Part shown: positions 1 to 62,187 of the stretch, one piece after another
Layout of the letters: every line of letters begins with the position of its first letter
How positions within the stretch are numbered: the first letter of the stretch is position 1
DNA from: an uncultured Acidobacteriota bacterium
GTDB taxonomy: Bacteria > Acidobacteriota > UBA6911 > CAINFC01
DNA length: 62,187 nt
Assembly: GCA_903847975.1 (NCBI GenBank)
Contig: CAINFC010000265.1
Coordinates: 1 to 62,187, forward strand
Direction: 5' to 3'
The notes under the pieces: generated by a model
The model's input: the letters and a program-made list of their open reading frames with translations, nothing else
Told to the model about the DNA's origin: nothing
Database searches by the model: none
Made by a program: the position numbers and the translations under genes

Positions 1-12
1 CCTGCGGCGCAA

Positions 13-47
13 CCCCGGGCTGTGTACCGGAACCCCTTTGGGGTTCC
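13..47. repeat. 35-bp direct repeat, copy 1
   Basis: The 35 bases at 13-47 are repeated exactly at 167-201. Each copy ends in the palindrome GGAACCCC-TTT-GGGGTTCC. The flanking bases 4-24 also recur at 46573-46593, so this is one module of a dispersed intergenic repeat family. Confidence 0.85.
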
Positions 48-53
48 TTTTTT
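29..53 (+). terminator. Hairpin plus T6, terminator-like
   Basis: A perfect 8-bp stem with a 3-base loop (29-47) is followed directly by six T residues (48-53), the form of a rho-independent terminator for a plus-strand gene left of the window. The same hairpin at 183-201 lacks the T run, so the terminator role may be incidental to the repeat. Confidence 0.5.
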
Positions 54-166
54 GCGAATCTGTCATTCCCTGATAACCCGGAAAAAAGTCCCATGTCTGG
101 AGATTTCCGTTGGGGAAAGCCCTTATAGGGTTGCGCAAAATCCTGCAATACCAGGTGTTTGCGCAG

Positions 167-201
167 CCCCGGGCTGTGTACCGGAACCCCTTTGGGGTTC
201 C
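167..201. repeat. 35-bp direct repeat, copy 2
   Basis: Exact copy of 13-47, 154 bp downstream. The bases before it (about 130-166) resemble 46488-46527, and the bases after it (CCTGCCACTTTT) recur at 46616-46627. Both ends therefore match the composite element near 46.4-46.6 kb. Confidence 0.85.
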
Positions 202-372
202 TGCCACTTTTTGCGAGATTATCCGGAAGGATGAAGGTGCAAAAAGTATGTTTTTCATAGGAGATTCCACCTTTAGCGTGTGTGCTGCGAGCGGGATTCC
301 ACTGGTTCCGTGTAAGTAAAAATTGACGAGGGTACATCGAAAAACAAGCATCTTACACAGTACGGAAGGATT

Positions 373-2559
373 TCATCGTCTTAATTCGTAGGTCCCGGCG
401 GGACCTTCCAACCAGAGCGTACCCTGTTCGTCAAGTACCCGAACCGCCGGTTGGACCACGGCGCCATTGCGCCACACCTGCCAGGTGCCCTCCGCCAGGT
501 CGGATACCAGGAATCGGCTTCCCTCGGACTGAAACCGCACCGGCCGGTTCGTCCGGACCCCATCCTTGCGGAACAATACGGTTACTCCCGACAGAAACAC
601 GCCGCAGAGGTTATCCCCTTCGATGAGCCTGGCCTCCAGGGGAGCGGTCGGAGCGTCCATGACCTGCAGAACATTCAGAAAAAGGTCATTCGCCGCGGGC
701 TTGGAGGGAGAAACCTCTGCGCGCCACTCGCCGATTTCGTATTCCGCGGTATTCTCTTTTACCGGATTGGGGAAATTCTCCCCAAATACATAGAACTCCC
801 GGCCCTGGCCACCTACCAGGGCGATATCGGAATGCTTCGGCAGCAGCACCTGATCCACCAGCTTCCCGCGCCAGCCGCGTTGCACAGGTGCGACGGTGAT
901 GGTCTTGCCGTCCAAGAGCGGTTTTTCTATGGCATGCAAAAGCCAGTATTTGCGAAAGCCGGGGTCGCAGGAGATCACCCGGTCGAAAACCACCAGGGCC
1001 GCCCGTACCGACTGAGGACCCAGGTTGAGAAAAACGAAGGAGCGCTCTGCGGTGCGCACTTTGGAGCTGTACGCTTTGGTGAAGTCTCCCTTGAGATAGG
1101 TGTAGGCGGGACGGTACGGATCCGGCCCGAATCCCTGGCCGAGAACCTCGGCAGTTTGATAGTTTGACCGTACGTCTTCCAGAGAATCGGGCTCGCGCCC
1201 TCCGTTCACCAGCTTCTGCCCCCCGTCATTTCGCAAAGTGCGCCGGCCATAGGTAAACAGTTCGGAGGGATCATACACCAGCAGGCAGTTGTGGGCGATG
1301 GTGCGCTTGCTGTAATTCACATGGTGGTCGCTGTCGTAGGCGCCCATGGTGCCCGAGTAGACCCCGGAGTCGATGGCCAGCGGGCCCCGGTAATAAATTT
1401 GAAAAGCCCCGGCGTCCAGATGCTGGTGATTATTGAAGTTGTAAAAATTTACCTTCATCTCCGCAATGACGCTTTCCTGATCCCAGCCGGTACGGGCCAC
1501 CATCCAGCCATAGGGAGTGCCCATGAAACGCGACAGCGGCAGTTCGGAAAGGGGGCGTGGCTTCAATTCCGGATCACGCCACAGGAATTCAAAGATCCGG
1601 CTGTTGGGTTCAATGCCCGGGTCTTGCAGATAATCGGCCAGTACATAGGGATCCCGGTAATAGCTGGCATTCAATAACGAACGGAGCTTCGGAGGTTTGC
1701 TTTGCCCGTCTCCGGACCGTAGCAGCTGTCCGTCCGGGCGCCGCATATAGATCCAGGAATAGGGAACGAACTGAAGGGAAGGGTGGTAAACGGGCCCGGC
1801 TCCCATCCGCTCAAAGATCCATAGAGGGTAAAGCTCCGAGCTGGCGCGCGTTTCCGCATAGGCGGAACCCTGGTGGAAAGCGTGCCCCTGGTACCACCAA
1901 TTGCGCACCGGCAGGTGGTAGAGGAAGAAGCGATGGGCCGCCAGCCGGTACATATCCGGGAATTCGTCATAGAGCGCAACCCCTGCGGCCAGCAAGTCCC
2001 GCATGATCATCCACTCGGAGTTGTGCCCGGTGACCGCATCCCCTTTCGGCGGGGGATAACCGAACTCCATATTGTTCGCCAGGCGCAGCAGCTGTTCCAG
2101 GAAAGTCCGCTTGTGGTCGGGCGTCAGGAGGGGATAACACCAGTCGTACACCAGCGCCCCGGTAACCATGGCGCGCCCTGTGGGACGGGTGCCCGGCCCG
2201 CTTTTCGGGAATTCGGCCTGCCGCAGAAAGTCCAGGGCGTCGGCAACGGTACGCTTTCCCAAGGCCTTATCCTGACTCATCAGATAGCGGATGGCATTCA
2301 GTTCGATACGGTTTTGCACATGCCCGGCGGCCTCCTGCACCATGCTCTCCCATACCGGTTTCAGTACGGGATGTTCCGCACGCCGCTTGAGATCCAATAG
2401 GTCGCGGGACCGCAAGAACAGGCGGGGATGTTCTGCCGGGGGGATGGGGATGGACGCTCCGTCGAACAGTTCCCATTTCGAATCAGGAGGGCTGGAGGCC
2501 TGGAGGGAAGCAGTCGGCGTCAGGCAGAACAACATTGCCAGGAACGGAAAAGTTCGCAT
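373..2559 (-). CDS. Secreted heparinase II/III family polysaccharide lyase (PL21-like)
   Basis: Predicted to cleave glycosidic bonds next to uronic acids in heparin/heparan-like or other acidic polysaccharides by beta-elimination, outside the cytoplasm. The 728-residue product has a short signal peptide (residues 1-20), an alpha/alpha-toroid N-terminal half containing GHNSEW, then the beta-sandwich half opening with NFNNHQHLDAG, the region that holds a catalytic histidine in the heparinase II family. Length fits heparinase II (about 770 aa). The ATG at 2559 was chosen because it starts the signal peptide; the open frame extends about 60 residues upstream into the next gene with no protein-like sequence. 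It is last in a minus-strand run after a LamG-like protein and two peptidases, with a 95-bp gap before it. The exact substrate cannot be read from sequence. Confidence 0.85.
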   Translation of the reverse strand: MRTFPFLAMLFCLTPTASLQASSPPDSKWELFDGASIPIPPAEHPRLFLRSRDLLDLKRRAEHPVLKPVWESMVQEAAGHVQNRIELNAIRYLMSQDKALGKRTVADALDFLRQAEFPKSGPGTRPTGRAMVTGALVYDWCYPLLTPDHKRTFLEQLLRLANNMEFGYPPPKGDAVTGHNSEWMIMRDLLAAGVALYDEFPDMYRLAAHRFFLYHLPVRNWWYQGHAFHQGSAYAETRASSELYPLWIFERMGAGPVYHPSLQFVPYSWIYMRRPDGQLLRSGDGQSKPPKLRSLLNASYYRDPYVLADYLQDPGIEPNSRIFEFLWRDPELKPRPLSELPLSRFMGTPYGWMVARTGWDQESVIAEMKVNFYNFNNHQHLDAGAFQIYYRGPLAIDSGVYSGTMGAYDSDHHVNYSKRTIAHNCLLVYDPSELFTYGRRTLRNDGGQKLVNGGREPDSLEDVRSNYQTAEVLGQGFGPDPYRPAYTYLKGDFTKAYSSKVRTAERSFVFLNLGPQSVRAALVVFDRVISCDPGFRKYWLLHAIEKPLLDGKTITVAPVQRGWRGKLVDQVLLPKHSDIALVGGQGREFYVFGENFPNPVKENTAEYEIGEWRAEVSPSKPAANDLFLNVLQVMDAPTAPLEARLIEGDNLCGVFLSGVTVLFRKDGVRTNRPVRFQSEGSRFLVSDLAEGTWQVWRNGAVVQPAVRVLDEQGTLWLEGPAGTYELRR

Positions 2560-2654
2560 GATTGGTTTTACTCCCATAGGGGGCAATCCGCTTTGGCGAT
2601 GGCGGCGGCCCGTCTGCTGCGGCAATTCATGGCGAAAGGCCGGTGCCCAGCGAA

Positions 2655-3395
2655 TTAGCGGTCCAGGGCGGGAACGATCTGGATGTTGTCCCACCAGAGG
2701 TCGGTGCGAAAGGTTCGCAAGCCGAGCAACCCGCCCTTCCATGGCTCAGGATCGTCGGCTTCCAGCAGTGTTTCCCCGTCCACTGCGAAACGGATATGCC
2801 CGGCCCGTTTGGCCAGAAGGAGGTGGTAGGTGATGCCGGCCCGGCATTGCTTCACGAAAGTCTCATTCAGGAGCTTGAATCCGGGATTGCGCCGGATACG
2901 GACGCGGGCTTTGGTGGATCCGTCCGGATGGCGTCCGCCTTCCCCATCGGCGCTGTTGAGAAAGGTAACGATGTAGCCTTGGAGCGGATGGTAAAGGTTG
3001 TAATCGGCGTTGCGGCGCGAATCCCGGGTTTCGTAGAGCGGCCTGCCGGCAGGGTCCGAGTAACAGAAGAAGAAATTGATGTTGTTGGCTTCCATGGCAG
3101 ACGAAATGACCTGCGCCTCGAGTGTCAAATCGAAATCAGCCGGGTGAGGTACTTTCCACCAGGCCGTGGCCGCGCCGCCTCCCTCGATGGTAAGATTGTC
3201 CGCCCGCATGCGCAACCGGCCATCTTCGATCCAGGTTTTCTCGCCACCTTCCACCCACCAGTCCGCCATCCCCCTCACAAATTCTTCCCGCTGGGCGCGG
3301 GGCGGACCTTGTGCGGCCACTGCACCGGCCAGCAACAGACACCAAAGCCCGGTGAAGCGGCGAAAGCGACTCGAGGATGAGGTTATTGGTATCAC
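2655..3395 (-). CDS. Secreted LamG-like protein of DUF1961/DUF6250 type
   Basis: A 246-residue protein with a signal peptide (hydrophobic stretch about residues 14-28) followed by a single concanavalin-like beta-sandwich. Motifs such as GRLRMRAD, ANNINFFFCYSDP and the closing WWDNIQIVP resemble DUF1961/DUF6250 proteins, which often accompany polysaccharide lyases. It probably binds or trims oligosaccharides; catalysis is not shown. The start is a GTG at 3395, the only start that keeps the signal peptide, and the ribosome site before it is weak. It lies 20 bp downstream of the M28 peptidase stop and 95 bp upstream of the heparinase start, so it is probably cotranscribed with both and functionally tied to the heparinase. 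Confidence 0.7.
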   Translation of the reverse strand: MIPITSSSSRFRRFTGLWCLLLAGAVAAQGPPRAQREEFVRGMADWWVEGGEKTWIEDGRLRMRADNLTIEGGGAATAWWKVPHPADFDLTLEAQVISSAMEANNINFFFCYSDPAGRPLYETRDSRRNADYNLYHPLQGYIVTFLNSADGEGGRHPDGSTKARVRIRRNPGFKLLNETFVKQCRAGITYHLLLAKRAGHIRFAVDGETLLEADDPEPWKGGLLGLRTFRTDLWWDNIQIVPALDR

Positions 3396-3415
3396 GTATA
3401 GGCCGTCGTAATGGC

Positions 3416-4996
3416 TTATCTGCGGGAAAAATTCTCCTGACGGTCGGCAGCCGCCGCCAGGGAAAGGAATGTGAGTTGGGTGATCTTCTGCAGCTTGCGG
3501 TAATCGATTTTATCCGGCGTGTCCAGAGGAGTATGGTAGCCGGGGTGGAACCCCCCAAAAATCCAGATTGCCGGTACGTTGCGGTAAAGGAATGGCAGAT
3601 GATCACAGCGCAACAGGGCACGCATGGAGGAATCGCGGTCGTGTTTGTCCAGGATGCGCATCCCGACCCTGCGGTTGGCCTGGTTTACGAGATCGGCCAG
3701 TTGCGGGCAGAAAACCGCCGCTACCAGGTTGACTTCATGGGAGGTGTCGGAGCTGATCTCCAGGCTGCCGCGACTTTCTGCGGTGTGCTCTTCGTTCCTG
3801 CCGATCATGTCCAGGTTGAATACCGCACGGGTTGAAGGCAGGGGACGAAGCGGATGCTCGATATAATAATAGGACCCGAGCATGGCCTGCTCTTCCGATC
3901 CGAAGGCCAGGAAAAGGATGCTTCGATCGGGCCTCCGGCGCTCCCGGGCAAAGGCACGGGCAATTTCCAGCATCGCCGCCAGGCCGGAGCCGTTGTCGTT
4001 GGCTCCGGGATAAACATTTCCATCCTGGATTCCGAGGTGGTCGTAGTGGGCGCAAAGAATAACCGTTTCCTCCCGGAGACGGCGATCCGCTCCTGGAAGC
4101 AGACCGGCCACATTCCAGGAACGGCCTTCCCCGGGCGACCGGTTGACCGCTTCCAGTTTTACGGAAATGCCCGGCAGCTCGCGGGAGGCGGGCTTGCCGG
4201 AGCGCTCGATGATTTCCTGCCATCCGGCAGCGGTCCGGCCGCTCCCGGCAAACAGATCCTCCAGGGCCGCGGAGGGCACACTGAACCGCGGGATCGTCAG
4301 CCCGCCCTCCATCAGAGCCTGCGCCGGAGCAGCGGCCCGACCAGGTTCCCGCACGGCGTTGCGGTGCGAGTTCACCGGCTCCGTGGCCAGCAGGAGGGCG
4401 GCGGCCCCATGCTTCTGCGCATTCCAGACCTTGTACCAGCCGGAGGAATAGGGAGTCATCCCGGTCCCGTTAAAAGGGGAAGCGGCATCCGCTTCCTGCG
4501 GCTCATGATCGAAGACCAGGACGATTTTACCTTCGGCGCTCAGGCCGGCATAATCGTCGTAGCCGAGCTCCGGAGCGGTAATGCCGAAGCCGGCAAAAAC
4601 CACTCCCGAAGAAATGGAGATGCTGCGGCGGCGATCCGGAAAAAGGACCGAGCCCGGGGCGTAGCGGTTTTCTCCCTGCTTTCCCAGGATACGGATGGAG
4701 GTTCGCTCCGGGTCGGGATCCAGTGGCATGAGGAAAAACTCCTGCCCATAGGAGTCTCCCGAACCCGGCGCCAGTCCGGCTTTCTGAAACTCCGCGGCAA
4801 GGTAACGGGCGGCAATTTCCGAACCGCGGCTCAGGGAAGCGCGTCCATCCAGGGCCGGAGCGGAGAGGAACTCCACATCGGCCTTCAGGCGCTCTATGGT
4901 TTCCCTTGCGGATGCCGTCCGGCCGGACTCCCCGGGCGCCCGGGGGACGAGCAACAGCATCCATACTACCACCATGACCGCATGGAACCGCTTCAT
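3416..4996 (-). CDS. Secreted M28 family zinc aminopeptidase with PA-like insert
   Basis: Removes N-terminal residues from peptides outside the cytoplasm using two zinc ions. The 526-residue product has a signal peptide (1-22), a PA-like segment (about 125-270) and a C-terminal M28 domain. The expected metal ligands and catalytic acids are visible: H317 in AHYDH, D334 in GANDNGSG, E368/E369 in GSEE, D396 in NLDMIGR and H488 in YHTPLD. Its ATG overlaps the stop of the upstream S46 peptidase by four bases (ATGA), which indicates translational coupling. S46 enzymes release dipeptides, which this enzyme could process further. Nothing in the catalytic domain looks damaged. Confidence 0.92.
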   Translation of the reverse strand: MKRFHAVMVVVWMLLLVPRAPGESGRTASARETIERLKADVEFLSAPALDGRASLSRGSEIAARYLAAEFQKAGLAPGSGDSYGQEFFLMPLDPDPERTSIRILGKQGENRYAPGSVLFPDRRRSISISSGVVFAGFGITAPELGYDDYAGLSAEGKIVLVFDHEPQEADAASPFNGTGMTPYSSGWYKVWNAQKHGAAALLLATEPVNSHRNAVREPGRAAAPAQALMEGGLTIPRFSVPSAALEDLFAGSGRTAAGWQEIIERSGKPASRELPGISVKLEAVNRSPGEGRSWNVAGLLPGADRRLREETVILCAHYDHLGIQDGNVYPGANDNGSGLAAMLEIARAFARERRRPDRSILFLAFGSEEQAMLGSYYYIEHPLRPLPSTRAVFNLDMIGRNEEHTAESRGSLEISSDTSHEVNLVAAVFCPQLADLVNQANRRVGMRILDKHDRDSSMRALLRCDHLPFLYRNVPAIWIFGGFHPGYHTPLDTPDKIDYRKLQKITQLTFLSLAAAADRQENFSRR

Positions 4997-7179
4997 CGGA
5001 CGTCCATTTCACGGATCAGGTGAGAGGCGCCGTCCACTTCCGACATGGTCCACAAAAGGTAGCGGACGTCGACGTGAATGGAGCGCGTGAGGGCCGTGTC
5101 GAAAAGGAAATCGGATGCTATGGTGTCGAAAGTGCCGTCAAAGAGCAGGCCGACAAACTCCCCTTTGCTGTTGAGTGTGGGCGAACCCGAATTGCCGCCG
5201 GTGGTGTCGACCGTGGAAAGGAAGTCGACCGGTACGTCCCCCAGGCGGCTGTCCATGTATGGGGTGGCCTTGCCATGTCGCAGGGCCCGGATGGCATCCA
5301 GCTCTTTCTGGGGAGCGTTGAATTCCTCCGATCCGGTATGCTTCTGCAATACTCCCTCCAGGGTGGTAAATGGCTTGAAGTAGATGCCGTCGCGGCTGTC
5401 GACTCCTTTCACCTCTCCGAATGTGACTCGCAGCGTGCTGTTGGCATCGGGAGCCACCAGGCCTCCCATTTGCGCCAGCAGCGCTTTCATGTACCGCGGT
5501 CGCAGCCGGGCATAGGCTCCGGCATTCTGCTTGGATGCCGCGCGGTTGCTCTGATACAGGGGATCCAGGGTGGCGGCCAGGTCGACCATCCGGTCGCCAA
5601 GGCCGATCAGGTCTTCGGTCTTCTTGTCCAGCAGCGCCAGTCGGAAGTCGTTGTCGGCAAGCCTGGTACCGGCATAGAGTTTGTCGAGAAAGGATCGGAT
5701 AGCCGCTTCGCTTTGCGCCGGAGACTGGCCCGGAGCCAGCCCTATGGCTTTGTCCAGGGCTTCGATGCGCTGGCCGGCAGGCAAGGCAGCCGCCAGCCCC
5801 AGGCCGTATGCGAGCAGGGCCCGGTCGATGCGGACATCGAAGGTACGCTGCATTCTCTCCTGCGTTTCCCGGATGCGGCTCCAGTCCCGCTGCTGAAAAC
5901 CGGACTCCCGGTCCAGGTCGGCCCTGGGCTTTTCACGGGAAAGCAGCAGGGCGGTCTGGGCCGACGAGAGCAGGGAAGAGGATAACAGGATCTGGCCCAG
6001 AGCCGCATCCCGTTCCCGGGTCTTTTCTTCTGCGGCGTGGAGGGAATTCAGAGCAGGAAGCACGTCGCCGAACTCTTTCTGACGCGTCGTATCCGCGGCG
6101 ATCCAGGATTCCAGGGCTTTTTGCGCCGCTTCCTTCCGGGCCAGGATTCCACCCTTAACCAGGCCTTCCAGCATCCCCTTGCGGTTGGTTAGAACATTGT
6201 TGAGGCTGCGCAGGCGGCTGGCCGCCTTGATGGCCAGATCCGGGTCCTGCCGGCGGAGCTTCTCCAGAAGGTCGATCTGTTCCTGGTATTGGCGGATGGT
6301 ACGCGGGAAACTCCATTCCGTGGTGGACTTCACTTCCTGGTAGGTCTGATGGCGCTGGGTGCGGCCGGGATAGCCGACGACAAAGACCAGATCGCCTTCC
6401 TTGAGCCCGGCGGGGTTGACTTTCAGCCAGTGTCTGGGCTTGTAGGGAACGTTGTCCTTGGAAAAAGGGACCGATTTTCCGTCCCGGGCCACATAAGCCC
6501 GGAAAAAGGACCAGTCTCCGGTGTGGCGCGGCCAGCGCCAGTTGTCGGTTTCCCCTCCGAACACTCCGATTCCCGAAGGCGGGGCATATACCGTGCGTAC
6601 ATCCTGAATCTCGAACTGGCCGATTTCGAAGTATCGGAGTCCTTCAAAATAAGAGGCCACCCGGCAGCGCATCCCTCCCGCTTCGCAGGCGGCGGTTCGC
6701 TCTTTGACTCTCCGCTCGATGGTTTCGAAGCGCTGGAGGTCGGTAAAACCGGGATCGATATTTCCGGTGATGGCATCGGTGACTTCCTTCACCGAAACCG
6801 TCACCAGGACGCGGGCTCCCGGACCGTTGGAAACCTCCTCCTCGCGGCGGGAGGCCAGAAAACCGTCCTGCAGCAGGTTGCGCTGCGGCGTGGAATTGAA
6901 CTGCAGGGCGCCGACCGCGCAATGGTGGTTGGTGGCCATCAGTCCATCCGGGGATACAAAAGAAGCGGTGCATCCGCCCAGAGAGACGATGGCACCCATC
7001 GGCTGGCCGGTCAGGTCGGCAAAGGCCGCCGGCTCTCCCTCAAAACCCATCGCTTTGAGACGGGCGGCCAGCGACGGAATCTGCTGCGGCATCCACATGC
7101 CCTCCTCCGCCATCGAATGGGGCGAGACCAGCATCCAGGCAAACAAAGCCAAAAGGGCGGAGCCAAGGTTTCGTTTCAT
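4993..7179 (-). CDS. S46 family dipeptidyl-peptidase (DPP7/DPP11-like)
   Basis: A serine exopeptidase that removes dipeptides from the N terminus of peptides, usually in the periplasm. The product is 728 residues, typical for S46, with a signal peptide (1-24). The chymotrypsin-fold triad is visible: histidine in TNHHC (85/86), an aspartate in the DNWRWPRHTGD region, and S664 in GGNSGSP. Whether it prefers hydrophobic (DPP7) or acidic (DPP11) P1 residues cannot be judged here. The start ATG at 7179 follows a GGAAGGA ribosome site. It is first in the S46-M28-DUF1961-heparinase run, and a TATAAT-like -10 lies at 7245-7240. This family occurs in proteolytic Bacteroidota, Xanthomonadales and Acidobacteriota. 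Confidence 0.93.
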   Translation of the reverse strand: MKRNLGSALLALFAWMLVSPHSMAEEGMWMPQQIPSLAARLKAMGFEGEPAAFADLTGQPMGAIVSLGGCTASFVSPDGLMATNHHCAVGALQFNSTPQRNLLQDGFLASRREEEVSNGPGARVLVTVSVKEVTDAITGNIDPGFTDLQRFETIERRVKERTAACEAGGMRCRVASYFEGLRYFEIGQFEIQDVRTVYAPPSGIGVFGGETDNWRWPRHTGDWSFFRAYVARDGKSVPFSKDNVPYKPRHWLKVNPAGLKEGDLVFVVGYPGRTQRHQTYQEVKSTTEWSFPRTIRQYQEQIDLLEKLRRQDPDLAIKAASRLRSLNNVLTNRKGMLEGLVKGGILARKEAAQKALESWIAADTTRQKEFGDVLPALNSLHAAEEKTRERDAALGQILLSSSLLSSAQTALLLSREKPRADLDRESGFQQRDWSRIRETQERMQRTFDVRIDRALLAYGLGLAAALPAGQRIEALDKAIGLAPGQSPAQSEAAIRSFLDKLYAGTRLADNDFRLALLDKKTEDLIGLGDRMVDLAATLDPLYQSNRAASKQNAGAYARLRPRYMKALLAQMGGLVAPDANSTLRVTFGEVKGVDSRDGIYFKPFTTLEGVLQKHTGSEEFNAPQKELDAIRALRHGKATPYMDSRLGDVPVDFLSTVDTTGGNSGSPTLNSKGEFVGLLFDGTFDTIASDFLFDTALTRSIHVDVRYLLWTMSEVDGASHLIREMDVR

Positions 7180-7239
7180 TCCAATCCTTCCATTTGAGAA
7201 ATAAATAAGAACCGTAATCAGACTGTTCGGACGAGCGGA

Positions 7240-7245
7240 ATTATA
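7240..7245 (-). promoter_or_regulatory. TATAAT -10 element, S46 operon
   Basis: A perfect TATAAT on the minus strand lies about 60 bases upstream of the S46 start. No good -35 lies 16-19 bp further upstream, where the end of the esterase gene begins, so it is only a candidate. Confidence 0.3.
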
Positions 7246-7266
7246 TCGTATGAAAGGCGTCCAGGC

Positions 7267-8178
7267 TTAAGGGCCGCCCGGGTTTTGACAAAGCAGTTCC
7301 ACGGCCTCGGGGAGCCAGCCGCTGTTCCAGCTGTGCTCTCGGCGCGGGCCGTCGCGGAAAAGATGCGAAATATGCAGGTTCTGCATCAGGTTTTCTATTT
7401 TCGTGTGCTGATCCCGGAAATTGCCGAATCCCATGTGGATCAATCGCTCACCTGCCGAAAATTCCACGGGCTTGGATTGCAGCAGACGGGAAATGCAGTA
7501 GGCCTCGAAATTCCGCTGATCGCCGAATATGTCTTCCATTCCGTAACGGTCAGGATACTCCATGGCCAGGGGAGCATCCCAGGCGGCGGCCCTCCCGAAG
7601 CGGCCCGGATGACGCAGCAGGAGGCTGAAAGCACCCCATCCCGACTTGCTGAAGCCGACCAGAAGCCTGCCGGCCGCTTCCTTGCGCACCGGGTAGTTTT
7701 TTTCGATAAAGGGGACAACAACCTGCAGAAAATAACTTTCCTGGCGCAGCGTCGATCGGCTGGGATGGTCCGCATACCAGGGCAAAGCGGAGAAGGTCGG
7801 GTATACGCAAATCAGCTGGAAGCGCTCGGCAAGATCCCAGCGCCGGACCTCCGGAAGCGCGTTCCCCCATCGGGTCCCGTTGCCGGCCTCGACGGGAAGA
7901 ATATACAAGGCCGCATACCTGCGCTTCGGGCCTCTTCCGGAGGGGGTGAGAACCTGGATCTCGGTCTCTCCCTCCTGAAATTCGGACCGGACTGTGTGTG
8001 CCTGCCAGCCGTTTTCCCCGCGGCGCCCAGGGGAAATCCATGGCGGCCCCCCCCATGAGCTGTCTCCTTGTTTGGAAGCCCCGGATCCAGCCGGGCTGTT
8101 TCCGGTTACCGGCTGGCCGGGCAAGCTGCCCAGGCAAAATGCGGCAAGGAAAGCCGCCATTAGCAATTTTCTTATCAT
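7267..8178 (-). CDS. Secreted alpha/beta-hydrolase, esterase D-like
   Basis: A 303-residue esterase-like protein with a signal peptide (1-21). The nucleophile elbow is GFSKSG with S177 as the likely nucleophile, matching the GHSMGG-type elbow of the esterase D/feruloyl-esterase group. Residues 87-95 form the core strand before the oxyanion region, and a histidine in the C-terminal HSWNSGW motif could complete the triad. It probably cleaves acyl or feruloyl esters from glycans or peptides outside the cytoplasm; the substrate is unknown. ATG 8178 was chosen because it begins the signal peptide; the open frame continues 96 codons upstream as non-protein-like sequence across the divergent promoter region. 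It is transcribed away from the M14-tricorn operon. Confidence 0.75.
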   Translation of the reverse strand: MIRKLLMAAFLAAFCLGSLPGQPVTGNSPAGSGASKQGDSSWGGPPWISPGRRGENGWQAHTVRSEFQEGETEIQVLTPSGRGPKRRYAALYILPVEAGNGTRWGNALPEVRRWDLAERFQLICVYPTFSALPWYADHPSRSTLRQESYFLQVVVPFIEKNYPVRKEAAGRLLVGFSKSGWGAFSLLLRHPGRFGRAAAWDAPLAMEYPDRYGMEDIFGDQRNFEAYCISRLLQSKPVEFSAGERLIHMGFGNFRDQHTKIENLMQNLHISHLFRDGPRREHSWNSGWLPEAVELLCQNPGGP

Positions 8179-8222
8179 TGAAAAAGAGCAGGCAGAAATA
8201 ATTGCTTCGATTGCGAAAATGG

Positions 8223-8251
8223 AGCATAGGACAAATACGCTACCATGGCAA
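8223..8251 (-). promoter_or_regulatory. Promoter TTGCCA-N17-TATGCT, esterase
   Basis: On the minus strand, -35 TTGCCA (8251-8246) and -10 TATGCT (8228-8223) are 17 bp apart. The predicted transcription start near 8216 leaves a leader of about 38 bases before the esterase ATG at 8178. It lies back to back with the promoter of the divergent peptidase operon. Confidence 0.5.
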
Positions 8252-8277
8252 GGGGGCACAGGCCGCTGCCTACGTTG

Positions 8278-8306
8278 TTGACACGGAGTGGGGATATCGC
8301 TAAAAT
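8278..8306 (+). promoter_or_regulatory. Strong promoter TTGACA-N17-TAAAAT, peptidase operon
   Basis: Consensus -35 TTGACA (8278-8283), 17-bp spacer, -10 TAAAAT (8301-8306). The predicted start near 8313 gives a leader of about 100 bases before the M14 ATG at 8412. This is probably the promoter of the whole five-gene operon to 17088. Confidence 0.75.
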
Positions 8307-8394
8307 CGCTCCGAAAAATAAAACAGAAGGTCTTTGGGGGGATTCGGAAAAAGCTCATTATGAAATAAGGAAGTTGGCCTTTACGGCGGGCGGC

Positions 8395-8406
8395 ATGCCC
8401 GGGCAT
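8395..8406. promoter_or_regulatory. 12-bp perfect palindrome before M14 start
   Basis: ATGCCCGGGCAT is perfectly self-complementary and ends five bases before the M14 start codon, where a ribosome binding site would normally be. It could be an operator or an RNA stem limiting translation. A chance GC-rich palindrome is also possible. Confidence 0.35.
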
Positions 8407-8411
8407 CCGAC

Positions 8412-10061
8412 ATGAAAAGACATAAACTAATCCTCTTGCTGATGATTCCTCTCCTGCTGCGCCCATTGTCTGCTGCTGCCGACAGCGCGGGCCCGAAAAC
8501 CCGGGTGGAGGCCTCCGGGTATACCGAAACGTCCAGCTACGGCGAGGTTTTGGCCTTCCTGAGAGAAATTCAGGTGCGATCCGACCAGGTTCGAGTGCGA
8601 TCCCTGACCACTTCAGCGGAAGGCAGAATGGTCCCGCTGGTAATCGTCAGCCGCGAGTCGATCTCCGATCCCTCGCAGCGGGCGGCAATACCCAAGCCGG
8701 CGGTTCTGGTCATGGCCAACATTCACGCCGGAGAGGTGGAGGGCAAGGAAAGTTCTCTGATGATGATCCGGGACCTGGCCGTCGGGCCCCTCCGCCATCT
8801 GCTGGAACGGCAGGTGCTGCTGTTTCTGCCGATTTACAACGCGGACGGCAATGACCGGTTCGGGCACAACCGGCGCGATGACGGCCCGGAGCTGGCCGGC
8901 CTTCGGGCCAACGGGCAGAACCTGGATCTGAACCGCGACTACATGAAGCTGGAAGCCCCGGAAACCCGGGGCCTGCTCTCTCTCTTTCGGGCCTGGGACC
9001 CGATCCTGACCGTGGATATGCATACCACCAACGGATCCTACCACCGTGAGCCGGTGACCTATGCCGGGATGGCACACCCATCCACCAGCCGTTTGCTGCA
9101 GGACTACTTCTGGCAGAAGCTGACGGCCGGAGCCGCGGATGCCCTCCAAAGCAAATACGGTTACGAAAGTGTACCCTACGGCAATTTCATGGATCGCCTG
9201 CAGCCGGAAAAAGGGTGGCTCAACGACGCCATGGAAGCGCGCTATGGAACCAATTACATCGGGTTGCGCAACCGGTTTGCCCTGCTGGACGAAAACTATA
9301 GCTACGCCGACTTCAAAACCCGGGTTCTGGCGTCCTATGCGTATCTGCGCTCCATCCTGGAATTTACCGACAGGCACATCGGCGAAATGGCGGAGCTTGC
9401 CTATCGGGCGGACCGGGAAACAGCCAGAGATTATGCACGGGAAAAAGCGGCCGTGGAGTTCAAGATCGAAGAGCTGATGAAAGTCACCGTGCGAAGCTAT
9501 GAGTTTGCCAGGGAAGAGATGCCTGCCGCCGGCAGCCCGGCCGAACGCGGCGGTCCGGGCCGGTATCGCCTGCGCCGCACGGAAACCCTGCGCGACTACC
9601 GGATACCCTACTTCTCCCTGGCAGTGCCCACGCGCGTGCTGCCGCTGCCGGAGGAGGGGTATGTGATCCTGCCCGGCCAGGCGGAGGCGATCGCCATTCT
9701 TCGTTCCCACGGAATCCTTCTGGAAAAATTCGCAGAACCCTTGCGGGTGACGGAGGCCGAAAACTTTAAAATAACCGCCATGGAATTAAGCAGGACCATA
9801 TACCAGGGGCGAATCGCCCTGACCCTGCGGGGGGAATATCAGAAGGGCGAGGTCCTGATTCCGGAAAACGCCTACTTCATCTCCCTGCACCAGCCGCTCG
9901 CCCGGCTGGTTCCCCTGCTGCTGGAGCCGGAAATCCCGGACAGCCTGGCCGCCTGGGGTTTTTTCAACCGGGCCATAGTTCCGCAGTGGTCCAACACGTT
10001 TTCTCTGTACCCGGTCTACCGGCTGGCGCGCCGGCCCGCGGTGGCCATGGTTGCGGAATAG
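8412..10061 (+). CDS. Secreted M14 family zinc carboxypeptidase-like protein
   Basis: A zinc peptidase of the M14 superfamily, 549 residues, with a signal peptide (1-23). The zinc-binding set is visible as H105-A-G-E108 in NIHAGEVEGKE and H204 in DMHTTNG, with DLNRDY between them. The C-terminal third (about 330-549) lacks obvious catalytic motifs and may be a substrate-selection domain, as in other acidobacterial M14 proteins. It probably trims peptides or acts on peptidoglycan-like or aminoacyl substrates in the periplasm. First gene of the operon; no clear Shine-Dalgarno sequence precedes the ATG, and a palindrome occupies that position. The next gene starts 20 bp after its stop. Confidence 0.88.
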   Translation: MKRHKLILLLMIPLLLRPLSAAADSAGPKTRVEASGYTETSSYGEVLAFLREIQVRSDQVRVRSLTTSAEGRMVPLVIVSRESISDPSQRAAIPKPAVLVMANIHAGEVEGKESSLMMIRDLAVGPLRHLLERQVLLFLPIYNADGNDRFGHNRRDDGPELAGLRANGQNLDLNRDYMKLEAPETRGLLSLFRAWDPILTVDMHTTNGSYHREPVTYAGMAHPSTSRLLQDYFWQKLTAGAADALQSKYGYESVPYGNFMDRLQPEKGWLNDAMEARYGTNYIGLRNRFALLDENYSYADFKTRVLASYAYLRSILEFTDRHIGEMAELAYRADRETARDYAREKAAVEFKIEELMKVTVRSYEFAREEMPAAGSPAERGGPGRYRLRRTETLRDYRIPYFSLAVPTRVLPLPEEGYVILPGQAEAIAILRSHGILLEKFAEPLRVTEAENFKITAMELSRTIYQGRIALTLRGEYQKGEVLIPENAYFISLHQPLARLVPLLLEPEIPDSLAAWGFFNRAIVPQWSNTFSLYPVYRLARRPAVAMVAE

Positions 10062-10081
10062 AGCCGGAGGATCCGGAACCC

Positions 10082-10927
10082 ATGACGGAACAGGGAAGGG
10101 CGAAAAAGGAGAGATTGTTCCTGCACCGCTGTCGGAATCTGAATGGCGGCCTGGAGGCCTTTCTGGAGAGCCTCGGCCTCCCCGGGCAGATCGGCGAGCG
10201 GAACCGAATTCTGCTCAAGCCGAACCTGGTGACCGATTCTCCGCCCCCGGTGACCACGCCGGTGGAACTGGTTTGCGCCGTCGTCCGGTTCCTCCGGAAG
10301 CGTCTTCCGGAGAAAGAAATCATTATCGGGGAAGGGTGCGGGGCATCGGAATACGAAACGTCGCGGCCGTTTCGGGTGCTGGGATACGAACGCCTGGCTG
10401 CGGAGGAGGGGATCCGCCTGCTCGACCTGAACCACGCGCCGCAGGTTCGTTTCCGTCGGTCCGACTGCCGGCGCTTTCCCGAGATGTTCCTGCCGGAGAT
10501 TCTTTCGTCCTGCTTCCTGTTATCCCTCCCGGTGCTGAAGGCCCATAGCTTTTCGGAAGTCACCCTGACGCTGAAGAACATGATGGGGCTCGTCTCTCCG
10601 GTGCATTACACCGCAGGAAGCTGGAAGAAATCGGCCTTTCATCATCGCCTGGACGAAGCTATTCTCGACCTGAACCGCTATCGCCAGCCGGATTTCACGT
10701 TGCTCGACGCCCGCAGCGGGCTGCGGGACTTTCACCTGGGCGGCCGGCTTCTGGAGCCCGCTCCCGGAATCCTGGTGGCCGGACGCGATCCGGTCGCCGT
10801 GGATGCCATGGGCGCCCGGCTTTTAAAGCGCAATCCCCGGAAAATCGGCCACATTGCCCAATCCGATGGCGTGCTTGGCTGGATCGACCCCTCGGAAATC
10901 ATCGAAACCGGAGAATGTTTTTCTTGA
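10082..10927 (+). CDS. DUF362 domain protein
   Basis: A 281-residue DUF362 protein. Recognisable family features are RILLKPNLV near the N terminus, IIGEGCG, VLKAHSFSEVTLTLKNMMGLV in the middle and GRDPVAVDAMGARLL near the C terminus. DUF362 proteins are often fused to ferredoxin domains; this one has no C-terminal four-cysteine cluster. No signal peptide is visible, so it is probably cytoplasmic. Function is unknown. The ATG at 10082 was chosen because it follows a CCGGAGG ribosome site at 10064-10070; an upstream in-frame start would overlap the M14 gene. It sits inside a peptidase operon, 13 bp ahead of the tricorn gene, and its role there is unclear. Confidence 0.8.
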   Translation: MTEQGRAKKERLFLHRCRNLNGGLEAFLESLGLPGQIGERNRILLKPNLVTDSPPPVTTPVELVCAVVRFLRKRLPEKEIIIGEGCGASEYETSRPFRVLGYERLAAEEGIRLLDLNHAPQVRFRRSDCRRFPEMFLPEILSSCFLLSLPVLKAHSFSEVTLTLKNMMGLVSPVHYTAGSWKKSAFHHRLDEAILDLNRYRQPDFTLLDARSGLRDFHLGGRLLEPAPGILVAGRDPVAVDAMGARLLKRNPRKIGHIAQSDGVLGWIDPSEIIETGECFS

Positions 10928-10940
10928 AACGGAAATGAAT

Positions 10941-13900
10941 ATGAAAATTAAAATGGTTTTATTGGGCTTCCTTCTCGCCCTGCTGGCCTGCGGACCGCTT
11001 CGGGCCGGCGAGGCTCGCTTTATGACCTACCCCGATGTCTGCGGAGAAAAAATACTTTTCACCTACGACGACGACCTGTGGACCGTCAGCCTTCGGGGGG
11101 AAGCGCCGGTGCGCCTGACCAGCCATCCGGGCCGGGAATTTGCAGGAAAATTTTCCCCGGACGGCAAGTGGATCGCCTTCACCGCCTCCTACGACGGCGT
11201 GCCGGACGTTTACCTGATCCCGGCGGAAGGGGGAGCGCCCAGGCGCATGTCTTATCTTCCCGGCGGAGGCCAGAGTTTGGGCTGGACTCCGGATGGCAAG
11301 AACATCCTGTTCCGCTCGGTTTTCGGACGCATTCCGGTCTCACGCGATACGCGCCTTTGGCGGGTCTCCCTGGACGGCGGTCTGCCGGAACTCATTCCGG
11401 TCGATCGCGGGGTGAATGCCAGCTTCTCGGAAGACGGCAAGCGCCTGGCCTTTGTCCGCCGGGGCAACGAAACCTACTACTGGAAGCGCTACAAGGGCGG
11501 CCAGCACTCCAGCATCTGGCTGGCCGATCCGGGTACGGGCAAATTCGCGCCGTTTACCGATTATGTGGGTCGCAATGCCTTTCCCGTGTGGATCGGCAGC
11601 AGCCTTTTCTTCACCTCCGACCGCAGCGCCGACGGAATCACCAACCTGTATGCCCAGGAGCTGAACGGGAAGACTGCCCGGCAGGTGACGCACTACACCG
11701 ATTTCGATGTCATGTGGGCCTCCGGTGATCGCCAGCGGATCGTTTTCATGCAGAACGGGTATCTGCACCTGCTGGACGCCAAATCCGGAACGGACAAAAA
11801 AATCCCGGTGCAGATTCCCAGCGACAGCTGGCGTGTGCAGCCGCGCTGGATCCAACCGGCGGATTACATCCACTACATGGATATCGGCAACGACGGGCGC
11901 CAGGTGGCCCTTACCGCCCGGGGCGATATTTTTCATCTGCGGATCGGCGAAAAGGAGACGGCCTGGAAGAACCTGTCGGAAAGCGCCGGCAGCCGGGAAA
12001 CCTACGCCTCGCTGTCCCCGGACGGCAAAAAGATCGCTTTTTTCTCGGACCGCACGGGAGAGTACCAGCTCTACCTGCAGGAGGCGGACGGCGGGGCGGC
12101 TACCGCTCTCACCGACAGCCTGCAGAGAACGGTATACCATCTGCAATGGTCTCCCGACGGGAAGAAAATTCTATTCGGCAACCGCGATTTCGCCTTGTTC
12201 TTTGTCGACGTGGAAAGCCGCCGGCTGATCAAGATCGACGAGTCGCGCTACCTGGACAACGACGAATTCACCTGGGAAATCAGCGACTACAGCTGGTCCC
12301 CCGACAGCCGCTGGATCGCCTATTCCTTCTGCACCGAAAACCGCAACAACGCGATCTACCTTTACGACACCCAGGAAGGCAAAAAAGTATCGCTCACCGA
12401 CAACTTTTTCGACAATCTGAACCCGCGCTGGGATGCGGACGGCGGATACCTCTACTTTCTTTCCAACCGGAATTACCAGATCGGCATGGACCTGTTCGAG
12501 GACAACCATGTGGTGCTCAACCCCACCCGGCTGATGGTGGTCCAGCTGCGCCGGGGAGAAACGCCTCCTTTTGCACGGCCGGCGCAGGAGGGGGCTGCCG
12601 CCGCGGACAGCAAGAGCGATGCCGCGGCCCGGTTCCGGGTAGACCCCGATGGAATTGCCGATCGAGTTTACCAGGCGCCGGTCGCGCCGGGCAACTTCTT
12701 CCACCTGGTGGCCGGCCGGGGCATGGCGGGCTGGTCTTCCGTGGAGCTCTTCACCGAGGACGAGTATGAGGAGTTTTATAATGTCGGCGGGCGCACCAAA
12801 TGGACGTTTCACATCTTTTCGATGAAGGAGGAAAAGGCCGTCGTCCTCGAGGAAAAGATTGCCGAGGCCCGTGTCTCGGTCAACGGGGAAAAGCTGATTT
12901 TCCGGAAGGATAAAAAGCTCTATACCACTCCCTTCGAACAGGCCTACCAGAGCAAAAAGGTCGGCAAGGAGCTGGACACCAGCGGGCTGGTTTACCGCGT
13001 GGTACCCCGGGAGGAATGGAATCAGATCCTGAACGATACCGGGAGGTGGTACCGGGATTTCTTCTACGACCGCAACATGCACGGCCGCGACTGGAAGGGA
13101 ATGGTGGAAAAGTACCGCACCTACATTCCGGACCTGCGATCGCGGGATCAGCTGAACTGGATGCTGTCGGAGCTGGTCGGGGAGCTGTGCGTATCCCACA
13201 CCTACATCAGCGGAGGGGACACCGGCCCGCAGCTGGACACGGAAAGCCCTGTGTTTACCGGATTGCTGGGAGCCGACCTGGCCGCCGATGCGGCCTCGGG
13301 CCTGTATCGCTTTTCCCGGATCCTCGGATCGACGCCCTACTTCAGCGGCATCGCCTCCCCGCTGGTCCGCCCGGATATTGAATTGAAGGAAGGGGACTAC
13401 CTGGTGGCCATCAACGGCCGGAAGGTGAAGCTGCCGGACAATTACTTCCGGCTGCTGCAGGTGGCCAAGGACGACACCGTGGCGCTTACCGTGTCCAGCG
13501 AATCGTCCGGCGCCAACAGCCGCACCTACCGGGTCAAGCCGCTGCGCTCGGACCGGGAGGCCCGCTATGCCCGCTGGGTGAGCGACAATATCGACAAGAC
13601 CCTGCGGCTGTCGGGCGGGAAGGTCGGATACATGCATATCACCGCCATGGGCGGAGGCGGGGTGATGGAATTCGACAAGTTCTGGCGCGCCTTCCGCTAC
13701 AAGGACGGACTGATCATCGACGTGCGCGGGAACGGCGGAGGCTGGACGGAATACTTCCTGATCGACAAGCTGGAGCGGCGCCAGGTGGCCTACAACGTCC
13801 TCCAGGGGATGGAGCCCTACCGCTACCCCAACACCGCTTCGCGGGCTCACTACGTCGTGGTTTCCAACGAAGACAACGGATCCGACGGAGAGGCGTTTGT

Positions 13901-14216
13901 CGAGCATTTTAAAGCGCGAAAGCTCGGAACCATCGTGGGCGTTCCGTCCTGGGGCGGCCTGGTGGGAATCGTCAACGGCCAGAAAACCATCGACAACGGA
14001 ACCGTTCAGCAGTCCAACAACGCCTTCTACGGTCGGGAGGGGAAGTGGCTGGTGGAAAATCACGGCGGCGATCCGGATATCCTGCAGGACAACGACCCGG
14101 CTTCGGTGCTCTCCGGACGCGATCTGCAGCTGGAAAAGGCGGTGGAGACGGCGCTCCAGAAAATCAAGGAGCAGCCCTTTGTGTTCCCGCCGCTTCCCGC
14201 CTACCCCAAAAAGTAG
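10941..14216 (+). CDS. Tricorn-type S41 protease with signal peptide
   Basis: A giant serine protease of the tricorn family, 1091 residues. Domain order is signal peptide (1-24), a TolB/WD-like beta-propeller region (about 27-345), a second propeller (about 350-660), a helical C1 domain, a PDZ domain (about 800-870) and the S41 catalytic C2 domain (about 890-1075). The tricorn catalytic residues are recognisable: H753 in SHTYISGG, nucleophile S981 in NGSDGE and E1039 in VENHGG. Archaeal tricorn cuts 6-12-residue peptides into smaller ones; the signal peptide here suggests a periplasmic version. ATG 10941 was chosen for spacing to a GGAA site; an ATG two codons upstream is also possible. It lies between DUF362 and two M16 genes. 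Confidence 0.93.
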   Translation: MKIKMVLLGFLLALLACGPLRAGEARFMTYPDVCGEKILFTYDDDLWTVSLRGEAPVRLTSHPGREFAGKFSPDGKWIAFTASYDGVPDVYLIPAEGGAPRRMSYLPGGGQSLGWTPDGKNILFRSVFGRIPVSRDTRLWRVSLDGGLPELIPVDRGVNASFSEDGKRLAFVRRGNETYYWKRYKGGQHSSIWLADPGTGKFAPFTDYVGRNAFPVWIGSSLFFTSDRSADGITNLYAQELNGKTARQVTHYTDFDVMWASGDRQRIVFMQNGYLHLLDAKSGTDKKIPVQIPSDSWRVQPRWIQPADYIHYMDIGNDGRQVALTARGDIFHLRIGEKETAWKNLSESAGSRETYASLSPDGKKIAFFSDRTGEYQLYLQEADGGAATALTDSLQRTVYHLQWSPDGKKILFGNRDFALFFVDVESRRLIKIDESRYLDNDEFTWEISDYSWSPDSRWIAYSFCTENRNNAIYLYDTQEGKKVSLTDNFFDNLNPRWDADGGYLYFLSNRNYQIGMDLFEDNHVVLNPTRLMVVQLRRGETPPFARPAQEGAAAADSKSDAAARFRVDPDGIADRVYQAPVAPGNFFHLVAGRGMAGWSSVELFTEDEYEEFYNVGGRTKWTFHIFSMKEEKAVVLEEKIAEARVSVNGEKLIFRKDKKLYTTPFEQAYQSKKVGKELDTSGLVYRVVPREEWNQILNDTGRWYRDFFYDRNMHGRDWKGMVEKYRTYIPDLRSRDQLNWMLSELVGELCVSHTYISGGDTGPQLDTESPVFTGLLGADLAADAASGLYRFSRILGSTPYFSGIASPLVRPDIELKEGDYLVAINGRKVKLPDNYFRLLQVAKDDTVALTVSSESSGANSRTYRVKPLRSDREARYARWVSDNIDKTLRLSGGKVGYMHITAMGGGGVMEFDKFWRAFRYKDGLIIDVRGNGGGWTEYFLIDKLERRQVAYNVLQGMEPYRYPNTASRAHYVVVSNEDNGSDGEAFVEHFKARKLGTIVGVPSWGGLVGIVNGQKTIDNGTVQQSNNAFYGREGKWLVENHGGDPDILQDNDPASVLSGRDLQLEKAVETALQKIKEQPFVFPPLPAYPKK

Positions 14217-14234
14217 CTCGAAAGGGATTTGATT

Positions 14235-15617
14235 ATGAAAAAGCTTTTCTGGATTCCCCTGCTGCTCCTGTCGCTTCCGGCGGCCGGAGCCCAGGACCTG
14301 CGGCTGAAAGTGCCCTACACCACCTTCACTCTGGCCAACGGGCTGACCGTGATCCTGCATGTCGACCGCAGCACGCCGCGCGTGGCGGTCAACACCTGGT
14401 TTCTGGTCGGTTCCGGCAACGAGAAGCCCGGGAGAACCGGGTTTGCCCATCTGTTTGAGCATCTGATGTTCATGGGCTCCAAGAACGTGCCGACCGGCAA
14501 GTTCGACGAATGGCTGGAGGCCGCCGGGGCCGACAACAACGGCTCCACCACCCCCGACCGCACCAACTATTACGAGGATCTGCCCGGCAATGCGCTGGAA
14601 CTGGCGCTGTTCCTGGATTCCGACCGGATGGGCTACCTGGTGGAAGCCATGAGCCCCAAGGCGGTCGATGCCCAGCGCGACGTGGTCAAGAACGAGCGGC
14701 GTCAGTCCTATGAAAACCGGCCCTACGGCATGGCTTCCCTGGTGATCGATGAAAATCTGTATCCGGCGGCCCATCCCTATCACTGGCCGACCATCGGCAG
14801 CATGGCGGACCTTTCCGCGGCCTCCTACGAGGATGTCGTCGAATTTTTCCGCACCTACTACGCCCCGAACAACGCCGTTCTGTCCATTGCCGGAGATATC
14901 GACCCCGATCGGACCAAGACCCTGGTGGAAAAATGGTTCGGAGAGATCCCGCGCGGCAAGCCGGTTCCGCTGATCGATGCGCCGCCCGCCCATCTTTCCG
15001 CGGAGAAGAGGCTGGCCTTTGAGGACCGCGTTCAGCTGCCGCGGCTTTACATGTCCTGGCTTTCGCCGGCGCAGTTCAAGCCGGGCGATGCCGAGCTGGA
15101 CATCCTGGCCAATTTGCTGAGCGGCGGAAAGAACGCGCGCCTTTACCGGCGGCTGGTCTACGAGATGCAGATCGCCCAGGACGTTTCCGCCTACCAGGAA
15201 TCCCAGGCGCAGATCTCCTCTTTTCAGATCGTCGCCACGGCGCGCTCCGGCCACGGCCTTGCCGAGCTGGAAAAAGTGATCCAGGAGGAGCTCGACCGGA
15301 TCAAGAAAGAAGCGCCGGGCCGGAGGGAAGTGGAAAGGGCCGTCAATCAGTACGAGGCCTCCTTTATCAACCGGCTGGAGCGGATCGGGGGATTCATGGG
15401 CAAAGCCAACGCACTGAACTCCTACTACGCCGCCACCGGAAATCCGGACTACTTCCAGGAGGACCTGGCCCGGTATAAAAACATCGACCCGGAGGATATT
15501 ACCGCCTTCACCCGGTCCTTCCTGCGGGATGACGGCCGGGTGGTCTTGAGCGTGGTTCCCAAAGGCAAAAAAGAACTGGCTGCCGCGGGCACCTTTATCA
15601 GCGTGGAGGGAAAATAG
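14235..15617 (+). CDS. Active M16 zinc peptidase (pitrilysin family)
   Basis: A 460-residue M16 peptidase with a signal peptide (1-20). The inverted zinc motif HLFEH is at H72-H76 with E75 as general base, and the third metal ligand is E154 in KNERRQS, 78 residues later, as expected. The C-terminal half matches the M16 inactive domain with RLYRRLVYE. It would degrade short peptides, probably together with the next gene's product as a heterodimer. The ATG at 14235 follows an AAAGGG ribosome site. It starts 18 bp after the tricorn stop and ends one base before the next start. Confidence 0.93.
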   Translation: MKKLFWIPLLLLSLPAAGAQDLRLKVPYTTFTLANGLTVILHVDRSTPRVAVNTWFLVGSGNEKPGRTGFAHLFEHLMFMGSKNVPTGKFDEWLEAAGADNNGSTTPDRTNYYEDLPGNALELALFLDSDRMGYLVEAMSPKAVDAQRDVVKNERRQSYENRPYGMASLVIDENLYPAAHPYHWPTIGSMADLSAASYEDVVEFFRTYYAPNNAVLSIAGDIDPDRTKTLVEKWFGEIPRGKPVPLIDAPPAHLSAEKRLAFEDRVQLPRLYMSWLSPAQFKPGDAELDILANLLSGGKNARLYRRLVYEMQIAQDVSAYQESQAQISSFQIVATARSGHGLAELEKVIQEELDRIKKEAPGRREVERAVNQYEASFINRLERIGGFMGKANALNSYYAATGNPDYFQEDLARYKNIDPEDITAFTRSFLRDDGRVVLSVVPKGKKELAAAGTFISVEGK

Positions 15618-15618
15618 C

Positions 15619-17088
15619 ATGACCGCACTTCGAAAATCCATTTCGGGATTGGCCTTTCTCCCGGTCTTCATGGCCGGATTCTCATTCCTTTTCCCGCAGG
15701 CTCCCCAGGCGGATCGCAGCCGTCCTCCCCAGCTGGGGGCGCCTCCATCCCTGATCCTGCCGGCGATCCGGAAGGTAACCCTGAGCAACGGGATTCCGGT
15801 GGTGGTCATGGAAAAGCGCAGCGTTCCGCTGGTGCAGATGAACCTCACCTTCCGGGCCGGGGCGGCCCTGGAACCGGCGGATAAAATCGGCCTGGCGAGC
15901 ATGACGGCCGCCATGCTCCGGGAGGGAGCCGGCGGCAGGAACTCCCTGGAGCTCGCGGACGCCATCGACTACCTGGGCGCCACCGTGAATACTGTGGCCG
16001 ACACCCAGTCGCTCAGCGTGTCGCTGCACACCCCGCTTTCGAAGCTGGATGCGGCCTTCGCTCTTTTTGCCGATATCGTCCTGCGGCCTGCATTCCCGGC
16101 CGGGGAGCTGGAACGGCTCCGCAAGGAGCGCCTTACGACTTTGGTTCAATGGTACGACCAGCCGACCATGGTGGCCTCGGTGGCCGCCGGCAAGTATGTT
16201 TTCGGAGAGGCGCATCCCTACGGGCGAAGTGCGATCGGAAGGGAAAGCACCCTGCGCGCCCTCACCGCGGAGGACGTCCAAGGCTTCTACGGGCGGCACT
16301 GCCATGCCGGCAACGCCTTCTTCGTGGTGGTCGGAGACATTGCGGCCTCGGAAATGGCAGCCCGGCTGGAAAAGGCATTCGGGGGATGGAAAAAAGGGGA
16401 ATCGGTCCCCGTTCGAATTCCGACTGCCCCCCAGGTCAGCGGCAGTACGGTTTATCTCATCGACAAGGCCAATGCCCCGCAGTCGGTGATCCGCATCGCC
16501 CGGGTGGGTGCCGACCGGCTGACCCGGGACTATTTTCCGCTGCTGGTGGCCAACACCATCCTGGGCGGCTCCTTTTCCTCCCGGCTCAACAACAATCTGC
16601 GCGAGCAGCACGGGTACACCTACGGAGCCGGCTCCTCCTTTGACATGCGGATTTCGGCCGGGGCCTTCACCGCCTCTTCCTCGGTGCAGACCGCAGTTAC
16701 GGACAAGGCGCTGGCCGAGTTCTTCCGGGAATTCAGGCGCATGGCGGAGCCTGTGCCGGAGGCGGAACTGTCCCGGGCCAAAAACTACCTGGCGCTGGGC
16801 TATCCGGGAGACTTCGAAACCGTTGCCGAGGTGGCCGGACGGCTGGGGGAAATGGTTTACTACGGGTTGCCGGATGAGTACTTCCAGCGGTACATACCCG
16901 ACGTATTGGCTGTGAGCCAGGAGGATGTGCAGCGCGTTGCCCGGCAGTATATCGATCCGGCGCATATCGCCGTCATCCTGGTCGGCGACCGGAAGGCGGT
17001 GCAGAAAGGACTGGAGGAGCTGAACGTGGGGAAAATCGTACCCCTGACGATCGAGGATGTTCTCGGCAGGATGCCCGTCCTGCAATAG
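15619..17088 (+). CDS. M16 family protein lacking the zinc motif (partner subunit)
   Basis: A 489-residue M16-fold protein. At the place where the HXXEH zinc motif should lie (about residues 93-105) the sequence is ASMTAAMLREGA, so zinc binding is lost. The RLNNNLREQHGYTYGAGS region in the C-terminal half, conserved in non-catalytic partners, is present. By analogy with PqqF/YmxG-like and mitochondrial processing peptidase pairs, it probably forms the other half of a clamshell with the preceding active subunit. The start lies one base after that gene's stop, so translation is coupled. A hydrophobic N terminus (about 8-28) suggests export. Confidence 0.92.
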   Translation: MTALRKSISGLAFLPVFMAGFSFLFPQAPQADRSRPPQLGAPPSLILPAIRKVTLSNGIPVVVMEKRSVPLVQMNLTFRAGAALEPADKIGLASMTAAMLREGAGGRNSLELADAIDYLGATVNTVADTQSLSVSLHTPLSKLDAAFALFADIVLRPAFPAGELERLRKERLTTLVQWYDQPTMVASVAAGKYVFGEAHPYGRSAIGRESTLRALTAEDVQGFYGRHCHAGNAFFVVVGDIAASEMAARLEKAFGGWKKGESVPVRIPTAPQVSGSTVYLIDKANAPQSVIRIARVGADRLTRDYFPLLVANTILGGSFSSRLNNNLREQHGYTYGAGSSFDMRISAGAFTASSSVQTAVTDKALAEFFREFRRMAEPVPEAELSRAKNYLALGYPGDFETVAEVAGRLGEMVYYGLPDEYFQRYIPDVLAVSQEDVQRVARQYIDPAHIAVILVGDRKAVQKGLEELNVGKIVPLTIEDVLGRMPVLQ

Positions 17089-17095
17089 GCGGGCA
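17072..17095 (+). terminator. Weak hairpin at end of peptidase operon
   Basis: A 6-bp stem TGCCCG/CGGGCA with a 12-base loop spans the stop codon of the last operon gene. No T run follows directly; a run of six T lies about 20 bases downstream. Only a candidate. Confidence 0.25.
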
Positions 17096-17165
17096 CCTGA
17101 TCCGTTTCCTTCGTTTTTTCCTGGTTGCTGGTATCATTTTCGGTCCCGCCCCGAATCGCCTGGGG

Positions 17166-17171
17166 TATAAT
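17166..17171 (+). promoter_or_regulatory. TATAAT -10 element, reductase operon
   Basis: A perfect TATAAT lies 32 bases before the aldo/keto reductase start, followed by an AGGAGA ribosome site. No -35 match lies at 16-19 bp, so an activator or another sigma factor may be involved. Confidence 0.35.
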
Positions 17172-17203
17172 CGTTTCTATTTTTCACACACAGGAGACAC
17201 GGC

Positions 17204-18436
17204 ATGAAATCGACCTGCACGCGACGCAATTTTCTCGGGGCCGGCCTGGCGTTTCCCGCCACAGGAATGCCCTCGCTCATGAATACCACCCACGACGCCG
17301 GACCCGAGGCTCCGAAGGCCGAAGTCCCCCGGCTGACCTACCGTACCCTTGGCAAGACCGGCTTGAAAGTGACGCCGCTGGCCTTCGGCTGCATGACCAC
17401 TTCGGACCCATCGGTCATCGAGCGTGCCGCCGATTACGGCATTAACCACTTCGATACGGCCCGCATTTATCAGAACGGGAACAACGAGAGAATGGTCGGC
17501 GTGGCTCTTAAGAAAGTCCGTTCCAAGGTGATCATTTCGAGCAAAAGCGGCGCCAAGACCAGGCAGGAAGTGCTGGCCGACCTCGATACCAGCCTCCGCG
17601 AGCTGGATACCGATTACCTGGACATCTGGTACCTGCACATGAAGAATGAACCGGAGCACGTCACGGAAGAGCTCCTGGAAGCCCAGCGCATCGCCAAGAA
17701 GAGCGGCAAGATCCGCTTTGCCGGGGTAAGTACCCATTTCAATATGGACAAGATCCTGGCCCACCTGGTCAAACTCGGACAGACCGATGTGGCCCTGACT
17801 ACCTATAATTTCGCCATGCGCTCGGTGGATGCCGCCGCCAACACCAATCAGGAAGCGCCGAAGACGGATATGACCGAGGCCATCCGCGCCGCACGCCAGG
17901 CCGGACTGGGCATCGTGGCCATGAAGCTGCTGGCCGGTGGAGTGACCCGCGTACAGCGCGGAGACCGGCTCTACGGGGCCAATCCGCAGTCGCTGAGCAA
18001 GCATCTCAGCCAGGAGGGAGTACCCCTGGCGGCCATCAAATGGGCGCTGAAAAACAAGTCGGTGGATACCGCCATCGTCTGCATGACCAACCACGACCAG
18101 TTCGAGGAAAACATTCGGGCCATGGCCGAACCCTTCACCGACAAGGATGAAAAGCTCCTGACCGCCCAGCTGGCATCGATCAGCCCGTCCTACTGCCGCA
18201 TGTGCGGGAGCTGCGGAGGAAGCTGCGAAAAGGGAATCCCGGTGCCGGATGTTCTTCGCTATCTCACTTATGCCGAAGGATACGGACAGTTCGCCCTGGC
18301 CCGCGAGCGCTACCTGGAAATGCCGCAGGAAGTGCGCGACATACGCTGCACGGACTGCTCCTCCTGCTCCTTCCGCTGCGCGCACGGCGTCACGGTGCGC
18401 CGGCGCATGATGGATGCCCAGGAATCCCTGGCCTGA
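17204..18436 (+). CDS. Tat-exported aldo/keto reductase with C-terminal Fe-S domain
   Basis: A 410-residue protein with a twin-arginine signal (RRNFLGAGLAF at the N terminus), an aldo/keto reductase TIM barrel (about 45-310) and a cysteine-rich C-terminal region. The tail contains CRMCGSCGGSC and, 40 residues later, CTDCSSCSFRC, the pattern of a ferredoxin-like domain binding [4Fe-4S] clusters. Export by Tat fits a protein folded with its cofactor before transport. Substrate is unknown; related proteins are common in Acidobacteriota and Planctomycetota next to sugar-oxidising genes. It leads a three-gene operon, with the MOSC gene 18 bp downstream. Confidence 0.88.
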   Translation: MKSTCTRRNFLGAGLAFPATGMPSLMNTTHDAGPEAPKAEVPRLTYRTLGKTGLKVTPLAFGCMTTSDPSVIERAADYGINHFDTARIYQNGNNERMVGVALKKVRSKVIISSKSGAKTRQEVLADLDTSLRELDTDYLDIWYLHMKNEPEHVTEELLEAQRIAKKSGKIRFAGVSTHFNMDKILAHLVKLGQTDVALTTYNFAMRSVDAAANTNQEAPKTDMTEAIRAARQAGLGIVAMKLLAGGVTRVQRGDRLYGANPQSLSKHLSQEGVPLAAIKWALKNKSVDTAIVCMTNHDQFEENIRAMAEPFTDKDEKLLTAQLASISPSYCRMCGSCGGSCEKGIPVPDVLRYLTYAEGYGQFALARERYLEMPQEVRDIRCTDCSSCSFRCAHGVTVRRRMMDAQESLA

Positions 18437-18454
18437 CGCCGCGGGTTTGCGACG

Positions 18455-19159
18455 ATGACCGGAAAAATAGTATCGGTGCAGGTCGGCATGCCGCAGAAGC
18501 TGGGCGGTGCCGACGGCGCCGGAAACACCCTCGCTCCCTGGGAAAGCGGTATTTATAAAAGCGCCGTGGCCGGACCGGTGCGGGCCGGGAAGACCGGTCT
18601 CGCCGGTGACGGCCAGGCCTTTGAGGAGCACGGCGGGCCCGACAAGGCGGTGTTTGCCTTCGCGGTTGAGAATCTGGAACACTGGGCGCGGGAACTGGCT
18701 CTCGGGGCGGTCGTTCACGGCGCGCAGGGAGAAAACCTGACTACCTCCGGATTGCTGGAGAGCAGCGTCTGCATCGGGGATATTTTTACTGCGGGGGAAG
18801 TCCGGCTGCAGGTTACCCAGCCGAGGCAGCCCTGCTGGAAGATTGCCCGGAGGAACGACAACCGCCGGGAGCTCCCGGCGCTTATGGAGAAGACCGGTCG
18901 CTCCGGATGGTACTTCCGCGTGGTCGTCGAGGGGTACCTGGAAGCGGGGATGGACCTGATCCTGGCCGAGCGCCCGGCCCCATCGTGGAGCGTGGAGCGG
19001 GCGTTCCTGACTCTCCGCGATCTGCCGGCGACGGCCGCCGCCGCCCGGGAGCTGATGCAAGTTCCCGCACTGAGCCAAAGATGGAAGGAAAGCCTGCGGC
19101 GCGGCCTGGAGCAGGGTCAGGCCGGCGATCCGGCGCACCGTCTTTACGACACGCCGTAG
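18455..19159 (+). CDS. MOSC domain protein (YiiM-like)
   Basis: A 234-residue MOSC protein of the YiiM type. The core runs from about residue 30 to 165 and includes HGGPDKAVFAF, GENLTTSGL and the conserved cysteine of QPRQPCWKI. MOSC proteins handle molybdenum-cofactor sulfur chemistry; YiiM relatives reduce N-hydroxylated bases such as 6-N-hydroxylaminopurine. No signal peptide is visible, so it is cytoplasmic. It starts 18 bp after the aldo/keto reductase stop with no strong ribosome site. The C-terminal 60 residues are helical and match the YiiM 3-alpha region. The link with the reductase is suggestive only. Confidence 0.85.
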   Translation: MTGKIVSVQVGMPQKLGGADGAGNTLAPWESGIYKSAVAGPVRAGKTGLAGDGQAFEEHGGPDKAVFAFAVENLEHWARELALGAVVHGAQGENLTTSGLLESSVCIGDIFTAGEVRLQVTQPRQPCWKIARRNDNRRELPALMEKTGRSGWYFRVVVEGYLEAGMDLILAERPAPSWSVERAFLTLRDLPATAAAARELMQVPALSQRWKESLRRGLEQGQAGDPAHRLYDTP

Positions 19160-19161
19160 CC

Positions 19162-19170
19162 GGGGAAGGG
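19162..19170 (+). promoter_or_regulatory. Ribosome binding site fixing a TTG start
   Basis: The purine block GGGGAAGGG ends eight bases before the TTG at 19178, and no ATG or GTG lies at that distance. It therefore decides the start of the nucleotide kinase. Confidence 0.55.
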
Positions 19171-19177
19171 CCGCGGC

Positions 19178-19840
19178 TTGGTTGTCGATCCCGGACAAAG
19201 CTGCGGCCTGCCCGCGTGTTACGACGCCCTGCTGCTGGTCGGTCCGACCGGATCCGGAAAATCCCCGCTGGGCGAACTTCTCGAGGAGCGGGGCCTGCGC
19301 GGCCGCCGCTGCCACCACTTCGATTTCGGGGCCCGGCTGCGTGAAGCGGCACGGACAGCCCCGGCCGAATTCCGGGAAGAGGAAATCGGTTTTATCCGGG
19401 AGGTCCTGGACAAGGGCCTGCTTCTGGAAAATGAAACCTTCGGGCTGGCGCTGCGGATTCTGGAGCGCTTCGCCCGGCAGCGGAATTTCCAGGGGGCGGA
19501 CCTGCTGATCCTGAACGGCCTGCCCCGCCATGCGGGACAGGCCGCAGCGCTCGAGGGGGTGGTTCGAATCCGGGCCATCCTGGAGCTGCACTGCGATGCG
19601 TCCACGGTGGCCGAGCGGCTGAAACGCAACACCGGCGGGGACCGCGCGGGAAGGGCGGACGACGGGCCGCCGCTGGTGGAAAGGAAGCTGCAAGTTTACG
19701 CCGGGCGCACCCTCCCGCTTCTGGACTACTACCGCCGGAAAGGGGTGCCGGTCCATTCCTTCGAAGTATCCGCCGGTACGCAGGCGGACGAAATCCTGCC
19801 GCTGCTTCCCGCCTTCGGATCCTTGCCAGGAAATCCGTAA
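19178..19840 (+). CDS. Adenylate-kinase-like nucleoside monophosphate kinase
   Basis: A 220-residue P-loop kinase. The Walker A motif GPTGSGKS lies near residues 24-31 and the NMP-binding signature LNGLPRHAGQA near 110-120, which corresponds to LDGFPR..QA of adenylate kinase. Sequence between them differs from housekeeping adenylate kinase: the loop reads GKSPLGELL rather than GKGTQA, and the lid is short. It is probably a specialised NMP kinase rather than the essential Adk; the substrate is uncertain. The start is TTG, supported by the upstream purine block. It is third in the operon, 18 bp after the MOSC gene. Confidence 0.75.
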   Translation: MVVDPGQSCGLPACYDALLLVGPTGSGKSPLGELLEERGLRGRRCHHFDFGARLREAARTAPAEFREEEIGFIREVLDKGLLLENETFGLALRILERFARQRNFQGADLLILNGLPRHAGQAAALEGVVRIRAILELHCDASTVAERLKRNTGGDRAGRADDGPPLVERKLQVYAGRTLPLLDYYRRKGVPVHSFEVSAGTQADEILPLLPAFGSLPGNP

Positions 19841-19863
19841 ATCCCTCTGCTTTTCGGATTTTC

Positions 19864-19892
19864 TTGTGTACATTGGAGCTTCACTGTAAAAT
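19864..19892 (+). promoter_or_regulatory. Promoter TTGTGT-N17-TAAAAT, TonB receptor
   Basis: -35 TTGTGT (19864-19869), 17-bp spacer, -10 TAAAAT (19887-19892). The predicted start near 19899 gives a leader of about 55 bases with an AGGAGGC ribosome site at 19939-19945. Confidence 0.6.
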
Positions 19893-19953
19893 CTGCGTGA
19901 TGTTTTTCCCATGTATGTGCAACTTCTTTTCATCTATCAGGAGGCTAACGCCC

Positions 19954-22900
19954 ATGGCTCGTCGAAAATGGATGCAACGATTATGCGCTTTTCCTGTTTT
20001 TTTACTCCTTCTTAACTTTTCTGTACAATCCTCCTCCGCCCAGGTCCTTTACGGGTCCGTCGTGGGAACCGTAGAGGATCCTTCCGGCGCGGTCATCCCG
20101 GGGGCCACCATCGCTTTGACCAACACCGAAACCGGTGCGGCGCGCGAAGTGGTCGCCGACGACCAGGGCCGCTACACGGCGGTGAACATGCCGGCCGGCA
20201 ATTATAACCTTGTGGTAACGGCCCCCGGATTCCGGACCACGACCCGGTCGGGCGTAACGGTGACCATCAACAACACGACACGCGTCAACATGCGCCTGGA
20301 GGTCGGCCAGATCAGCGAGCAGGTCACCGTTTCGGGATCTCTGGCCACGCTGCAGACGGACCGGGCCGACACGCGAACGGAAATCAATTCCAAGGCCGTG
20401 GTCGAGCTTCCGCTCTCTGCGTACCGCAACTATCAGACGCTGATCAACCTGGTACCCGGCGCGACACCGGCGGCGGAGCAGAATTCCATGGGCGCCTCTC
20501 CGCAGCGCGCCCTGACCACCAACGTCAACGGCACCAACCGCAACAACAACAACACCCGGGTAGACGGATCGATCAACGTTTACATCTGGCTTCCTCACCA
20601 CACGCTGTACGTTCCGCCGGTGGAATCGATCGAGACGGTCAATGTTTCCACCTCCTCCTTCGATGCCGAGCAGGGCATGGCCGGCGGTGCGGCGGTGACC
20701 GTGGCCACCCGATCCGGCACCAACGACATTCACGGAGTCGGCTTCTGGTATCACGATAACCAGCACCTGTACGCGCGACCCTATTTTTACAAGCAGAGCG
20801 AAGTAAAGCCCAGGCTCAACAAATCGATCACCAACATTCCCGGGGGCACGATCGGCGGCCCGATCATCAAAAACAAGCTGTTTTACTTCTTCAGCTTCGA
20901 GAGGAACTGGCTGCGACAGAACACCTTCACCAACACCAGCGTTCCTCCAGCCAACATCCGCACCGGCGATTTTTCCGCCTATACCGGCCTGGGAACCATT
21001 TACGACCCGCTGACCGGGGATGCCAACGGGAACGGACGCATCGCCTTTCCCAACAACAAAATCCCATCCAACCGGCTTTCCGCGATCTGGCAGCAGATCC
21101 AATCGCTCTGCCCGCTGCCCAATCAGACGGCGGCCGACACCTGGGGACTGACCAACAACTATTTCGCTTCGGCAGCCACCGGGATGACTCGCGACAATTA
21201 CGATGTCAAGATCAACTACAATGTCACCCAGAAGCTGATGGTCTGGGGCAAGTATTCCGACATGGTGGCCAACGTTTTCGGCGAAGGCGCCCTTGGCACA
21301 CTGGTGGGACCGGCGCTGGGGCAGAACGGCAAAGCCGATGTCCGGATCAAAATCCCGACCTTCGGATTCAACCTCACCCAGTCGCCTACTTTCATCGTCG
21401 ATGGAGTCTTCGGACATACCCGCTTCAAGAACGTGGCCCTCGGTCCGGACTACGGAAAGAACTGGGGTTCCGAAGTATGGAAGATCCCGGGGACCAACGG
21501 AGGCAGCGCCTTTGCCGGCGACATCCGCTATTCCGGCATGCCGCTGATTTCCAACGGTTTTGCCAGCTGGGGGAACAACTCTGCCTCCAATCCGAACTTC
21601 TATAACGACCGCAGCTACACTTTCACCAACAACTACACCAAGCTCTTCGGGGCCCACGAACTGCGCTGGGGGATCGATATCCTGCACCACGGCATGAACC
21701 ACTGGCAGCCGGAAACGGCCAACCCGCGCGGATCCCTGAGCGCCGGCGGACAGGCCACCGTGCTGAACGGGCAGGTGGTCCGTGCCATACACACCTATGC
21801 CGCCGGACTGCTGGATATTCTGGGAAGCGCCAACAAGTCGGTGCAATTCCTGCAGATGACCACCCGCGAATGGCAGGAGGGTTTCTATTTTCGCGACCGC
21901 TGGCAGGTCAACCGCAAACTGACGATTAACCTGGGTGCCCGATGGGAATACTACCCGTTGATGAGCCGCGAAGGTCGTGGCCTGGAGCGCTGGGACCCGG
22001 TCACCAACACCGTCACCATGGGCGGAGTCGGCAACATTCCGAAAAACAACGGCATGACCACCTCCAAGAAGCTGATCGCCCCGAGAATCGGCATTGCCTA
22101 CCGCTGGAAGGAAAATACCGTAATCCGGGCCGGATACGGAGTTACCTTCAACCCGATGGTTCTCTCCCGGCCTTTGAAAGGAATTTACCCGGCTACCATC
22201 ACCAGCCAATGGGTCGCCCCCACCACCTATGGATTCTACGGCACCTTCACCAAGGGAATTCCCGATGTTGCCACTCCGGACATTAAGACCGGTACGTTGA
22301 CACTGCCTCCTACGGTGGATATGGGCTTGCGCAGCCCGGAGGCCGGCCTGATTAAGCGCGGGTACATCCAGAGCTGGAATTTTACGGTGGAGAGGCAACT
22401 TCCCGCCGATCTTCTGCTTTCGGTCGGCTATGTGGGCAACCAGACCGTACGCCAGTTTGTGGATCGCGACATCAATGCCGCGACCTATTTCGGCGGCGGC
22501 ACCAGCTCCCGCCCGCTGGCAGCCACGCAGGGCCGCCTTATCACCGCCTACATGTGGAATGGCTGGGCCAACGGCAACTACCATTCCCTGCAGGCCGCCA
22601 TCAACAAAAACCTTTCCAAGGGTCTTTTCCTGAAGGGTGCCTACACCTGGTCCAAGACCATCAACATGTCGGACGAGGACGGATGGGCGCAGCTCCCTCT
22701 CACCGAGATGCCTTCCGCCCTGGACCGCAATCGCGCCGTAGCCGGGTTTGACCGCCCCCACATGTTCGTACTGAGCTGGGTATACGATTTACCTTTCAGC
22801 AAAGGACAGCCGCTGGAGGTATCCGGCTTTGCGGCAAAAATCCTGGGCGGCTGGCGGCTGAACGGAATCTACTCGGCATATTCCGGCACGCCCTTTACGG

Positions 22901-23349
22901 TTAGTGCCGCAACCACTTCCCTCAATACGCCGGGATCCTCCCAGACGGCCGACCTGATCGGAACCATCACCCAGATGGGCGACGTAGGCCCGGGAACCCA
23001 GTTTTATGCCGTAGAGGCTTTCCGCGACCCGAACTTCCAGAGGCCATCGAACGTGTACCGGTTCGGAACCATGGGGCGCAATGCCCTGCGCGGCCCCGGC
23101 TTTCAGAAAGCCGACCTGGCCCTGTTCCGGGATTTCAAGATCACCGAGCGCATGGTGCTGCAGTTCAAAGCGGAAGCCTTCAACTTCACCAACACGCCGC
23201 GCTTTAATAATCCTTCGGCCAACGTCAGCAGCATGACGGTCAATCCGACCACCGGTGCCATCACCAACGTGGGCGGCTTCATGGCCATCACCAGTGCGTT
23301 TGACGGCAGCGAGCGCAGGTTCCGCTTCGGCATGCGCCTGAGCTTCTGA
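19954..23349 (+). CDS. TonB-dependent outer-membrane receptor, Oar-like, with carboxypeptidase-regulatory domain
   Basis: A 1131-residue outer-membrane transporter. It has a signal peptide (1-30), a carboxypeptidase-regulatory-like beta-sandwich (about 33-115, containing GTVEDPSGAVIPGATIALTN), a plug domain (about 120-250) and a long beta barrel ending in an aromatic residue (RRFRFGMRLSF), as outer-membrane insertion requires. This architecture is expanded in Acidobacteriota, where it is thought to import oligosaccharides or peptides with TonB energy. The ATG at 19954 follows an AGGAGGC site; upstream in-frame starts precede the promoter. It is monocistronic, with its own promoter and a GC-rich hairpin after the stop. 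No SusD partner gene is adjacent. Confidence 0.93.
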   Translation: MARRKWMQRLCAFPVFLLLLNFSVQSSSAQVLYGSVVGTVEDPSGAVIPGATIALTNTETGAAREVVADDQGRYTAVNMPAGNYNLVVTAPGFRTTTRSGVTVTINNTTRVNMRLEVGQISEQVTVSGSLATLQTDRADTRTEINSKAVVELPLSAYRNYQTLINLVPGATPAAEQNSMGASPQRALTTNVNGTNRNNNNTRVDGSINVYIWLPHHTLYVPPVESIETVNVSTSSFDAEQGMAGGAAVTVATRSGTNDIHGVGFWYHDNQHLYARPYFYKQSEVKPRLNKSITNIPGGTIGGPIIKNKLFYFFSFERNWLRQNTFTNTSVPPANIRTGDFSAYTGLGTIYDPLTGDANGNGRIAFPNNKIPSNRLSAIWQQIQSLCPLPNQTAADTWGLTNNYFASAATGMTRDNYDVKINYNVTQKLMVWGKYSDMVANVFGEGALGTLVGPALGQNGKADVRIKIPTFGFNLTQSPTFIVDGVFGHTRFKNVALGPDYGKNWGSEVWKIPGTNGGSAFAGDIRYSGMPLISNGFASWGNNSASNPNFYNDRSYTFTNNYTKLFGAHELRWGIDILHHGMNHWQPETANPRGSLSAGGQATVLNGQVVRAIHTYAAGLLDILGSANKSVQFLQMTTREWQEGFYFRDRWQVNRKLTINLGARWEYYPLMSREGRGLERWDPVTNTVTMGGVGNIPKNNGMTTSKKLIAPRIGIAYRWKENTVIRAGYGVTFNPMVLSRPLKGIYPATITSQWVAPTTYGFYGTFTKGIPDVATPDIKTGTLTLPPTVDMGLRSPEAGLIKRGYIQSWNFTVERQLPADLLLSVGYVGNQTVRQFVDRDINAATYFGGGTSSRPLAATQGRLITAYMWNGWANGNYHSLQAAINKNLSKGLFLKGAYTWSKTINMSDEDGWAQLPLTEMPSALDRNRAVAGFDRPHMFVLSWVYDLPFSKGQPLEVSGFAAKILGGWRLNGIYSAYSGTPFTVSAATTSLNTPGSSQTADLIGTITQMGDVGPGTQFYAVEAFRDPNFQRPSNVYRFGTMGRNALRGPGFQKADLALFRDFKITERMVLQFKAEAFNFTNTPRFNNPSANVSSMTVNPTTGAITNVGGFMAITSAFDGSERRFRFGMRLSF

Positions 23350-23363
23350 TACCTTCCTATTCT

Positions 23364-23391
23364 CCCGGGGGGAGGAACCGCTCCCCCCGGG
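23364..23391 (+). terminator. 11-bp GC hairpin after TonB receptor
   Basis: Perfect 11-bp inverted repeat CCCGGGGGGAG/CTCCCCCCGGG with a six-base loop, 15 bp after the stop codon. The following bases are C/T-rich without a clear T run. Probably a transcript end or a stabilising stem. Confidence 0.6.
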
Positions 23392-23496
23392 CTCTCTCCT
23401 CCCCAATATACAAAGCTGTAGCGGTCGGGGTGTTTTCCCTGGCCACCCGAAAACAATCTCACAAACGAAAGCCGTTTTGAGTACAGCCTTCAGGCT

Positions 23497-23606
23497 GCGC
23501 GCTGCGAGCAGGATTCCGCTTGGGCCACGCTAGCGGAAGCTTGCACTCCACGCAGATTTCGTTTGGGAGATGGTTGCCTGCCGATGTGGGACTTTTACCG
23601 CTTCCT
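23497..23606. repeat. Dispersed repeat family 2, copy A
   Basis: About 110 bp that align almost end to end with 32235-32345, by eye at about three-quarters identity. Shared blocks include GCTGCGAG, AAGCTTG.ACTCCA, CAGATTTCGTTT and GATGGTTGC. Both copies lie between genes; a fragment of the left end lies at about 279-304. Confidence 0.7.
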
Positions 23607-23633
23607 TACGATTGGAAGCCCTGAAAAAGAAGT

Positions 23634-24668
23634 TCATGCCGCTCCGACCGCCATCCCCAGGTGGCTCCGGGCATAGCGGATCGACCGGTCGATAAAATCC
23701 ATCTCCAGGGCTGCCCGGGCGTCCGGGGTCAACCCGGTGATGCGCGGCAGCGGAGCGGCGGATTTACGGGACCGGGCCGCGGCCATGGCGCGGGCCAGGA
23801 AGGAGCCGGAGCGCTCCGGGAAAGTGGCCCAGTACTTTTCGGTCAGGCAGGGAATCTGCAGGGGATCGCGGGTGATCATCTCCAGCGAAAAGAAGGTGGC
23901 CGGCTTGTGGCGGCGTATGGTGTTCACCACCTGGACCATGTCGAGCATCCCTTCTCCCAGGGGAACTTCACTCAGCAGCAGTCCTTCCGGGTATTCCCCG
24001 ACAGCCATGTCTTTGAGGTGGACGTTGAAGGTATAGGGGGCCAGCTTCTCCACCGTTTCCATCGGGTCGTCCAGCAGCGCCATATTGTTCCCGGTGTCCA
24101 GGGAGACGCCCAGGTATTCGCTGCTGTAACGCTTCAGCAGCTCCACCTGCTGGTCCACGAACCAGTCCTTGTGATTCTCGATGCCCAGGGGCATCCTGTG
24201 GCGCTCGACGATGGGCAGCGCGGTGGCGATCTGGCGGTGGAAGCCAACGACTGCCGTGTCCCACTCCTCCCGGCGCGAAAACAGTTCGTAGCGCCGGCCG
24301 AGCAGGCACACCACGCGCAGGGAGGTCGCCCCCGCTTCCTTGCTGACCTTGACGGCGTGCTCGAACACCGAAGGGTCCTCTCCCAGCTTCGGAAGGAACG
24401 TCTGGACCTCGACGTACATGTTGAGCTCCTCTTTCATCTGCCTTACCTTCCGGGCGTATTCAAAGCTGATGTCCACCAGGCCGCCGTGCGCTCCGGCGCC
24501 GCCCACTTGGGCGGCCAGTTCCATCAGGCGGTGAACCTGCAGGATCTGTTTGGGGGAGCTCCAGCGCTCCATGGCAAACGAATCGGAAGTAAAGCCCATC
24601 GAGGTGCGACGGGCGGGAAATGGTCGGGCGGCGCTGCGTGTGGAATCCTGCATGGGATTGCGGTTCAT
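23634..24668 (-). CDS. Sugar phosphate isomerase/epimerase-like TIM-barrel protein
   Basis: A 344-residue xylose-isomerase-like TIM barrel (AP_endonuc_2 fold). Strand-end motifs include the glutamate in LGIENHKDW, SLDTGNN, FNVHLKDM and SLEMITRDP, which supply acidic and histidine ligands for a divalent metal in this superfamily. It probably isomerises or epimerises a keto sugar or inositol derivative; the exact reaction cannot be assigned. ATG 24668 is preceded by GGAGA at good spacing and by a promoter, so the 24 extra upstream codons are not used. No signal peptide is visible. It is monocistronic. The inositol oxygenase 3 kb away makes an inositol or uronate role attractive but unproven. 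Confidence 0.75.
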   Translation of the reverse strand: MNRNPMQDSTRSAARPFPARRTSMGFTSDSFAMERWSSPKQILQVHRLMELAAQVGGAGAHGGLVDISFEYARKVRQMKEELNMYVEVQTFLPKLGEDPSVFEHAVKVSKEAGATSLRVVCLLGRRYELFSRREEWDTAVVGFHRQIATALPIVERHRMPLGIENHKDWFVDQQVELLKRYSSEYLGVSLDTGNNMALLDDPMETVEKLAPYTFNVHLKDMAVGEYPEGLLLSEVPLGEGMLDMVQVVNTIRRHKPATFFSLEMITRDPLQIPCLTEKYWATFPERSGSFLARAMAAARSRKSAAPLPRITGLTPDARAALEMDFIDRSIRYARSHLGMAVGAA

Positions 24669-24716
24669 CGGGTTCTTTCTCCGGAATGGTTTTCGGCTGT
24701 TGACATAGGCGGAAGA

Positions 24717-24745
24717 AGTATACGGCCTGCATGCGGCCATTGCAA
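24717..24745 (-). promoter_or_regulatory. Promoter TTGCAA-N17-TATACT, isomerase
   Basis: On the minus strand, -35 TTGCAA (24745-24740) and -10 TATACT (24722-24717) are 17 bp apart. The predicted start near 24710 leaves a leader of about 42 bases. Confidence 0.55.
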
Positions 24746-24780
24746 GATGGAATCGTCGTGGATACGCAAGGGGAGCCGGT

Positions 24781-27225
24781 TCAGTTTTTTTCCCCCAGGG
24801 CCAATTCGATCGCTTTTTTCAGCTCCTTGCGGTTAAAGGGCTTCCGAAGAAATAATCGGGGTCGCTGCGTGGAAAAACGTTCCAGGAATTCCTCTTCCTG
24901 GTAGCCGCTGGCCAGGATTACGGGAATATCGGGAGAAATCCGGCGAAGGGCGGTCATGGTCTCCCAGCCGTTCATTTTCGGCATGCTGATATCGCAGAGC
25001 ACCCATTGGATCCGGTCAGAGTTTTTCCGGAAGATGTCCAGCGCTTCCATACCGTCTCTTGCCTGGAGAACCCGGAATCCCATATGCTGCAGCAAAGCGG
25101 TGGTCACCCGGCGGACCGCTTCCTCGTCTTCCGCCAGGAGCATGGTAATGGAGCGGCTCTCTTGTTCCGGATTGGTTTCCTCTCCCGGGGCGCACGGCAA
25201 TGGGGCATGTGGCAGCAGGGGCAGGTAAATCGAAAAACGGCTGCCGTGATCGATCCGGCTTTCCACCACGATGACCCCGTTGTGCTCCTTCACAATGCCG
25301 AGTACGGCGGAAAGGCCCATACCGCGGCCGGGAAATTTGGTGCTGAAGAAGGGGTCAAAAAGCTTGTCGATGTCGTGCTGGGGTATGCCGCAACCGCTGT
25401 CTTCCACTTGCAGGCAGGCATATTCGCCTGTGGTCAGAACGGCATTGATCGGGAAGCGGTGGAGCGGCGGAATTTCCAGGGAAGATTCCAGCCGGGTGCT
25501 CAGGAGCACGGTTCCCTGACGGCTGCCGATCGCTTCACAGGCGTTGCTGAGCAGGTTGGTAAGGATCTGCTGCATCTGGTTGGCATTGCCCATCGTCGGG
25601 AGGCTTTGCTCACAAAAATCGGACTGTACGACAATATTCTCAGGAACAGAGGCCTGAAGAACAGGGAGGCAGATGCGGACAACCTCGGAAAGATGCAATT
25701 GTTTTTGCTCTCCATGAGTCTGACCCAGGTAGGTGAGCATGAGCGAGCTGACATCCGAGGCGAGTTGTACGGCAGTCATGGCATCTTTCAGAAACTTGAC
25801 CGGCTGGAGCCGGTCGGCAGGGATATGTTCCAAAGCCATTTCCAGGCTGAGCGAGATGGCTTGCAGTTTGTTGTTGAAATGGTGCGCAATCGCGCCAGCC
25901 ATGCGGTTCAGGCTTTCGGACTTCTGCAGCAAACGGTTCTGCGCCTCCAGCCGTTCTTTTTCCATTTCCGACTGCTTGCGGGCGGTGATGTCGCGAAAAA
26001 TACCCAGCGAATGGTCCAACTGGCCACGCGGATCGAAGAAGGAAGAGGCGGTAACGATCAGGCAGCGCGTTTTTCCGTCGTCGCCGGTGATTTCCGTGTC
26101 GTAAGTGCGGGTATCTCCGGCTTTGCTCCGCGCCGATTGCTGCCGTATCCTGGTAAATTCCTCTGCAGTCATGAATTCCTGAAGGCAGCGCCCCAGCAGG
26201 CCGCCCGGGGAAACCCCGAATATTTTTTCCGCTGCCGGGTTGGCGAAGGTGATTCTTTCCTCCGGATCCGTGATGGCTACTCCCTCTCCCTGGTTTTGCA
26301 CCAGCGCCCGAAAGCGCTCCTCGCTTTCACGCAGGGCTTCTTCCTTTCGTTTGTCGCCGGCGATGTCCCAGGCGAGGTCGGCCAGAGTGGAAACCACTTC
26401 GACATCGCTTTCCCCATATTCGGAGGGCTTGTTTCCCACGCCCAGGACGGCGACGATCGAGTCTCCGCGAATGACCGGTACGACCAGCTCCCGGCAGATT
26501 TCGGCATGGCCGGGAGGCAGTCCTTTGCGGTGCGTGAGAGACGCATAGTGGTTGTGTACGACAGGCCGGCGGGCATGGATACAGTCTACCCAGACACCGG
26601 CGCTGTTCACCGGATAGTGACTTCCGGCCCCCTCCGCCTTGCACATGTTCAGGGTCGTATTGGTGGACCAGGCCTGCAGGGAAAGGGTGACCTGGTCCGC
26701 TTCCAAGAAGTGAAAAAAGCCAATTTTGCTTTCGGTCAGAAATTCCGCTTCATCCAGGGTGGCCTGCAGCAGCTCCGGCAGAGAGTGGGATCGGGAAAAC
26801 TGCATGAGACGCAGCCGGGCATTCATCACTGCATCCTGCCGGCGCTTGGACTCATGAATCTGAAGTGCCGTGCGAACCGCAGCCGGCAGAAGTGCCAGAC
26901 CTTCCTTTGCGCAGATAAAACCGTAAGCTCGGATACTTTCCGTTTTTTCCAGGAGTTCGGATTCCGGAGAAGAAGAAAGGAAAATAACCGGCAGGTCGAC
27001 TTTCTCCAGAATTGCCCGGGCCGTCCGGATGCCATCCGCTCGGTTGCCCAATTCGAGGTCAATCAGTACCAACGACAGCGCTCCGGCCTCCGAAAGGGCC
27101 AGGTCGATCGCTTCCGTCGCAGTGGAGGCGGCAAGGATTGCGTAGCCTTGGGAAGTCAAAAGGCCGTCAACGGATCTGGCGAACTCGGTATCGTCTTCCA
27201 ATAGTAAAATTCGTTTGGCAGACAC
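24781..27225 (-). CDS. Hybrid sensor kinase: REC-GAF-PAS-HK-REC
   Basis: An 814-residue cytoplasmic signalling protein with no membrane segment. Order: receiver (about 3-120, LLLEDD and the phospho-acceptor in LIDLELG), a GAF domain (about 150-290), a PAS domain (about 300-410), a kinase core with the H box AIAHHFNNKL, an ATPase domain with VEDSGCGIP and GMGLSAV, and a C-terminal receiver (about 695-812, LCDISMP). The start is a GTG at 27225 with GGGAGAAG just upstream; the frame upstream is not protein-like. It is divergent from the inositol oxygenase operon across 241 bp. It may regulate that operon, but no DNA-binding output domain is present. Confidence 0.88.
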   Translation of the reverse strand: MSAKRILLLEDDTEFARSVDGLLTSQGYAILAASTATEAIDLALSEAGALSLVLIDLELGNRADGIRTARAILEKVDLPVIFLSSSPESELLEKTESIRAYGFICAKEGLALLPAAVRTALQIHESKRRQDAVMNARLRLMQFSRSHSLPELLQATLDEAEFLTESKIGFFHFLEADQVTLSLQAWSTNTTLNMCKAEGAGSHYPVNSAGVWVDCIHARRPVVHNHYASLTHRKGLPPGHAEICRELVVPVIRGDSIVAVLGVGNKPSEYGESDVEVVSTLADLAWDIAGDKRKEEALRESEERFRALVQNQGEGVAITDPEERITFANPAAEKIFGVSPGGLLGRCLQEFMTAEEFTRIRQQSARSKAGDTRTYDTEITGDDGKTRCLIVTASSFFDPRGQLDHSLGIFRDITARKQSEMEKERLEAQNRLLQKSESLNRMAGAIAHHFNNKLQAISLSLEMALEHIPADRLQPVKFLKDAMTAVQLASDVSSLMLTYLGQTHGEQKQLHLSEVVRICLPVLQASVPENIVVQSDFCEQSLPTMGNANQMQQILTNLLSNACEAIGSRQGTVLLSTRLESSLEIPPLHRFPINAVLTTGEYACLQVEDSGCGIPQHDIDKLFDPFFSTKFPGRGMGLSAVLGIVKEHNGVIVVESRIDHGSRFSIYLPLLPHAPLPCAPGEETNPEQESRSITMLLAEDEEAVRRVTTALLQHMGFRVLQARDGMEALDIFRKNSDRIQWVLCDISMPKMNGWETMTALRRISPDIPVILASGYQEEEFLERFSTQRPRLFLRKPFNRKELKKAIELALGEKN

Positions 27226-27382
27226 AGATCTTCTCCCAAGGCAGGATGTTTGCACCAACCCCCTGACGGGAAAACCACATCCGGCAGCTGCGGTTACGCC
27301 CTTTTTTTCGTAAACACAATAATCCAAAGGCCGGTTTTTGGAAAGGGACAAAGTAAGACAATTTCTGACATATTTATGCCGC

Positions 27383-27412
27383 TTGACAGCAGGGCCAGGG
27401 GTGCGGCATCTT
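27383..27412 (+). promoter_or_regulatory. Candidate promoter, inositol oxygenase operon
   Basis: A consensus -35 TTGACA (27383-27388) is followed at 18 bp by a poor -10, CATCTT (27407-27412). The predicted start near 27419 gives a leader of about 48 bases. The weak -10 suggests activator dependence. Confidence 0.35.
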
Positions 27413-27466
27413 TGCTTCAGAAAGAATCAATTGGATTTCACCTGAACGGGAGGCAATGAAAATATT

Positions 27467-28345
27467 ATGAGTAATGAAATTACGGGCGATCCGGCCGGAG
27501 CACCCCTCCGGGGGCTCAACGAATGGGAAGAGGATGTGGTCCGAAGGTATCCCGATCCCGACTTAAAGCACAAATCCAGGGAGGAATTTCGGAACTATGC
27601 CGAGCCGCCCCGCGCCACGGTGCGGGAGTTTTACCGGATCAATCACACCGAGCAGACCTTTGATTTTGTACAGGCCAGGAAAAAGCAGTTCCTGACGCTG
27701 GACCGCCGAAAGATGAGCACATGGGATGCCATGGAGTACCTGGATACCCTGGTGGACGACTCCGATCCGGACACGGACCTTTCCCAGCTGCAGCACCTGC
27801 TGCAGACCGCGGAGGCCATCCGGGCCGATGGCCATCCGGACTGGTTCGTTCTGACCGGGTTGCTGCACGACCTGGGGAAAGTACTGTGTCTCTTTGGGGA
27901 ACCGCAATGGGCCGTGGTCGGCGATACCTTTCCGGTTGGCTGCGCCTATTCGGACAAGATTGTCTATCCCGAGTATTTTCAGAATAATCCCGATTCCCGG
28001 AATCCGCTATACCAGACGCGGCTGGGGATTTATGAGGAAGGATGCGGGCTCGACAAAGTTCATCTTTCCTGGGGGCATGACGAGTATATTTACCAGGTGG
28101 TCAAGGACTACCTGCCGGAAGAGGGCCTGTACATGCTGCGCTACCATTCCTTCTATCCGGGGCACCGCGAGGGAGCTTACGACTACCTGATGAACGACCA
28201 CGACCGCGAAATGTTCGAATGGGTCCGGAAGTTCAATCCCTATGACCTCTATTCCAAGAATCCGGTGGCCCCGGACCGGGTGGCGCTGCGCCCTTATTAC
28301 GAGGAGCTCATCGCCCGTTACCTGCCCGCCGAACTTTGCCTTTAA
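27467..28345 (+). CDS. MIOX: Myo-inositol oxygenase
   Basis: Converts myo-inositol and O2 to D-glucuronate using a mixed-valent di-iron centre in an HD-domain-like fold. At 292 residues it matches the length of animal MIOX (about 285). All six iron ligands of the mouse enzyme align: H110 in QHLLQTAE, H134 and D135 in GLLHDLGK, H204 in SWGHDEY, H227 in YHSFYPGH and D260 in [18 protein letters not shown] and LRPYY are also conserved. No signal peptide is visible. The enzyme is common in eukaryotes and patchy in bacteria. The next gene follows after 13 bp. D-glucuronate produced here could enter the same uronate route as products of the heparinase-type lyases in this window. Confidence 0.95.
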
Positions 28346-28358
28346 TCCAATTACCACC

Positions 28359-30317
28359 ATGCCTCAAACCATTACCGAAAAGATTGTGCAGTCTCATGCC
28401 GTCGGGCTGGGAACCGGGCACAAGGTAGGATCGGGGGACATCGTGCGGGTCCGCCCTGCGCACATCATGACCCACGATAACACCGGGGCGGTCCTTTCCA
28501 AGTTCAAGTCGATGGGTGCGGTTCGAATGGCCGACCCCCGCCAGCCGGTCTTTGCCCTGGACCATGACGTCCAGAACCACTCGCCGGAAAATCTGGCCAG
28601 GTACGACCGTATTGAAAAATTTGCTGCTGAGATGGGGGTGGTTTTCCACCCGGCCGGGGAAGGTATCGGGCACCAGCTGATGATGGAGCGGGGCTTTGTG
28701 CATCCCGGCTCCCTGGTAGTGGCTTCCGATTCGCACTCCAACACCTATGGGGCGCTGGCGGCGCTGGGTACGCCGGTGGTGCGCACCGATGCGGCGGCCA
28801 TCTGGGCCACGGGCAGCACCTGGTGGCAGGTTCCGCGAACCGTGCGGGTGCTGCTGGAAGGGTGCCTGCGGCCGGGCGTCCACGGCAAGGATGTGATCAT
28901 CGCCCTGTGCGCGCTGTACAACCGGGATGAGGTGTTGAATTGCGTGGTGGAATTTCACGGCTCCGGGATCGATGCGCTTTCCATGCCGGAGAGGATGGCG
29001 ATTGCCAACATGACCACCGAATGGGGTGCGCTGGCCGGCTGGTTTCCTTTTGACCGCGTGACCGCCGCCTATTTGAGCGGGCGCGCCGACCGGCTCGCGG
29101 AGATGGGTATCCGGGACCGGCTCACCCGGGAAATGGTGCGGCAGTGGGAGGCCGATCCGCCGCATGCCGACAGCGATGCCGGCTATGCCGGGGAAATCCG
29201 GCTGGATCTGGGCAGCGTTGTTCCCCAGGTTTCCGGCCCCGATACAGTCTTTGCCGCCCGGGCGGTCCGGTCCCTCGCCGCGGAAAAGGTCCGGATTGAC
29301 AAGGCTTACCTGCTCTCCTGCGTCAACGGACGATACGAGGACCTGGAACAGGCCGCCGGCGTGCTCCGCGGGAAAAAAATAGCCGATGGGGTGCGCCTTT
29401 ACCTGGCGGCCGCATCCCGGGAGATCGAGGAAAAAGCCAGGGATTCCGGCATCTGGCAGGTCATCCTGGAAGCGGGTGCCGTCGCTTTGCCACCCGGCTG
29501 CGGAGCCTGCATCGGGCTGGGAGAGGGGCTGCTCGAACCCGGAGAAACCGGAATTTCCGCCACCAACCGCAATTTCAAAGGCCGCATGGGAGATCGGAAT
29601 GCGCGCACCTATCTGGCCTCTCCGTCGGTCGTGGCCGCTTCCGCCCTGGCCGGCTACATCTGCGGAGACACCGAGGTGACGGATCGCTCTCCGTCCTACC
29701 GGTTCCAGGAATTCCGGCTGCCGGCCGCCGCCCGCAACGTGGAGCTGCTGGACGGATTTGCCGAGCGCATCGAAGGGCGGATCCTGCTTCTGCCGGTGGA
29801 TAACCTCAACACCGACGGCATCTACGGCAAGGATGCCACCTACCGCGACGGCCTCACTCCGGAAGAAATGGCCGGCTTCGCCATGGCCAACTATGATCCC
29901 GAATTCCAGGGGATCGTACGGGAAGGGGACATCCTTGTTTCCGGACGGAATTTCGGAACCGGCTCCTCGCGCGAGCAGGCCGCCACGGCCCTGAAATACC
30001 GGGGCATCCGGCTGATTATCGCCGCCAGTTTTTCGCAGACCTATCTTCGAAACGCATTCAATAATGCCTTCATCTGTCTGGAGAGCCCGGCGCTGTACGA
30101 TGCGGTGAGCCAATCCTTGGATACCGGGGAGAAAGGCCGCACCATTCCCTGCGGTCCGATGGCCCTGGACATCCGGCGCTCCGTGGCCGAATGGAAGGGC
30201 CGGGAATACCCGGTCTCGCCCATGGGGCCGGCCGCTCAGGCGCTCATTCTGGCGGGAGGCCTGGAAGCACTGACCGCCAGGGAAATCCTTAACCATTCAG
30301 CGGAACCATCCAGGTGA
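28359..30317 (+). CDS. Fused aconitase-family hydratase, homoaconitase-like
   Basis: A 652-residue aconitase-superfamily protein carrying both the large (about 1-440) and swivel (about 465-640) domains in one chain. The three cysteines for the [4Fe-4S] cluster are C321 in SCVNGR, C381 and C384 in GCGACIG. The swivel domain reads DNLNTDGIYGKD and SGRNFGTGSSREQAA, closest in style to homoaconitase and isopropylmalate dehydratase. It should carry out a stereospecific dehydration/rehydration of a hydroxy acid. Leucine or lysine synthesis is not supported by the neighbours, since no LeuB or LysK-like genes are present. Placed between inositol oxygenase (13 bp) and a glycoside hydrolase (4 bp), it may act in sugar-acid catabolism. 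ATG 28359 was chosen because upstream sequence lies in the oxygenase gene. Confidence 0.82.
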   Translation: MPQTITEKIVQSHAVGLGTGHKVGSGDIVRVRPAHIMTHDNTGAVLSKFKSMGAVRMADPRQPVFALDHDVQNHSPENLARYDRIEKFAAEMGVVFHPAGEGIGHQLMMERGFVHPGSLVVASDSHSNTYGALAALGTPVVRTDAAAIWATGSTWWQVPRTVRVLLEGCLRPGVHGKDVIIALCALYNRDEVLNCVVEFHGSGIDALSMPERMAIANMTTEWGALAGWFPFDRVTAAYLSGRADRLAEMGIRDRLTREMVRQWEADPPHADSDAGYAGEIRLDLGSVVPQVSGPDTVFAARAVRSLAAEKVRIDKAYLLSCVNGRYEDLEQAAGVLRGKKIADGVRLYLAAASREIEEKARDSGIWQVILEAGAVALPPGCGACIGLGEGLLEPGETGISATNRNFKGRMGDRNARTYLASPSVVAASALAGYICGDTEVTDRSPSYRFQEFRLPAAARNVELLDGFAERIEGRILLLPVDNLNTDGIYGKDATYRDGLTPEEMAGFAMANYDPEFQGIVREGDILVSGRNFGTGSSREQAATALKYRGIRLIIAASFSQTYLRNAFNNAFICLESPALYDAVSQSLDTGEKGRTIPCGPMALDIRRSVAEWKGREYPVSPMGPAAQALILAGGLEALTAREILNHSAEPSR

Positions 30318-30321
30318 AGCG

Positions 30322-32199
30322 ATGTTTGTAAAACGATTCCTTTCTTTGTTCTTTTTAACTTTTCTGGGAGCCCCGGCTGCGGCAGCGGTCCCGGCGGGAA
30401 AAGGGCGGGTGGTGTTCGACGGTCCGGAATCCGAATTTCGCTGGAAACTCAAGGAACTGAACGAGGAGCTCCCGTCCGACTGGAGCGGATTCGACTACCT
30501 GGTTCTGGAGATGAGGGCCTCCTCGCCCCAGCGCTTCTGGCTGGCATTCTACAGCGGGGTGTTGGAGCAGCGGCGGCAGATGCAGCCTATGGCCGGAGTA
30601 TGGATCCGGGCGGCTGTCCCGTTGCAGTACTACCGGCAGCCCAACCGCGCCGGCTTCGATCTGGCCTCCGTAGGCAAGGTTCCCCGAAACTCCTTCTGGA
30701 TCAGCACCGGCGGGGTCTATGGGCCGCTTGGTGCGGTCGATTCGATCGGGGTGAAGATGCAGGCCCCGCTGGGCAAACCGATCCTGGAAATCCGCTCCGT
30801 CCGGCTGTCCCGGGAGGATCCTGGATCGGATATTCTGGATCGGAAGCCGGTGGTCGATCGGTTCGGGCAGTGGATTCCGTCCGAGTGGGCCGGCAAGGTG
30901 AAAAGCCTGGAGCAGCTGCAATCGGAGTGGGCTGCGGAAGAGAAGTCCCTGGGTGCCGGCGATTTCGGGTACTGCCGGTATGGCGGATATTCCTCCACCA
31001 AAGCGGATGCCACCGGGTTCTTTCGGGTGGAGCAGGTGGCGGGCAGGTGGTGGTTCGTGGATCCGGACGGCCATTTGTTTTTTTCCACCGCCTCGACCGG
31101 GATGGGTGCGGGAGGCGGCGATTCCCGACTGAAAGGAAGGGAGGACTATTTTTCGGAGATGCCTCCGATGGAAGAATCGCCGGTCGCCGGGCGGCGGCCT
31201 CAGACCGGCTTTTATACCTGGAACCTGATCCGGCGCCATGGCTCGGTTTCCGGCAGCGGCTGGGTGGATCTCGCTTTCCGGAGGATGGAATCCTGGGGGC
31301 TGAATACCATTGGCAACTGGAGCGATGTGCGACTTTGGGAGGAACATAAAAAAGCGTACGTGGTCAACCTGCGAGGCTGGGGCATGGAGTCCGGTTACAT
31401 GGGCATGCCGGATGTGTTCGCGGAAGACTGGCCCAGTGCGGTGGACAAAGCGGCTGCCGAGCAGTGCGCACCGCGAAAAAAGGATCCCTACCTGCTGGGT
31501 TATTTTATAGCCAACGAGCCACCCTGGCCGGGGCGCGAATCCCTGGTCGTGGACCTGATCCTGGAGCGGCCGCCGAGCGCCATCCAAAGAGAGGCCAAAG
31601 CGTTCCTGGCGGGCGGTGACAGCCCCGAGCGGCGCAGGCAGTTCATTTACCGCTGCTACGAGCGCTTCCTGGAAGTGATTCAGGCGGCCATGCGCCGGCA
31701 TGATCCCAACCACCTCAATCTGGGACTGCGCTTCGGCGGGGGAATTCCGCCCGCGGAAATGCTGCGTGCCTCCAGGGGTTTCGATGTGTACAGCATGAAT
31801 GTTTATGCCAAGGCCGTTGATCCCAAGGTTATGGAAGAGATCCACCGGGCGACCGGACGGCCCATTCTCGTCGGCGAATTCCATTTCGGGGTTCCGGACC
31901 GGGGAATGGCGGCCGGCCTGGTTCAGGTTCGGAACCTGGCAGAGCGCGGTATCGCCTATCGCTACTACGTGGAGCAGGCGGCATCCTTTCCGGCCTTCAT
32001 CGGTTCCAGCTGGTTTCAGTGGGTGGATCAGCCGGTAGCGGGGCGCATGGACGGGGAAAACTACAATATCGGCCTGCTGGATGTGACCGACCGCGCTTAT
32101 CGGGATCTGATCGAGGCGATGAAAAGCACCCATCGCCGGCTGCGGGCGGTGCATGCCGGCGAAGAAAAACCGTTCGACACGAAGCCGAGGCCGCAGTAG
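30322..32199 (+). CDS. Secreted agarase-like glycoside hydrolase (clan A, GH50-like)
   Basis: A 625-residue secreted enzyme with a signal peptide (1-22), an N-terminal carbohydrate-binding-like beta domain (about 25-165) and a TIM-barrel catalytic domain (about 215-605). Features of the agarase group include DRFGQWIPSEWAGK linking the domains, RRMESWGLNTIGNWSD in the barrel, the acid/base glutamate in IANEPPW and the nucleophile glutamate in LVGEFHFG. It should hydrolyse beta-galactosidic or related bonds in a complex polysaccharide; calling it a true agarase would be an over-reading. The start ATG lies four bases after the upstream stop, so it is translated as part of the inositol oxygenase operon. 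Confidence 0.8.
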   Translation: MFVKRFLSLFFLTFLGAPAAAAVPAGKGRVVFDGPESEFRWKLKELNEELPSDWSGFDYLVLEMRASSPQRFWLAFYSGVLEQRRQMQPMAGVWIRAAVPLQYYRQPNRAGFDLASVGKVPRNSFWISTGGVYGPLGAVDSIGVKMQAPLGKPILEIRSVRLSREDPGSDILDRKPVVDRFGQWIPSEWAGKVKSLEQLQSEWAAEEKSLGAGDFGYCRYGGYSSTKADATGFFRVEQVAGRWWFVDPDGHLFFSTASTGMGAGGGDSRLKGREDYFSEMPPMEESPVAGRRPQTGFYTWNLIRRHGSVSGSGWVDLAFRRMESWGLNTIGNWSDVRLWEEHKKAYVVNLRGWGMESGYMGMPDVFAEDWPSAVDKAAAEQCAPRKKDPYLLGYFIANEPPWPGRESLVVDLILERPPSAIQREAKAFLAGGDSPERRRQFIYRCYERFLEVIQAAMRRHDPNHLNLGLRFGGGIPPAEMLRASRGFDVYSMNVYAKAVDPKVMEEIHRATGRPILVGEFHFGVPDRGMAAGLVQVRNLAERGIAYRYYVEQAASFPAFIGSSWFQWVDQPVAGRMDGENYNIGLLDVTDRAYRDLIEAMKSTHRRLRAVHAGEEKPFDTKPRPQ

Positions 32200-32234
32200 G
32201 AAAGGCCGGGCCGGATCGATACGGCGTTTACGGG

Positions 32235-32345
32235 GCGTGCTGCGAGAAGGAATTCGCTTGTGGCTCGCAAGCTAAAGCTTGAACTCCAAACAGATTTCGT
32301 TTAGGTGATGGTTGCGGGCGGTGTCCGGACTTTTTGCGCCTTCCT
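32235..32345. repeat. Dispersed repeat family 2, copy B
   Basis: Counterpart of 23497-23606 in the same orientation. It contains the inner palindrome GCTCGCAAGC and AAGCTT, and it runs up to the stop codon of the convergent metallo-hydrolase gene. It fills the gap between two convergent genes and may serve as their transcript end. Confidence 0.7.
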
Positions 32346-33478
32346 CAGTTGTGGACGATTCCGCTGCGGGCCTCCTCCCGGGACGGGTCCTTCCGATAAA
32401 GATAGCTTTCACCCCAGGCCATGACAATGGCCGGATACCTGGATTCAAACAGATGATTGTAGGTCTGGGTGTAATCCTCTCGGTGATCCACAGTGTGGGC
32501 CATCTCATTTTCATGCCCGGTGACCACCAGCTCCGGGTTGACGCCGCGCATGGTTCGTCCCAATTGGTTTCCCCAGCAGTTGGGCAAAAGAACATCCACC
32601 CGGTGATCGCGCCCGATCTGGGCGATCCAGTCGAAATCGCCTCCCGGTCCTTCGTAACCGGACTGGTCCCCGGTATGGACTACGGTAAAGCCTTCGGCGG
32701 TGGTAACCAGGTGGATGTTCACCAGGGGGGACTTGCCCTGGTGGCCCGGATAAGCCACGACCTTCAGCGGCTGGCTGCCGTTGCGCACCGGGATGGAGTG
32801 AACCATTTCCGTGCTCCTTTGCGGATAGGTCAATCGGGATGAGAGCCCTGCATCGGCGGCCCACAGGCCTTCCGGCACAACCACCGGTTTTTTTTGATCC
32901 AGGAACAGGCGAGCCACCTGCGGATTGGCATGATCGTCGTGGGAGTGGCTGATGAAAAGAATATCCGCCTGATCGGCCAGCCGGCGCAGCCACTCTTCCG
33001 GAACGGCAAAACCGGTAGGAGTCCTGGACGGCATGCCGGGAACAATATCGAAGGCCAGGGTAACGGACGGGGTGCGTACCAGAAACCCCATATTGTAAAG
33101 CTTCCAGATTCGCATCCCCTCGGTTACCCGGGTCTTCTCAATGTCCCGGAGGGCCTTCTGCAGGACCTCCCGGAAATAGTTCTGTACGAGCTCTTTCATT
33201 GGCGCCGATTCCACGTGGAGAATATCGTCGAGACGGATCAGGGCGGCACGACGCACCGGGTGCTCGGTGAGGCCGGGGCGAAAGCGGTCGAGAATGTAAG
33301 AAACCCACTGCAGCGACCGGCCGATCCATTCGTCAGGAGCATCTTTGAGCTCCGGAGCGGTCATGATCCTGCGGGGGCTGGAAACGAAAGGAGGAGGCGC
33401 TTGGTCCTGGCACAGGGCTTGCGGCAGGAAATGGATGGCGGCCAACGTCCAGAGAAGAAAGGCAAGAATACGATTCAT
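32345..33478 (-). CDS. Secreted metallo-beta-lactamase-fold hydrolase
   Basis: A 377-residue protein with a signal peptide (1-23) and an MBL fold from about residue 130. The metal motif SHSHDDH is complete, with later ligands in YPGHQG, HTGDQSG and TGHENEM. The N-terminal 120 residues are helical and not typical of the fold. It resembles the UlaG/RomA-type group acting on phosphoesters or lactones rather than true beta-lactamases. The substrate is unknown. It is monocistronic, with a strong promoter divergent from that of the large glycoside hydrolase, and a GGGAG ribosome site. Confidence 0.82.
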   Translation of the reverse strand: MNRILAFLLWTLAAIHFLPQALCQDQAPPPFVSSPRRIMTAPELKDAPDEWIGRSLQWVSYILDRFRPGLTEHPVRRAALIRLDDILHVESAPMKELVQNYFREVLQKALRDIEKTRVTEGMRIWKLYNMGFLVRTPSVTLAFDIVPGMPSRTPTGFAVPEEWLRRLADQADILFISHSHDDHANPQVARLFLDQKKPVVVPEGLWAADAGLSSRLTYPQRSTEMVHSIPVRNGSQPLKVVAYPGHQGKSPLVNIHLVTTAEGFTVVHTGDQSGYEGPGGDFDWIAQIGRDHRVDVLLPNCWGNQLGRTMRGVNPELVVTGHENEMAHTVDHREDYTQTYNHLFESRYPAIVMAWGESYLYRKDPSREEARSGIVHN

Positions 33479-33519
33479 GAGTGGCTCCCGTTTTTTTCTG
33501 CGTTATGGGTCAAGGGAAA

Positions 33520-33549
33520 ATTGTATTTTTTCTTCCGTCCCGGTGTCAA
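33520..33549 (-). promoter_or_regulatory. Promoter TTGACA-N18-TACAAT, metallo-hydrolase
   Basis: Minus strand -35 TTGACA (33549-33544), 18-bp spacer, -10 TACAAT (33525-33520). The predicted start near 33513 gives a leader of about 35 bases. Confidence 0.7.
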
Positions 33550-33579
33550 ATGACCGGAAAGGGAAATGCGGCTTCCGGC

Positions 33580-33608
33580 TTGATCGCCTGGGGAGGAAGC
33601 CCTACAAT
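33580..33608 (+). promoter_or_regulatory. Promoter TTGATC-N17-TACAAT, large glycoside hydrolase
   Basis: -35 TTGATC (33580-33585), 17-bp spacer, -10 TACAAT (33603-33608). The predicted start near 33615 gives a leader of about 23 bases containing the GGAGGAG ribosome site. Confidence 0.65.
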
Positions 33609-33637
33609 GACAGGCGAAAGACCACGGAGGAGAATGC

Positions 33638-36600
33638 ATGAGAGCCATCGCCCTTTTCGTCGTTTTATCGATCGTGCCCCTGGCGGCACAGACCAGCGAA
33701 CTGTTTCGCCAGTTTCAGAATCCCCCCAGAACGTACAGTGTCCGGCCTTTCTGGTTCTGGAACGGACGACTGGATGCCGGGGAAGTGGGGCGCCAGATCG
33801 AGGAAATGGTAGCCCAGGGAGTCTATGGGGCCTACGTTCATAACCGGACCGGACTCGAGACCCCCTACCTGAGCGAAGAATACTTCCGGATTGTGGGGGA
33901 AGCGCTGCGCAAGTCGAAACAGCTGGGCTTCTCTTTTGGATTCGTTGACGAGTACGAGTGGCCCGGAGGAGAGGCGCGCGACGTCTGGAAATCGGGCCTT
34001 CCCAGCCGGGTGATCGGTGCCAATCCGGAGTTCCGCATGCGCAGCCTCTGGTTTTCCCCGGCCGATGTGGAGGGAGGCCGCCGTGCGGAAATCAAGGAGC
34101 TGAAGAATTTTCAATTTGCGGTGGCCGGGAGGCTTGTGGGGCACGAGATCCTGGATGGAGAAAGCCTGGTGGATGTGAGCGGATCGTTCTCCGCCGGCAG
34201 CCTTTCCTGGGTGGCCCCTCCGGGAAAATGGCGCGTCATGGCATTTTACCTGGAGGACGCCCAGGGCCGCGACGCCGGGCTGGTGGACCTTCTGAATCCC
34301 AAGGCCATCCGGGCCTTCCTGGACCTGGTGCACGAGCAGTACTACAAGCGGTTCGGGGAGCACTTCGGCACCACCATGGACAGTATTTACTCCGACCATG
34401 AGGGGGATTACGGAGCCCGGATTGCATGGACGCCCGGGCTCTTTGATGAATTCCAGAAGCGCAAGGGGTATGATCTGCGCCGGGTCCTTCCTCTGCTTCT
34501 TTATGAAGGCGGGCGGCAGACTCCCAAAATCCGTTGCGATTACCTGGATGTGGTCAGCGAGCTGTATGCGGAAGCCTACTTCCGCCAGGTCACCGACTGG
34601 GCGGAGGCGCACCGGGTTAAGCTTTCCGGGCATCTGTGGGAGGAGACCCTGGCGTCGGAGGCGGCTTTCGACGGCGACCTGCAGCGGGTCATGCGAACAT
34701 ACTCCTGGCCCGGTATCGATACGCTCTGGGAGAACGGGCGCTCCCCGCGCGATTTCAAAGCGACCGCCTCCGTGGCCCATTTCCGGGATACGCGGTTTAC
34801 GGTGGAAAATCAGGGCCTGCAGGGATACGATTCCTATTTCGACCTGCAGAAAGCCCGACTGGGGACCAATACGATTGCCGCGTGGGGGGCCAGCCTGCTC
34901 ATTCCCCACGCCTTCAACTATCATGCCACGCGCATCGAGTACCCGCCCGACTGGTTCTACCACCAGCCATACTGGAAATATTTCCGGCAGTATGCCGATT
35001 ATGCCCGCAGGCTCTGTTTTATGAACGACGGCGGACGTCATTTTGCAGACATCCTTCTCTTCCATCCCACCGAAACCGCCTGGACCTACTCCGACCTGAA
35101 GTGGCCGCAACGCAACGGTTCCCTGGAAACCAATCCTCTGCCGGAAATCAACCGGGTCTACGGCAGCCTGATGAACCGGCTGGCAGCGGAGCGCTGGGAT
35201 TACGATATTGCCGATTCTCATTATCTTTCCAAAGCGGGGATTGCCGGTGGAAAGCTGACCATCGGCAAGGAAGCCTACCGCATGCTGCTGTTGCCTCCGA
35301 TGACAACCGTCCGGAGAAGCACCCTGGAAAAGGCAGGGCGGTTTTACGATCAGGGCGGTCTGGTGGTGGCCCTGGGACGGCTTCCGGACGAATCGATGGA
35401 AGAGGGGCGCCAGGATCCGCTTCTGGCCCGGGAGGTGAACCGCATTTTCGGGGAAGGGAATACCGGCAGGGCAGCCCGGAATGAAAACGCAGCCGGCGGA
35501 AAAGCCTTCTTTGTTCCCCAGGACCTGGACGAGGTGCTCCGGATCCTGCAAAGCAACATCCAGCAGGACGTCCGGCTGCTCGAAGGGGAGCCGGGACACC
35601 TTTTCGTGACCCACCGGCAAAAGGAAGGAACCGACTTTTACTGGGTGGTCAACGACTCTCCCGCTGCGCGGGACATACGGCTGCTTTTCTCTGCAACCGG
35701 TCCGGCGGAAAAGTGGGATGCGGCCACCGGCGCGAGGCAGGCGCTCCGAACGGAGAAGACTTCTTCGGGTACGGCCATGGAGCTGCACATGGAAAGCTGG
35801 GATGCTTTTTATGTCGTTTTCCCTCCCTCCCCTCCGGCTGCGCCTCCCATTGCATCTGCCGCTCCGTATTTGCCACAGCTCAACCTGGGAACCGCATGGC
35901 GATTCCGGCCGGAGGCGGAAACCGTCCCGGCCCCTTATGCCGCTTACCGAGAGGAGGCCGGGGTCAGCGGGGAGGAGTCCGGCTGGAATCGAAGAGAATT
36001 CAACGATACGGCCTGGGAGCGGCGATGGCTGTCGCGGGAGCGGCTGGCAGTGCGCGAATGGAACCTGATCGGTCCTTTCCCCAATGTGGACCACCAGGGA
36101 TGCACCGGCAGCTTTTTGCCGGAGAAGGATCCCGATATCCGGGCCAGCTATGGAGGCCTGGCCTGGAAGCGGTACCAGGCTGCCGGCTATGCCATCGACT
36201 TGAACGAGGCGCTGGGCATCAAGCCCGGAACCAATGCGGTCGCCTATGCCCTGACTTATATTTACTCCGAAAAGGCGCGCACCGTGCAGCTGCATACCGC
36301 CGCCAATAACAACGCCCACCTTTGGGTGAACGGCAGGCCTCTTCTGGACTGGCACATTCATCCCTATTACTATGAGCTGCGCCAGGATTTTGCCCTGACC
36401 CGTCCGGCAGAGCTGCACTCCGGGTGGAATACGGTTCTGCTGAAAATATCCCGCTACGCACGCGGGGCCTTCGGTTTCTACTTTCGTGTCACCGGGGATG
36501 CCGACGAATACCTTGCCGACCTCCGGATCCAGCCGGACCAGGAGGAGAGAAACGAGCAAGCCTCCTCCCGTTTTGCCTGGTACCGGATCCCTGTGCCTGC

Positions 36601-37180
36601 CTGCGCCTCCCGGCTTCAGTTGCCCCTCGGATGGAAGCCGGCCGCGGCCTATTACAACGGTCGGCTGCTGGCGGTGAACGCCAGGGGGCAGGCGGCCCTT
36701 CCCGCAACGGCCGGGAGCGGCGGCGTCCTGGCCATCAAACTCCGGTCGGAGGAATTCTTTCCGGACATGCCCCGGTTTCTGCCTGCGGAAGGACCCCTGG
36801 AGCTGGGATTGTGGCAGGAAAGGGGCCTGCCCTACTTTTCCGGGAGCGCCTCCTATCGCAAGAGCTTCGAATTGCCGGAGGAGTACCTGGGAAGAAGACT
36901 GATGCTGGACTGCGGCCAGGTAGGATCGGCGGCCGAGCTCTGGGTCAACGATAAGCCGGCCGGAGTGCGCGTGTGGCTCCCCTATCGCTTCGACATCAGC
37001 GACCTGGTGCAAAGCGGCTCCAACTCCGTCCGGATCCTGGTCACCAACACCATGGCCAACGAACGGGCGGTGGAAAACCATGCCGGCCAGCTGTCCCGGA
37101 TCGACCGGAACGGCCTCCTCGGACCGGTAACCATCACCGCCGGGGAGCGGATTACGGGAAAGGCGGCCGGTAGCCGATAG
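33638..37180 (+). CDS. Very large secreted glycoside hydrolase, GH106/GH2-like
   Basis: An 1180-residue secreted protein with a signal peptide (1-18). The N-terminal barrel begins with RPFWFWNGRLDAGEVGRQI and continues with EYEWPGGEA and LSGHLWEETLASE, the layout of GH106-type alpha-L-rhamnosidase relatives. A middle beta region (about 740-960) contains LHTAANNNAHLWVNGRPLL, and the C terminus (about 1050-1160) is a GH2-type sugar-binding jelly roll with AELWVNDKPAGVRVW. It probably removes terminal rhamnose or a similar deoxy sugar from pectin-like or other branched glycans; the family call is less secure than for the 56761 gene. It has its own promoter and ends eight bases from the convergent exporter operon. 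Confidence 0.75.
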   Translation: MRAIALFVVLSIVPLAAQTSELFRQFQNPPRTYSVRPFWFWNGRLDAGEVGRQIEEMVAQGVYGAYVHNRTGLETPYLSEEYFRIVGEALRKSKQLGFSFGFVDEYEWPGGEARDVWKSGLPSRVIGANPEFRMRSLWFSPADVEGGRRAEIKELKNFQFAVAGRLVGHEILDGESLVDVSGSFSAGSLSWVAPPGKWRVMAFYLEDAQGRDAGLVDLLNPKAIRAFLDLVHEQYYKRFGEHFGTTMDSIYSDHEGDYGARIAWTPGLFDEFQKRKGYDLRRVLPLLLYEGGRQTPKIRCDYLDVVSELYAEAYFRQVTDWAEAHRVKLSGHLWEETLASEAAFDGDLQRVMRTYSWPGIDTLWENGRSPRDFKATASVAHFRDTRFTVENQGLQGYDSYFDLQKARLGTNTIAAWGASLLIPHAFNYHATRIEYPPDWFYHQPYWKYFRQYADYARRLCFMNDGGRHFADILLFHPTETAWTYSDLKWPQRNGSLETNPLPEINRVYGSLMNRLAAERWDYDIADSHYLSKAGIAGGKLTIGKEAYRMLLLPPMTTVRRSTLEKAGRFYDQGGLVVALGRLPDESMEEGRQDPLLAREVNRIFGEGNTGRAARNENAAGGKAFFVPQDLDEVLRILQSNIQQDVRLLEGEPGHLFVTHRQKEGTDFYWVVNDSPAARDIRLLFSATGPAEKWDAATGARQALRTEKTSSGTAMELHMESWDAFYVVFPPSPPAAPPIASAAPYLPQLNLGTAWRFRPEAETVPAPYAAYREEAGVSGEESGWNRREFNDTAWERRWLSRERLAVREWNLIGPFPNVDHQGCTGSFLPEKDPDIRASYGGLAWKRYQAAGYAIDLNEALGIKPGTNAVAYALTYIYSEKARTVQLHTAANNNAHLWVNGRPLLDWHIHPYYYELRQDFALTRPAELHSGWNTVLLKISRYARGAFGFYFRVTGDADEYLADLRIQPDQEERNEQASSRFAWYRIPVPACASRLQLPLGWKPAAAYYNGRLLAVNARGQAALPATAGSGGVLAIKLRSEEFFPDMPRFLPAEGPLELGLWQERGLPYFSGSASYRKSFELPEEYLGRRLMLDCGQVGSAAELWVNDKPAGVRVWLPYRFDISDLVQSGSNSVRILVTNTMANERAVENHAGQLSRIDRNGLLGPVTITAGERITGKAAGSR

Positions 37181-37188
37181 AGTTTTTT

Positions 37189-39351
37189 TCAGAGCGTCTG
37201 CCGGATGGCCAGCTCGTAGAAGGCGCCACGGGCCGCCATCAGGGATTCGTAGTTTCCCTCTTCGATGATATGCCCCTGGTCCATGACCACGATGCGGTCA
37301 CAGAGCCGGATAGTCGACAGTCGGTGGGCGATAATCAGCCGCGTGCACGACAGCCGGGAGAGGCTGTCGGCGACGCGCTTTTGGGTGAGGTTGTCCAGGG
37401 CGCTGGTGGCTTCGTCAAAAAGCAGCAGCCCCGGCTTGGCAACAATGGCCCGGGCGATCAGCAGGCGCTGCCGCTGCCCGCCGGAAATTCCGCCGCCGCC
37501 TTCGCTGATCATGGTGTGCATGCCCATGGGCATCGCCTTGATATCCTCTTCGATTCCCGCCAGCCGGGCGGCTTCCCAGGCGTCCTCCAGCGTCTTCCAT
37601 GGGCTGGTCAGGATGATGTTGGTAAAAATGTCCCCCGGAAAAAGCTTGCCGTGCTGCAGGACAACGCCAATGTGACGCCGCAGAGACGGCAGGTCCAGCT
37701 GCTCCAGGTCATGACCGTCATAGTAAATAGCACCGGACTCCGGTTTTTCCATCCCGAGCAGCAGCCGCATCAGCGTAGACTTGCCGCAGCCGGTCTTGCC
37801 GACGATGGCTACATATTCGCCGGAACGGATTTTGAGGCTCAGGTGCTCGAGGATCGCCGGCCCTCCGGTATCGTAGCGGAAGGTCAGATCATTGATCTCA
37901 ATCTGACCGGACAAAGCCTCGACCGCCTTGCGGGAGACGGCGGTTTCCGGTGTTGCATCCAGGAACGGTTGAATCAGCTCCAGGTTCGGCTTGATTTCCG
38001 CCAGGGCCACGGCCATGCCGATAAAGGCCAGAAAAGCCGCGGACATTGCCCCGTAAGCCGTCTGAAACACCATGAAATCGGCGGCGGAGATGCCGCTTCC
38101 AGCAGCCGTCAGGTAAATCCAGACGCTGCCGCCGCCGGTGATGAGGGTCGTCAGGGCCGGCTGAATGCGCAACAACATCGGGGGCGTGTAGCTGAGCTTG
38201 CCCTCTTCCTTGTAGGAGGCAGCCCATTGGGCAAAGGCCCTTTTTTCGGCACCGGCCAGCTTGATCTTCTGGATTCCGGAAAACAGGGAAAAGAGCAATC
38301 CGTTCAGCCGGGCGGAAATTTTGACCCGGCGGCGCGTGATCCCGTAGCGCAAAAACGTGGAGCCTATCGAAACCGCAAGAGAAATCGCCAGCACCGTCAG
38401 GGCGGGCAGAAGCAGGGTGGGGGTAAAGCTCCGGATCTGCACCAGGTAGATCAGGGAAAACAGGGCGGAAAGGAGGCTGGTCAGTGCGACGTTGGAAATC
38501 GTGCCGACCAGCGAGGGAACCACCGCCAGACGGCTGGAAAGGTCGCCGGCGGAACAGTGCTTGAAGAAAAGCGCGGGGAGCGAGAGCATCCGCATGATCA
38601 TCGCCGATTGCAGCGCCAGGCCGATTTTGTGCTGCAGCCGCAGAAGAATTATGCCGCGGGTCATCCCGAATAGGGCGGATCCGAGAGTGACGCCCAGCAG
38701 CAGGGCGGCGACCGGAAGAAGAAGGTTCTGCAGGCCGCTCGGGACCACGGTGTCAAAGAGGATCTTGTTCATGAAAGGCAGAAACAGCCCCAGGACGGAA
38801 ACCAGGGTGCTGGCGCCCAGCACGAAAAGAAAGTCGTACAGGGTGACGCTTTGCAGCATAAAGCGCAGGACGTCGATAAGGCTCAGCCGGTCGGGAGGAA
38901 GGGGCCGGTAGAAACAGAACGCCTCCGGATTCAGATCCTGTGCCGCTTTCCTGTCGATGCGTACCGGCTGACCATTCGGATGGCGGAAAAAATAGCCGAA
39001 GGCCCTTCCCGGCAGGAGGGCCACGACCTGCCCGCTGCGGGTGCTTCCCAGCATCGGGCCAACCGCATTTTTCCACCATTCCCCGCTCAAAACCACGCGC
39101 CGGTGCAGGATCCCGGTGGGTCGGAGATAATGTCCCAGCAGACCGCTTTCCTGGCCGGCCTCCAGCGGCAAGTCGGGAAGGCGCCCGCCCAGGCAGGCGA
39201 CAATTTCGTTCAGAGCGTTCCTGATTTCCGCGGAGGGGCGGTCGGCCATGGGCTTCAGGATGGAAGCCAGCTCCTCGAACGCCTGTTCGAACTGCCGGGT
39301 GTCGTTGTCGCGGCGCGCCTCTATCTGGGCATCAAAAAGATCGATGGTCAC
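37189..39351 (-). CDS. NHLP-type peptide exporter, second ABC permease/ATPase
   Basis: A 720-residue ABC half-transporter of the NHLM/NHLP ABC2 type: an N-terminal soluble domain (about 1-155), six membrane helices (about 165-445) and an ATPase domain with Walker A GKTGCGKST, signature ISGGQRQR and Walker B LLLFDEATSALD. The soluble domain replaces the C39 peptidase of the partner. It should pair with the preceding gene product to move a processed peptide across the inner membrane. Its start overlaps the partner's stop by four bases (ATGA), so the two are made together. It is the last gene of the operon. Confidence 0.9.
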   Translation of the reverse strand: MTIDLFDAQIEARRDNDTRQFEQAFEELASILKPMADRPSAEIRNALNEIVACLGGRLPDLPLEAGQESGLLGHYLRPTGILHRRVVLSGEWWKNAVGPMLGSTRSGQVVALLPGRAFGYFFRHPNGQPVRIDRKAAQDLNPEAFCFYRPLPPDRLSLIDVLRFMLQSVTLYDFLFVLGASTLVSVLGLFLPFMNKILFDTVVPSGLQNLLLPVAALLLGVTLGSALFGMTRGIILLRLQHKIGLALQSAMIMRMLSLPALFFKHCSAGDLSSRLAVVPSLVGTISNVALTSLLSALFSLIYLVQIRSFTPTLLLPALTVLAISLAVSIGSTFLRYGITRRRVKISARLNGLLFSLFSGIQKIKLAGAEKRAFAQWAASYKEEGKLSYTPPMLLRIQPALTTLITGGGSVWIYLTAAGSGISAADFMVFQTAYGAMSAAFLAFIGMAVALAEIKPNLELIQPFLDATPETAVSRKAVEALSGQIEINDLTFRYDTGGPAILEHLSLKIRSGEYVAIVGKTGCGKSTLMRLLLGMEKPESGAIYYDGHDLEQLDLPSLRRHIGVVLQHGKLFPGDIFTNIILTSPWKTLEDAWEAARLAGIEEDIKAMPMGMHTMISEGGGGISGGQRQRLLIARAIVAKPGLLLFDEATSALDNLTQKRVADSLSRLSCTRLIIAHRLSTIRLCDRIVVMDQGHIIEEGNYESLMAARGAFYELAIRQTL

Positions 39352-41507
39352 GACTGGATATCCGTGGAAATCAGCTGGGTGTATTTTCCGCCAAGGGCAA
39401 GCAGTTCCTGGTGCGTGCCGCGCTCCACGGCGACTCCCCGGTCGAGCACCACGATCTGATCGCAGTCGCGAACCGCCGAGAGGCGGTGGGCGATAACGAT
39501 GCAGGTGGCTCCCAGGTTGCGAATGTTGCGCATGACCATTTCTTCCGTTTTGGCGTCCAGGGCGCTGGTGGCCTCATCCAGGATGATCAGCGTCGGTTCC
39601 TGGGCCAGAACGCGGGCAATTTCGAAGCGCTGCCGCTGCCCTCCGGAAAAATTCTTTCCTCCCTCCAGGATGCGGTGGTGAAAGCCGTCCGGACGGGAGA
39701 TGATGGTCTGGTGAATGTCCGCATCCCGGGCGGCAAGGATCAGCACAAAGTCCTCGATCGAGGAGTCCCACATGCGGATATTGTTGGCGATGGTATCCTC
39801 GAAAAGGGTGATCTCCTGATCGACCATGGCCACCGAGCTCTTGTAGGTATACTCGTCGATTTCCGCGCGCTTGCGGCCATCGAATAAGATTTCCCCGCTC
39901 CAGGCCGGATAGAGCCCGGTAATGAGCTTGGCCAGGGTGGACTTCCCGCTGCCGCTACCGCCCACCAGGGCCACGGAGGAACCGGCGGGGATCGACAGGG
40001 AAAAGTTCCGCAGCAGCGGGTCGGACAGCCGGCTGTACCCGAAAGTTAATTCCCTCAGCTCCAGGGCTCCCTTCAGCTTGCCTCGTTGCAGGCCTGCGTC
40101 GGGTGCCTCATCCCGCTGCAAACCGGCATCGGTGGGATAATTCATGACATCTTCCACCCGCTCCATTTCGGCACGCATGGTGATGAAGCTTTGCCCGACT
40201 TCCAGCAGTTGTTTCACCGGGTTCAGCAGGGCGCTGAGAAAACCCTGAAAGGCCATCAGCATGCCGATGGTGAATTCACCGCGCAGGATGAGGGAGGTGC
40301 CGGCGATCAGAATGGCGATTCCCGCCATCTGCTGCAGGAGCGAAGGCAGGGAACCGACATACTGCCAGAAGGAGGCAATGCGTACCTGGGCGTTGTGGTA
40401 GGCGGCATAATAGCCGGCCCAGCGCTCGAAGAAGCCTTCCTCGGCGCCGCCCGCCTTGATGGTTTCGATCATGTGAATCCCGGTCACGGTGAAGCCGGCC
40501 AGTTTCCCGGCACTGGCCTGCGAGAGGCGGCTCAAGTCCACCTGTTTTCGGGCAATGGTCCGACCGGCGATGAGGTTGAGCAGGACGGAGGATACGCCGA
40601 TGACGGTCAGCAGGACGCTGTAGTGCCACATGATCGCCAGATAAAAAGCGAGAAGGCAGACGTTCATGAAAATCGGCGCCAGCTGACGGATCAGCGTTCC
40701 GGCAATGGACTGGTTCATGATCTGGCGCGAAACGATGTCGCCGATAAATCGCTGGGAGAAAAATTCCAGAGGCAGGCGCAGCACGTGCCAGAAGTATTCG
40801 GTGTTGGCCGTCACGGCAAAACGGCCCTCGATTTTCAGCCAGTAAATTCCTTCCATCACTCCCACGGAAAACTGAAAGAGAACCGCGGCGGAAAGGACGG
40901 CTACCAGCGGCCAGAGCCATTCCGGATTGCTTTCCGAAAGGATGTTGTCCAGAAACACCCGGGAGAAAAGAGGCATGGCCAGGCCGACGACGGACGACAG
41001 GATGCCCGTCAGGACGACGAAAAGGAAAGGCACGAGTGTGCCCCGCAGCCGTTGGAAGGCAAACGCCGCAACGCTCCTGGGCTTTCCCTCCGGGCGGAAG
41101 TTCTCGTCCTTTTCGAAGCGCAGAACGATGCCCGTGAAGGCTTTGTTGAATTCTTCCTGGTCGACTTCGATCCGGCCGCGGGCCGGATCGTTGATCACGG
41201 CTTGATTTTTTCGAAATCCGCAGAAAACGACGAAGTGGTTGAAGTTCCAGTGCAGGATTGCCGGGGCGTTTAACGATTGCAGGCCCGAAGGCTCCATGCG
41301 GTGACCGCTGGCCTTAAGCTGGTAGGAGCGCGCCGCTTTTATAATGTTCCGGGCGTTGGAGCCGTCCCGGGAAACGCCGCAGTCGGCGCGTACCTGCTCC
41401 AGAGGCAGCCATTTGCCGTAGAAAGCCAGAACCATGCACAGCGAGGCGGCCCCGCATTCCAGGGCTTCCATCTGCATGACCACCGGAACCTTGAAAATTC
41501 TGTTCAT
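39348..41507 (-). CDS. NHLP-type peptide exporter, C39 peptidase/permease/ATPase
   Basis: A 719-residue ABC exporter of the NHLM/NHLP ABC1 type. The C39 peptidase domain (1-135) is intact: Q12 for the oxyanion hole, C18 in ECGAASL, H91 in NHFVVF and D107 in NDPARG. Six membrane helices follow (about 155-440), then an ATPase with GGSGSGKST, FSGGQRQRFE and LIILDEATSALD. Such proteins cut the leader from a ribosomally made peptide after a double-glycine-like site and export the core. An intact active site implies that a substrate exists somewhere in the genome. It begins 34 bp after the adaptor stop. Confidence 0.93.
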   Translation of the reverse strand: MNRIFKVPVVMQMEALECGAASLCMVLAFYGKWLPLEQVRADCGVSRDGSNARNIIKAARSYQLKASGHRMEPSGLQSLNAPAILHWNFNHFVVFCGFRKNQAVINDPARGRIEVDQEEFNKAFTGIVLRFEKDENFRPEGKPRSVAAFAFQRLRGTLVPFLFVVLTGILSSVVGLAMPLFSRVFLDNILSESNPEWLWPLVAVLSAAVLFQFSVGVMEGIYWLKIEGRFAVTANTEYFWHVLRLPLEFFSQRFIGDIVSRQIMNQSIAGTLIRQLAPIFMNVCLLAFYLAIMWHYSVLLTVIGVSSVLLNLIAGRTIARKQVDLSRLSQASAGKLAGFTVTGIHMIETIKAGGAEEGFFERWAGYYAAYHNAQVRIASFWQYVGSLPSLLQQMAGIAILIAGTSLILRGEFTIGMLMAFQGFLSALLNPVKQLLEVGQSFITMRAEMERVEDVMNYPTDAGLQRDEAPDAGLQRGKLKGALELRELTFGYSRLSDPLLRNFSLSIPAGSSVALVGGSGSGKSTLAKLITGLYPAWSGEILFDGRKRAEIDEYTYKSSVAMVDQEITLFEDTIANNIRMWDSSIEDFVLILAARDADIHQTIISRPDGFHHRILEGGKNFSGGQRQRFEIARVLAQEPTLIILDEATSALDAKTEEMVMRNIRNLGATCIVIAHRLSAVRDCDQIVVLDRGVAVERGTHQELLALGGKYTQLISTDIQS

Positions 41508-41541
41508 TTCTCGGCAGGGGAGTCAGGTGAGCCGGCGGCCA

Positions 41542-42126
41542 TCAGCGGTTGAAAACCAGCTCGAAAGGCCTGCGCTCCTGGGTGATGATCTGCAGGTTGC
41601 ATTCCGAGCCGCTGGTGATCTGCAGGGACTCTCCTTTTTTGTTGGACCAATGAAGGCCTTGCGGACCGCTCTCCAGCTGAATTACGATTTCAACAGCCGG
41701 GCCCTCCCTGGGAAGCAGTTCGTGCAGGTAGGCTTCCGCGGGGAAACGCTGGCGCAGCTGATCGACGGAAAGAGGCTTTTCGCCGATCTGCACAATTTTC
41801 CCGTGGATGTAGCCGAACTGGTTGCGCGGGGCATAGTCCGGCGATACCTGGGCCGCCATGCCGGGACGCAGCCTTTTGGCAGTTTTCAAACGCAGATAGC
41901 CGTACACCGTGTTTGCGGGTCCTTCCCGGGAATAGGCGAATCCGCTCATCTGGACCGATTCGGGAACGGTGCCCCAGAGCACCCAAATGACCAGGGCAAT
42001 CAGAATTAAAAAATGGCCCAGAAGAACCACCCAGACTTTCGGATGGGTCACTTTCAGGTATTCGTTCAGCTGGTCCGGGCTGGAAATTCTTTCCAGCGAG
42101 CTTTTTCGAAAAATGGATGCGTCCAT
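41542..42126 (-). CDS. Short HlyD-like adaptor of the NHLP exporter
   Basis: A 194-residue adaptor with one membrane helix (about 29-53, rich in L, I and V) and a periplasmic domain. The C-terminal part follows the NHLM secretion-protein pattern: a segment ending LRPGMAAQVSP, then QFGYIHGKIVQIGEKPLS, LHWSNKKGESLQITSG and ERRPFELVF. Family members are about 400 residues and carry a lipoyl/biotinyl-like domain and a coiled-coil hairpin between the membrane helix and this region; here both are missing without a frame break. ATG 42126 fits the downstream position of the promoter; the upstream extension is not protein-like. First gene of the exporter operon. Confidence 0.85.
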   Translation of the reverse strand: MDASIFRKSSLERISSPDQLNEYLKVTHPKVWVVLLGHFLILIALVIWVLWGTVPESVQMSGFAYSREGPANTVYGYLRLKTAKRLRPGMAAQVSPDYAPRNQFGYIHGKIVQIGEKPLSVDQLRQRFPAEAYLHELLPREGPAVEIVIQLESGPQGLHWSNKKGESLQITSGSECNLQIITQERRPFELVFNR

Positions 42127-42169
42127 GAAATCCGACCGTTGTTTCGAGAAAAAATAATCTGAATGCGTT

Positions 42170-42198
42170 ATTGTACAGCTTTCCGACGGCAGGATCAA
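42170..42198 (-). promoter_or_regulatory. Promoter TTGATC-N17-TACAAT, exporter operon
   Basis: Minus strand -35 TTGATC (42198-42193), 17-bp spacer, -10 TACAAT (42175-42170). The predicted start near 42163 leaves a leader of about 37 bases. The two boxes are identical to those at 33580-33608. Confidence 0.7.
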
Positions 42199-42385
42199 TC
42201 GTATCGCAACAAAGGGCCTGCCGGCTATTGTTTTTAAGTCAGGCAGCCCGGCACACAATGGAAGCCATCTCCCGGAACCCGGTCGCGCCAGGCTTCCGGA
42301 TGTGAGGCAGGAATATCGGTTTGTCCCTGGTTTGTGGTAGGATGGTCTCAGGACCGGGAGGGAAAGGTTGGAGGCGCATTAAAAC

Positions 42386-42775
42386 ATGGATCCCTATCTG
42401 CTGTACCTGCTGGTGGCCTTATTTGGAGCAATCGCCGCCATCCTCCTTTTTTTATCAGGAAGCCTGGTTCTGCACAAAAGATATGGCGCCACGCCGCCAC
42501 CGGATGCCATCCGCTCCCTGGGAGAGGAAATCCTCCAACATCCGGTCCGTGCGGATCTGACCGGATTTGCACTTCATCAGGAAAAACAGGAAAGGCGCTG
42601 CTATCGCCGGTTTTATTTTAGCCCGGATGGAATATGGGACTTTTACCTGGAAATGGATCACGATGTGGCCATCGCCTTCCGGGCCCTCCTTCGGCATAAG
42701 CACTGTTTTCTCATGAACACAGTCTATGAGGGGCATTGCCAACCGCCAAGAATTCTTTTGCCGACCGGTCTATAG
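42386..42775 (+). CDS. Small membrane-anchored protein, unknown
   Basis: A 129-residue protein I do not recognise. Residues 4-28 form a hydrophobic helix followed by HKRY, an N-terminal anchor with the rest probably cytoplasmic. The remainder is mixed alpha/beta with basic and aromatic residues (RRCYRRFYF, WDFYLEMDHD) and two late cysteines. A GGAGG site lies about 11 bases before the ATG. It is divergent from the NHLP exporter, and its 3' end overlaps the promoter and -35 region of the M14 gene, so it is not cotranscribed with that gene by design. It could be an accessory of the exporter; no leader-peptide motif is visible, so it is not an obvious exporter substrate. Confidence 0.6.
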   Translation: MDPYLLYLLVALFGAIAAILLFLSGSLVLHKRYGATPPPDAIRSLGEEILQHPVRADLTGFALHQEKQERRCYRRFYFSPDGIWDFYLEMDHDVAIAFRALLRHKHCFLMNTVYEGHCQPPRILLPTGL

Positions 42776-42801
42776 CCCCCGCCGGGAGAGGCCCTGGTTT
42801 C

Positions 42802-42830
42802 TTGACAAGCGGTCTCGGGCCTTCTACAAT
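42802..42830 (+). promoter_or_regulatory. Consensus promoter TTGACA-N17-TACAAT, leaderless M14 gene
   Basis: -35 TTGACA (42802-42807), 17-bp spacer, -10 TACAAT (42825-42830). The M14 ATG at 42837 begins seven bases after the -10, where transcription itself should start. The sequence leaves no room for a ribosome binding site. Confidence 0.75.
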
Positions 42831-42836
42831 CCCCGC

Positions 42837-45800
42837 ATGAAAAATCCATACAAAACCACGCGCGGATCCGCTCCCCGGATCTGCTCCCCGCACCTGTTCC
42901 TTCTGTTCCTTTCGGTATTCGCCTGGGCACTGATTTCCGTTGTGGCGCAACCCAATCGTTTCGCGCGCGATCCGCGGCAGCCTGTCGATGAAGAATACGG
43001 AAAAAAGATTCGGGAATACACCACGGAAAGCTATTTTCTATCTCCGCTGGTCGATTACCTTCCCGCCTCGGGAAAAGTCCCCACACCCAAAGCCGTACTG
43101 GGTGATATCGCCGGAGCCCCTGGCAAGCTGCCCTACACGGCGGAGGTACATGAATATATGCGATTGCTGGCCAAAGCCAGCCCATCGCGGGTAAAAGTAA
43201 TTTCCCTGGGCCAGTCCGAAGAGGGAAGGGAAATGATCGCAGTGGCCATTGCCTCCGAGCAGGTCATGGCGCAGATGGAGGAGAACCGGCTGCGTCTGGA
43301 GCGGCTGGCCGACCCGCGGCGCATCGCCAGGGAAGAGGATGCCGACCGCCTGGTGGAGCAGAGCGTTCCCGTCTACTACATCACCGGATCGCTGCATGCC
43401 CAGGAGACCGGCGCTCCGACGGCCCTGATGGAGCTGGCCTACCGGCTGACCGTGGACGAGAGCCCTTACATCAAAGCCATTCGCAGCAGTGTGATCACCC
43501 TGATCACCCCGGTGGTGGAAACCGACGGCCGCGATCGACACGTGGATATCTACAACTGGCATCTGGCCAATCCCCAGCTGACCTGGCCGCAGACCATATA
43601 CTGGGGCAAATATGTCGTTCATGACAACAATCGGGATGCCATGGCTGCTACCCTGGCCCTTACCCGCCATATCATTCGCCTGGTGGTACGGGAAAAGGTG
43701 CAGGTGCTGCACGACCTTCACGAATCGGTCCCCTACCTCTACGATAACACCGTGGGAGACGGGCCCTATAACGCCTGGGTGGACCCCATCCTGACCGACG
43801 AGTGGCAGATGCTCGGATGGAACAACATGGCCGAGCTGACCAAATTCGGCATGCCCGGAGCATTCGCCCACGGAACCTTTGACACCTGGTCGCCGGGATA
43901 TCTGATGTTCATCGGGGCCATGCACAACGGCATCAGCCGGCTCTACGAAACCTTCGGCAACGCCGGAGCCGACACGGTGGAAAGGAAGCTGCAGCCCGGA
44001 GAATACGCGCGTACCTGGTACCGGCAAAATCCGCCCCTGGCCAAGGCCCGCTGGTCGCAGCGCAACAACAACAACTATCAGCAGACCGGGCTGCTGACCG
44101 CCCTTTCCTACTTCGGCAACAATAACAAACTGTTCCTCAAGAATTTTTATCTGAAGAGCAAGCGGTCCATCGACAAAGCCCGCGCGGAAGGGCCGGCGGC
44201 TTATGTCCTGCCGGCCGACGAACCAAGACCCGGAGCCCAGGCGGAGATGCTCCGCGTGCTGCAGCGGCAGGCCGTGGAGATTTACCGGGCCACCGCTCCT
44301 TTCACCGTAAGCCAGCCGGTAAAAAAACGAAGCCGGGGAGGACCGGGGAATGAAAATGGCACCGAGGAAAAGCGGACCGGAGGCCGCTCCGCAGAAGAGG
44401 CAGCCAAGCCAGCCACCGAGCCGCGCCTCTTTGGCGCCGGGAGCTATGTGGTGCGCATGGATCAGCCCTACAGCCGGATTGCCGACGCTCTGCTCGATTA
44501 CCAGTACTGGAGCCCGAATGATCCCCAAAAGAGGCCATACGATGACACCGGGTGGACCTTCGGCGAGCTTTTCGGCGTACAGGTGGTCCGGGTTACGGAC
44601 GCTCAAGTCCTGGAAGCCGCTATGGAGAAGGTGGAGACGGTCACCGCGAACGGCCGGGTGAGCGCGACAGGGACCTGGTTCGCGGTGAATCAGGATGCCG
44701 ATCCTTCGCTGCTGGCCTTCCGGTACCGATTGCCAAAAGCGGACTTCGAAATTGCCGAGGAACCGTTCGAAGCCGCCGGGCGAAAGTTCGGGCGCGGTTC
44801 CTTCCTGATTCAGGGCATCCCGGCGGCGGAGCTGGAGGCGGTCGGGGCTGAACTGGGCGTGCCGGCCTACGCGATGGAAGCAGCGCCACAGGTGAAAACG
44901 CATAAGGCCGGTCTGCCTCGAATCGGCTATGTGCATACCTGGATCTCCACCCAGGATGAAGGGTGGTGGCGGATGGAGCTGGACCGGCTGAAGATCCCTT
45001 ATGAATACATCAGCACGCAGGTATTGGCTCGCGAGCCGGACCTGCGTTCCCGTTGGGACGTTCTGTTGTTCCCGCCGGTCGGCCGGGGCGCCCAGGCAAT
45101 CATCAGCGGGATGCCTATGTGGCGGAACCCTCTTCCATGGAAAACCACTGCCCTGACCCCCAACATCGGCAAAATAGACTCGACCGACGATATGCGGCCC
45201 GGTTTGGGATGGGGTGGTTTGCAGAATCTGGATCGGTTCGTGCGTGGGGGCGGGGTGCTGATCGTGGCCAGCGACACCAGTCTTTTCGCCGGGAGCTACG
45301 GGCTCAGCCCCGGTCTATCGGTGCAGCAGCCCGCCCGCCTGCGAGCGCCCGGCACGGTCATGCGTGCCCGGGTGGTGGATGCCGCCAGTCCGATTGCCTA
45401 CGGCTACGGCGACAGCTTTTCCGTTTACTCCGCTCCGGGGATGATTTTCAGCGTATCCAACCTAACGGGTGGAAGGGGCGGAAGAGGGTTCGGAGACGGA
45501 GAGCGGGAGCGGCCCACCGGACGTGGAACGGCCGAGGATCCCGATCAGCCGCAGGGGAGGCCGGCGGTGGAGCCGGTTCCGGAGGATCCCAAGGGAGAGC
45601 CGTGGCAGGCGGCTCCGCTTACCGAAGAGCAGCTGCGCAATCCGGTTGGGGTCATCCCGCCCGCATCGCGGCCGAGAGTGGTGCTGCGGTATGGAGACAG
45701 CCGGGAGCTGCTGGTTTCCGGGCTGCTGGAAAACGGAAGCGAAATTGCTCAGAAGCCCATGGTGGTGGACGTTCCGCTGGAAAAGGGGCATGTGGTGCTT

Positions 45801-45914
45801 TTTGCCAACAACCCTATGTGGCGCGGTCAGACGCAGGGCAGCTACGCGCTGGTGTTCAATTCGATCCTGAACTATGACCACCTGGATGCCGGCCGGAAGT
45901 ACGATGAGAAATAA
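42837..45914 (+). CDS. Large secreted M14 family zinc peptidase
   Basis: A 1025-residue M14-superfamily protein. A hydrophobic N-terminal segment (about residues 19-37) acts as signal or anchor. Zinc ligands are H187-A-Q-E190 in GSLHAQETG, and H292/H295 in VLHDLHES supply the third ligand. After the catalytic domain (about 100-430) comes a linker rich in R, G and E (about 500-535), then an alpha/beta region (about 540-1010) resembling a glutamine-amidotransferase-like accessory domain, as in other Acidobacteriota M14 giants. It probably degrades peptides outside the cell. ATG 42837 was chosen because it starts the signal segment and coincides with the predicted transcription start; upstream codons lie in the promoter. 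Confidence 0.87.
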   Translation: MKNPYKTTRGSAPRICSPHLFLLFLSVFAWALISVVAQPNRFARDPRQPVDEEYGKKIREYTTESYFLSPLVDYLPASGKVPTPKAVLGDIAGAPGKLPYTAEVHEYMRLLAKASPSRVKVISLGQSEEGREMIAVAIASEQVMAQMEENRLRLERLADPRRIAREEDADRLVEQSVPVYYITGSLHAQETGAPTALMELAYRLTVDESPYIKAIRSSVITLITPVVETDGRDRHVDIYNWHLANPQLTWPQTIYWGKYVVHDNNRDAMAATLALTRHIIRLVVREKVQVLHDLHESVPYLYDNTVGDGPYNAWVDPILTDEWQMLGWNNMAELTKFGMPGAFAHGTFDTWSPGYLMFIGAMHNGISRLYETFGNAGADTVERKLQPGEYARTWYRQNPPLAKARWSQRNNNNYQQTGLLTALSYFGNNNKLFLKNFYLKSKRSIDKARAEGPAAYVLPADEPRPGAQAEMLRVLQRQAVEIYRATAPFTVSQPVKKRSRGGPGNENGTEEKRTGGRSAEEAAKPATEPRLFGAGSYVVRMDQPYSRIADALLDYQYWSPNDPQKRPYDDTGWTFGELFGVQVVRVTDAQVLEAAMEKVETVTANGRVSATGTWFAVNQDADPSLLAFRYRLPKADFEIAEEPFEAAGRKFGRGSFLIQGIPAAELEAVGAELGVPAYAMEAAPQVKTHKAGLPRIGYVHTWISTQDEGWWRMELDRLKIPYEYISTQVLAREPDLRSRWDVLLFPPVGRGAQAIISGMPMWRNPLPWKTTALTPNIGKIDSTDDMRPGLGWGGLQNLDRFVRGGGVLIVASDTSLFAGSYGLSPGLSVQQPARLRAPGTVMRARVVDAASPIAYGYGDSFSVYSAPGMIFSVSNLTGGRGGRGFGDGERERPTGRGTAEDPDQPQGRPAVEPVPEDPKGEPWQAAPLTEEQLRNPVGVIPPASRPRVVLRYGDSRELLVSGLLENGSEIAQKPMVVDVPLEKGHVVLFANNPMWRGQTQGSYALVFNSILNYDHLDAGRKYDEK

Positions 45915-46059
45915 AAGCGTGTGAAGGGTATGGCGGACGGTCGGGACCCGGCGTGTCCGACTCAAGGGGATGAAGGTGCATTCAGACCCAACCCTATCGG
46001 GACGGAAGAACATAATAATACCTGCTTCAGCACCATTATCTGCGCTGATAGCCTGGCAA

Positions 46060-46130
46060 AAAGTCTCGCATAGAAGCCTGAAGGGGAGAAATGATTCCAG
46101 CCCGGGTGAAGCCCCGGGAAGCGATGTCGT
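46060..46130. repeat. GC-rich hairpin repeat module
   Basis: Contains CCCGGG-TGAAGC-CCCGGG (46101-46118) after a GCCTGAAGGGG block. Such CCCGGG...GAAGCCCCGGG modules are typical of dispersed intergenic repeats in Acidobacteriota and Planctomycetota. Boundaries are approximate. Confidence 0.45.
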
Positions 46131-46254
46131 TTGGCGGATATCAGCCTCCTTTCATCTTTCGTTTTTAAGTTGGTTTTCGGGGGTTCCCATCCTTGACAAT
46201 CCGGCAAGAAGTCCCCGTCTGCTGACGACAAGCCCTTCCGCTTTTCTTCCAGCT

Positions 46255-46301
46255 CTTCCTTTCTTCCTGTAAGTCCAATCATTTCACAGGAAGAAGGGAA
46301 G
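46255..46301. repeat. 16-bp imperfect inverted repeat
   Basis: Arms 46255-46270 and 46286-46301 pair at 15 of 16 positions around a 15-base loop. The arms are C/T- and A/G-rich, so the RNA would form a long stem. It may end transcripts of the convergent genes. Confidence 0.5.
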
Positions 46302-46374
46302 ATCAGGAAGGAAGAATAAGGCCCTCCGGGTATTTCGGATGGGCAGAGGGTCTTTTGGCCGGGCCGTCAGTTTT

Positions 46375-46639
46375 GATGAAGGTGAAAAAAGTTGCGAAAG
46401 CCTGAAAGGGCTTCGTAACACAGCTTGGGGTTGGCGCGTTTCGCGCCTACCCCGGGCTGCGATCCGAAGGCGACAACCCTGAAAGGGTTGCGCAAAATCC
46501 AGGCATGCCAAGTGTTTGCGCAGCCCTTACAGGGCTGCCGGGTAAAATCCGCCGTCCCGGGGTAGCGCCTATGCGGCGCAACCCCGGGCTGTGATCCGGA
46601 ACCCCTTTCGGGGCCCCTGCCACTTTTGGCACCTTCATC
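46375..46639. mobile_element. MITE-like element with 21-bp terminal inverted repeats
   Basis: The ends GATGAAGGTG (46375-46384) and CACCTTCATC (46630-46639) are perfect 10-bp inverted repeats; extended to 21 bp they agree at about 18 positions. The 265-bp interior carries several hairpins, among them CAACCCT-GAA-AGGGTTG (46474-46490) and CAGCCCT-TAC-AGGGCTG (46521-46537), plus blocks shared with 4-47 and 130-201. No coding sequence is present, so it would need a transposase in trans. A REP-type element is the alternative. Confidence 0.55.
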
Positions 46640-46701
46640 AGCTTTGTTGCACTACCCTCAAAGGAGTCACGGGATCCTGGTGGAAAGGCGCCGGAACGGA
46701 T

Positions 46702-48237
46702 TCAGGGCTTTTGGGCGCCGGAAGGTTTTGGCGCCTGCTTTTTCAAAAACAGGACCAGGTCCATGTTTTTCAGGTCCTCTTCGCTCGGACTGCCGCCGTA
46801 CTGCTTCCAGAACAGCTTCTTGAGCGGGTTGACCTTCGGTCCCCTGGCGTTCTCATTCACCATAAGAGGGCGCGCGGATGCCCACCAGCGGTCGAAGCCG
46901 GAGGAAAGGGAAGCAACCACTTCCGGGTGAGAGGCGGCCACATCCGTCGTTTCCCCATAGTCGGCCTGCAGGTCAAACAGCTGCCAGTGGGGGGTCCGTC
47001 CCCCATCGATGGAAACCAGCTGCCACCGCTGGTTGCGGATAGCAGCGCCGCGGTATTTCCACTCCTCGGGGGAAGTGCCGAGCGGCCAGCGGCCCACATG
47101 AGTCACAAAGGTGCGATCCGTCCAGTCGGCGTCCGGGTTCGAAAGCAGGGGAACCAGGCTGCGGCCTTCAATTTGTTTTTTCTCACGCTTCCCAAGCCGT
47201 ACTCCGGCCAGGTCGGCCAGGGTGGGGAAGAAGTCGATATGCCCGGCCAGTCTGCGGACATCGGTGGGAGACAGATGCCCGGGCCAACGCCAGAAAGAGG
47301 AAGCCCGGGTGCCTCCAAGCCAGGGAGTGCCTTTCTGCCCACGCATGCCGGCGTTAAATATTTTCACTCCACCCGTACCTCCGTTGTCGTTCATAAAAAC
47401 GACCAGGGTGTCCTGTTCCAGTCCGAGCTCACTCAGACGAGTGAGCAGGCGGCCGATATTGTCGTCCAGATTGGCGAGCATGCCAAAATATTTGGCGGTT
47501 AGCGCATCGCTTACCTTGCCGGCATAGCGCGCTTCGTCCTCTGCACGGACCTGGTAGGGAGCGTGAGGGACGTTGGTGGAGATCCAGGCCAGAAAAGGAG
47601 TCCCCTTTTTCTGCTCTCCGATCCAGCGCATGGCCTGATCGAAGAACACGTCGGTGCAATATCCTTCCGTGCGCTGGAATTTGCCGTTATGAAGAAGGAC
47701 CGGAGAAAAATAGGTGTTTCCCGGGGCATCCCCGCAGCTGCCCGGATAGGTCTGCCCGATACCCCCGCAGCCGTGGATGAACATTTCCGCAAAGCCGCGG
47801 CGGCTGGGCCAGTAATCCGGGGCATCCCCGAGATGCCACTTGCCGAAAATGCCGGTGCGGTACCCGGCGGAGCGGAGCGCATCGGCCAGAGTGGAAGCCC
47901 GCAGGGAAAGGCGTTCGCGCTCCAGGATGGTGTGGGTAATGCCGTTTTTGAACTCATGGCGGCCGGTCAGCAGGGCGGAACGGGTCGGCGCACAGGTCGG
48001 GCTTACGTGGAAGTCGGTGAAACGGACCGATTCCCGGTGGAGCCGATCCAGGTTGGGAGTCCGGAGGACAGGATTCCCGTGGGCGGAAATATCGCCGTAG
48101 CCCTGGTCATCGGTGAGAACAAAGACAATATTAGGGCGGGAGCCGGAAAGGGGGGCAGGCGCCGGGAAAGTATTATCCAGGCAGGCTGCGAGGACAACGA
48201 GAAGCGAACCGATGTAAAAAAGCATGGCCTTGTTCAA
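46702..48237 (-). CDS. S1-family sulfatase, probable lipoprotein
   Basis: A formylglycine-type sulfatase of about 511 residues that should remove sulfate esters from glycans. The maturation motif is CAPTRSALLTGR with the modified cysteine at C82, after SRPNIVFVLTDDQGYGD, whose aspartates bind calcium. The N-terminal hydrophobic segment ends LVVLAAC, a lipobox, suggesting a membrane-anchored lipoprotein. The start is probably the TTG at 48237, because AGGAGG at 48249-48244 is six bases away; an ATG at 48264 (nine codons longer) is the alternative. It follows the sensor kinase stop by 30 bp, or by 3 bp from the longer start, so the two are cotranscribed. No maturase gene is in the window. Confidence 0.88.
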   Translation of the reverse strand: MNKAMLFYIGSLLVVLAACLDNTFPAPAPLSGSRPNIVFVLTDDQGYGDISAHGNPVLRTPNLDRLHRESVRFTDFHVSPTCAPTRSALLTGRHEFKNGITHTILERERLSLRASTLADALRSAGYRTGIFGKWHLGDAPDYWPSRRGFAEMFIHGCGGIGQTYPGSCGDAPGNTYFSPVLLHNGKFQRTEGYCTDVFFDQAMRWIGEQKKGTPFLAWISTNVPHAPYQVRAEDEARYAGKVSDALTAKYFGMLANLDDNIGRLLTRLSELGLEQDTLVVFMNDNGGTGGVKIFNAGMRGQKGTPWLGGTRASSFWRWPGHLSPTDVRRLAGHIDFFPTLADLAGVRLGKREKKQIEGRSLVPLLSNPDADWTDRTFVTHVGRWPLGTSPEEWKYRGAAIRNQRWQLVSIDGGRTPHWQLFDLQADYGETTDVAASHPEVVASLSSGFDRWWASARPLMVNENARGPKVNPLKKLFWKQYGGSPSEEDLKNMDLVLFLKKQAPKPSGAQKP

Positions 48238-48243
48238 TTTTCT

Positions 48244-48249
48244 CCTCCT
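48244..48249 (-). promoter_or_regulatory. AGGAGG ribosome site inside the longer sulfatase frame
   Basis: A perfect AGGAGG six bases before TTG 48237. It lies within the reading frame that would start at ATG 48264, so it argues for the TTG start. Confidence 0.5.
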
Positions 48250-48267
48250 GATCCCTATGCTCATTTT

Positions 48268-51200
48268 TTAGGAAGTTTCCAGGGCTTCACGGATTTTAGA
48301 TGCCAGTTCCCTGAGGGTGAAAGGCTTCTGGATGAAGTGTACTCCCGGTTCCAGTACCCCGTGATGGGCAATCACATCCGCCGGGTATCCCGACATGAAC
48401 AGCCGCTTGAGGCCCGGAAAACGGTTCAACAGGTTCTGCGCCAGATCATGACCGTTCATTTCCGGCATCACCACGTCGGTGACCAGCAGATCCAATTTCC
48501 CGCGGTAGGACTCGGCCAGGTGCAAAGCCTCCCGTGGGGAGGCGCAGGTGAGCACCGCATAACCCTGTCGCTCGAGGAGCAGGGCGGTCATTTTCAGGTT
48601 GGCCGGTTCATCTTCCACCAGGAGGATGGTTTCAAGGCCTTTGGCGGAGATCCCGCCAGGCCTGGCCTCGCATTCTGGCGATTCCGCGGTCCCGGAATAG
48701 CGGGGCAGGTAGATCGTGAAGCGGCTGCCGGAACCCGGCTCGCTGGAGACACGAATCACTCCCTCGTTCTGTTTGACGATTCCGTACACCGTGGCCAGCC
48801 CGAGCCCGGTCCCTTTGCCCAATTCCTTGGTGGTGAAAAAAGGTTCGAAAATGCTGGCCAGGACCTTTGGATCCATTCCGCACCCGTTGTCGGAAACCGC
48901 CATAAAAACATAGGGCCCGGCAGCCAGTCCCTCATTTTCGGAGCCGAATTTTTCATCGAAAACCATGGATCCGGTTTCGAGGGTGATCCGGCCGATCCCG
49001 GCAATGGCATCGCGGGCATTGACGATGAGGTTGGCCAGGATCTGGTCGATCTGCGAGGGGTCTATTCTTACGGGCAGCGGCCGGTTGGCCGGGAGCCACG
49101 CCAGCTCAATGTCCTCGCCGATCATGCGGCGCAGCATCTTGAACATTCCTTCCAGGGTTTCGTTTAAATCGAGCACCCGCGGCAGAACGGTTTGTTTGCG
49201 GGCAAAAGCCAGCAGCTGCCGGGTAATTTCCGCGGAGCGCTCCGCCGCCCGGCGAATCTCCTGCAGGTCGCTGTAAATGGCCTGGTCCGGTCCGGCCCGG
49301 TCCAGGGCCATCTCCGCGTGACCGAGGATGACTCCCAGCATATTGTTGAAGTCATGAGCGACTCCACCGGCCAGCCGTCCCACCGATTCCATCCTTTGGG
49401 CCTGGGTCAGCTGAGCCTGCAGTTTGGAATGCTCTTCCTCCGAGCGCTTGCGCTCGGTGATGTCCGGGAATACGGCGTAGGCGGCGATTCGCTCTCCGGC
49501 CTGATTGTAAATGGGCGAGGCGCTCACCAACTCCCAGCGCCGGTTTCCCCGCTTGGTAACGACGTAATACTCGCGGTTGTGGGTACATTCGCCGCGGGCC
49601 GCGCGGGCCAGGGGCATTTCTTCCAGCTTCTGCTGTCGGCCGGTGGCATCGTAATCCTGCCAGGTCTGAGGGAAGGCAAAAAGAGGCTGCCCGATATGCG
49701 AAGGTTCGTCAGCCACATCCAGAAATTCCAGGCATGCCGCGTTGGCGTAGCGCAGCACGGCATCGGGCAGGCTGATGAGCACCATGGGGATGGGAGTCTG
49801 GGCAAAAGCCGCATCCACCATGGCTTTGGCGTTGGCCAGGCTCAGTTCCGTCATTTGGCGTTTGGTGATGTCGCGGGTTACGCCGACAAATCCGCTGAGC
49901 CGGCCGTTCTTTTCGTGGATGGAGGAGGTGGAAAACTCAACCCACATTTCGCGGCCGTCCCGGTGAAAAACACGAATGGCGGCGGTGGCGCTGCGGTCTT
50001 CCTGGCCCTGAGAAAGTCCGGCGAACAGTTCCAGGACTGACGATAAATAGTCCGGATGCACGAACCGGCCCCAGTCCAGGTCGTTCCATTCTTCCAGGGG
50101 ATAGCCGAACAGTTTTTCGGTCGAAGGGGAGAGGTAGGTAAACCGTAGATCCGGACCCATGGCCCATATGGAATCGGAAGTGTTGTCGGCAATCAGCCGA
50201 TAGCGCTCCTCGCTCTCCCGTAACGTTTTCCTGGCTTGTCTGCTCTCGGTGATATCCTGTACCATGCCGATGGAGCAGCTCACCTTCCCGGTTTCATCCC
50301 TTTCATGTATGCAGCGCTCGTAGACATGCCGCACTTCGCCGGTATCCTTGCGGACAATCCGGTGTTCCACCTCGTAAGATTGGATTCCTTCCTGCAGAGA
50401 ATTGCGATAGGCGGCATGGACCGCCTCCCGGTCATCCGGGTGGACGGAAGCGAGAAAGGCTTCGTAGGTGGCGGCAAATTCCTGTGGCCGCTGCCCGAAA
50501 ATCCGATAGACCTCATCCGACCAGGCGAGCTGATTGGCGGAAAGATCCAGCTTCCAGCTGCCGATGTGGGCGATCTGCTGGGAGCGGGCCAGAAGAGCTT
50601 CGCTTTCGTGAAGCTGCCGGGTCCGGGCTTCCAGGCGCTTTTCAACCAGCAGAAGCGCACGCTCCCGGCGCGACCGGGCGCACAGCTCCAGGAGATAGGC
50701 CGGCTGAAATGGCTTGCGCAGGTAGGCGGCTGCGCCGCGCTTCATCCAATCCAGGGCCAGATCGGCGCTGGGATCGGTGGTCATCATGATGCACACGCCA
50801 GCGGGCATCTCGGCGTGCAGGCGGTCCAGAAGGGCGTCGCCGGAACCGTCCGGCAGGTGATAATCGATAATCAGTACTTCATAGGAGGTTTCGTCGATCT
50901 GCCGGTTGGCATCCGCCAGGGTCAGGGCCGTATCGGCGAGGTATCCGGCCGCGGAAAAGGCTTTGCGGAGGAGCTCGGAAAGAGTGGGACTGTCTTCTAC
51001 AATCAGAGTGCGCAAGGGAATCGGCTTTCGCTCTCCCCGGAGGATTTCTTTAATCTTTTCGACAAAAAAAGGGCCGTCCAGCGGGCATGGGAAAAAGGCA
51101 TCGGCTCCCAGATCCGCGGTAATACGCTCCGGGGAGTCGCCGGAAAAAGTGGCGGATACAACGAAGATGGGGACGGAGTTGAATCGGGGATACTCCGGGG

Positions 51201-51420
51201 AGCGCAGCAGCCGGCAGAACCGCCAGCCGTCGATGCCGGGCATATTCAGGTCGGTGATCACCAGGGCCGGCGAGGGATGGTGGGGAGCGTCATGCAGGGC
51301 GCTCTCCGCGCTGGAATAGATCCGTGGTTGGAGTCCCGCCTGGCGGATCAGTGGGGCCAGAAGAGCTAGCTGGGTGGCCGAATCGTTGACCACAACGGCG
51401 TGTAAGCAAGAATCGTGCAT
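48268..51420 (-). CDS. Multi-sensor hybrid kinase: REC-REC-PAS3-HK-REC
   Basis: A soluble hybrid histidine kinase of 1050 residues. Order: two receivers (about 5-125 with VITDLNMPG; 135-255 with LIIDYHLPDG), three PAS domains (about 280-400, 410-525, 540-660), a HisKA domain with VAHDFNNMLG, an ATPase domain with SDNGCGMDP and GTGLGLATVYG, and a terminal receiver (LVTDVVMPEMNGHD). ATG 51420 begins the first receiver and leaves room for a leader; an in-frame ATG at 51468 would lie only four bases past the -10. It sits between two sulfatase genes on the same strand, with the downstream one almost abutting, which suggests sensing tied to sulfated-glycan use. Confidence 0.85.
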   Translation of the reverse strand: MHDSCLHAVVVNDSATQLALLAPLIRQAGLQPRIYSSAESALHDAPHHPSPALVITDLNMPGIDGWRFCRLLRSPEYPRFNSVPIFVVSATFSGDSPERITADLGADAFFPCPLDGPFFVEKIKEILRGERKPIPLRTLIVEDSPTLSELLRKAFSAAGYLADTALTLADANRQIDETSYEVLIIDYHLPDGSGDALLDRLHAEMPAGVCIMMTTDPSADLALDWMKRGAAAYLRKPFQPAYLLELCARSRRERALLLVEKRLEARTRQLHESEALLARSQQIAHIGSWKLDLSANQLAWSDEVYRIFGQRPQEFAATYEAFLASVHPDDREAVHAAYRNSLQEGIQSYEVEHRIVRKDTGEVRHVYERCIHERDETGKVSCSIGMVQDITESRQARKTLRESEERYRLIADNTSDSIWAMGPDLRFTYLSPSTEKLFGYPLEEWNDLDWGRFVHPDYLSSVLELFAGLSQGQEDRSATAAIRVFHRDGREMWVEFSTSSIHEKNGRLSGFVGVTRDITKRQMTELSLANAKAMVDAAFAQTPIPMVLISLPDAVLRYANAACLEFLDVADEPSHIGQPLFAFPQTWQDYDATGRQQKLEEMPLARAARGECTHNREYYVVTKRGNRRWELVSASPIYNQAGERIAAYAVFPDITERKRSEEEHSKLQAQLTQAQRMESVGRLAGGVAHDFNNMLGVILGHAEMALDRAGPDQAIYSDLQEIRRAAERSAEITRQLLAFARKQTVLPRVLDLNETLEGMFKMLRRMIGEDIELAWLPANRPLPVRIDPSQIDQILANLIVNARDAIAGIGRITLETGSMVFDEKFGSENEGLAAGPYVFMAVSDNGCGMDPKVLASIFEPFFTTKELGKGTGLGLATVYGIVKQNEGVIRVSSEPGSGSRFTIYLPRYSGTAESPECEARPGGISAKGLETILLVEDEPANLKMTALLLERQGYAVLTCASPREALHLAESYRGKLDLLVTDVVMPEMNGHDLAQNLLNRFPGLKRLFMSGYPADVIAHHGVLEPGVHFIQKPFTLRELASKIREALETS

Positions 51421-51472
51421 TTTCGAACCTGTTGCTACCCCAGGAAACGACGATGAATCTGTTTCCATTTCG

Positions 51473-51502
51473 ATTTTAGGCGGTAAGTAGAAGGGCTGTC
51501 AA
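51473..51502 (-). promoter_or_regulatory. Promoter TTGACA-N18-TAAAAT, sensor kinase/sulfatase
   Basis: Minus strand -35 TTGACA (51502-51497), 18-bp spacer, -10 TAAAAT (51478-51473). Transcription should begin at about 51466-51468, leaving a leader of about 46 bases to ATG 51420, or none if ATG 51468 is used. Confidence 0.7.
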
Positions 51503-51636
51503 GCAGCGAGTCGGGCGGTTCCGTGAAATTGGAGTACGGGACTATGCTTCCTCCGCACCCTGTTTATGCGCTTCCGGGGGATCGGGGGCCGCGGGGGCCG
51601 TGCGTCGGCAGAATTCGTCCCGATCCGCAGCTAGTT

Positions 51637-53046
51637 TCATGGATGGGCCACCGCTTTCCGGGGCGAATACCAGCGGGCGGTGACTTCGGTGAACCAGCGC
51701 TCGTATTGCTGCTTCATTTTCAGAACGATGTCGGGATGTGCGCCGGAGAGGTCCTTGGCCTCGCCGGGATCGGCGGCGATGTCGTAAAGCTCGTAGCGGG
51801 GCGAGCCTTCGATGCTGCGCTCGCCGCGGCCCTGCAGCCGGCACAACTCGGCATAACGGTCGCGGATGTGCTTCTGGTTCGCTGCGTCCATCCCCACCGG
51901 CTGAACCAGCTTCCACGTTTCGGTCAGCACGCTGAATGCGTGGCCGCGGCGCGGTTGCTGTCCGCTGTCCCATTGGAAGAACAGGGTGCGATCCGGCCAG
52001 CGTGCCGACGGGGAGCGCAGCAGCGGCAGCACGCTGCGTCCGTCCAGCTTTCTGCCGCCCGGTTTGGAAATTCCGCACACGTCCAGGATGGTCGGCATGA
52101 TGTCGATATGGGCGGCCAGACGCGTCACCGAGGCCGGGCTTCGGAATCCGGCCGGCCAGCGCATGAAGCAGGGGACGCGGATTCCGTTTTCATACGGCGT
52201 TCCTTTTAAGCCATGAAGGCCGGCCATGTGACGGTCCACGGGCTTGGAGCTGGAGCAGGGCCCGTTGTCGGAGGTGAAGATCAGCAGCGTGTTCTCCTCG
52301 AGACCCAGCTCCTTCAGCACATTTCGAACCCGGCCGAAGTTGTCATCCACGCTGCGGATCATGCCGTAAATTTTCTGGGTACTGTCCGTAAGCCCGAGCG
52401 CATCGAAATCCGCGGCCAGTGCCGGGGCGACTTGCAGCGGCGCGTGAATCAAATTGGCCGGGAGGTAGACGAAGAACGGCCGGGAGCGGTTCTCGCGGAT
52501 GAACCGGATGGCGGCGTCGGTAAAAAGGTCCATGCAATACCCGTCCGGCTGCACCGCAACGCCGTTGTGCAGCAGCTCCGGTTGGAAGTACTGACGCATG
52601 GCTGCGCCGCGAAACGTAAGGGATTCGTTGAATCCTTGGGCGTTGGGGCAGTGCTGGTCATCGTCGCCAAGGTGCCATTTGCCGAACAGACCGGTGGCGT
52701 AGCCGGCGGCCTTCAGCACCTCGGCCACGGTTACCTCCAGCGGATCCATGACGGTGGCCTGGCCGTAGACATCGCACACGCCGGTGCGGAAGCTGTAGCG
52801 GCCGGTCATCATCGAAGCGCGCGTCGGGGAACAGACCGGGCTGACGTGAAAGTTCCTGAATTCCACGGCCTCGCGGGCAAATGAATCCAGGTGGGGCGCC
52901 TTGACATACCGGTTGCCGTGGCAGGCCAGGTCGCCGTAGCCGAGATCATCGGCCAGGAACAGTACGACGTTGGGCCGTGGGGACATTGCCAGGGACGGAG
53001 GCGAAAGAAAAAAGCAAAAGCACAGAATGGCCAGGTATTTTTTCAT
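51637..53046 (-). CDS. Secreted S1-family arylsulfatase-like enzyme
   Basis: A 469-residue sulfatase with a signal peptide (1-20). It has PNVVLFLADDLGYGD for metal binding, the formylglycine motif CSPTRASMMTGR at C72, the GKWHLGD motif and a late SDNGP. The CXPXR form allows conversion by FGE or an anaerobic maturase, neither of which is in the window. It should desulfate sugars outside the cytoplasm. A TATAAT (53068-53063) lies 16 bases before the ATG with no ribosome site between, so the leader would be only about 10 bases. It is divergent from the DUF5009 gene and lies 168 bp upstream of the sensor kinase start codon region. Confidence 0.93.
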   Translation of the reverse strand: MKKYLAILCFCFFLSPPSLAMSPRPNVVLFLADDLGYGDLACHGNRYVKAPHLDSFAREAVEFRNFHVSPVCSPTRASMMTGRYSFRTGVCDVYGQATVMDPLEVTVAEVLKAAGYATGLFGKWHLGDDDQHCPNAQGFNESLTFRGAAMRQYFQPELLHNGVAVQPDGYCMDLFTDAAIRFIRENRSRPFFVYLPANLIHAPLQVAPALAADFDALGLTDSTQKIYGMIRSVDDNFGRVRNVLKELGLEENTLLIFTSDNGPCSSSKPVDRHMAGLHGLKGTPYENGIRVPCFMRWPAGFRSPASVTRLAAHIDIMPTILDVCGISKPGGRKLDGRSVLPLLRSPSARWPDRTLFFQWDSGQQPRRGHAFSVLTETWKLVQPVGMDAANQKHIRDRYAELCRLQGRGERSIEGSPRYELYDIAADPGEAKDLSGAHPDIVLKMKQQYERWFTEVTARWYSPRKAVAHP

Positions 53047-53062
53047 GATGAGTATTCGTTCG

Positions 53063-53068
53063 ATTATA
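53063..53068 (-). promoter_or_regulatory. TATAAT -10 element, arylsulfatase
   Basis: Perfect TATAAT 16 bases upstream of the sulfatase ATG on the minus strand. The -35 position is GC-rich and poor. Confidence 0.35.
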
Positions 53069-53174
53069 CATCAATCATCGTGGCAGGGAGCAGAAGAGAG
53101 CCATGGCGGGAACAACCAGGCCCGGCAGCGTGGCATTGCAATCCGGATTTATGGGTGTGAAAACGAAGACAAGA

Positions 53175-53180
53175 TACAAT
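53175..53180 (+). promoter_or_regulatory. TACAAT -10 element, DUF5009 operon
   Basis: TACAAT 27 bases before the DUF5009 ATG, with an AAGGA ribosome site between. No clear -35 at 16-18 bp. It faces away from the sulfatase -10, so the intergenic region is a divergent control region. Confidence 0.35.
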
Positions 53181-53207
53181 TCAATCATCAAAATTAAGGA
53201 TGGCCCC

Positions 53208-54443
53208 ATGTCACAACCGGAAATTCCATACGATTCTTCGCGCCTCCAATCCCTTGACATCATGCGCGGGCTGACCATCCTGGTCATGCTGTTTGTCAAC
53301 GACGTCGCGAGCGTGGCCGGGGCGCCCGGCTGGATGAAACATGTGTCTCCGTCGACGGCCGACGGCATGACCTTTGTGGACGTGATCTTCCCCGCTTTTC
53401 TTTTCCTAGTGGGGATGGCCCTGCCCATGGCGCTCGAGCGCCGATTCGAACGGGGTGAATCGACGGCCTCGGTCGCCGGCCACATATTGCTCCGCACCGG
53501 CAGCCTCCTGATCATCGGCGTGCTGATGGTGAACACCGAAAACATATCCGAACGCGGAATCCTTCCGCCTGCGGTCTGGCAGCTGCTCCTGTACGCCGGC
53601 GTGTGCCTGATCTGGATCACCCCGCCGAAAAACCCCCGTTGGAGTTCCGCCTGGCGGCGCGCGGCCGGAGGGGCGCTTCTTGTGGCCCTCGTCCTGGTGT
53701 ATCGGGGGGAACCGGATCAGATCGGCATCCGGACCCAATGGTGGGGAATCATCGGGCTCATCGGCTGGGCCTACGCGGTCACGGCCTTCCTGTTTCTGGC
53801 GATGAGAAAGAATGCGCTCGGATTTGCCGGCGCGGCCGTCCTGCTCTACTGCGTGTACTTTGCGGACGCAGGCGGGTTCTTCCATTTTCTCAGGGGGACG
53901 GTGGGGCACTGGATCCGCATCGGATCCACGCTCGGTTCCCACGCCGCAATCACTGCCTCCGGAGCGCTCCTGGGGCTGACTCTTCTGCGGCCCGCCCGGC
54001 CCCACGGGGCGCGCATCCGTTCGGCGTTGTTGTTTGCCCTGGTCCTGGCGTGCGCGGCCCTGCTGCTGCATTCCATGAACGGCGTGCACCGGGCCTTCAT
54101 TTACAACAAAAACGCGGCCACGCCGCCCTGGTGCCTGCTGAGTTCCGCATGGACCGCGGGGTTGTTCGCGGCGGTCTACTGGCTCGTCGACGCCAAGGGG
54201 TGGGGTCCGCTCCTGGCTGTCCTGGGTTCGGCGGGCCAGAACGCGCTCCTGGCTTTCATTCTGGGGCCGATCGCTTACGCCATCTTCGACCTGGTGCCGA
54301 AACTGTCGGGAGGCACCCATCCCTGGTGGGGCTGGCTCGGCGGGAATACGGCAGTCGGCATCGTACGTTCCGTCCTGTTTGCCTTTGCCGCCACCGGCCT
54401 GACCGCCTGGCTGCAGAGCCGCGGCAAAGCTTTGAGGGTATGA
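53208..54443 (+). CDS. DUF5009/HGSNAT-like multi-spanning membrane protein
   Basis: A 411-residue inner-membrane protein with about ten hydrophobic helices, starting SSRLQSLDIMRGLTILVMLFVND. This opening is shared by the DUF5009 family and heparan-alpha-glucosaminide N-acetyltransferase (HGSNAT), which moves an acetyl group across the membrane to terminal glucosamine during heparan sulfate breakdown. Related bacterial proteins (NagX type) occur in amino-sugar operons. ATG 53208 was chosen for the AAGGA site; the 35 upstream codons cover the promoter. Its stop overlaps a possible start of the HepC-like lyase gene, so the two are coupled. Acetyl transfer is inferred from family and context. Confidence 0.82.
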   Translation: MSQPEIPYDSSRLQSLDIMRGLTILVMLFVNDVASVAGAPGWMKHVSPSTADGMTFVDVIFPAFLFLVGMALPMALERRFERGESTASVAGHILLRTGSLLIIGVLMVNTENISERGILPPAVWQLLLYAGVCLIWITPPKNPRWSSAWRRAAGGALLVALVLVYRGEPDQIGIRTQWWGIIGLIGWAYAVTAFLFLAMRKNALGFAGAAVLLYCVYFADAGGFFHFLRGTVGHWIRIGSTLGSHAAITASGALLGLTLLRPARPHGARIRSALLFALVLACAALLLHSMNGVHRAFIYNKNAATPPWCLLSSAWTAGLFAAVYWLVDAKGWGPLLAVLGSAGQNALLAFILGPIAYAIFDLVPKLSGGTHPWWGWLGGNTAVGIVRSVLFAFAATGLTAWLQSRGKALRV

Positions 54444-54445
54444 TC

Positions 54446-56431
54446 ATGCATAGATCTGCGATGCACGAATACTTTATAAAGGCATTTTTTCTGATTACTC
54501 TTGCTGGCGGCGCGTCCTTGGATTTTGGCAGAGCGCAGACCGGTGATTCTGTGTCCGATTGCCAGAAACTGATATCTCGGCTCAACCTGGAAGCCAATGG
54601 ATTGGAAGCCGTAAGTTCATCCGGGGCGAACCCGGAAAAAGCAGCCTCGGAGCTCCTGAAATATTTCCGGGCCCGAACGCACGTTAAACATTTCATCGAC
54701 AGGAAAGAGCGTTCGGCAAGTTTGAACCATTTCGCCAGCCGGAGGGATCTGGAGCTGGCCGACAACGCCCTGAAACATGTTTTCATCGGCCAGAGTGCCT
54801 ATCCCCCCTATTTCTGTGGTGAAGATATCAACTGGGGGTTGCGTCCGGTTCCGGATGATGAGTGGGTTTGGCAACTCAACCGGATGAGTTTTTGGGAAGA
54901 CCTGGCCAAAGCGTACTGGCATACGGGGGATGAAAAATATGCGCAGGAATGGTGCTATCAACTTACCGACTGGGTCAGAAAAAACCCCCGCGACAGGCAG
55001 CACGATTACGCCTGGCGATCCATTGAGGCAGGGATACGGGGGCATAACTGGACGGGATTGTTTCAATATTTTCTTGACGCAGAATCATTTAAGCCCAAGG
55101 TTCTGGTGACTTTCCTGAACAGCTGTTTTGATCATGCGGAATTCCTGATGACCGTCTACCGCAGCAGGAGCAACTGGGGACTGATGGAAGCGGAAGGGAT
55201 GGCCTTCCTGGCCCTGACATTTCCTGAGTTCAGGGAAGCAGAAAAGTGGATGAGGGAGGCATTCAGAAGATTGAACCATGAAATTAGTTTGCAGGTATAC
55301 CCGGACGGGCACCAGCGGGAACTGGCCCTCGGCTACCACATGGGCTGCATCCACTGGTTTCTTCGCACTTATGAACTGGCCAGGCTGAATGGAAAGGAAC
55401 AGGCTTTTCCGCAATCCTATTTGCAGACGATTGAAAAAATGTGTGAGGTGCCCATGAAACTTTGTCTGCCGGATGGGACCCACGGTCAGTTTGGCGATGA
55501 CTGGGCAGGTTCTCCGGGACAACATAACGGGCAGTTTCTGGAATGGTCCAGGAAATTCAAGCGTCCCGATTTTCTTTTTATGGCGACCGATGGAAAGGAA
55601 GGGCAGGAGCCGTCCTCCAGGGCATTTGCCCTGCCCGAAAGCGGATTTTACTCGATGCGAAGCAGCTGGGGCCAGCAGGCCGTCTGCCTGGTTCTGAAGT
55701 GCGGGCCGGACGGCGGAGGGCATTGCCAGCCGGACAATGGAACTTTCGTCCTGTACGCCGGAGGTCGGAATTTAATGCCCGACGGTGGCAGCTATATTTA
55801 CAGCGGCGATCCGGAGGGCCGCCGTTGGTTCAGGCAATCAAAGGTACATCAGACACTTACCTTAAATGGGGAAAATACAAAATATGCCCCGAAACTACTG
55901 TTGTGGCAGCCGGGTAAGGATTTGAATATATTGGTCACAGAGAATCAAAGCTATCCTGACCTGGCTCACCGGAGAGCGGTTCTCTTTGTCGACAACCGGT
56001 ATTTTATCCTGGTGGATGAAGCGATTGGCAAGGCTGTTGGAGATGTGGAGCTTCATTTCCAGCTTGCTCCGGGAGAATCAATAATGGACCGGAAGAAACT
56101 GTTTGTCCGGTCCGATTTCAGGGAAGGCTGGAATGTTCTGATTCAACCCCTGACCCGGTCAAGGGTCAAGCTGGAACCGGAGGAAGGTCAGGTCTCCTTT
56201 CGATATACCAGGAAAGAACCCAGACCCGCTTTCCGATATGGTTTAAAAAAGGGTTCCGAACCGGTTCGGTTCCTAACACTGGTTGCGCCTTACCTGGGGA
56301 AAGCGCCGGATATTAAGGTCCATATACGGCAGGATAAAGGAATTGGGTCATCGGAGATGAAGCTGGAAATTACGGAAAATGGGAAGAAAAGACGGGTCGG
56401 GTTCCGGCATGATCTTAACGCATCCAACTGA
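54446..56431 (+). CDS. Secreted HepC-like heparinase (heparin-sulfate-lyase family)
   Basis: A 661-residue lyase with a hydrophobic N terminus (about 8-30). The alpha-helical toroid domain contains WQLNRMSFWEDLAKAYW and NWGLMEAEGMAFLAL, and the beta-sandwich half contains FYSMRSSWG, GGGHCQPDNGTFVLYAGGR and MPDGGSYIYSGDPEGR, characteristic of heparinase III/HepC (PL12-like) lyases. It should cleave heparan-like uronate-glucosamine polymers by beta-elimination. ATG 54446 is seven bases after GAGGG; ATG 54440, overlapping the upstream stop, is the alternative. The gene is clearly richer in A and T than its neighbours (for example at 55840-56100), which suggests acquisition from a lower-GC donor such as a Bacteroidota. 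Confidence 0.88.
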   Translation: MHRSAMHEYFIKAFFLITLAGGASLDFGRAQTGDSVSDCQKLISRLNLEANGLEAVSSSGANPEKAASELLKYFRARTHVKHFIDRKERSASLNHFASRRDLELADNALKHVFIGQSAYPPYFCGEDINWGLRPVPDDEWVWQLNRMSFWEDLAKAYWHTGDEKYAQEWCYQLTDWVRKNPRDRQHDYAWRSIEAGIRGHNWTGLFQYFLDAESFKPKVLVTFLNSCFDHAEFLMTVYRSRSNWGLMEAEGMAFLALTFPEFREAEKWMREAFRRLNHEISLQVYPDGHQRELALGYHMGCIHWFLRTYELARLNGKEQAFPQSYLQTIEKMCEVPMKLCLPDGTHGQFGDDWAGSPGQHNGQFLEWSRKFKRPDFLFMATDGKEGQEPSSRAFALPESGFYSMRSSWGQQAVCLVLKCGPDGGGHCQPDNGTFVLYAGGRNLMPDGGSYIYSGDPEGRRWFRQSKVHQTLTLNGENTKYAPKLLLWQPGKDLNILVTENQSYPDLAHRRAVLFVDNRYFILVDEAIGKAVGDVELHFQLAPGESIMDRKKLFVRSDFREGWNVLIQPLTRSRVKLEPEEGQVSFRYTRKEPRPAFRYGLKKGSEPVRFLTLVAPYLGKAPDIKVHIRQDKGIGSSEMKLEITENGKKRRVGFRHDLNASN

Positions 56432-56760
56432 AAAACCACTTTTTCCATACTATTGCTTTGGATTACCGTTTATCGGCGGCAGCCTTCCAGCCATTGCACC
56501 CCGAACGCTGTTGCCTCCCCTGCGGGATCGCCGCGGAAAACAGCAAAACATTATTGCGAGAGCTTCCAGCCCTGCGCGTGAGAAGGCTCTGCGGTTCAAA
56601 CCGGCCGGACCACCTCCGGCATTTCCCTGAGGGATTCCATTCGATGCAAGAGCACACTATTCATCCAACCCTTACCTGTTCCGGGCTCCGTCCGGATCGT
56701 CCGGATGTTGAAGCCCCCGGGTTGGTCCTTCCTCTTCCCAAAATCCGGAAGGTCTTCCAG
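56432..56760. other. 329-bp gap before rhamnosidase gene
   Basis: The reading frame of the downstream enzyme stays open through this gap, but the translation (many C, R and H, no hydrophobic start) is not protein-like. I see no convincing promoter, hairpin or repeat. Confidence 0.5.
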
Positions 56761-59712
56761 ATGAAATATCTGGTCGCGATTCTCGCATTTTTGTCGGCCG
56801 GATGGCCGGCCAACGGGATCTGCGGGACCACACCCGCCGGAGAGGGCCCGAACGCCGCCCTGTTCCGGGAGCCGCCGCTCAGCGCCAAGCCCCGGGCCTA
56901 CTGGGACTGGATCAACGGGGCCGTCTCTCTGGAGCAGCTCACCCGTGACCTCGAAGAAATGAAAGCCAAGGGCATGGGAGGCGGACAAATGTGGGATTCA
57001 GGAGCCTTCCTGAATCCCGATGGTTTCGTCCCGCCGGGGCCTCCGTTTATGGGGGAGGAATCCGTGGCTGCCATCCGGCACTCGCTCAAGGAAGCGAAAC
57101 GGCTCGGTCTGGAACTGGGCCTGCTCACCTCCAGCGGCTGGAATGCCGGTGGCGCATGGGTAACGCCTGAATTCGCCGGCAAGAACGCCTATTTCACCTC
57201 GCTGGCGGTGGAAGGCCCCGGCAGGACGGAAAGATCCTTGCCGCTGCCCTCGTTGCCGAAGGATTGCCCGACAGGCCCCGACGGCAGACCTTTGTATTTG
57301 CGTGAGATCGCGGTCCTTGCGGTTCCCGAGTCCGAGTCCCGGCTCGTGCCGGACCTTGCTTCCGTGCGTGTGCTCTCCAATCAGGTGAAAGATGGCGTTT
57401 TGTCGTGGGACGTACCGGCCGGCCGCTGGCGTATTATGCGGTTTGTCTGCATGAACAACGGACAACGGCTTATTGTACCCAGTCCCAACTCGAAAGGGGC
57501 GATGATCGACTTTCTCGATCCCGCCGCCACGCGGATGCATTTTCAGCACATTCTGGACCGGATCGGCATTACGCCGGAGAACTCTGCGGAGTTTGGACTC
57601 GCGTATCTCGCGGTTGAAAGTATGGAGTTGGCCGACGGCCTTCAGTGGACGGACAACTTTCCCGCCGATTTCCAGCGCTGGGCCGGCTACGATCCGATCC
57701 CCTATTTGCCAATTCTAGCGGGATGGACTATTGGCAGCAAGGAGATCGGTGACCGGTTTCTCTATGACTACCGCAAGGCGGTCAGCGAGCAGCTCATTTT
57801 CAGTCACTACGTAACGGCGAATGAATTGCTGAACCAATACGGGATCGCCCTGAGCGGGGAAGCCGGCGGCCCGGGTCCGCCCATCTGGAACTCCTGCCCG
57901 GTGGACGCGCTTAAAGCTCTGGGCAACGTGGATATTCCCCAGGGGGAATTCTGGATCCGTCACCGGAATATGTTTCTGGTCAAGGAAATCTCCAGTGCCG
58001 CGCACATCTACGGCAAACTGCTGGTGGATGCGGAGAGCTTTACCACCTGGAGGCGTTGGAAGGACGGCCCGGGGGTCTTGAAGTACTCTCTCGATCGTGC
58101 ATTTGGCGAAGGGCTCAATCGGGTCACCTACCACGGTTTTGCGCATACCCCGCCGGAAGCCGGCTTTCCCGGTCGTGCCTACCACGCCGGCGTGGACATC
58201 AATCCCATGGTTACCTGGTGGTCGATGGCCCGCCCGTTCATGGATTACATGGCCCGCAGCAGCTACATGCTGCAACAGGGCCGGTTCGTTGCCGATGCCT
58301 GCTACTTTTACGGCGACCAGGCTCCCAACTTCTGGCCCGCCTATCACGATGTGCCCGACAAACCTCTTCTCGACGGCCTCGGACAGGGTTACGACTACGA
58401 CGTCATCAATGCCGATGTGATCCTGAATCGCATGTACGTCAAGGACGGCCGCCTTATGCTGCCGGATGGGATGAGCTACCGGCTCCTCGTGCTGCGCGAT
58501 CAGCCCGAAATGTCGCTGGAGGTGTTGAGGAAGATCGCCGCCTTGGTGAGGGCCGGCGCCACCATCGTGGGAAGGAAACCGGTGGCCGTACCCGGCCTCC
58601 AGGAATTCGAGAAGCGCACCCGCGACCTGCAGGCGCTGGCTGCGGAGGTCTGGGGATCCTGTGACGGGGCGGCACAAACAGAAAACCGCTATGGCTCGGG
58701 GCGCGTGTTCCGGGGGATCAAGGTACGATCCGTCCTCGATCGGGACGGCATCGGTCCCGATTTTTCCTGTGACGCTGCCGGTATCGATTACATTCATCGC
58801 ACGGCGGGGAACACGGACATCTTTTTCGTGCGGAATCCCTCCCGGGACTGGGTCGAGGCCACCTGCTCGTTTCGCGTCACCCGGGGAAAGCGCCCGGCTT
58901 TCTGGGATCCTGCTGACGGCGAGATTCGTCCGGCGCTGTTTTTCAGTCCTGCGGCGCAGGGCATCCGTGTGCCGCTGAGGTTGGCGGCCGGAGGTTCGCT
59001 TTTTGTTGTTTTTTCTCCGGAGACCTCGAATGCGACTGGGATGACTCTCACCAGGGAAGCCGCATTGCCGCTTCCCGTCGGTCGACCCGGCACAGCCGGC
59101 GCATCCCTGGAGATCTGGCAGAATGGCGACTACACGGTTTCCGGAGCGAATCTCCAAACATCGGCGCTGCGCGTGCGCGACATCCCCCCGCCTTCGCGGA
59201 TGGAAGGGCCGTGGGCGGTGCGCTTCCCTGAGGGGTGGGGTGCCCCCGCACAAACGGAGTTTGCGGCCCTCCACTCCTGGACGGACGATTCCGACGAAGG
59301 CATCCGATACTTTTCCGGAATCGCCACCTATAGCAAGGATGTGCTGCTCCGCCCTGCCCTGCTCGAAGGGAATCGGCACCTGTATCTTGATCTGGGGGAA
59401 GTGCGCGATCTGGCGCGGGTGCGCTGGAACGGGAAAGACCTGGGCATTCTCTGGAAGGCGCCTTTCCGTGTGGAGATTACGGCGGCAGCCAAACCCGGAA
59501 GCAACCGGATCGAGATCGATGTGGCCAACATGTGGATCAATCGCCTGACGGGGGATCGGCTGCTCCCTGTGGAGAAACGATTTACGCGTACCAATGTAAC
59601 CTCTCGCGACAAGGACATCGGCGGCGACGAACCATGGCATGTCGAACCTGCCGGCTTGCTGGGCCCGGTCCGGCTGGTGTCGTCGGTAACACGGGACCTC
59701 CGGCATGATTAA
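56761..59712 (+). CDS. Secreted GH106-type alpha-L-rhamnosidase
   Basis: A 983-residue secreted enzyme with a signal peptide (1-20). The N-terminal barrel opens with RAYWDWINGAVSLEQLTRDL and continues GLLTSSGWNAGGAWV, hallmark segments of GH106 rhamnosidases. Other conserved parts are GLAYLAVESMELADGLQW, LSGEAGGPGPP and VDAESFTTW. The C-terminal jelly roll (about 835-980) has DLGEVRDLARVRWNGKDLGILWKAPF and ANMWINRLTGDRLLPVEKR. It should release terminal alpha-L-rhamnose from pectic or other glycans. ATG 56761 starts the signal peptide and follows a GGAAGG site. A T-tailed hairpin follows the stop. Confidence 0.87.
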   Translation: MKYLVAILAFLSAGWPANGICGTTPAGEGPNAALFREPPLSAKPRAYWDWINGAVSLEQLTRDLEEMKAKGMGGGQMWDSGAFLNPDGFVPPGPPFMGEESVAAIRHSLKEAKRLGLELGLLTSSGWNAGGAWVTPEFAGKNAYFTSLAVEGPGRTERSLPLPSLPKDCPTGPDGRPLYLREIAVLAVPESESRLVPDLASVRVLSNQVKDGVLSWDVPAGRWRIMRFVCMNNGQRLIVPSPNSKGAMIDFLDPAATRMHFQHILDRIGITPENSAEFGLAYLAVESMELADGLQWTDNFPADFQRWAGYDPIPYLPILAGWTIGSKEIGDRFLYDYRKAVSEQLIFSHYVTANELLNQYGIALSGEAGGPGPPIWNSCPVDALKALGNVDIPQGEFWIRHRNMFLVKEISSAAHIYGKLLVDAESFTTWRRWKDGPGVLKYSLDRAFGEGLNRVTYHGFAHTPPEAGFPGRAYHAGVDINPMVTWWSMARPFMDYMARSSYMLQQGRFVADACYFYGDQAPNFWPAYHDVPDKPLLDGLGQGYDYDVINADVILNRMYVKDGRLMLPDGMSYRLLVLRDQPEMSLEVLRKIAALVRAGATIVGRKPVAVPGLQEFEKRTRDLQALAAEVWGSCDGAAQTENRYGSGRVFRGIKVRSVLDRDGIGPDFSCDAAGIDYIHRTAGNTDIFFVRNPSRDWVEATCSFRVTRGKRPAFWDPADGEIRPALFFSPAAQGIRVPLRLAAGGSLFVVFSPETSNATGMTLTREAALPLPVGRPGTAGASLEIWQNGDYTVSGANLQTSALRVRDIPPPSRMEGPWAVRFPEGWGAPAQTEFAALHSWTDDSDEGIRYFSGIATYSKDVLLRPALLEGNRHLYLDLGEVRDLARVRWNGKDLGILWKAPFRVEITAAAKPGSNRIEIDVANMWINRLTGDRLLPVEKRFTRTNVTSRDKDIGGDEPWHVEPAGLLGPVRLVSSVTRDLRHD

Positions 59713-59720
59713 GGTCTGGA

Positions 59721-59732
59721 CCGGGGCCCCGG
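59721..59732. other. 12-bp perfect GC palindrome
   Basis: CCGGGGCCCCGG, ten bases after the rhamnosidase stop. It can form a very stable stem, also extendable as GGACC (59718-59722)/GGTCC (59733-59737). Probably part of the transcript end. Confidence 0.45.
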
Positions 59733-59740
59733 GGTCCGCA

Positions 59741-59765
59741 GGCGATCATTCAGGCGCCATTTTTT
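59741..59765 (+). terminator. Terminator-like stem with T6
   Basis: Stem GGCG/CGCC (59741-59744 with 59755-59758), ten-base loop, then A and six T (59760-59765). The stem is short, but the preceding GC palindrome reinforces it. Confidence 0.5.
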
Positions 59766-59982
59766 CATCATCATGGAGCATGCGCCTGTAGACGTACCAT
59801 CGAGCCGGAATCAGCCAACGGCAAAGGATCGAAAATTACTTTGCCAAACCAAGGTTTCCGAGAACTTCAATAACTGTGTTTCGCAGCCGTGGTCCGGCTG
59901 GGAACCTCCCGCTGGATAAAGTGAGAGGCAGCAGGGATCGTAATTGCATAAAGCGATTCACGGATCGGGTATATTTCAAGAT

Positions 59983-60321
59983 ATGGCCATGCAATGGGAA
60001 GAATGGTTTCGGCAAGCGGAATACGATTTCGGAACCGCACAGGCTATGATTCGAGCCCGAAGGTATATCTGCTCCGTCTTTATGTGCCGCCTTTGTTTGG
60101 AAAAAATCCTAAAAGGCATTCTTTCCAAAAGGGATATCGTCCCTCCGAAAAGCCATGATCTGATTTATCTGCTTGGAGTGAATTCCTGGCGCATCCCGGA
60201 ACAATATGCGGATTTTCTGGAATTGCTGAACGATGTGAGCATTCCAACTCGCTACCCGGAAGAGCTGTCAAAACTCTTAATCCAATATCCGCGTAACCGA
60301 GCTATAGAAATCGTACAATAA
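59983..60321 (+). CDS. HEPN domain protein of an MNT/HEPN pair
   Basis: A 112-residue HEPN protein. It begins QWEEWFRQAEYDFGTAQAM and continues RLCLEKILKGILSKR and PPKSHDLIYLLG, the signature of the HEPN family found beside minimal nucleotidyltransferases. The RNase motif R-X4-6-H of active HEPN toxins is not evident, so it may act through its partner rather than as a nuclease. ATG 59983 or 59989 starts the domain; the frame upstream opens with TTG 59944 but adds no recognisable sequence. It lies 17 bp upstream of the nucleotidyltransferase. The pair is less GC-rich than the carbohydrate genes and looks acquired. Confidence 0.82.
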   Translation: MAMQWEEWFRQAEYDFGTAQAMIRARRYICSVFMCRLCLEKILKGILSKRDIVPPKSHDLIYLLGVNSWRIPEQYADFLELLNDVSIPTRYPEELSKLLIQYPRNRAIEIVQ

Positions 60322-60338
60322 ACAAAGGAGGGCATGGA

Positions 60339-60656
60339 ATGGCTTCAACTTCACGGTTAGAGATTGAAACATCTTTAAAGCTTCTCTGCATGGACCGGGC
60401 CATTCCTATCGATACTCTGCTGTTTTTCGGATCCCAGAAAGAGGGAATGGAACTTAAAAATGATAGGGATGTGGATGTTTTGCTCATATCCCCGGCTTTT
60501 GAAGGGGAAGATATCTTTCAACGCTCCGCGATGATGAAGGGTATTCACCGATCCATGGTCAACCAATTCAAGATTCCTTTCGATTGTGTTTTTTGCCACC
60601 GTAGCGAATGGGAGGCCTGCCGCTCGCCTCTATTATTCGCGATTAAACACGCATGA
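60339..60656 (+). CDS. Minimal nucleotidyltransferase (MNT)
   Basis: A 105-residue minimal nucleotidyltransferase with the catalytic signature GSQKEG followed by DRDVDVLLISP, the GS...DxD motif of polymerase-beta-type enzymes. Such proteins pair with HEPN proteins; in characterised MntA/HepT-type systems the MNT adenylylates the HEPN toxin and blocks it. An AAGGAGGG ribosome site (60325-60332) is six bases before ATG 60339, much stronger than that of the HEPN gene, which would favour an excess of this partner. No further gene follows in the operon. Confidence 0.82.
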   Translation: MASTSRLEIETSLKLLCMDRAIPIDTLLFFGSQKEGMELKNDRDVDVLLISPAFEGEDIFQRSAMMKGIHRSMVNQFKIPFDCVFCHRSEWEACRSPLLFAIKHA

Positions 60657-60730
60657 CCTTCCCGGAGTTTAATGCGTTTTTTAACCCCTTCCTTCTCCTA
60701 TTTCCCAATCCCTGTAAAAAAGCAGACCGC

Positions 60731-60868
60731 TTGGGTGGCTTCTCCAGAGGCAAGGGAAAAAACCACGTCGGTCAGCTCTTTCCGGGAGGCAGTAAAATCA
60801 TAGCCATTCAATGCCAGAAAAACCAAAGCCGAAACCGTGCCGAAGAGAAAACCCGGGCATCCGTTCCA
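60731..60868 (-). pseudogene. Doc/Fic toxin C-terminal remnant
   Basis: On the minus strand the translation contains ALVFLALNGYDFTASRKEL and VVFSLASGEA, which resembles the C-terminal tail of death-on-curing (Doc) toxins. The Fic catalytic motif HPFxDGNKR that should precede it is absent or scrambled, and no start or upstream domain is present. It looks like a decayed fragment of a third toxin-antitoxin system. Confidence 0.5.
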
Positions 60869-60961
60869 GCCAACCTGCCGGACGGAAATTACACCAGACC
60901 GGGAGGGCCGCAAGACCCATCTTGGGAGAAATGGGCACGTTGGCGGGCAGATTTCCAGCTT

Positions 60962-61039
60962 TGCGGTCAATTAGAAGAAATGAATCTGCAAAGCCTTTGC
61001 ATTGATTGCCACGCCTGGAAAACCAAGGAAGAGAATTAA
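60962..61039 (+). pseudogene. HNH-nuclease-like C-terminal fragment
   Basis: The last 25 codons of a plus-strand frame read CGQLEEMNLQSLCIDCH followed by KTKEE, which resembles the C-terminal half of an HNH endonuclease (NLQ.LC..CH..KT). The upstream part of the frame is antisense to the Doc-like remnant and not protein-like. A short match, so tentative. Confidence 0.3.
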
Positions 61040-61188
61040 TCTTGTATCCAGACGGCGGTGGTACCCACAACATCTCCAACCATGGTAAAAGGGTGGGAGA
61101 GGAAACACCCGGAATAACTTTTAAGAGATGTGCCAATTGGTAATCCGTGCAGGGCCGGTCCGGCTGTATTCATTAAAATAGGACACAA

Positions 61189-61217
61189 TTGATCCTTTGT
61201 AGCTTATAGGCTAATAT
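61189..61217 (+). promoter_or_regulatory. Promoter TTGATC-N17-TAATAT, leaderless toxin gene
   Basis: -35 TTGATC (61189-61194), 17-bp spacer, -10 TAATAT (61212-61217). The second of two adjacent ATGs (61224) begins seven bases after the -10, where transcription should start. Confidence 0.65.
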
Positions 61218-61223
61218 TGAATG

Positions 61224-61556
61224 ATGCAGTTTTTCTCGTATCAGATCGAGTATTACCGGACTCAAGAAGGTAAGGCACCGTTTCAGGAGTGGCTTACCAG
61301 CCTGAAGGATATAAACGGGAGGGCAAAAATACGTATCAAACTGGATCGCGCACGCTTAGGGAATTTAGGGGATCACAAATTTCTGGAAAATGGCGTGTGG
61401 GAACTGCGCATCGATTACGGACCAGGGTATCGAGTCTATTTTGCCAAAGAGGAGAAAAAGCTTATTTTGCTTTTGGTTGGCGGGGATAAGGATACTCAGA
61501 AACGGGATATTTCTCGCGCCAAAGAATACCTGCTGGATTACCGCAGGAGGCAGTAG
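61224..61556 (+). CDS. RelE/HigB-type toxin (Gp49-like killer protein)
   Basis: A 110-residue toxin of the RelE/ParE superfamily, in the Gp49-like or addiction-module killer group. Its features are YRTQEGKAPFQEWLTSLKD, a basic middle helix (RAKIRIKLDRAR), GVWELRIDYGPGYRVYFA and a KDTQKRDISRAKEY tail. Such toxins cleave mRNA at the ribosome. Start 61224 coincides with the predicted transcription start; ATG 61221 adds one methionine. The antitoxin gene starts one base after its stop, giving the toxin-first order typical of this group. The contrast in ribosome sites (none for toxin, strong for antitoxin) would favour antitoxin synthesis. Confidence 0.88.
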   Translation: MQFFSYQIEYYRTQEGKAPFQEWLTSLKDINGRAKIRIKLDRARLGNLGDHKFLENGVWELRIDYGPGYRVYFAKEEKKLILLLVGGDKDTQKRDISRAKEYLLDYRRRQ

Positions 61557-61557
61557 C

Positions 61558-61860
61558 ATGATCACGATGACAGATTATCAGAAGGATTTGATTGAATCAT
61601 TGAAAGACCCGGCAGAAGCGGCGGCCTACCTGAATGCTGCCTTGGAAGAAGGAGATCGCGAAGTCTTTCTTCTGGCATTGCGAAATGTAGCCGAAGCGAA
61701 TGGCGGCATGGCAAAAATGGCGGAGAAGGCACATTTGAACCGCGAGAGTCTGTATCGGACCCTTTCTCGGCGGGGAAATCCGGAAATCCGAACCTTGCTT
61801 AGTCTGTTGCACGGAGCCGGACTGCGGCTGAATATAACTCCACAGCAGGCCAAACCCTAA
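61558..61860 (+). CDS. Addiction-module antidote protein with HTH
   Basis: A 100-residue antitoxin of the addiction-module antidote (HI1420-like) group. It carries SLKDPAEAAAYLNAALEEGD at the N terminus and a helix-turn-helix NGGMAKMAEKAHLNRESLYR followed by GNPEIRTLLSLLHGAGLRL. It should bind and neutralise the upstream toxin and repress the operon promoter. ATG 61558 lies seven bases after GCAGGAGG (61543-61550), which fixes the start. The frame upstream overlaps the toxin gene and is not used. Confidence 0.88.
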   Translation: MITMTDYQKDLIESLKDPAEAAAYLNAALEEGDREVFLLALRNVAEANGGMAKMAEKAHLNRESLYRTLSRRGNPEIRTLLSLLHGAGLRLNITPQQAKP

Positions 61861-62187
61861 GTTTTTCCCAGAAAAATCCAGCGGGTGACGATGTCTCTAT
61901 CCGAGACATTCCGACAAGCCATTGCAGCCTGTTTCTATCCTTCATACACTCCAATCCAATAAAAAGGGGTAAGGGGGATCAAATCTCTGGTCGTTCCGAC
62001 CGGAGACCGAAGGCGCTAGCCACGAGCGAATTCCCGAGGAATTAGACTTTTACTGGATATCACCCCCGATGGCCACCCAAAATCCCCCACCTAGCTGCGC
62101 GGAATTTACGATAAAAGAGAGCAGCAGACGGCGACAAAACATACCATCTTTCCTTGGTTTTATTAATCCAAGGGAGAGAAAGGATGA
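61861..62187. other. Right-edge intergenic DNA with small hairpins
   Basis: No complete gene. Two small stems are visible: GGTCG/CGACC (61989-62001) and AATTCC/GGAATT (62029-62043). The segment GATGGCCACCCAAAATCC (about 62069-62086) recalls the non-coding arm of IS21-family elements, from memory only. A possible gene start lies at the very edge. Confidence 0.4.
62171..62187 (+). promoter_or_regulatory. Possible ribosome site and start codon at right edge
   Basis: AGGGAGAG (62171-62178) is followed five bases later by ATG (62184-62186), suggesting a gene that begins here and continues past the window. Only one codon is visible. Confidence 0.3.

Follow-up and report, generated by a model that had tools for sequence, protein, structure and literature searches.

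The window, as the whole stretch of 62,187 nucleotides analysed here is called, contains on its minus strand a three-gene operon, in which a short adaptor gene is followed after a 34-bp gap by a gene encoding an ABC protein with a C39 peptidase (ABC1) and then by a second ABC gene (ABC2), whose GTG start overlaps the ABC1 stop by 4 bp (Table 1). The adaptor frame runs uninterrupted from its ATG at 42126 to 41542, in agreement with the sequence-only reading, which had described the gene as intact and leading the operon; the plus-strand reading of 41542-42126 is meaningless. The same three-gene set defines the NHLM cluster TIGR03794/TIGR03796/TIGR03797 (Haft 2010, PMC2887384), which serves NHLP and Nif11-type precursors, and both ABC proteins of the window score above the respective cut-offs. 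The window operon differs from that cluster in its adaptor, which scores below the threshold of TIGR03794 and has no residues for profile positions from about 52 to 294, and in the short form of its ABC2.

Table 1. Features of the short-adaptor operon, in window coordinates
Feature	Position	Strand	Basis
Short NHLM adaptor, 194 aa (stop included)	41542..42126	-	ORF, TIGR03794 matches, alignment
Adaptor cytoplasmic N-terminus, residues 1-30 (SIFRKSSLERISSP-QLNEY-KVTHPK)	42037..42126	-	Conserved in short and full-length adaptors
Adaptor single transmembrane helix, residues 31-51	41974..42036	-	Hydropathy maximum 31-49; model helix 29-51
Adaptor junction, residues 69/70	41917..41922 (41919/41920)	-	27-sequence alignment; profile against HlyD 8DCK
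Adaptor putative beta-barrel region, residues 52-194	41545..41973	-	VIA-align fold comparison; low-confidence model
ABC1: C39 peptidase, permease and ATPase	39348..41507	-	TIGR03796, 904 bits (cut-off 853)
ABC1 C39 peptidase domain, C18/H91/D107 with Q12, LahT type	41100..41507	-	186 bits to 6MPZ
ABC2: permease and ATPase, no peptidase, short form of 720 aa	37189..39351	-	TIGR03797, 713 bits (cut-off 709)

Walker A, signature, Walker B and H-loop motifs are present in both ABC proteins. In ABC1, Q12 accompanies an intact catalytic triad, and the C39 domain is 65% identical to that of LahT (6MPZ); among the NHLM ABC proteins found in its genome, it is the only one with a full peptidase match. 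A library of defence systems returned nothing from the operon other than a generic ATPase match in the ABC proteins. ABC2 measures about 630-750 aa in loci of the window type, whose two ABC proteins are the most similar to those of the window and which include all the compact ones, versus at least about 840 aa in the others, with the exception of L117 (738 aa). Full-length systems (e.g., L063:3639-4508, minus strand) carry an ABC2 N-terminal extension of about 260-290 aa that is absent from the compact class and has no Pfam match and no PDB sequence match.

The neighbours of the operon are unrelated to export and include GH106, M14 peptidase and sulfatase genes. At 46702-59712, sulfatases, heparinase II/III and a GH106 rhamnosidase cluster with a hybrid sensor kinase, a stretch that looks like a region for the degradation of sulfated polysaccharides. 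Divergent from the adaptor, an ORF of 129 aa (42386-42775, plus strand) has an N-terminal hydrophobic stretch and no Pfam match.

Domain composition of the adaptor

The adaptor aligns to TIGR03794 in two pieces, an N-terminal one equivalent to profile positions 1-51 and a second one in which residues 73-192 correspond to positions 295-416 of 421, and both the N-terminal anchor and the C-terminal domain of the family are present. The total score, 112 bits, is below the family cut-off of 156.2, so that automatic naming would miss the protein; its relative at L020 reaches 95 bits. An alignment of 27 sequences puts the gap precisely between residues 69 and 70. The insert at this junction is 0 aa in the window, 177-216 aa in the other Acidobacteria aligned, 208-245 aa in full-length Bacillota adaptors and 78-116 aa in those Bacillota adaptors that have only the lipoyl domain. 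Since the profile of this alignment matches HlyD of 8DCK over the anchor, the lipoyl halves, the helices and the start of the barrel, the missing piece corresponds to the first lipoyl half, the hairpin and the second lipoyl half. A lipoyl (barrel-sandwich) domain is likewise absent from the Pfam matches of the adaptor and from its part of the alignment, and no alpha-helical hairpin is found at the junction. The sequence-only reading, which had proposed the lack of both modules and about 200 additional residues in relatives, is thereby borne out (about 180-245 aa in full-length relatives). It also had the C-terminal segment begin at LRPGMAAQVSP; this segment is indeed kept, but the domain to which it belongs starts about 17 residues earlier. 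The lost domains were also sought as a split gene elsewhere, a candidate that was rejected: the sole strong match in the genome to profile positions 59-290 is an ordinary YbhG-type adaptor at C59, which has its own ABC and TolC genes beside it.

Two AF2 runs on three sequences gave poor models of the adaptor, with a mean pLDDT of 55 and 57, which were used via fold comparison alone. For the model with a pLDDT of 55, the best 14 of 995 chains in VIA-align are all adaptors (Z 8.3-10.7), including EmrA (10.7), BesA (9.5), MacA (9.2) and ZneB, and unrelated chains do not exceed 7.9. Judging from this low-confidence model, the approximately 140 residues that follow the membrane helix resemble adaptor beta-barrels. 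The closest structural comparisons are instructive in what they share and what they do not. HlyD of the HlyB/HlyD system (8DCK, 7SGR) has the N-terminal membrane helix and the beta-barrel in common with the window adaptor, but carries in addition a lipoyl domain and a long hairpin that reaches TolC. BesA of Borrelia (4KKS) also lacks the alpha-hairpin; however, it keeps the lipoyl domain, acts in an RND pump and has an outer-membrane factor as its partner. Hairpin-less adaptors had been expected in Gram-positives yet not found there, and BesA is the named hairpin-less case (PMC4446572, PMC8277102). Although adaptors without a hairpin are therefore known, the form that lacks both hairpin and lipoyl domain is apparently new, a priority that is not certain, given that most subscription papers lay outside the search.

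Relatives and ancestry of the compact loci

Matches were found in 25 of the 396 genomes of the window's phylum, and the short adaptor in two of them, those of the window and of G234 (RPQK01000290), a member of the same class with 51% identity; the remaining family-type matches are full-length. The same architecture occurs in a MAG of Syntrophothermus sp. UBA1445 (Bacillota), where the locus is split over two contigs, and the window adaptor is 51-52% identical to both relatives. A scan of GTDB contigs with strict patterns matched these two loci, and viral contigs contained no relative of the system. Both loci carry an ABC protein with a C39 peptidase (TIGR03796) together with a short-form one (TIGR03797). 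The same deletion in relatives, which had been named as a check, is thus found in a second Acidobacterial MAG and in the Syntrophothermus MAG, and no homologue with the same flanks that still holds the missing domains, the finding that would have spoken for a recent deletion or an assembly error, appears among the nearest relatives; the next nearest, G705 and G817, keep the lipoyl domain and lack the hairpin.

Within Bacillota (398 genomes of the phylum and 63 of the class), the adaptors form a series from full-length, through forms with a lipoyl domain but no long hairpin, to forms with neither. The insert at the junction is 208-245 aa in the full-length forms, 78-124 aa in those that keep the lipoyl domain and 0 to 23 aa in G396, G411, G530 and G713, and G642 is likewise devoid of both domains; the adaptors of G411, G530, G713 and G642 are still shorter than that of the window, with a further reduced barrel region. 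In G837, adaptor and ABC1 are joined in a single frame of 1224 aa (L167:3964-7635, plus strand), by gene fusion or loss of a stop.

The compact loci form one clade, supported at 100/100, in the ABC1 tree as well as in the ABC2 tree. In the ABC1 tree, the larger one, the window and G234 are sisters (100/99) placed beside Syntrophothermus (100/99), followed by G705 and G817. The ABC2 tree places the two Acidobacteria next to a group made up of G396, G705 and G817 (98/94), all inside the same clade of Bacillota. As G705 and G817 belong to the compact clade and have a lipoyl domain, the history of this domain within the clade involves either two or more losses or a single loss followed by regain. 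For ABC1, grouping every sampled Acidobacterial system in a single clade is rejected (AU p=1.4e-5, dlnL 455), and the window ABC1 is 69% identical to that of Syntrophothermus versus 45% to that of a full-length system of its own class. These data suggest that the compact operon probably moved from Bacillota (Clostridia-type) into Acidobacteria, with a direction that rests on nesting and a midpoint root in trees that are unrooted and have no outgroup. The composition of the operon is suggestive of transfer but weakly so: its GC content is 0.599 versus 0.597 for the window, and its 4-mer correlation, 0.847, is the lowest of the pieces compared (0.855-0.943 for the others).

Candidate peptide substrates

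Five precursors in the window's genome exceed the family cut-offs, two of Nif11 type and three of NHLP type (C93, C152 and C22). One of the former, at C225, lies directly upstream of a LanM gene (615 bits; L062:9172-9474 and 5911-9159, minus strand) and is an orphan class II lanthipeptide locus. The other, at C294 (L061:3076-14622), is embedded among six genes for B12-binding radical SAM proteins, whose best family scores are far below the cut-offs. The precursor at C22 (L145:1423-1740, minus strand) ends in TGGGSTGMCCC, without the usual GG end of the leader, and adjoins a condensation-domain-like protein. LahT of Lachnospiraceae C6A11 (6MPZ) removes Nif11 and nitrile-hydratase-type leaders and relies on positions -12, -7 and -4 ahead of the double glycine being hydrophobic (PMC6363468); this pattern is whole in C225, C93 and C152, and C294 has Met at -12. 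The core peptides of four of the precursors measure 11-24 residues. LahT thus shares with the window system the triad, the leader motif and both leader types, although in its case the peptidase domain alone was studied and no short adaptor is reported for the lah cluster in PMC6363468.

No precursor or maturase adjoins the operon in the window, and none of the small ORFs at 42.1-48.3 kb has a Nif11 or NHLP leader. From this absence, we infer a service in trans, and the processing of the dispersed precursors by the window operon would be the simplest reading. In G234 and G705, Nif11-type precursors are found within the exporter locus; in G234, two whose cores are rich in Cys and Gly (L059:2762-3181 and 7713-8117, plus strand) enclose the exporter and a SPASM radical SAM gene. 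A precursor of G817 (L166:4902-5468, minus strand) has an apparent tandem pair of NHLP leaders before one core and lies beside a LanM-like gene.

Proposed function and competing explanations

The reading that we favour, with a probability of roughly 0.64, is that the operon encodes a compact one-membrane NHLM exporter, acquired from Bacillota, whose adaptor consists of the transporter-binding half only. ABC1 would recognise Nif11- and NHLP-type leader peptides and cut after the double glycine, and would make up, together with ABC2, the pump by which the core peptide crosses the cytoplasmic membrane. The adaptor would retain the half that serves this pump, namely the conserved N-terminal stretch in the cytoplasm, a single membrane helix and the beta-barrel next to the membrane, having lost the lipoyl and hairpin modules that elsewhere stack into a channel and meet the outer-membrane factor. 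As it has counterparts of the N-terminal parts of HlyD but none of the channel-forming ones, it is proposed to be a pump subunit without a bridging role, most likely acting in assembly, in coupling or as an exit collar. In HlyD itself, transport requires the N-terminal region, which may function in assembly with HlyB and in its stimulation (PMC4446572). The design seems to have arisen in Bacillota, where no contact with TolC is needed, and to have moved as a whole operon into this Acidobacterial lineage. Single-membrane Bacillota such as Lachnospiraceae need nothing beyond the pump. The mature peptide would probably be released into the periplasm and, being small, leave by an independent route or act there. 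A broader statement, that an unnamed class of one-membrane NHLM exporters with adaptors of anchor plus beta-barrel was brought into a diderm to release peptides into the periplasm with no outer-membrane partner, is offered tentatively, at somewhat less than even odds.

The outer-membrane step is where the favoured reading meets its most serious competitor. The host is diderm, as indicated by an OMP barrel gene in the window (19864-23349) and a TolC-family gene at C59, and a secreted product must therefore have some route across the outer membrane. A profile derived from several outer-membrane efflux proteins (OEPs) finds no OEP gene in the 62-kb window, and none adjoins the compact relatives; within Acidobacteria, an adjacent OEP accompanies 18 of the 21 full-length-adaptor loci and neither of the two compact ones, although the G234 contig is only 8.7 kb long. 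These observations agree with the earlier proposal that a hairpin-less adaptor could not reach a TolC-like channel, so that export may end in the periplasm or use another partner; the proposal is nonetheless plausible only, as BesA, also without a hairpin, pairs with BesC, an outer-membrane partner with a disrupted gate (PMC4446572), and in four loci of Bacillota (L118, L121, L122 and L124), whose hosts are probably diderm members of that phylum, short-hairpin lipoyl adaptors of 313-335 aa occur with an adjacent OEP. A short hairpin with a lipoyl domain thus does not exclude an OEP. By the same token, the window adaptor could feed an OEP encoded elsewhere, either in the manner of BesA or with the YbhG-type adaptor at C59 providing the hairpin, and both membranes would then be crossed. 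However, BesA and the four Bacillota adaptors all retain the lipoyl domain that is missing here, the combined loss of lipoyl domain and hairpin is never found with an adjacent OEP in the loci examined, and the lack of linkage in both compact Acidobacterial loci also argues against this route, which we consider unlikely.

The remaining explanations concern the adaptor and the history of the operon. PCAT1 (4RY2), another C39-ABC exporter that cuts at a double glycine and exports across one membrane, differs from the window system in needing neither ABC2 nor adaptor, and PCAT1-type relatives have been solved without one; together with the even shorter adaptors of G713 and G642, this gives some ground for a decaying, vestigial protein beside an ABC pair that works alone. 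Such decay is improbable in view of the identity of 51-52% that is maintained over the full length between phyla, a dN/dS near 0.2 for a single pair of closely related short adaptors, and the observation that, in those loci that are complete, the adaptor gene is in frame and opens the operon. The same data, with the architecture conserved in two further genomes of two phyla, the operon kept and the ABC motifs intact, support the functional minimal adaptor that had been suggested from sequence. It is rather doubtful that the compact system has a long history in Acidobacteria and reached Bacillota from there, or that both phyla kept it from a common ancestor: the trees are unrooted and the Acidobacterial sampling is 396 genomes only, which leaves room for such a history, but just 2 of these 396 genomes contain the system, both trees place them with Bacillota, and it is in Bacillota alone that the adaptor is seen to shrink stepwise. 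A recent deletion or an assembly error in the window's genome is rejected as scarcely credible, the same junction being common to three independent assemblies whose partner ABC proteins fall in the same distinct clade.

Adaptors of the short type are hidden from annotation by the TIGR03794 cut-off, and the reductive series in Bacillota reaches the loss of the lipoyl domain as well, in relatives of a system whose peptidase, LahT, has been studied biochemically. As the bridge is lost while the remainder is conserved, the role of the adaptor in the pump would be separable from its role as a bridge, and the presence of the system in a two-membrane host makes the route of a small modified peptide out of the cell directly testable.
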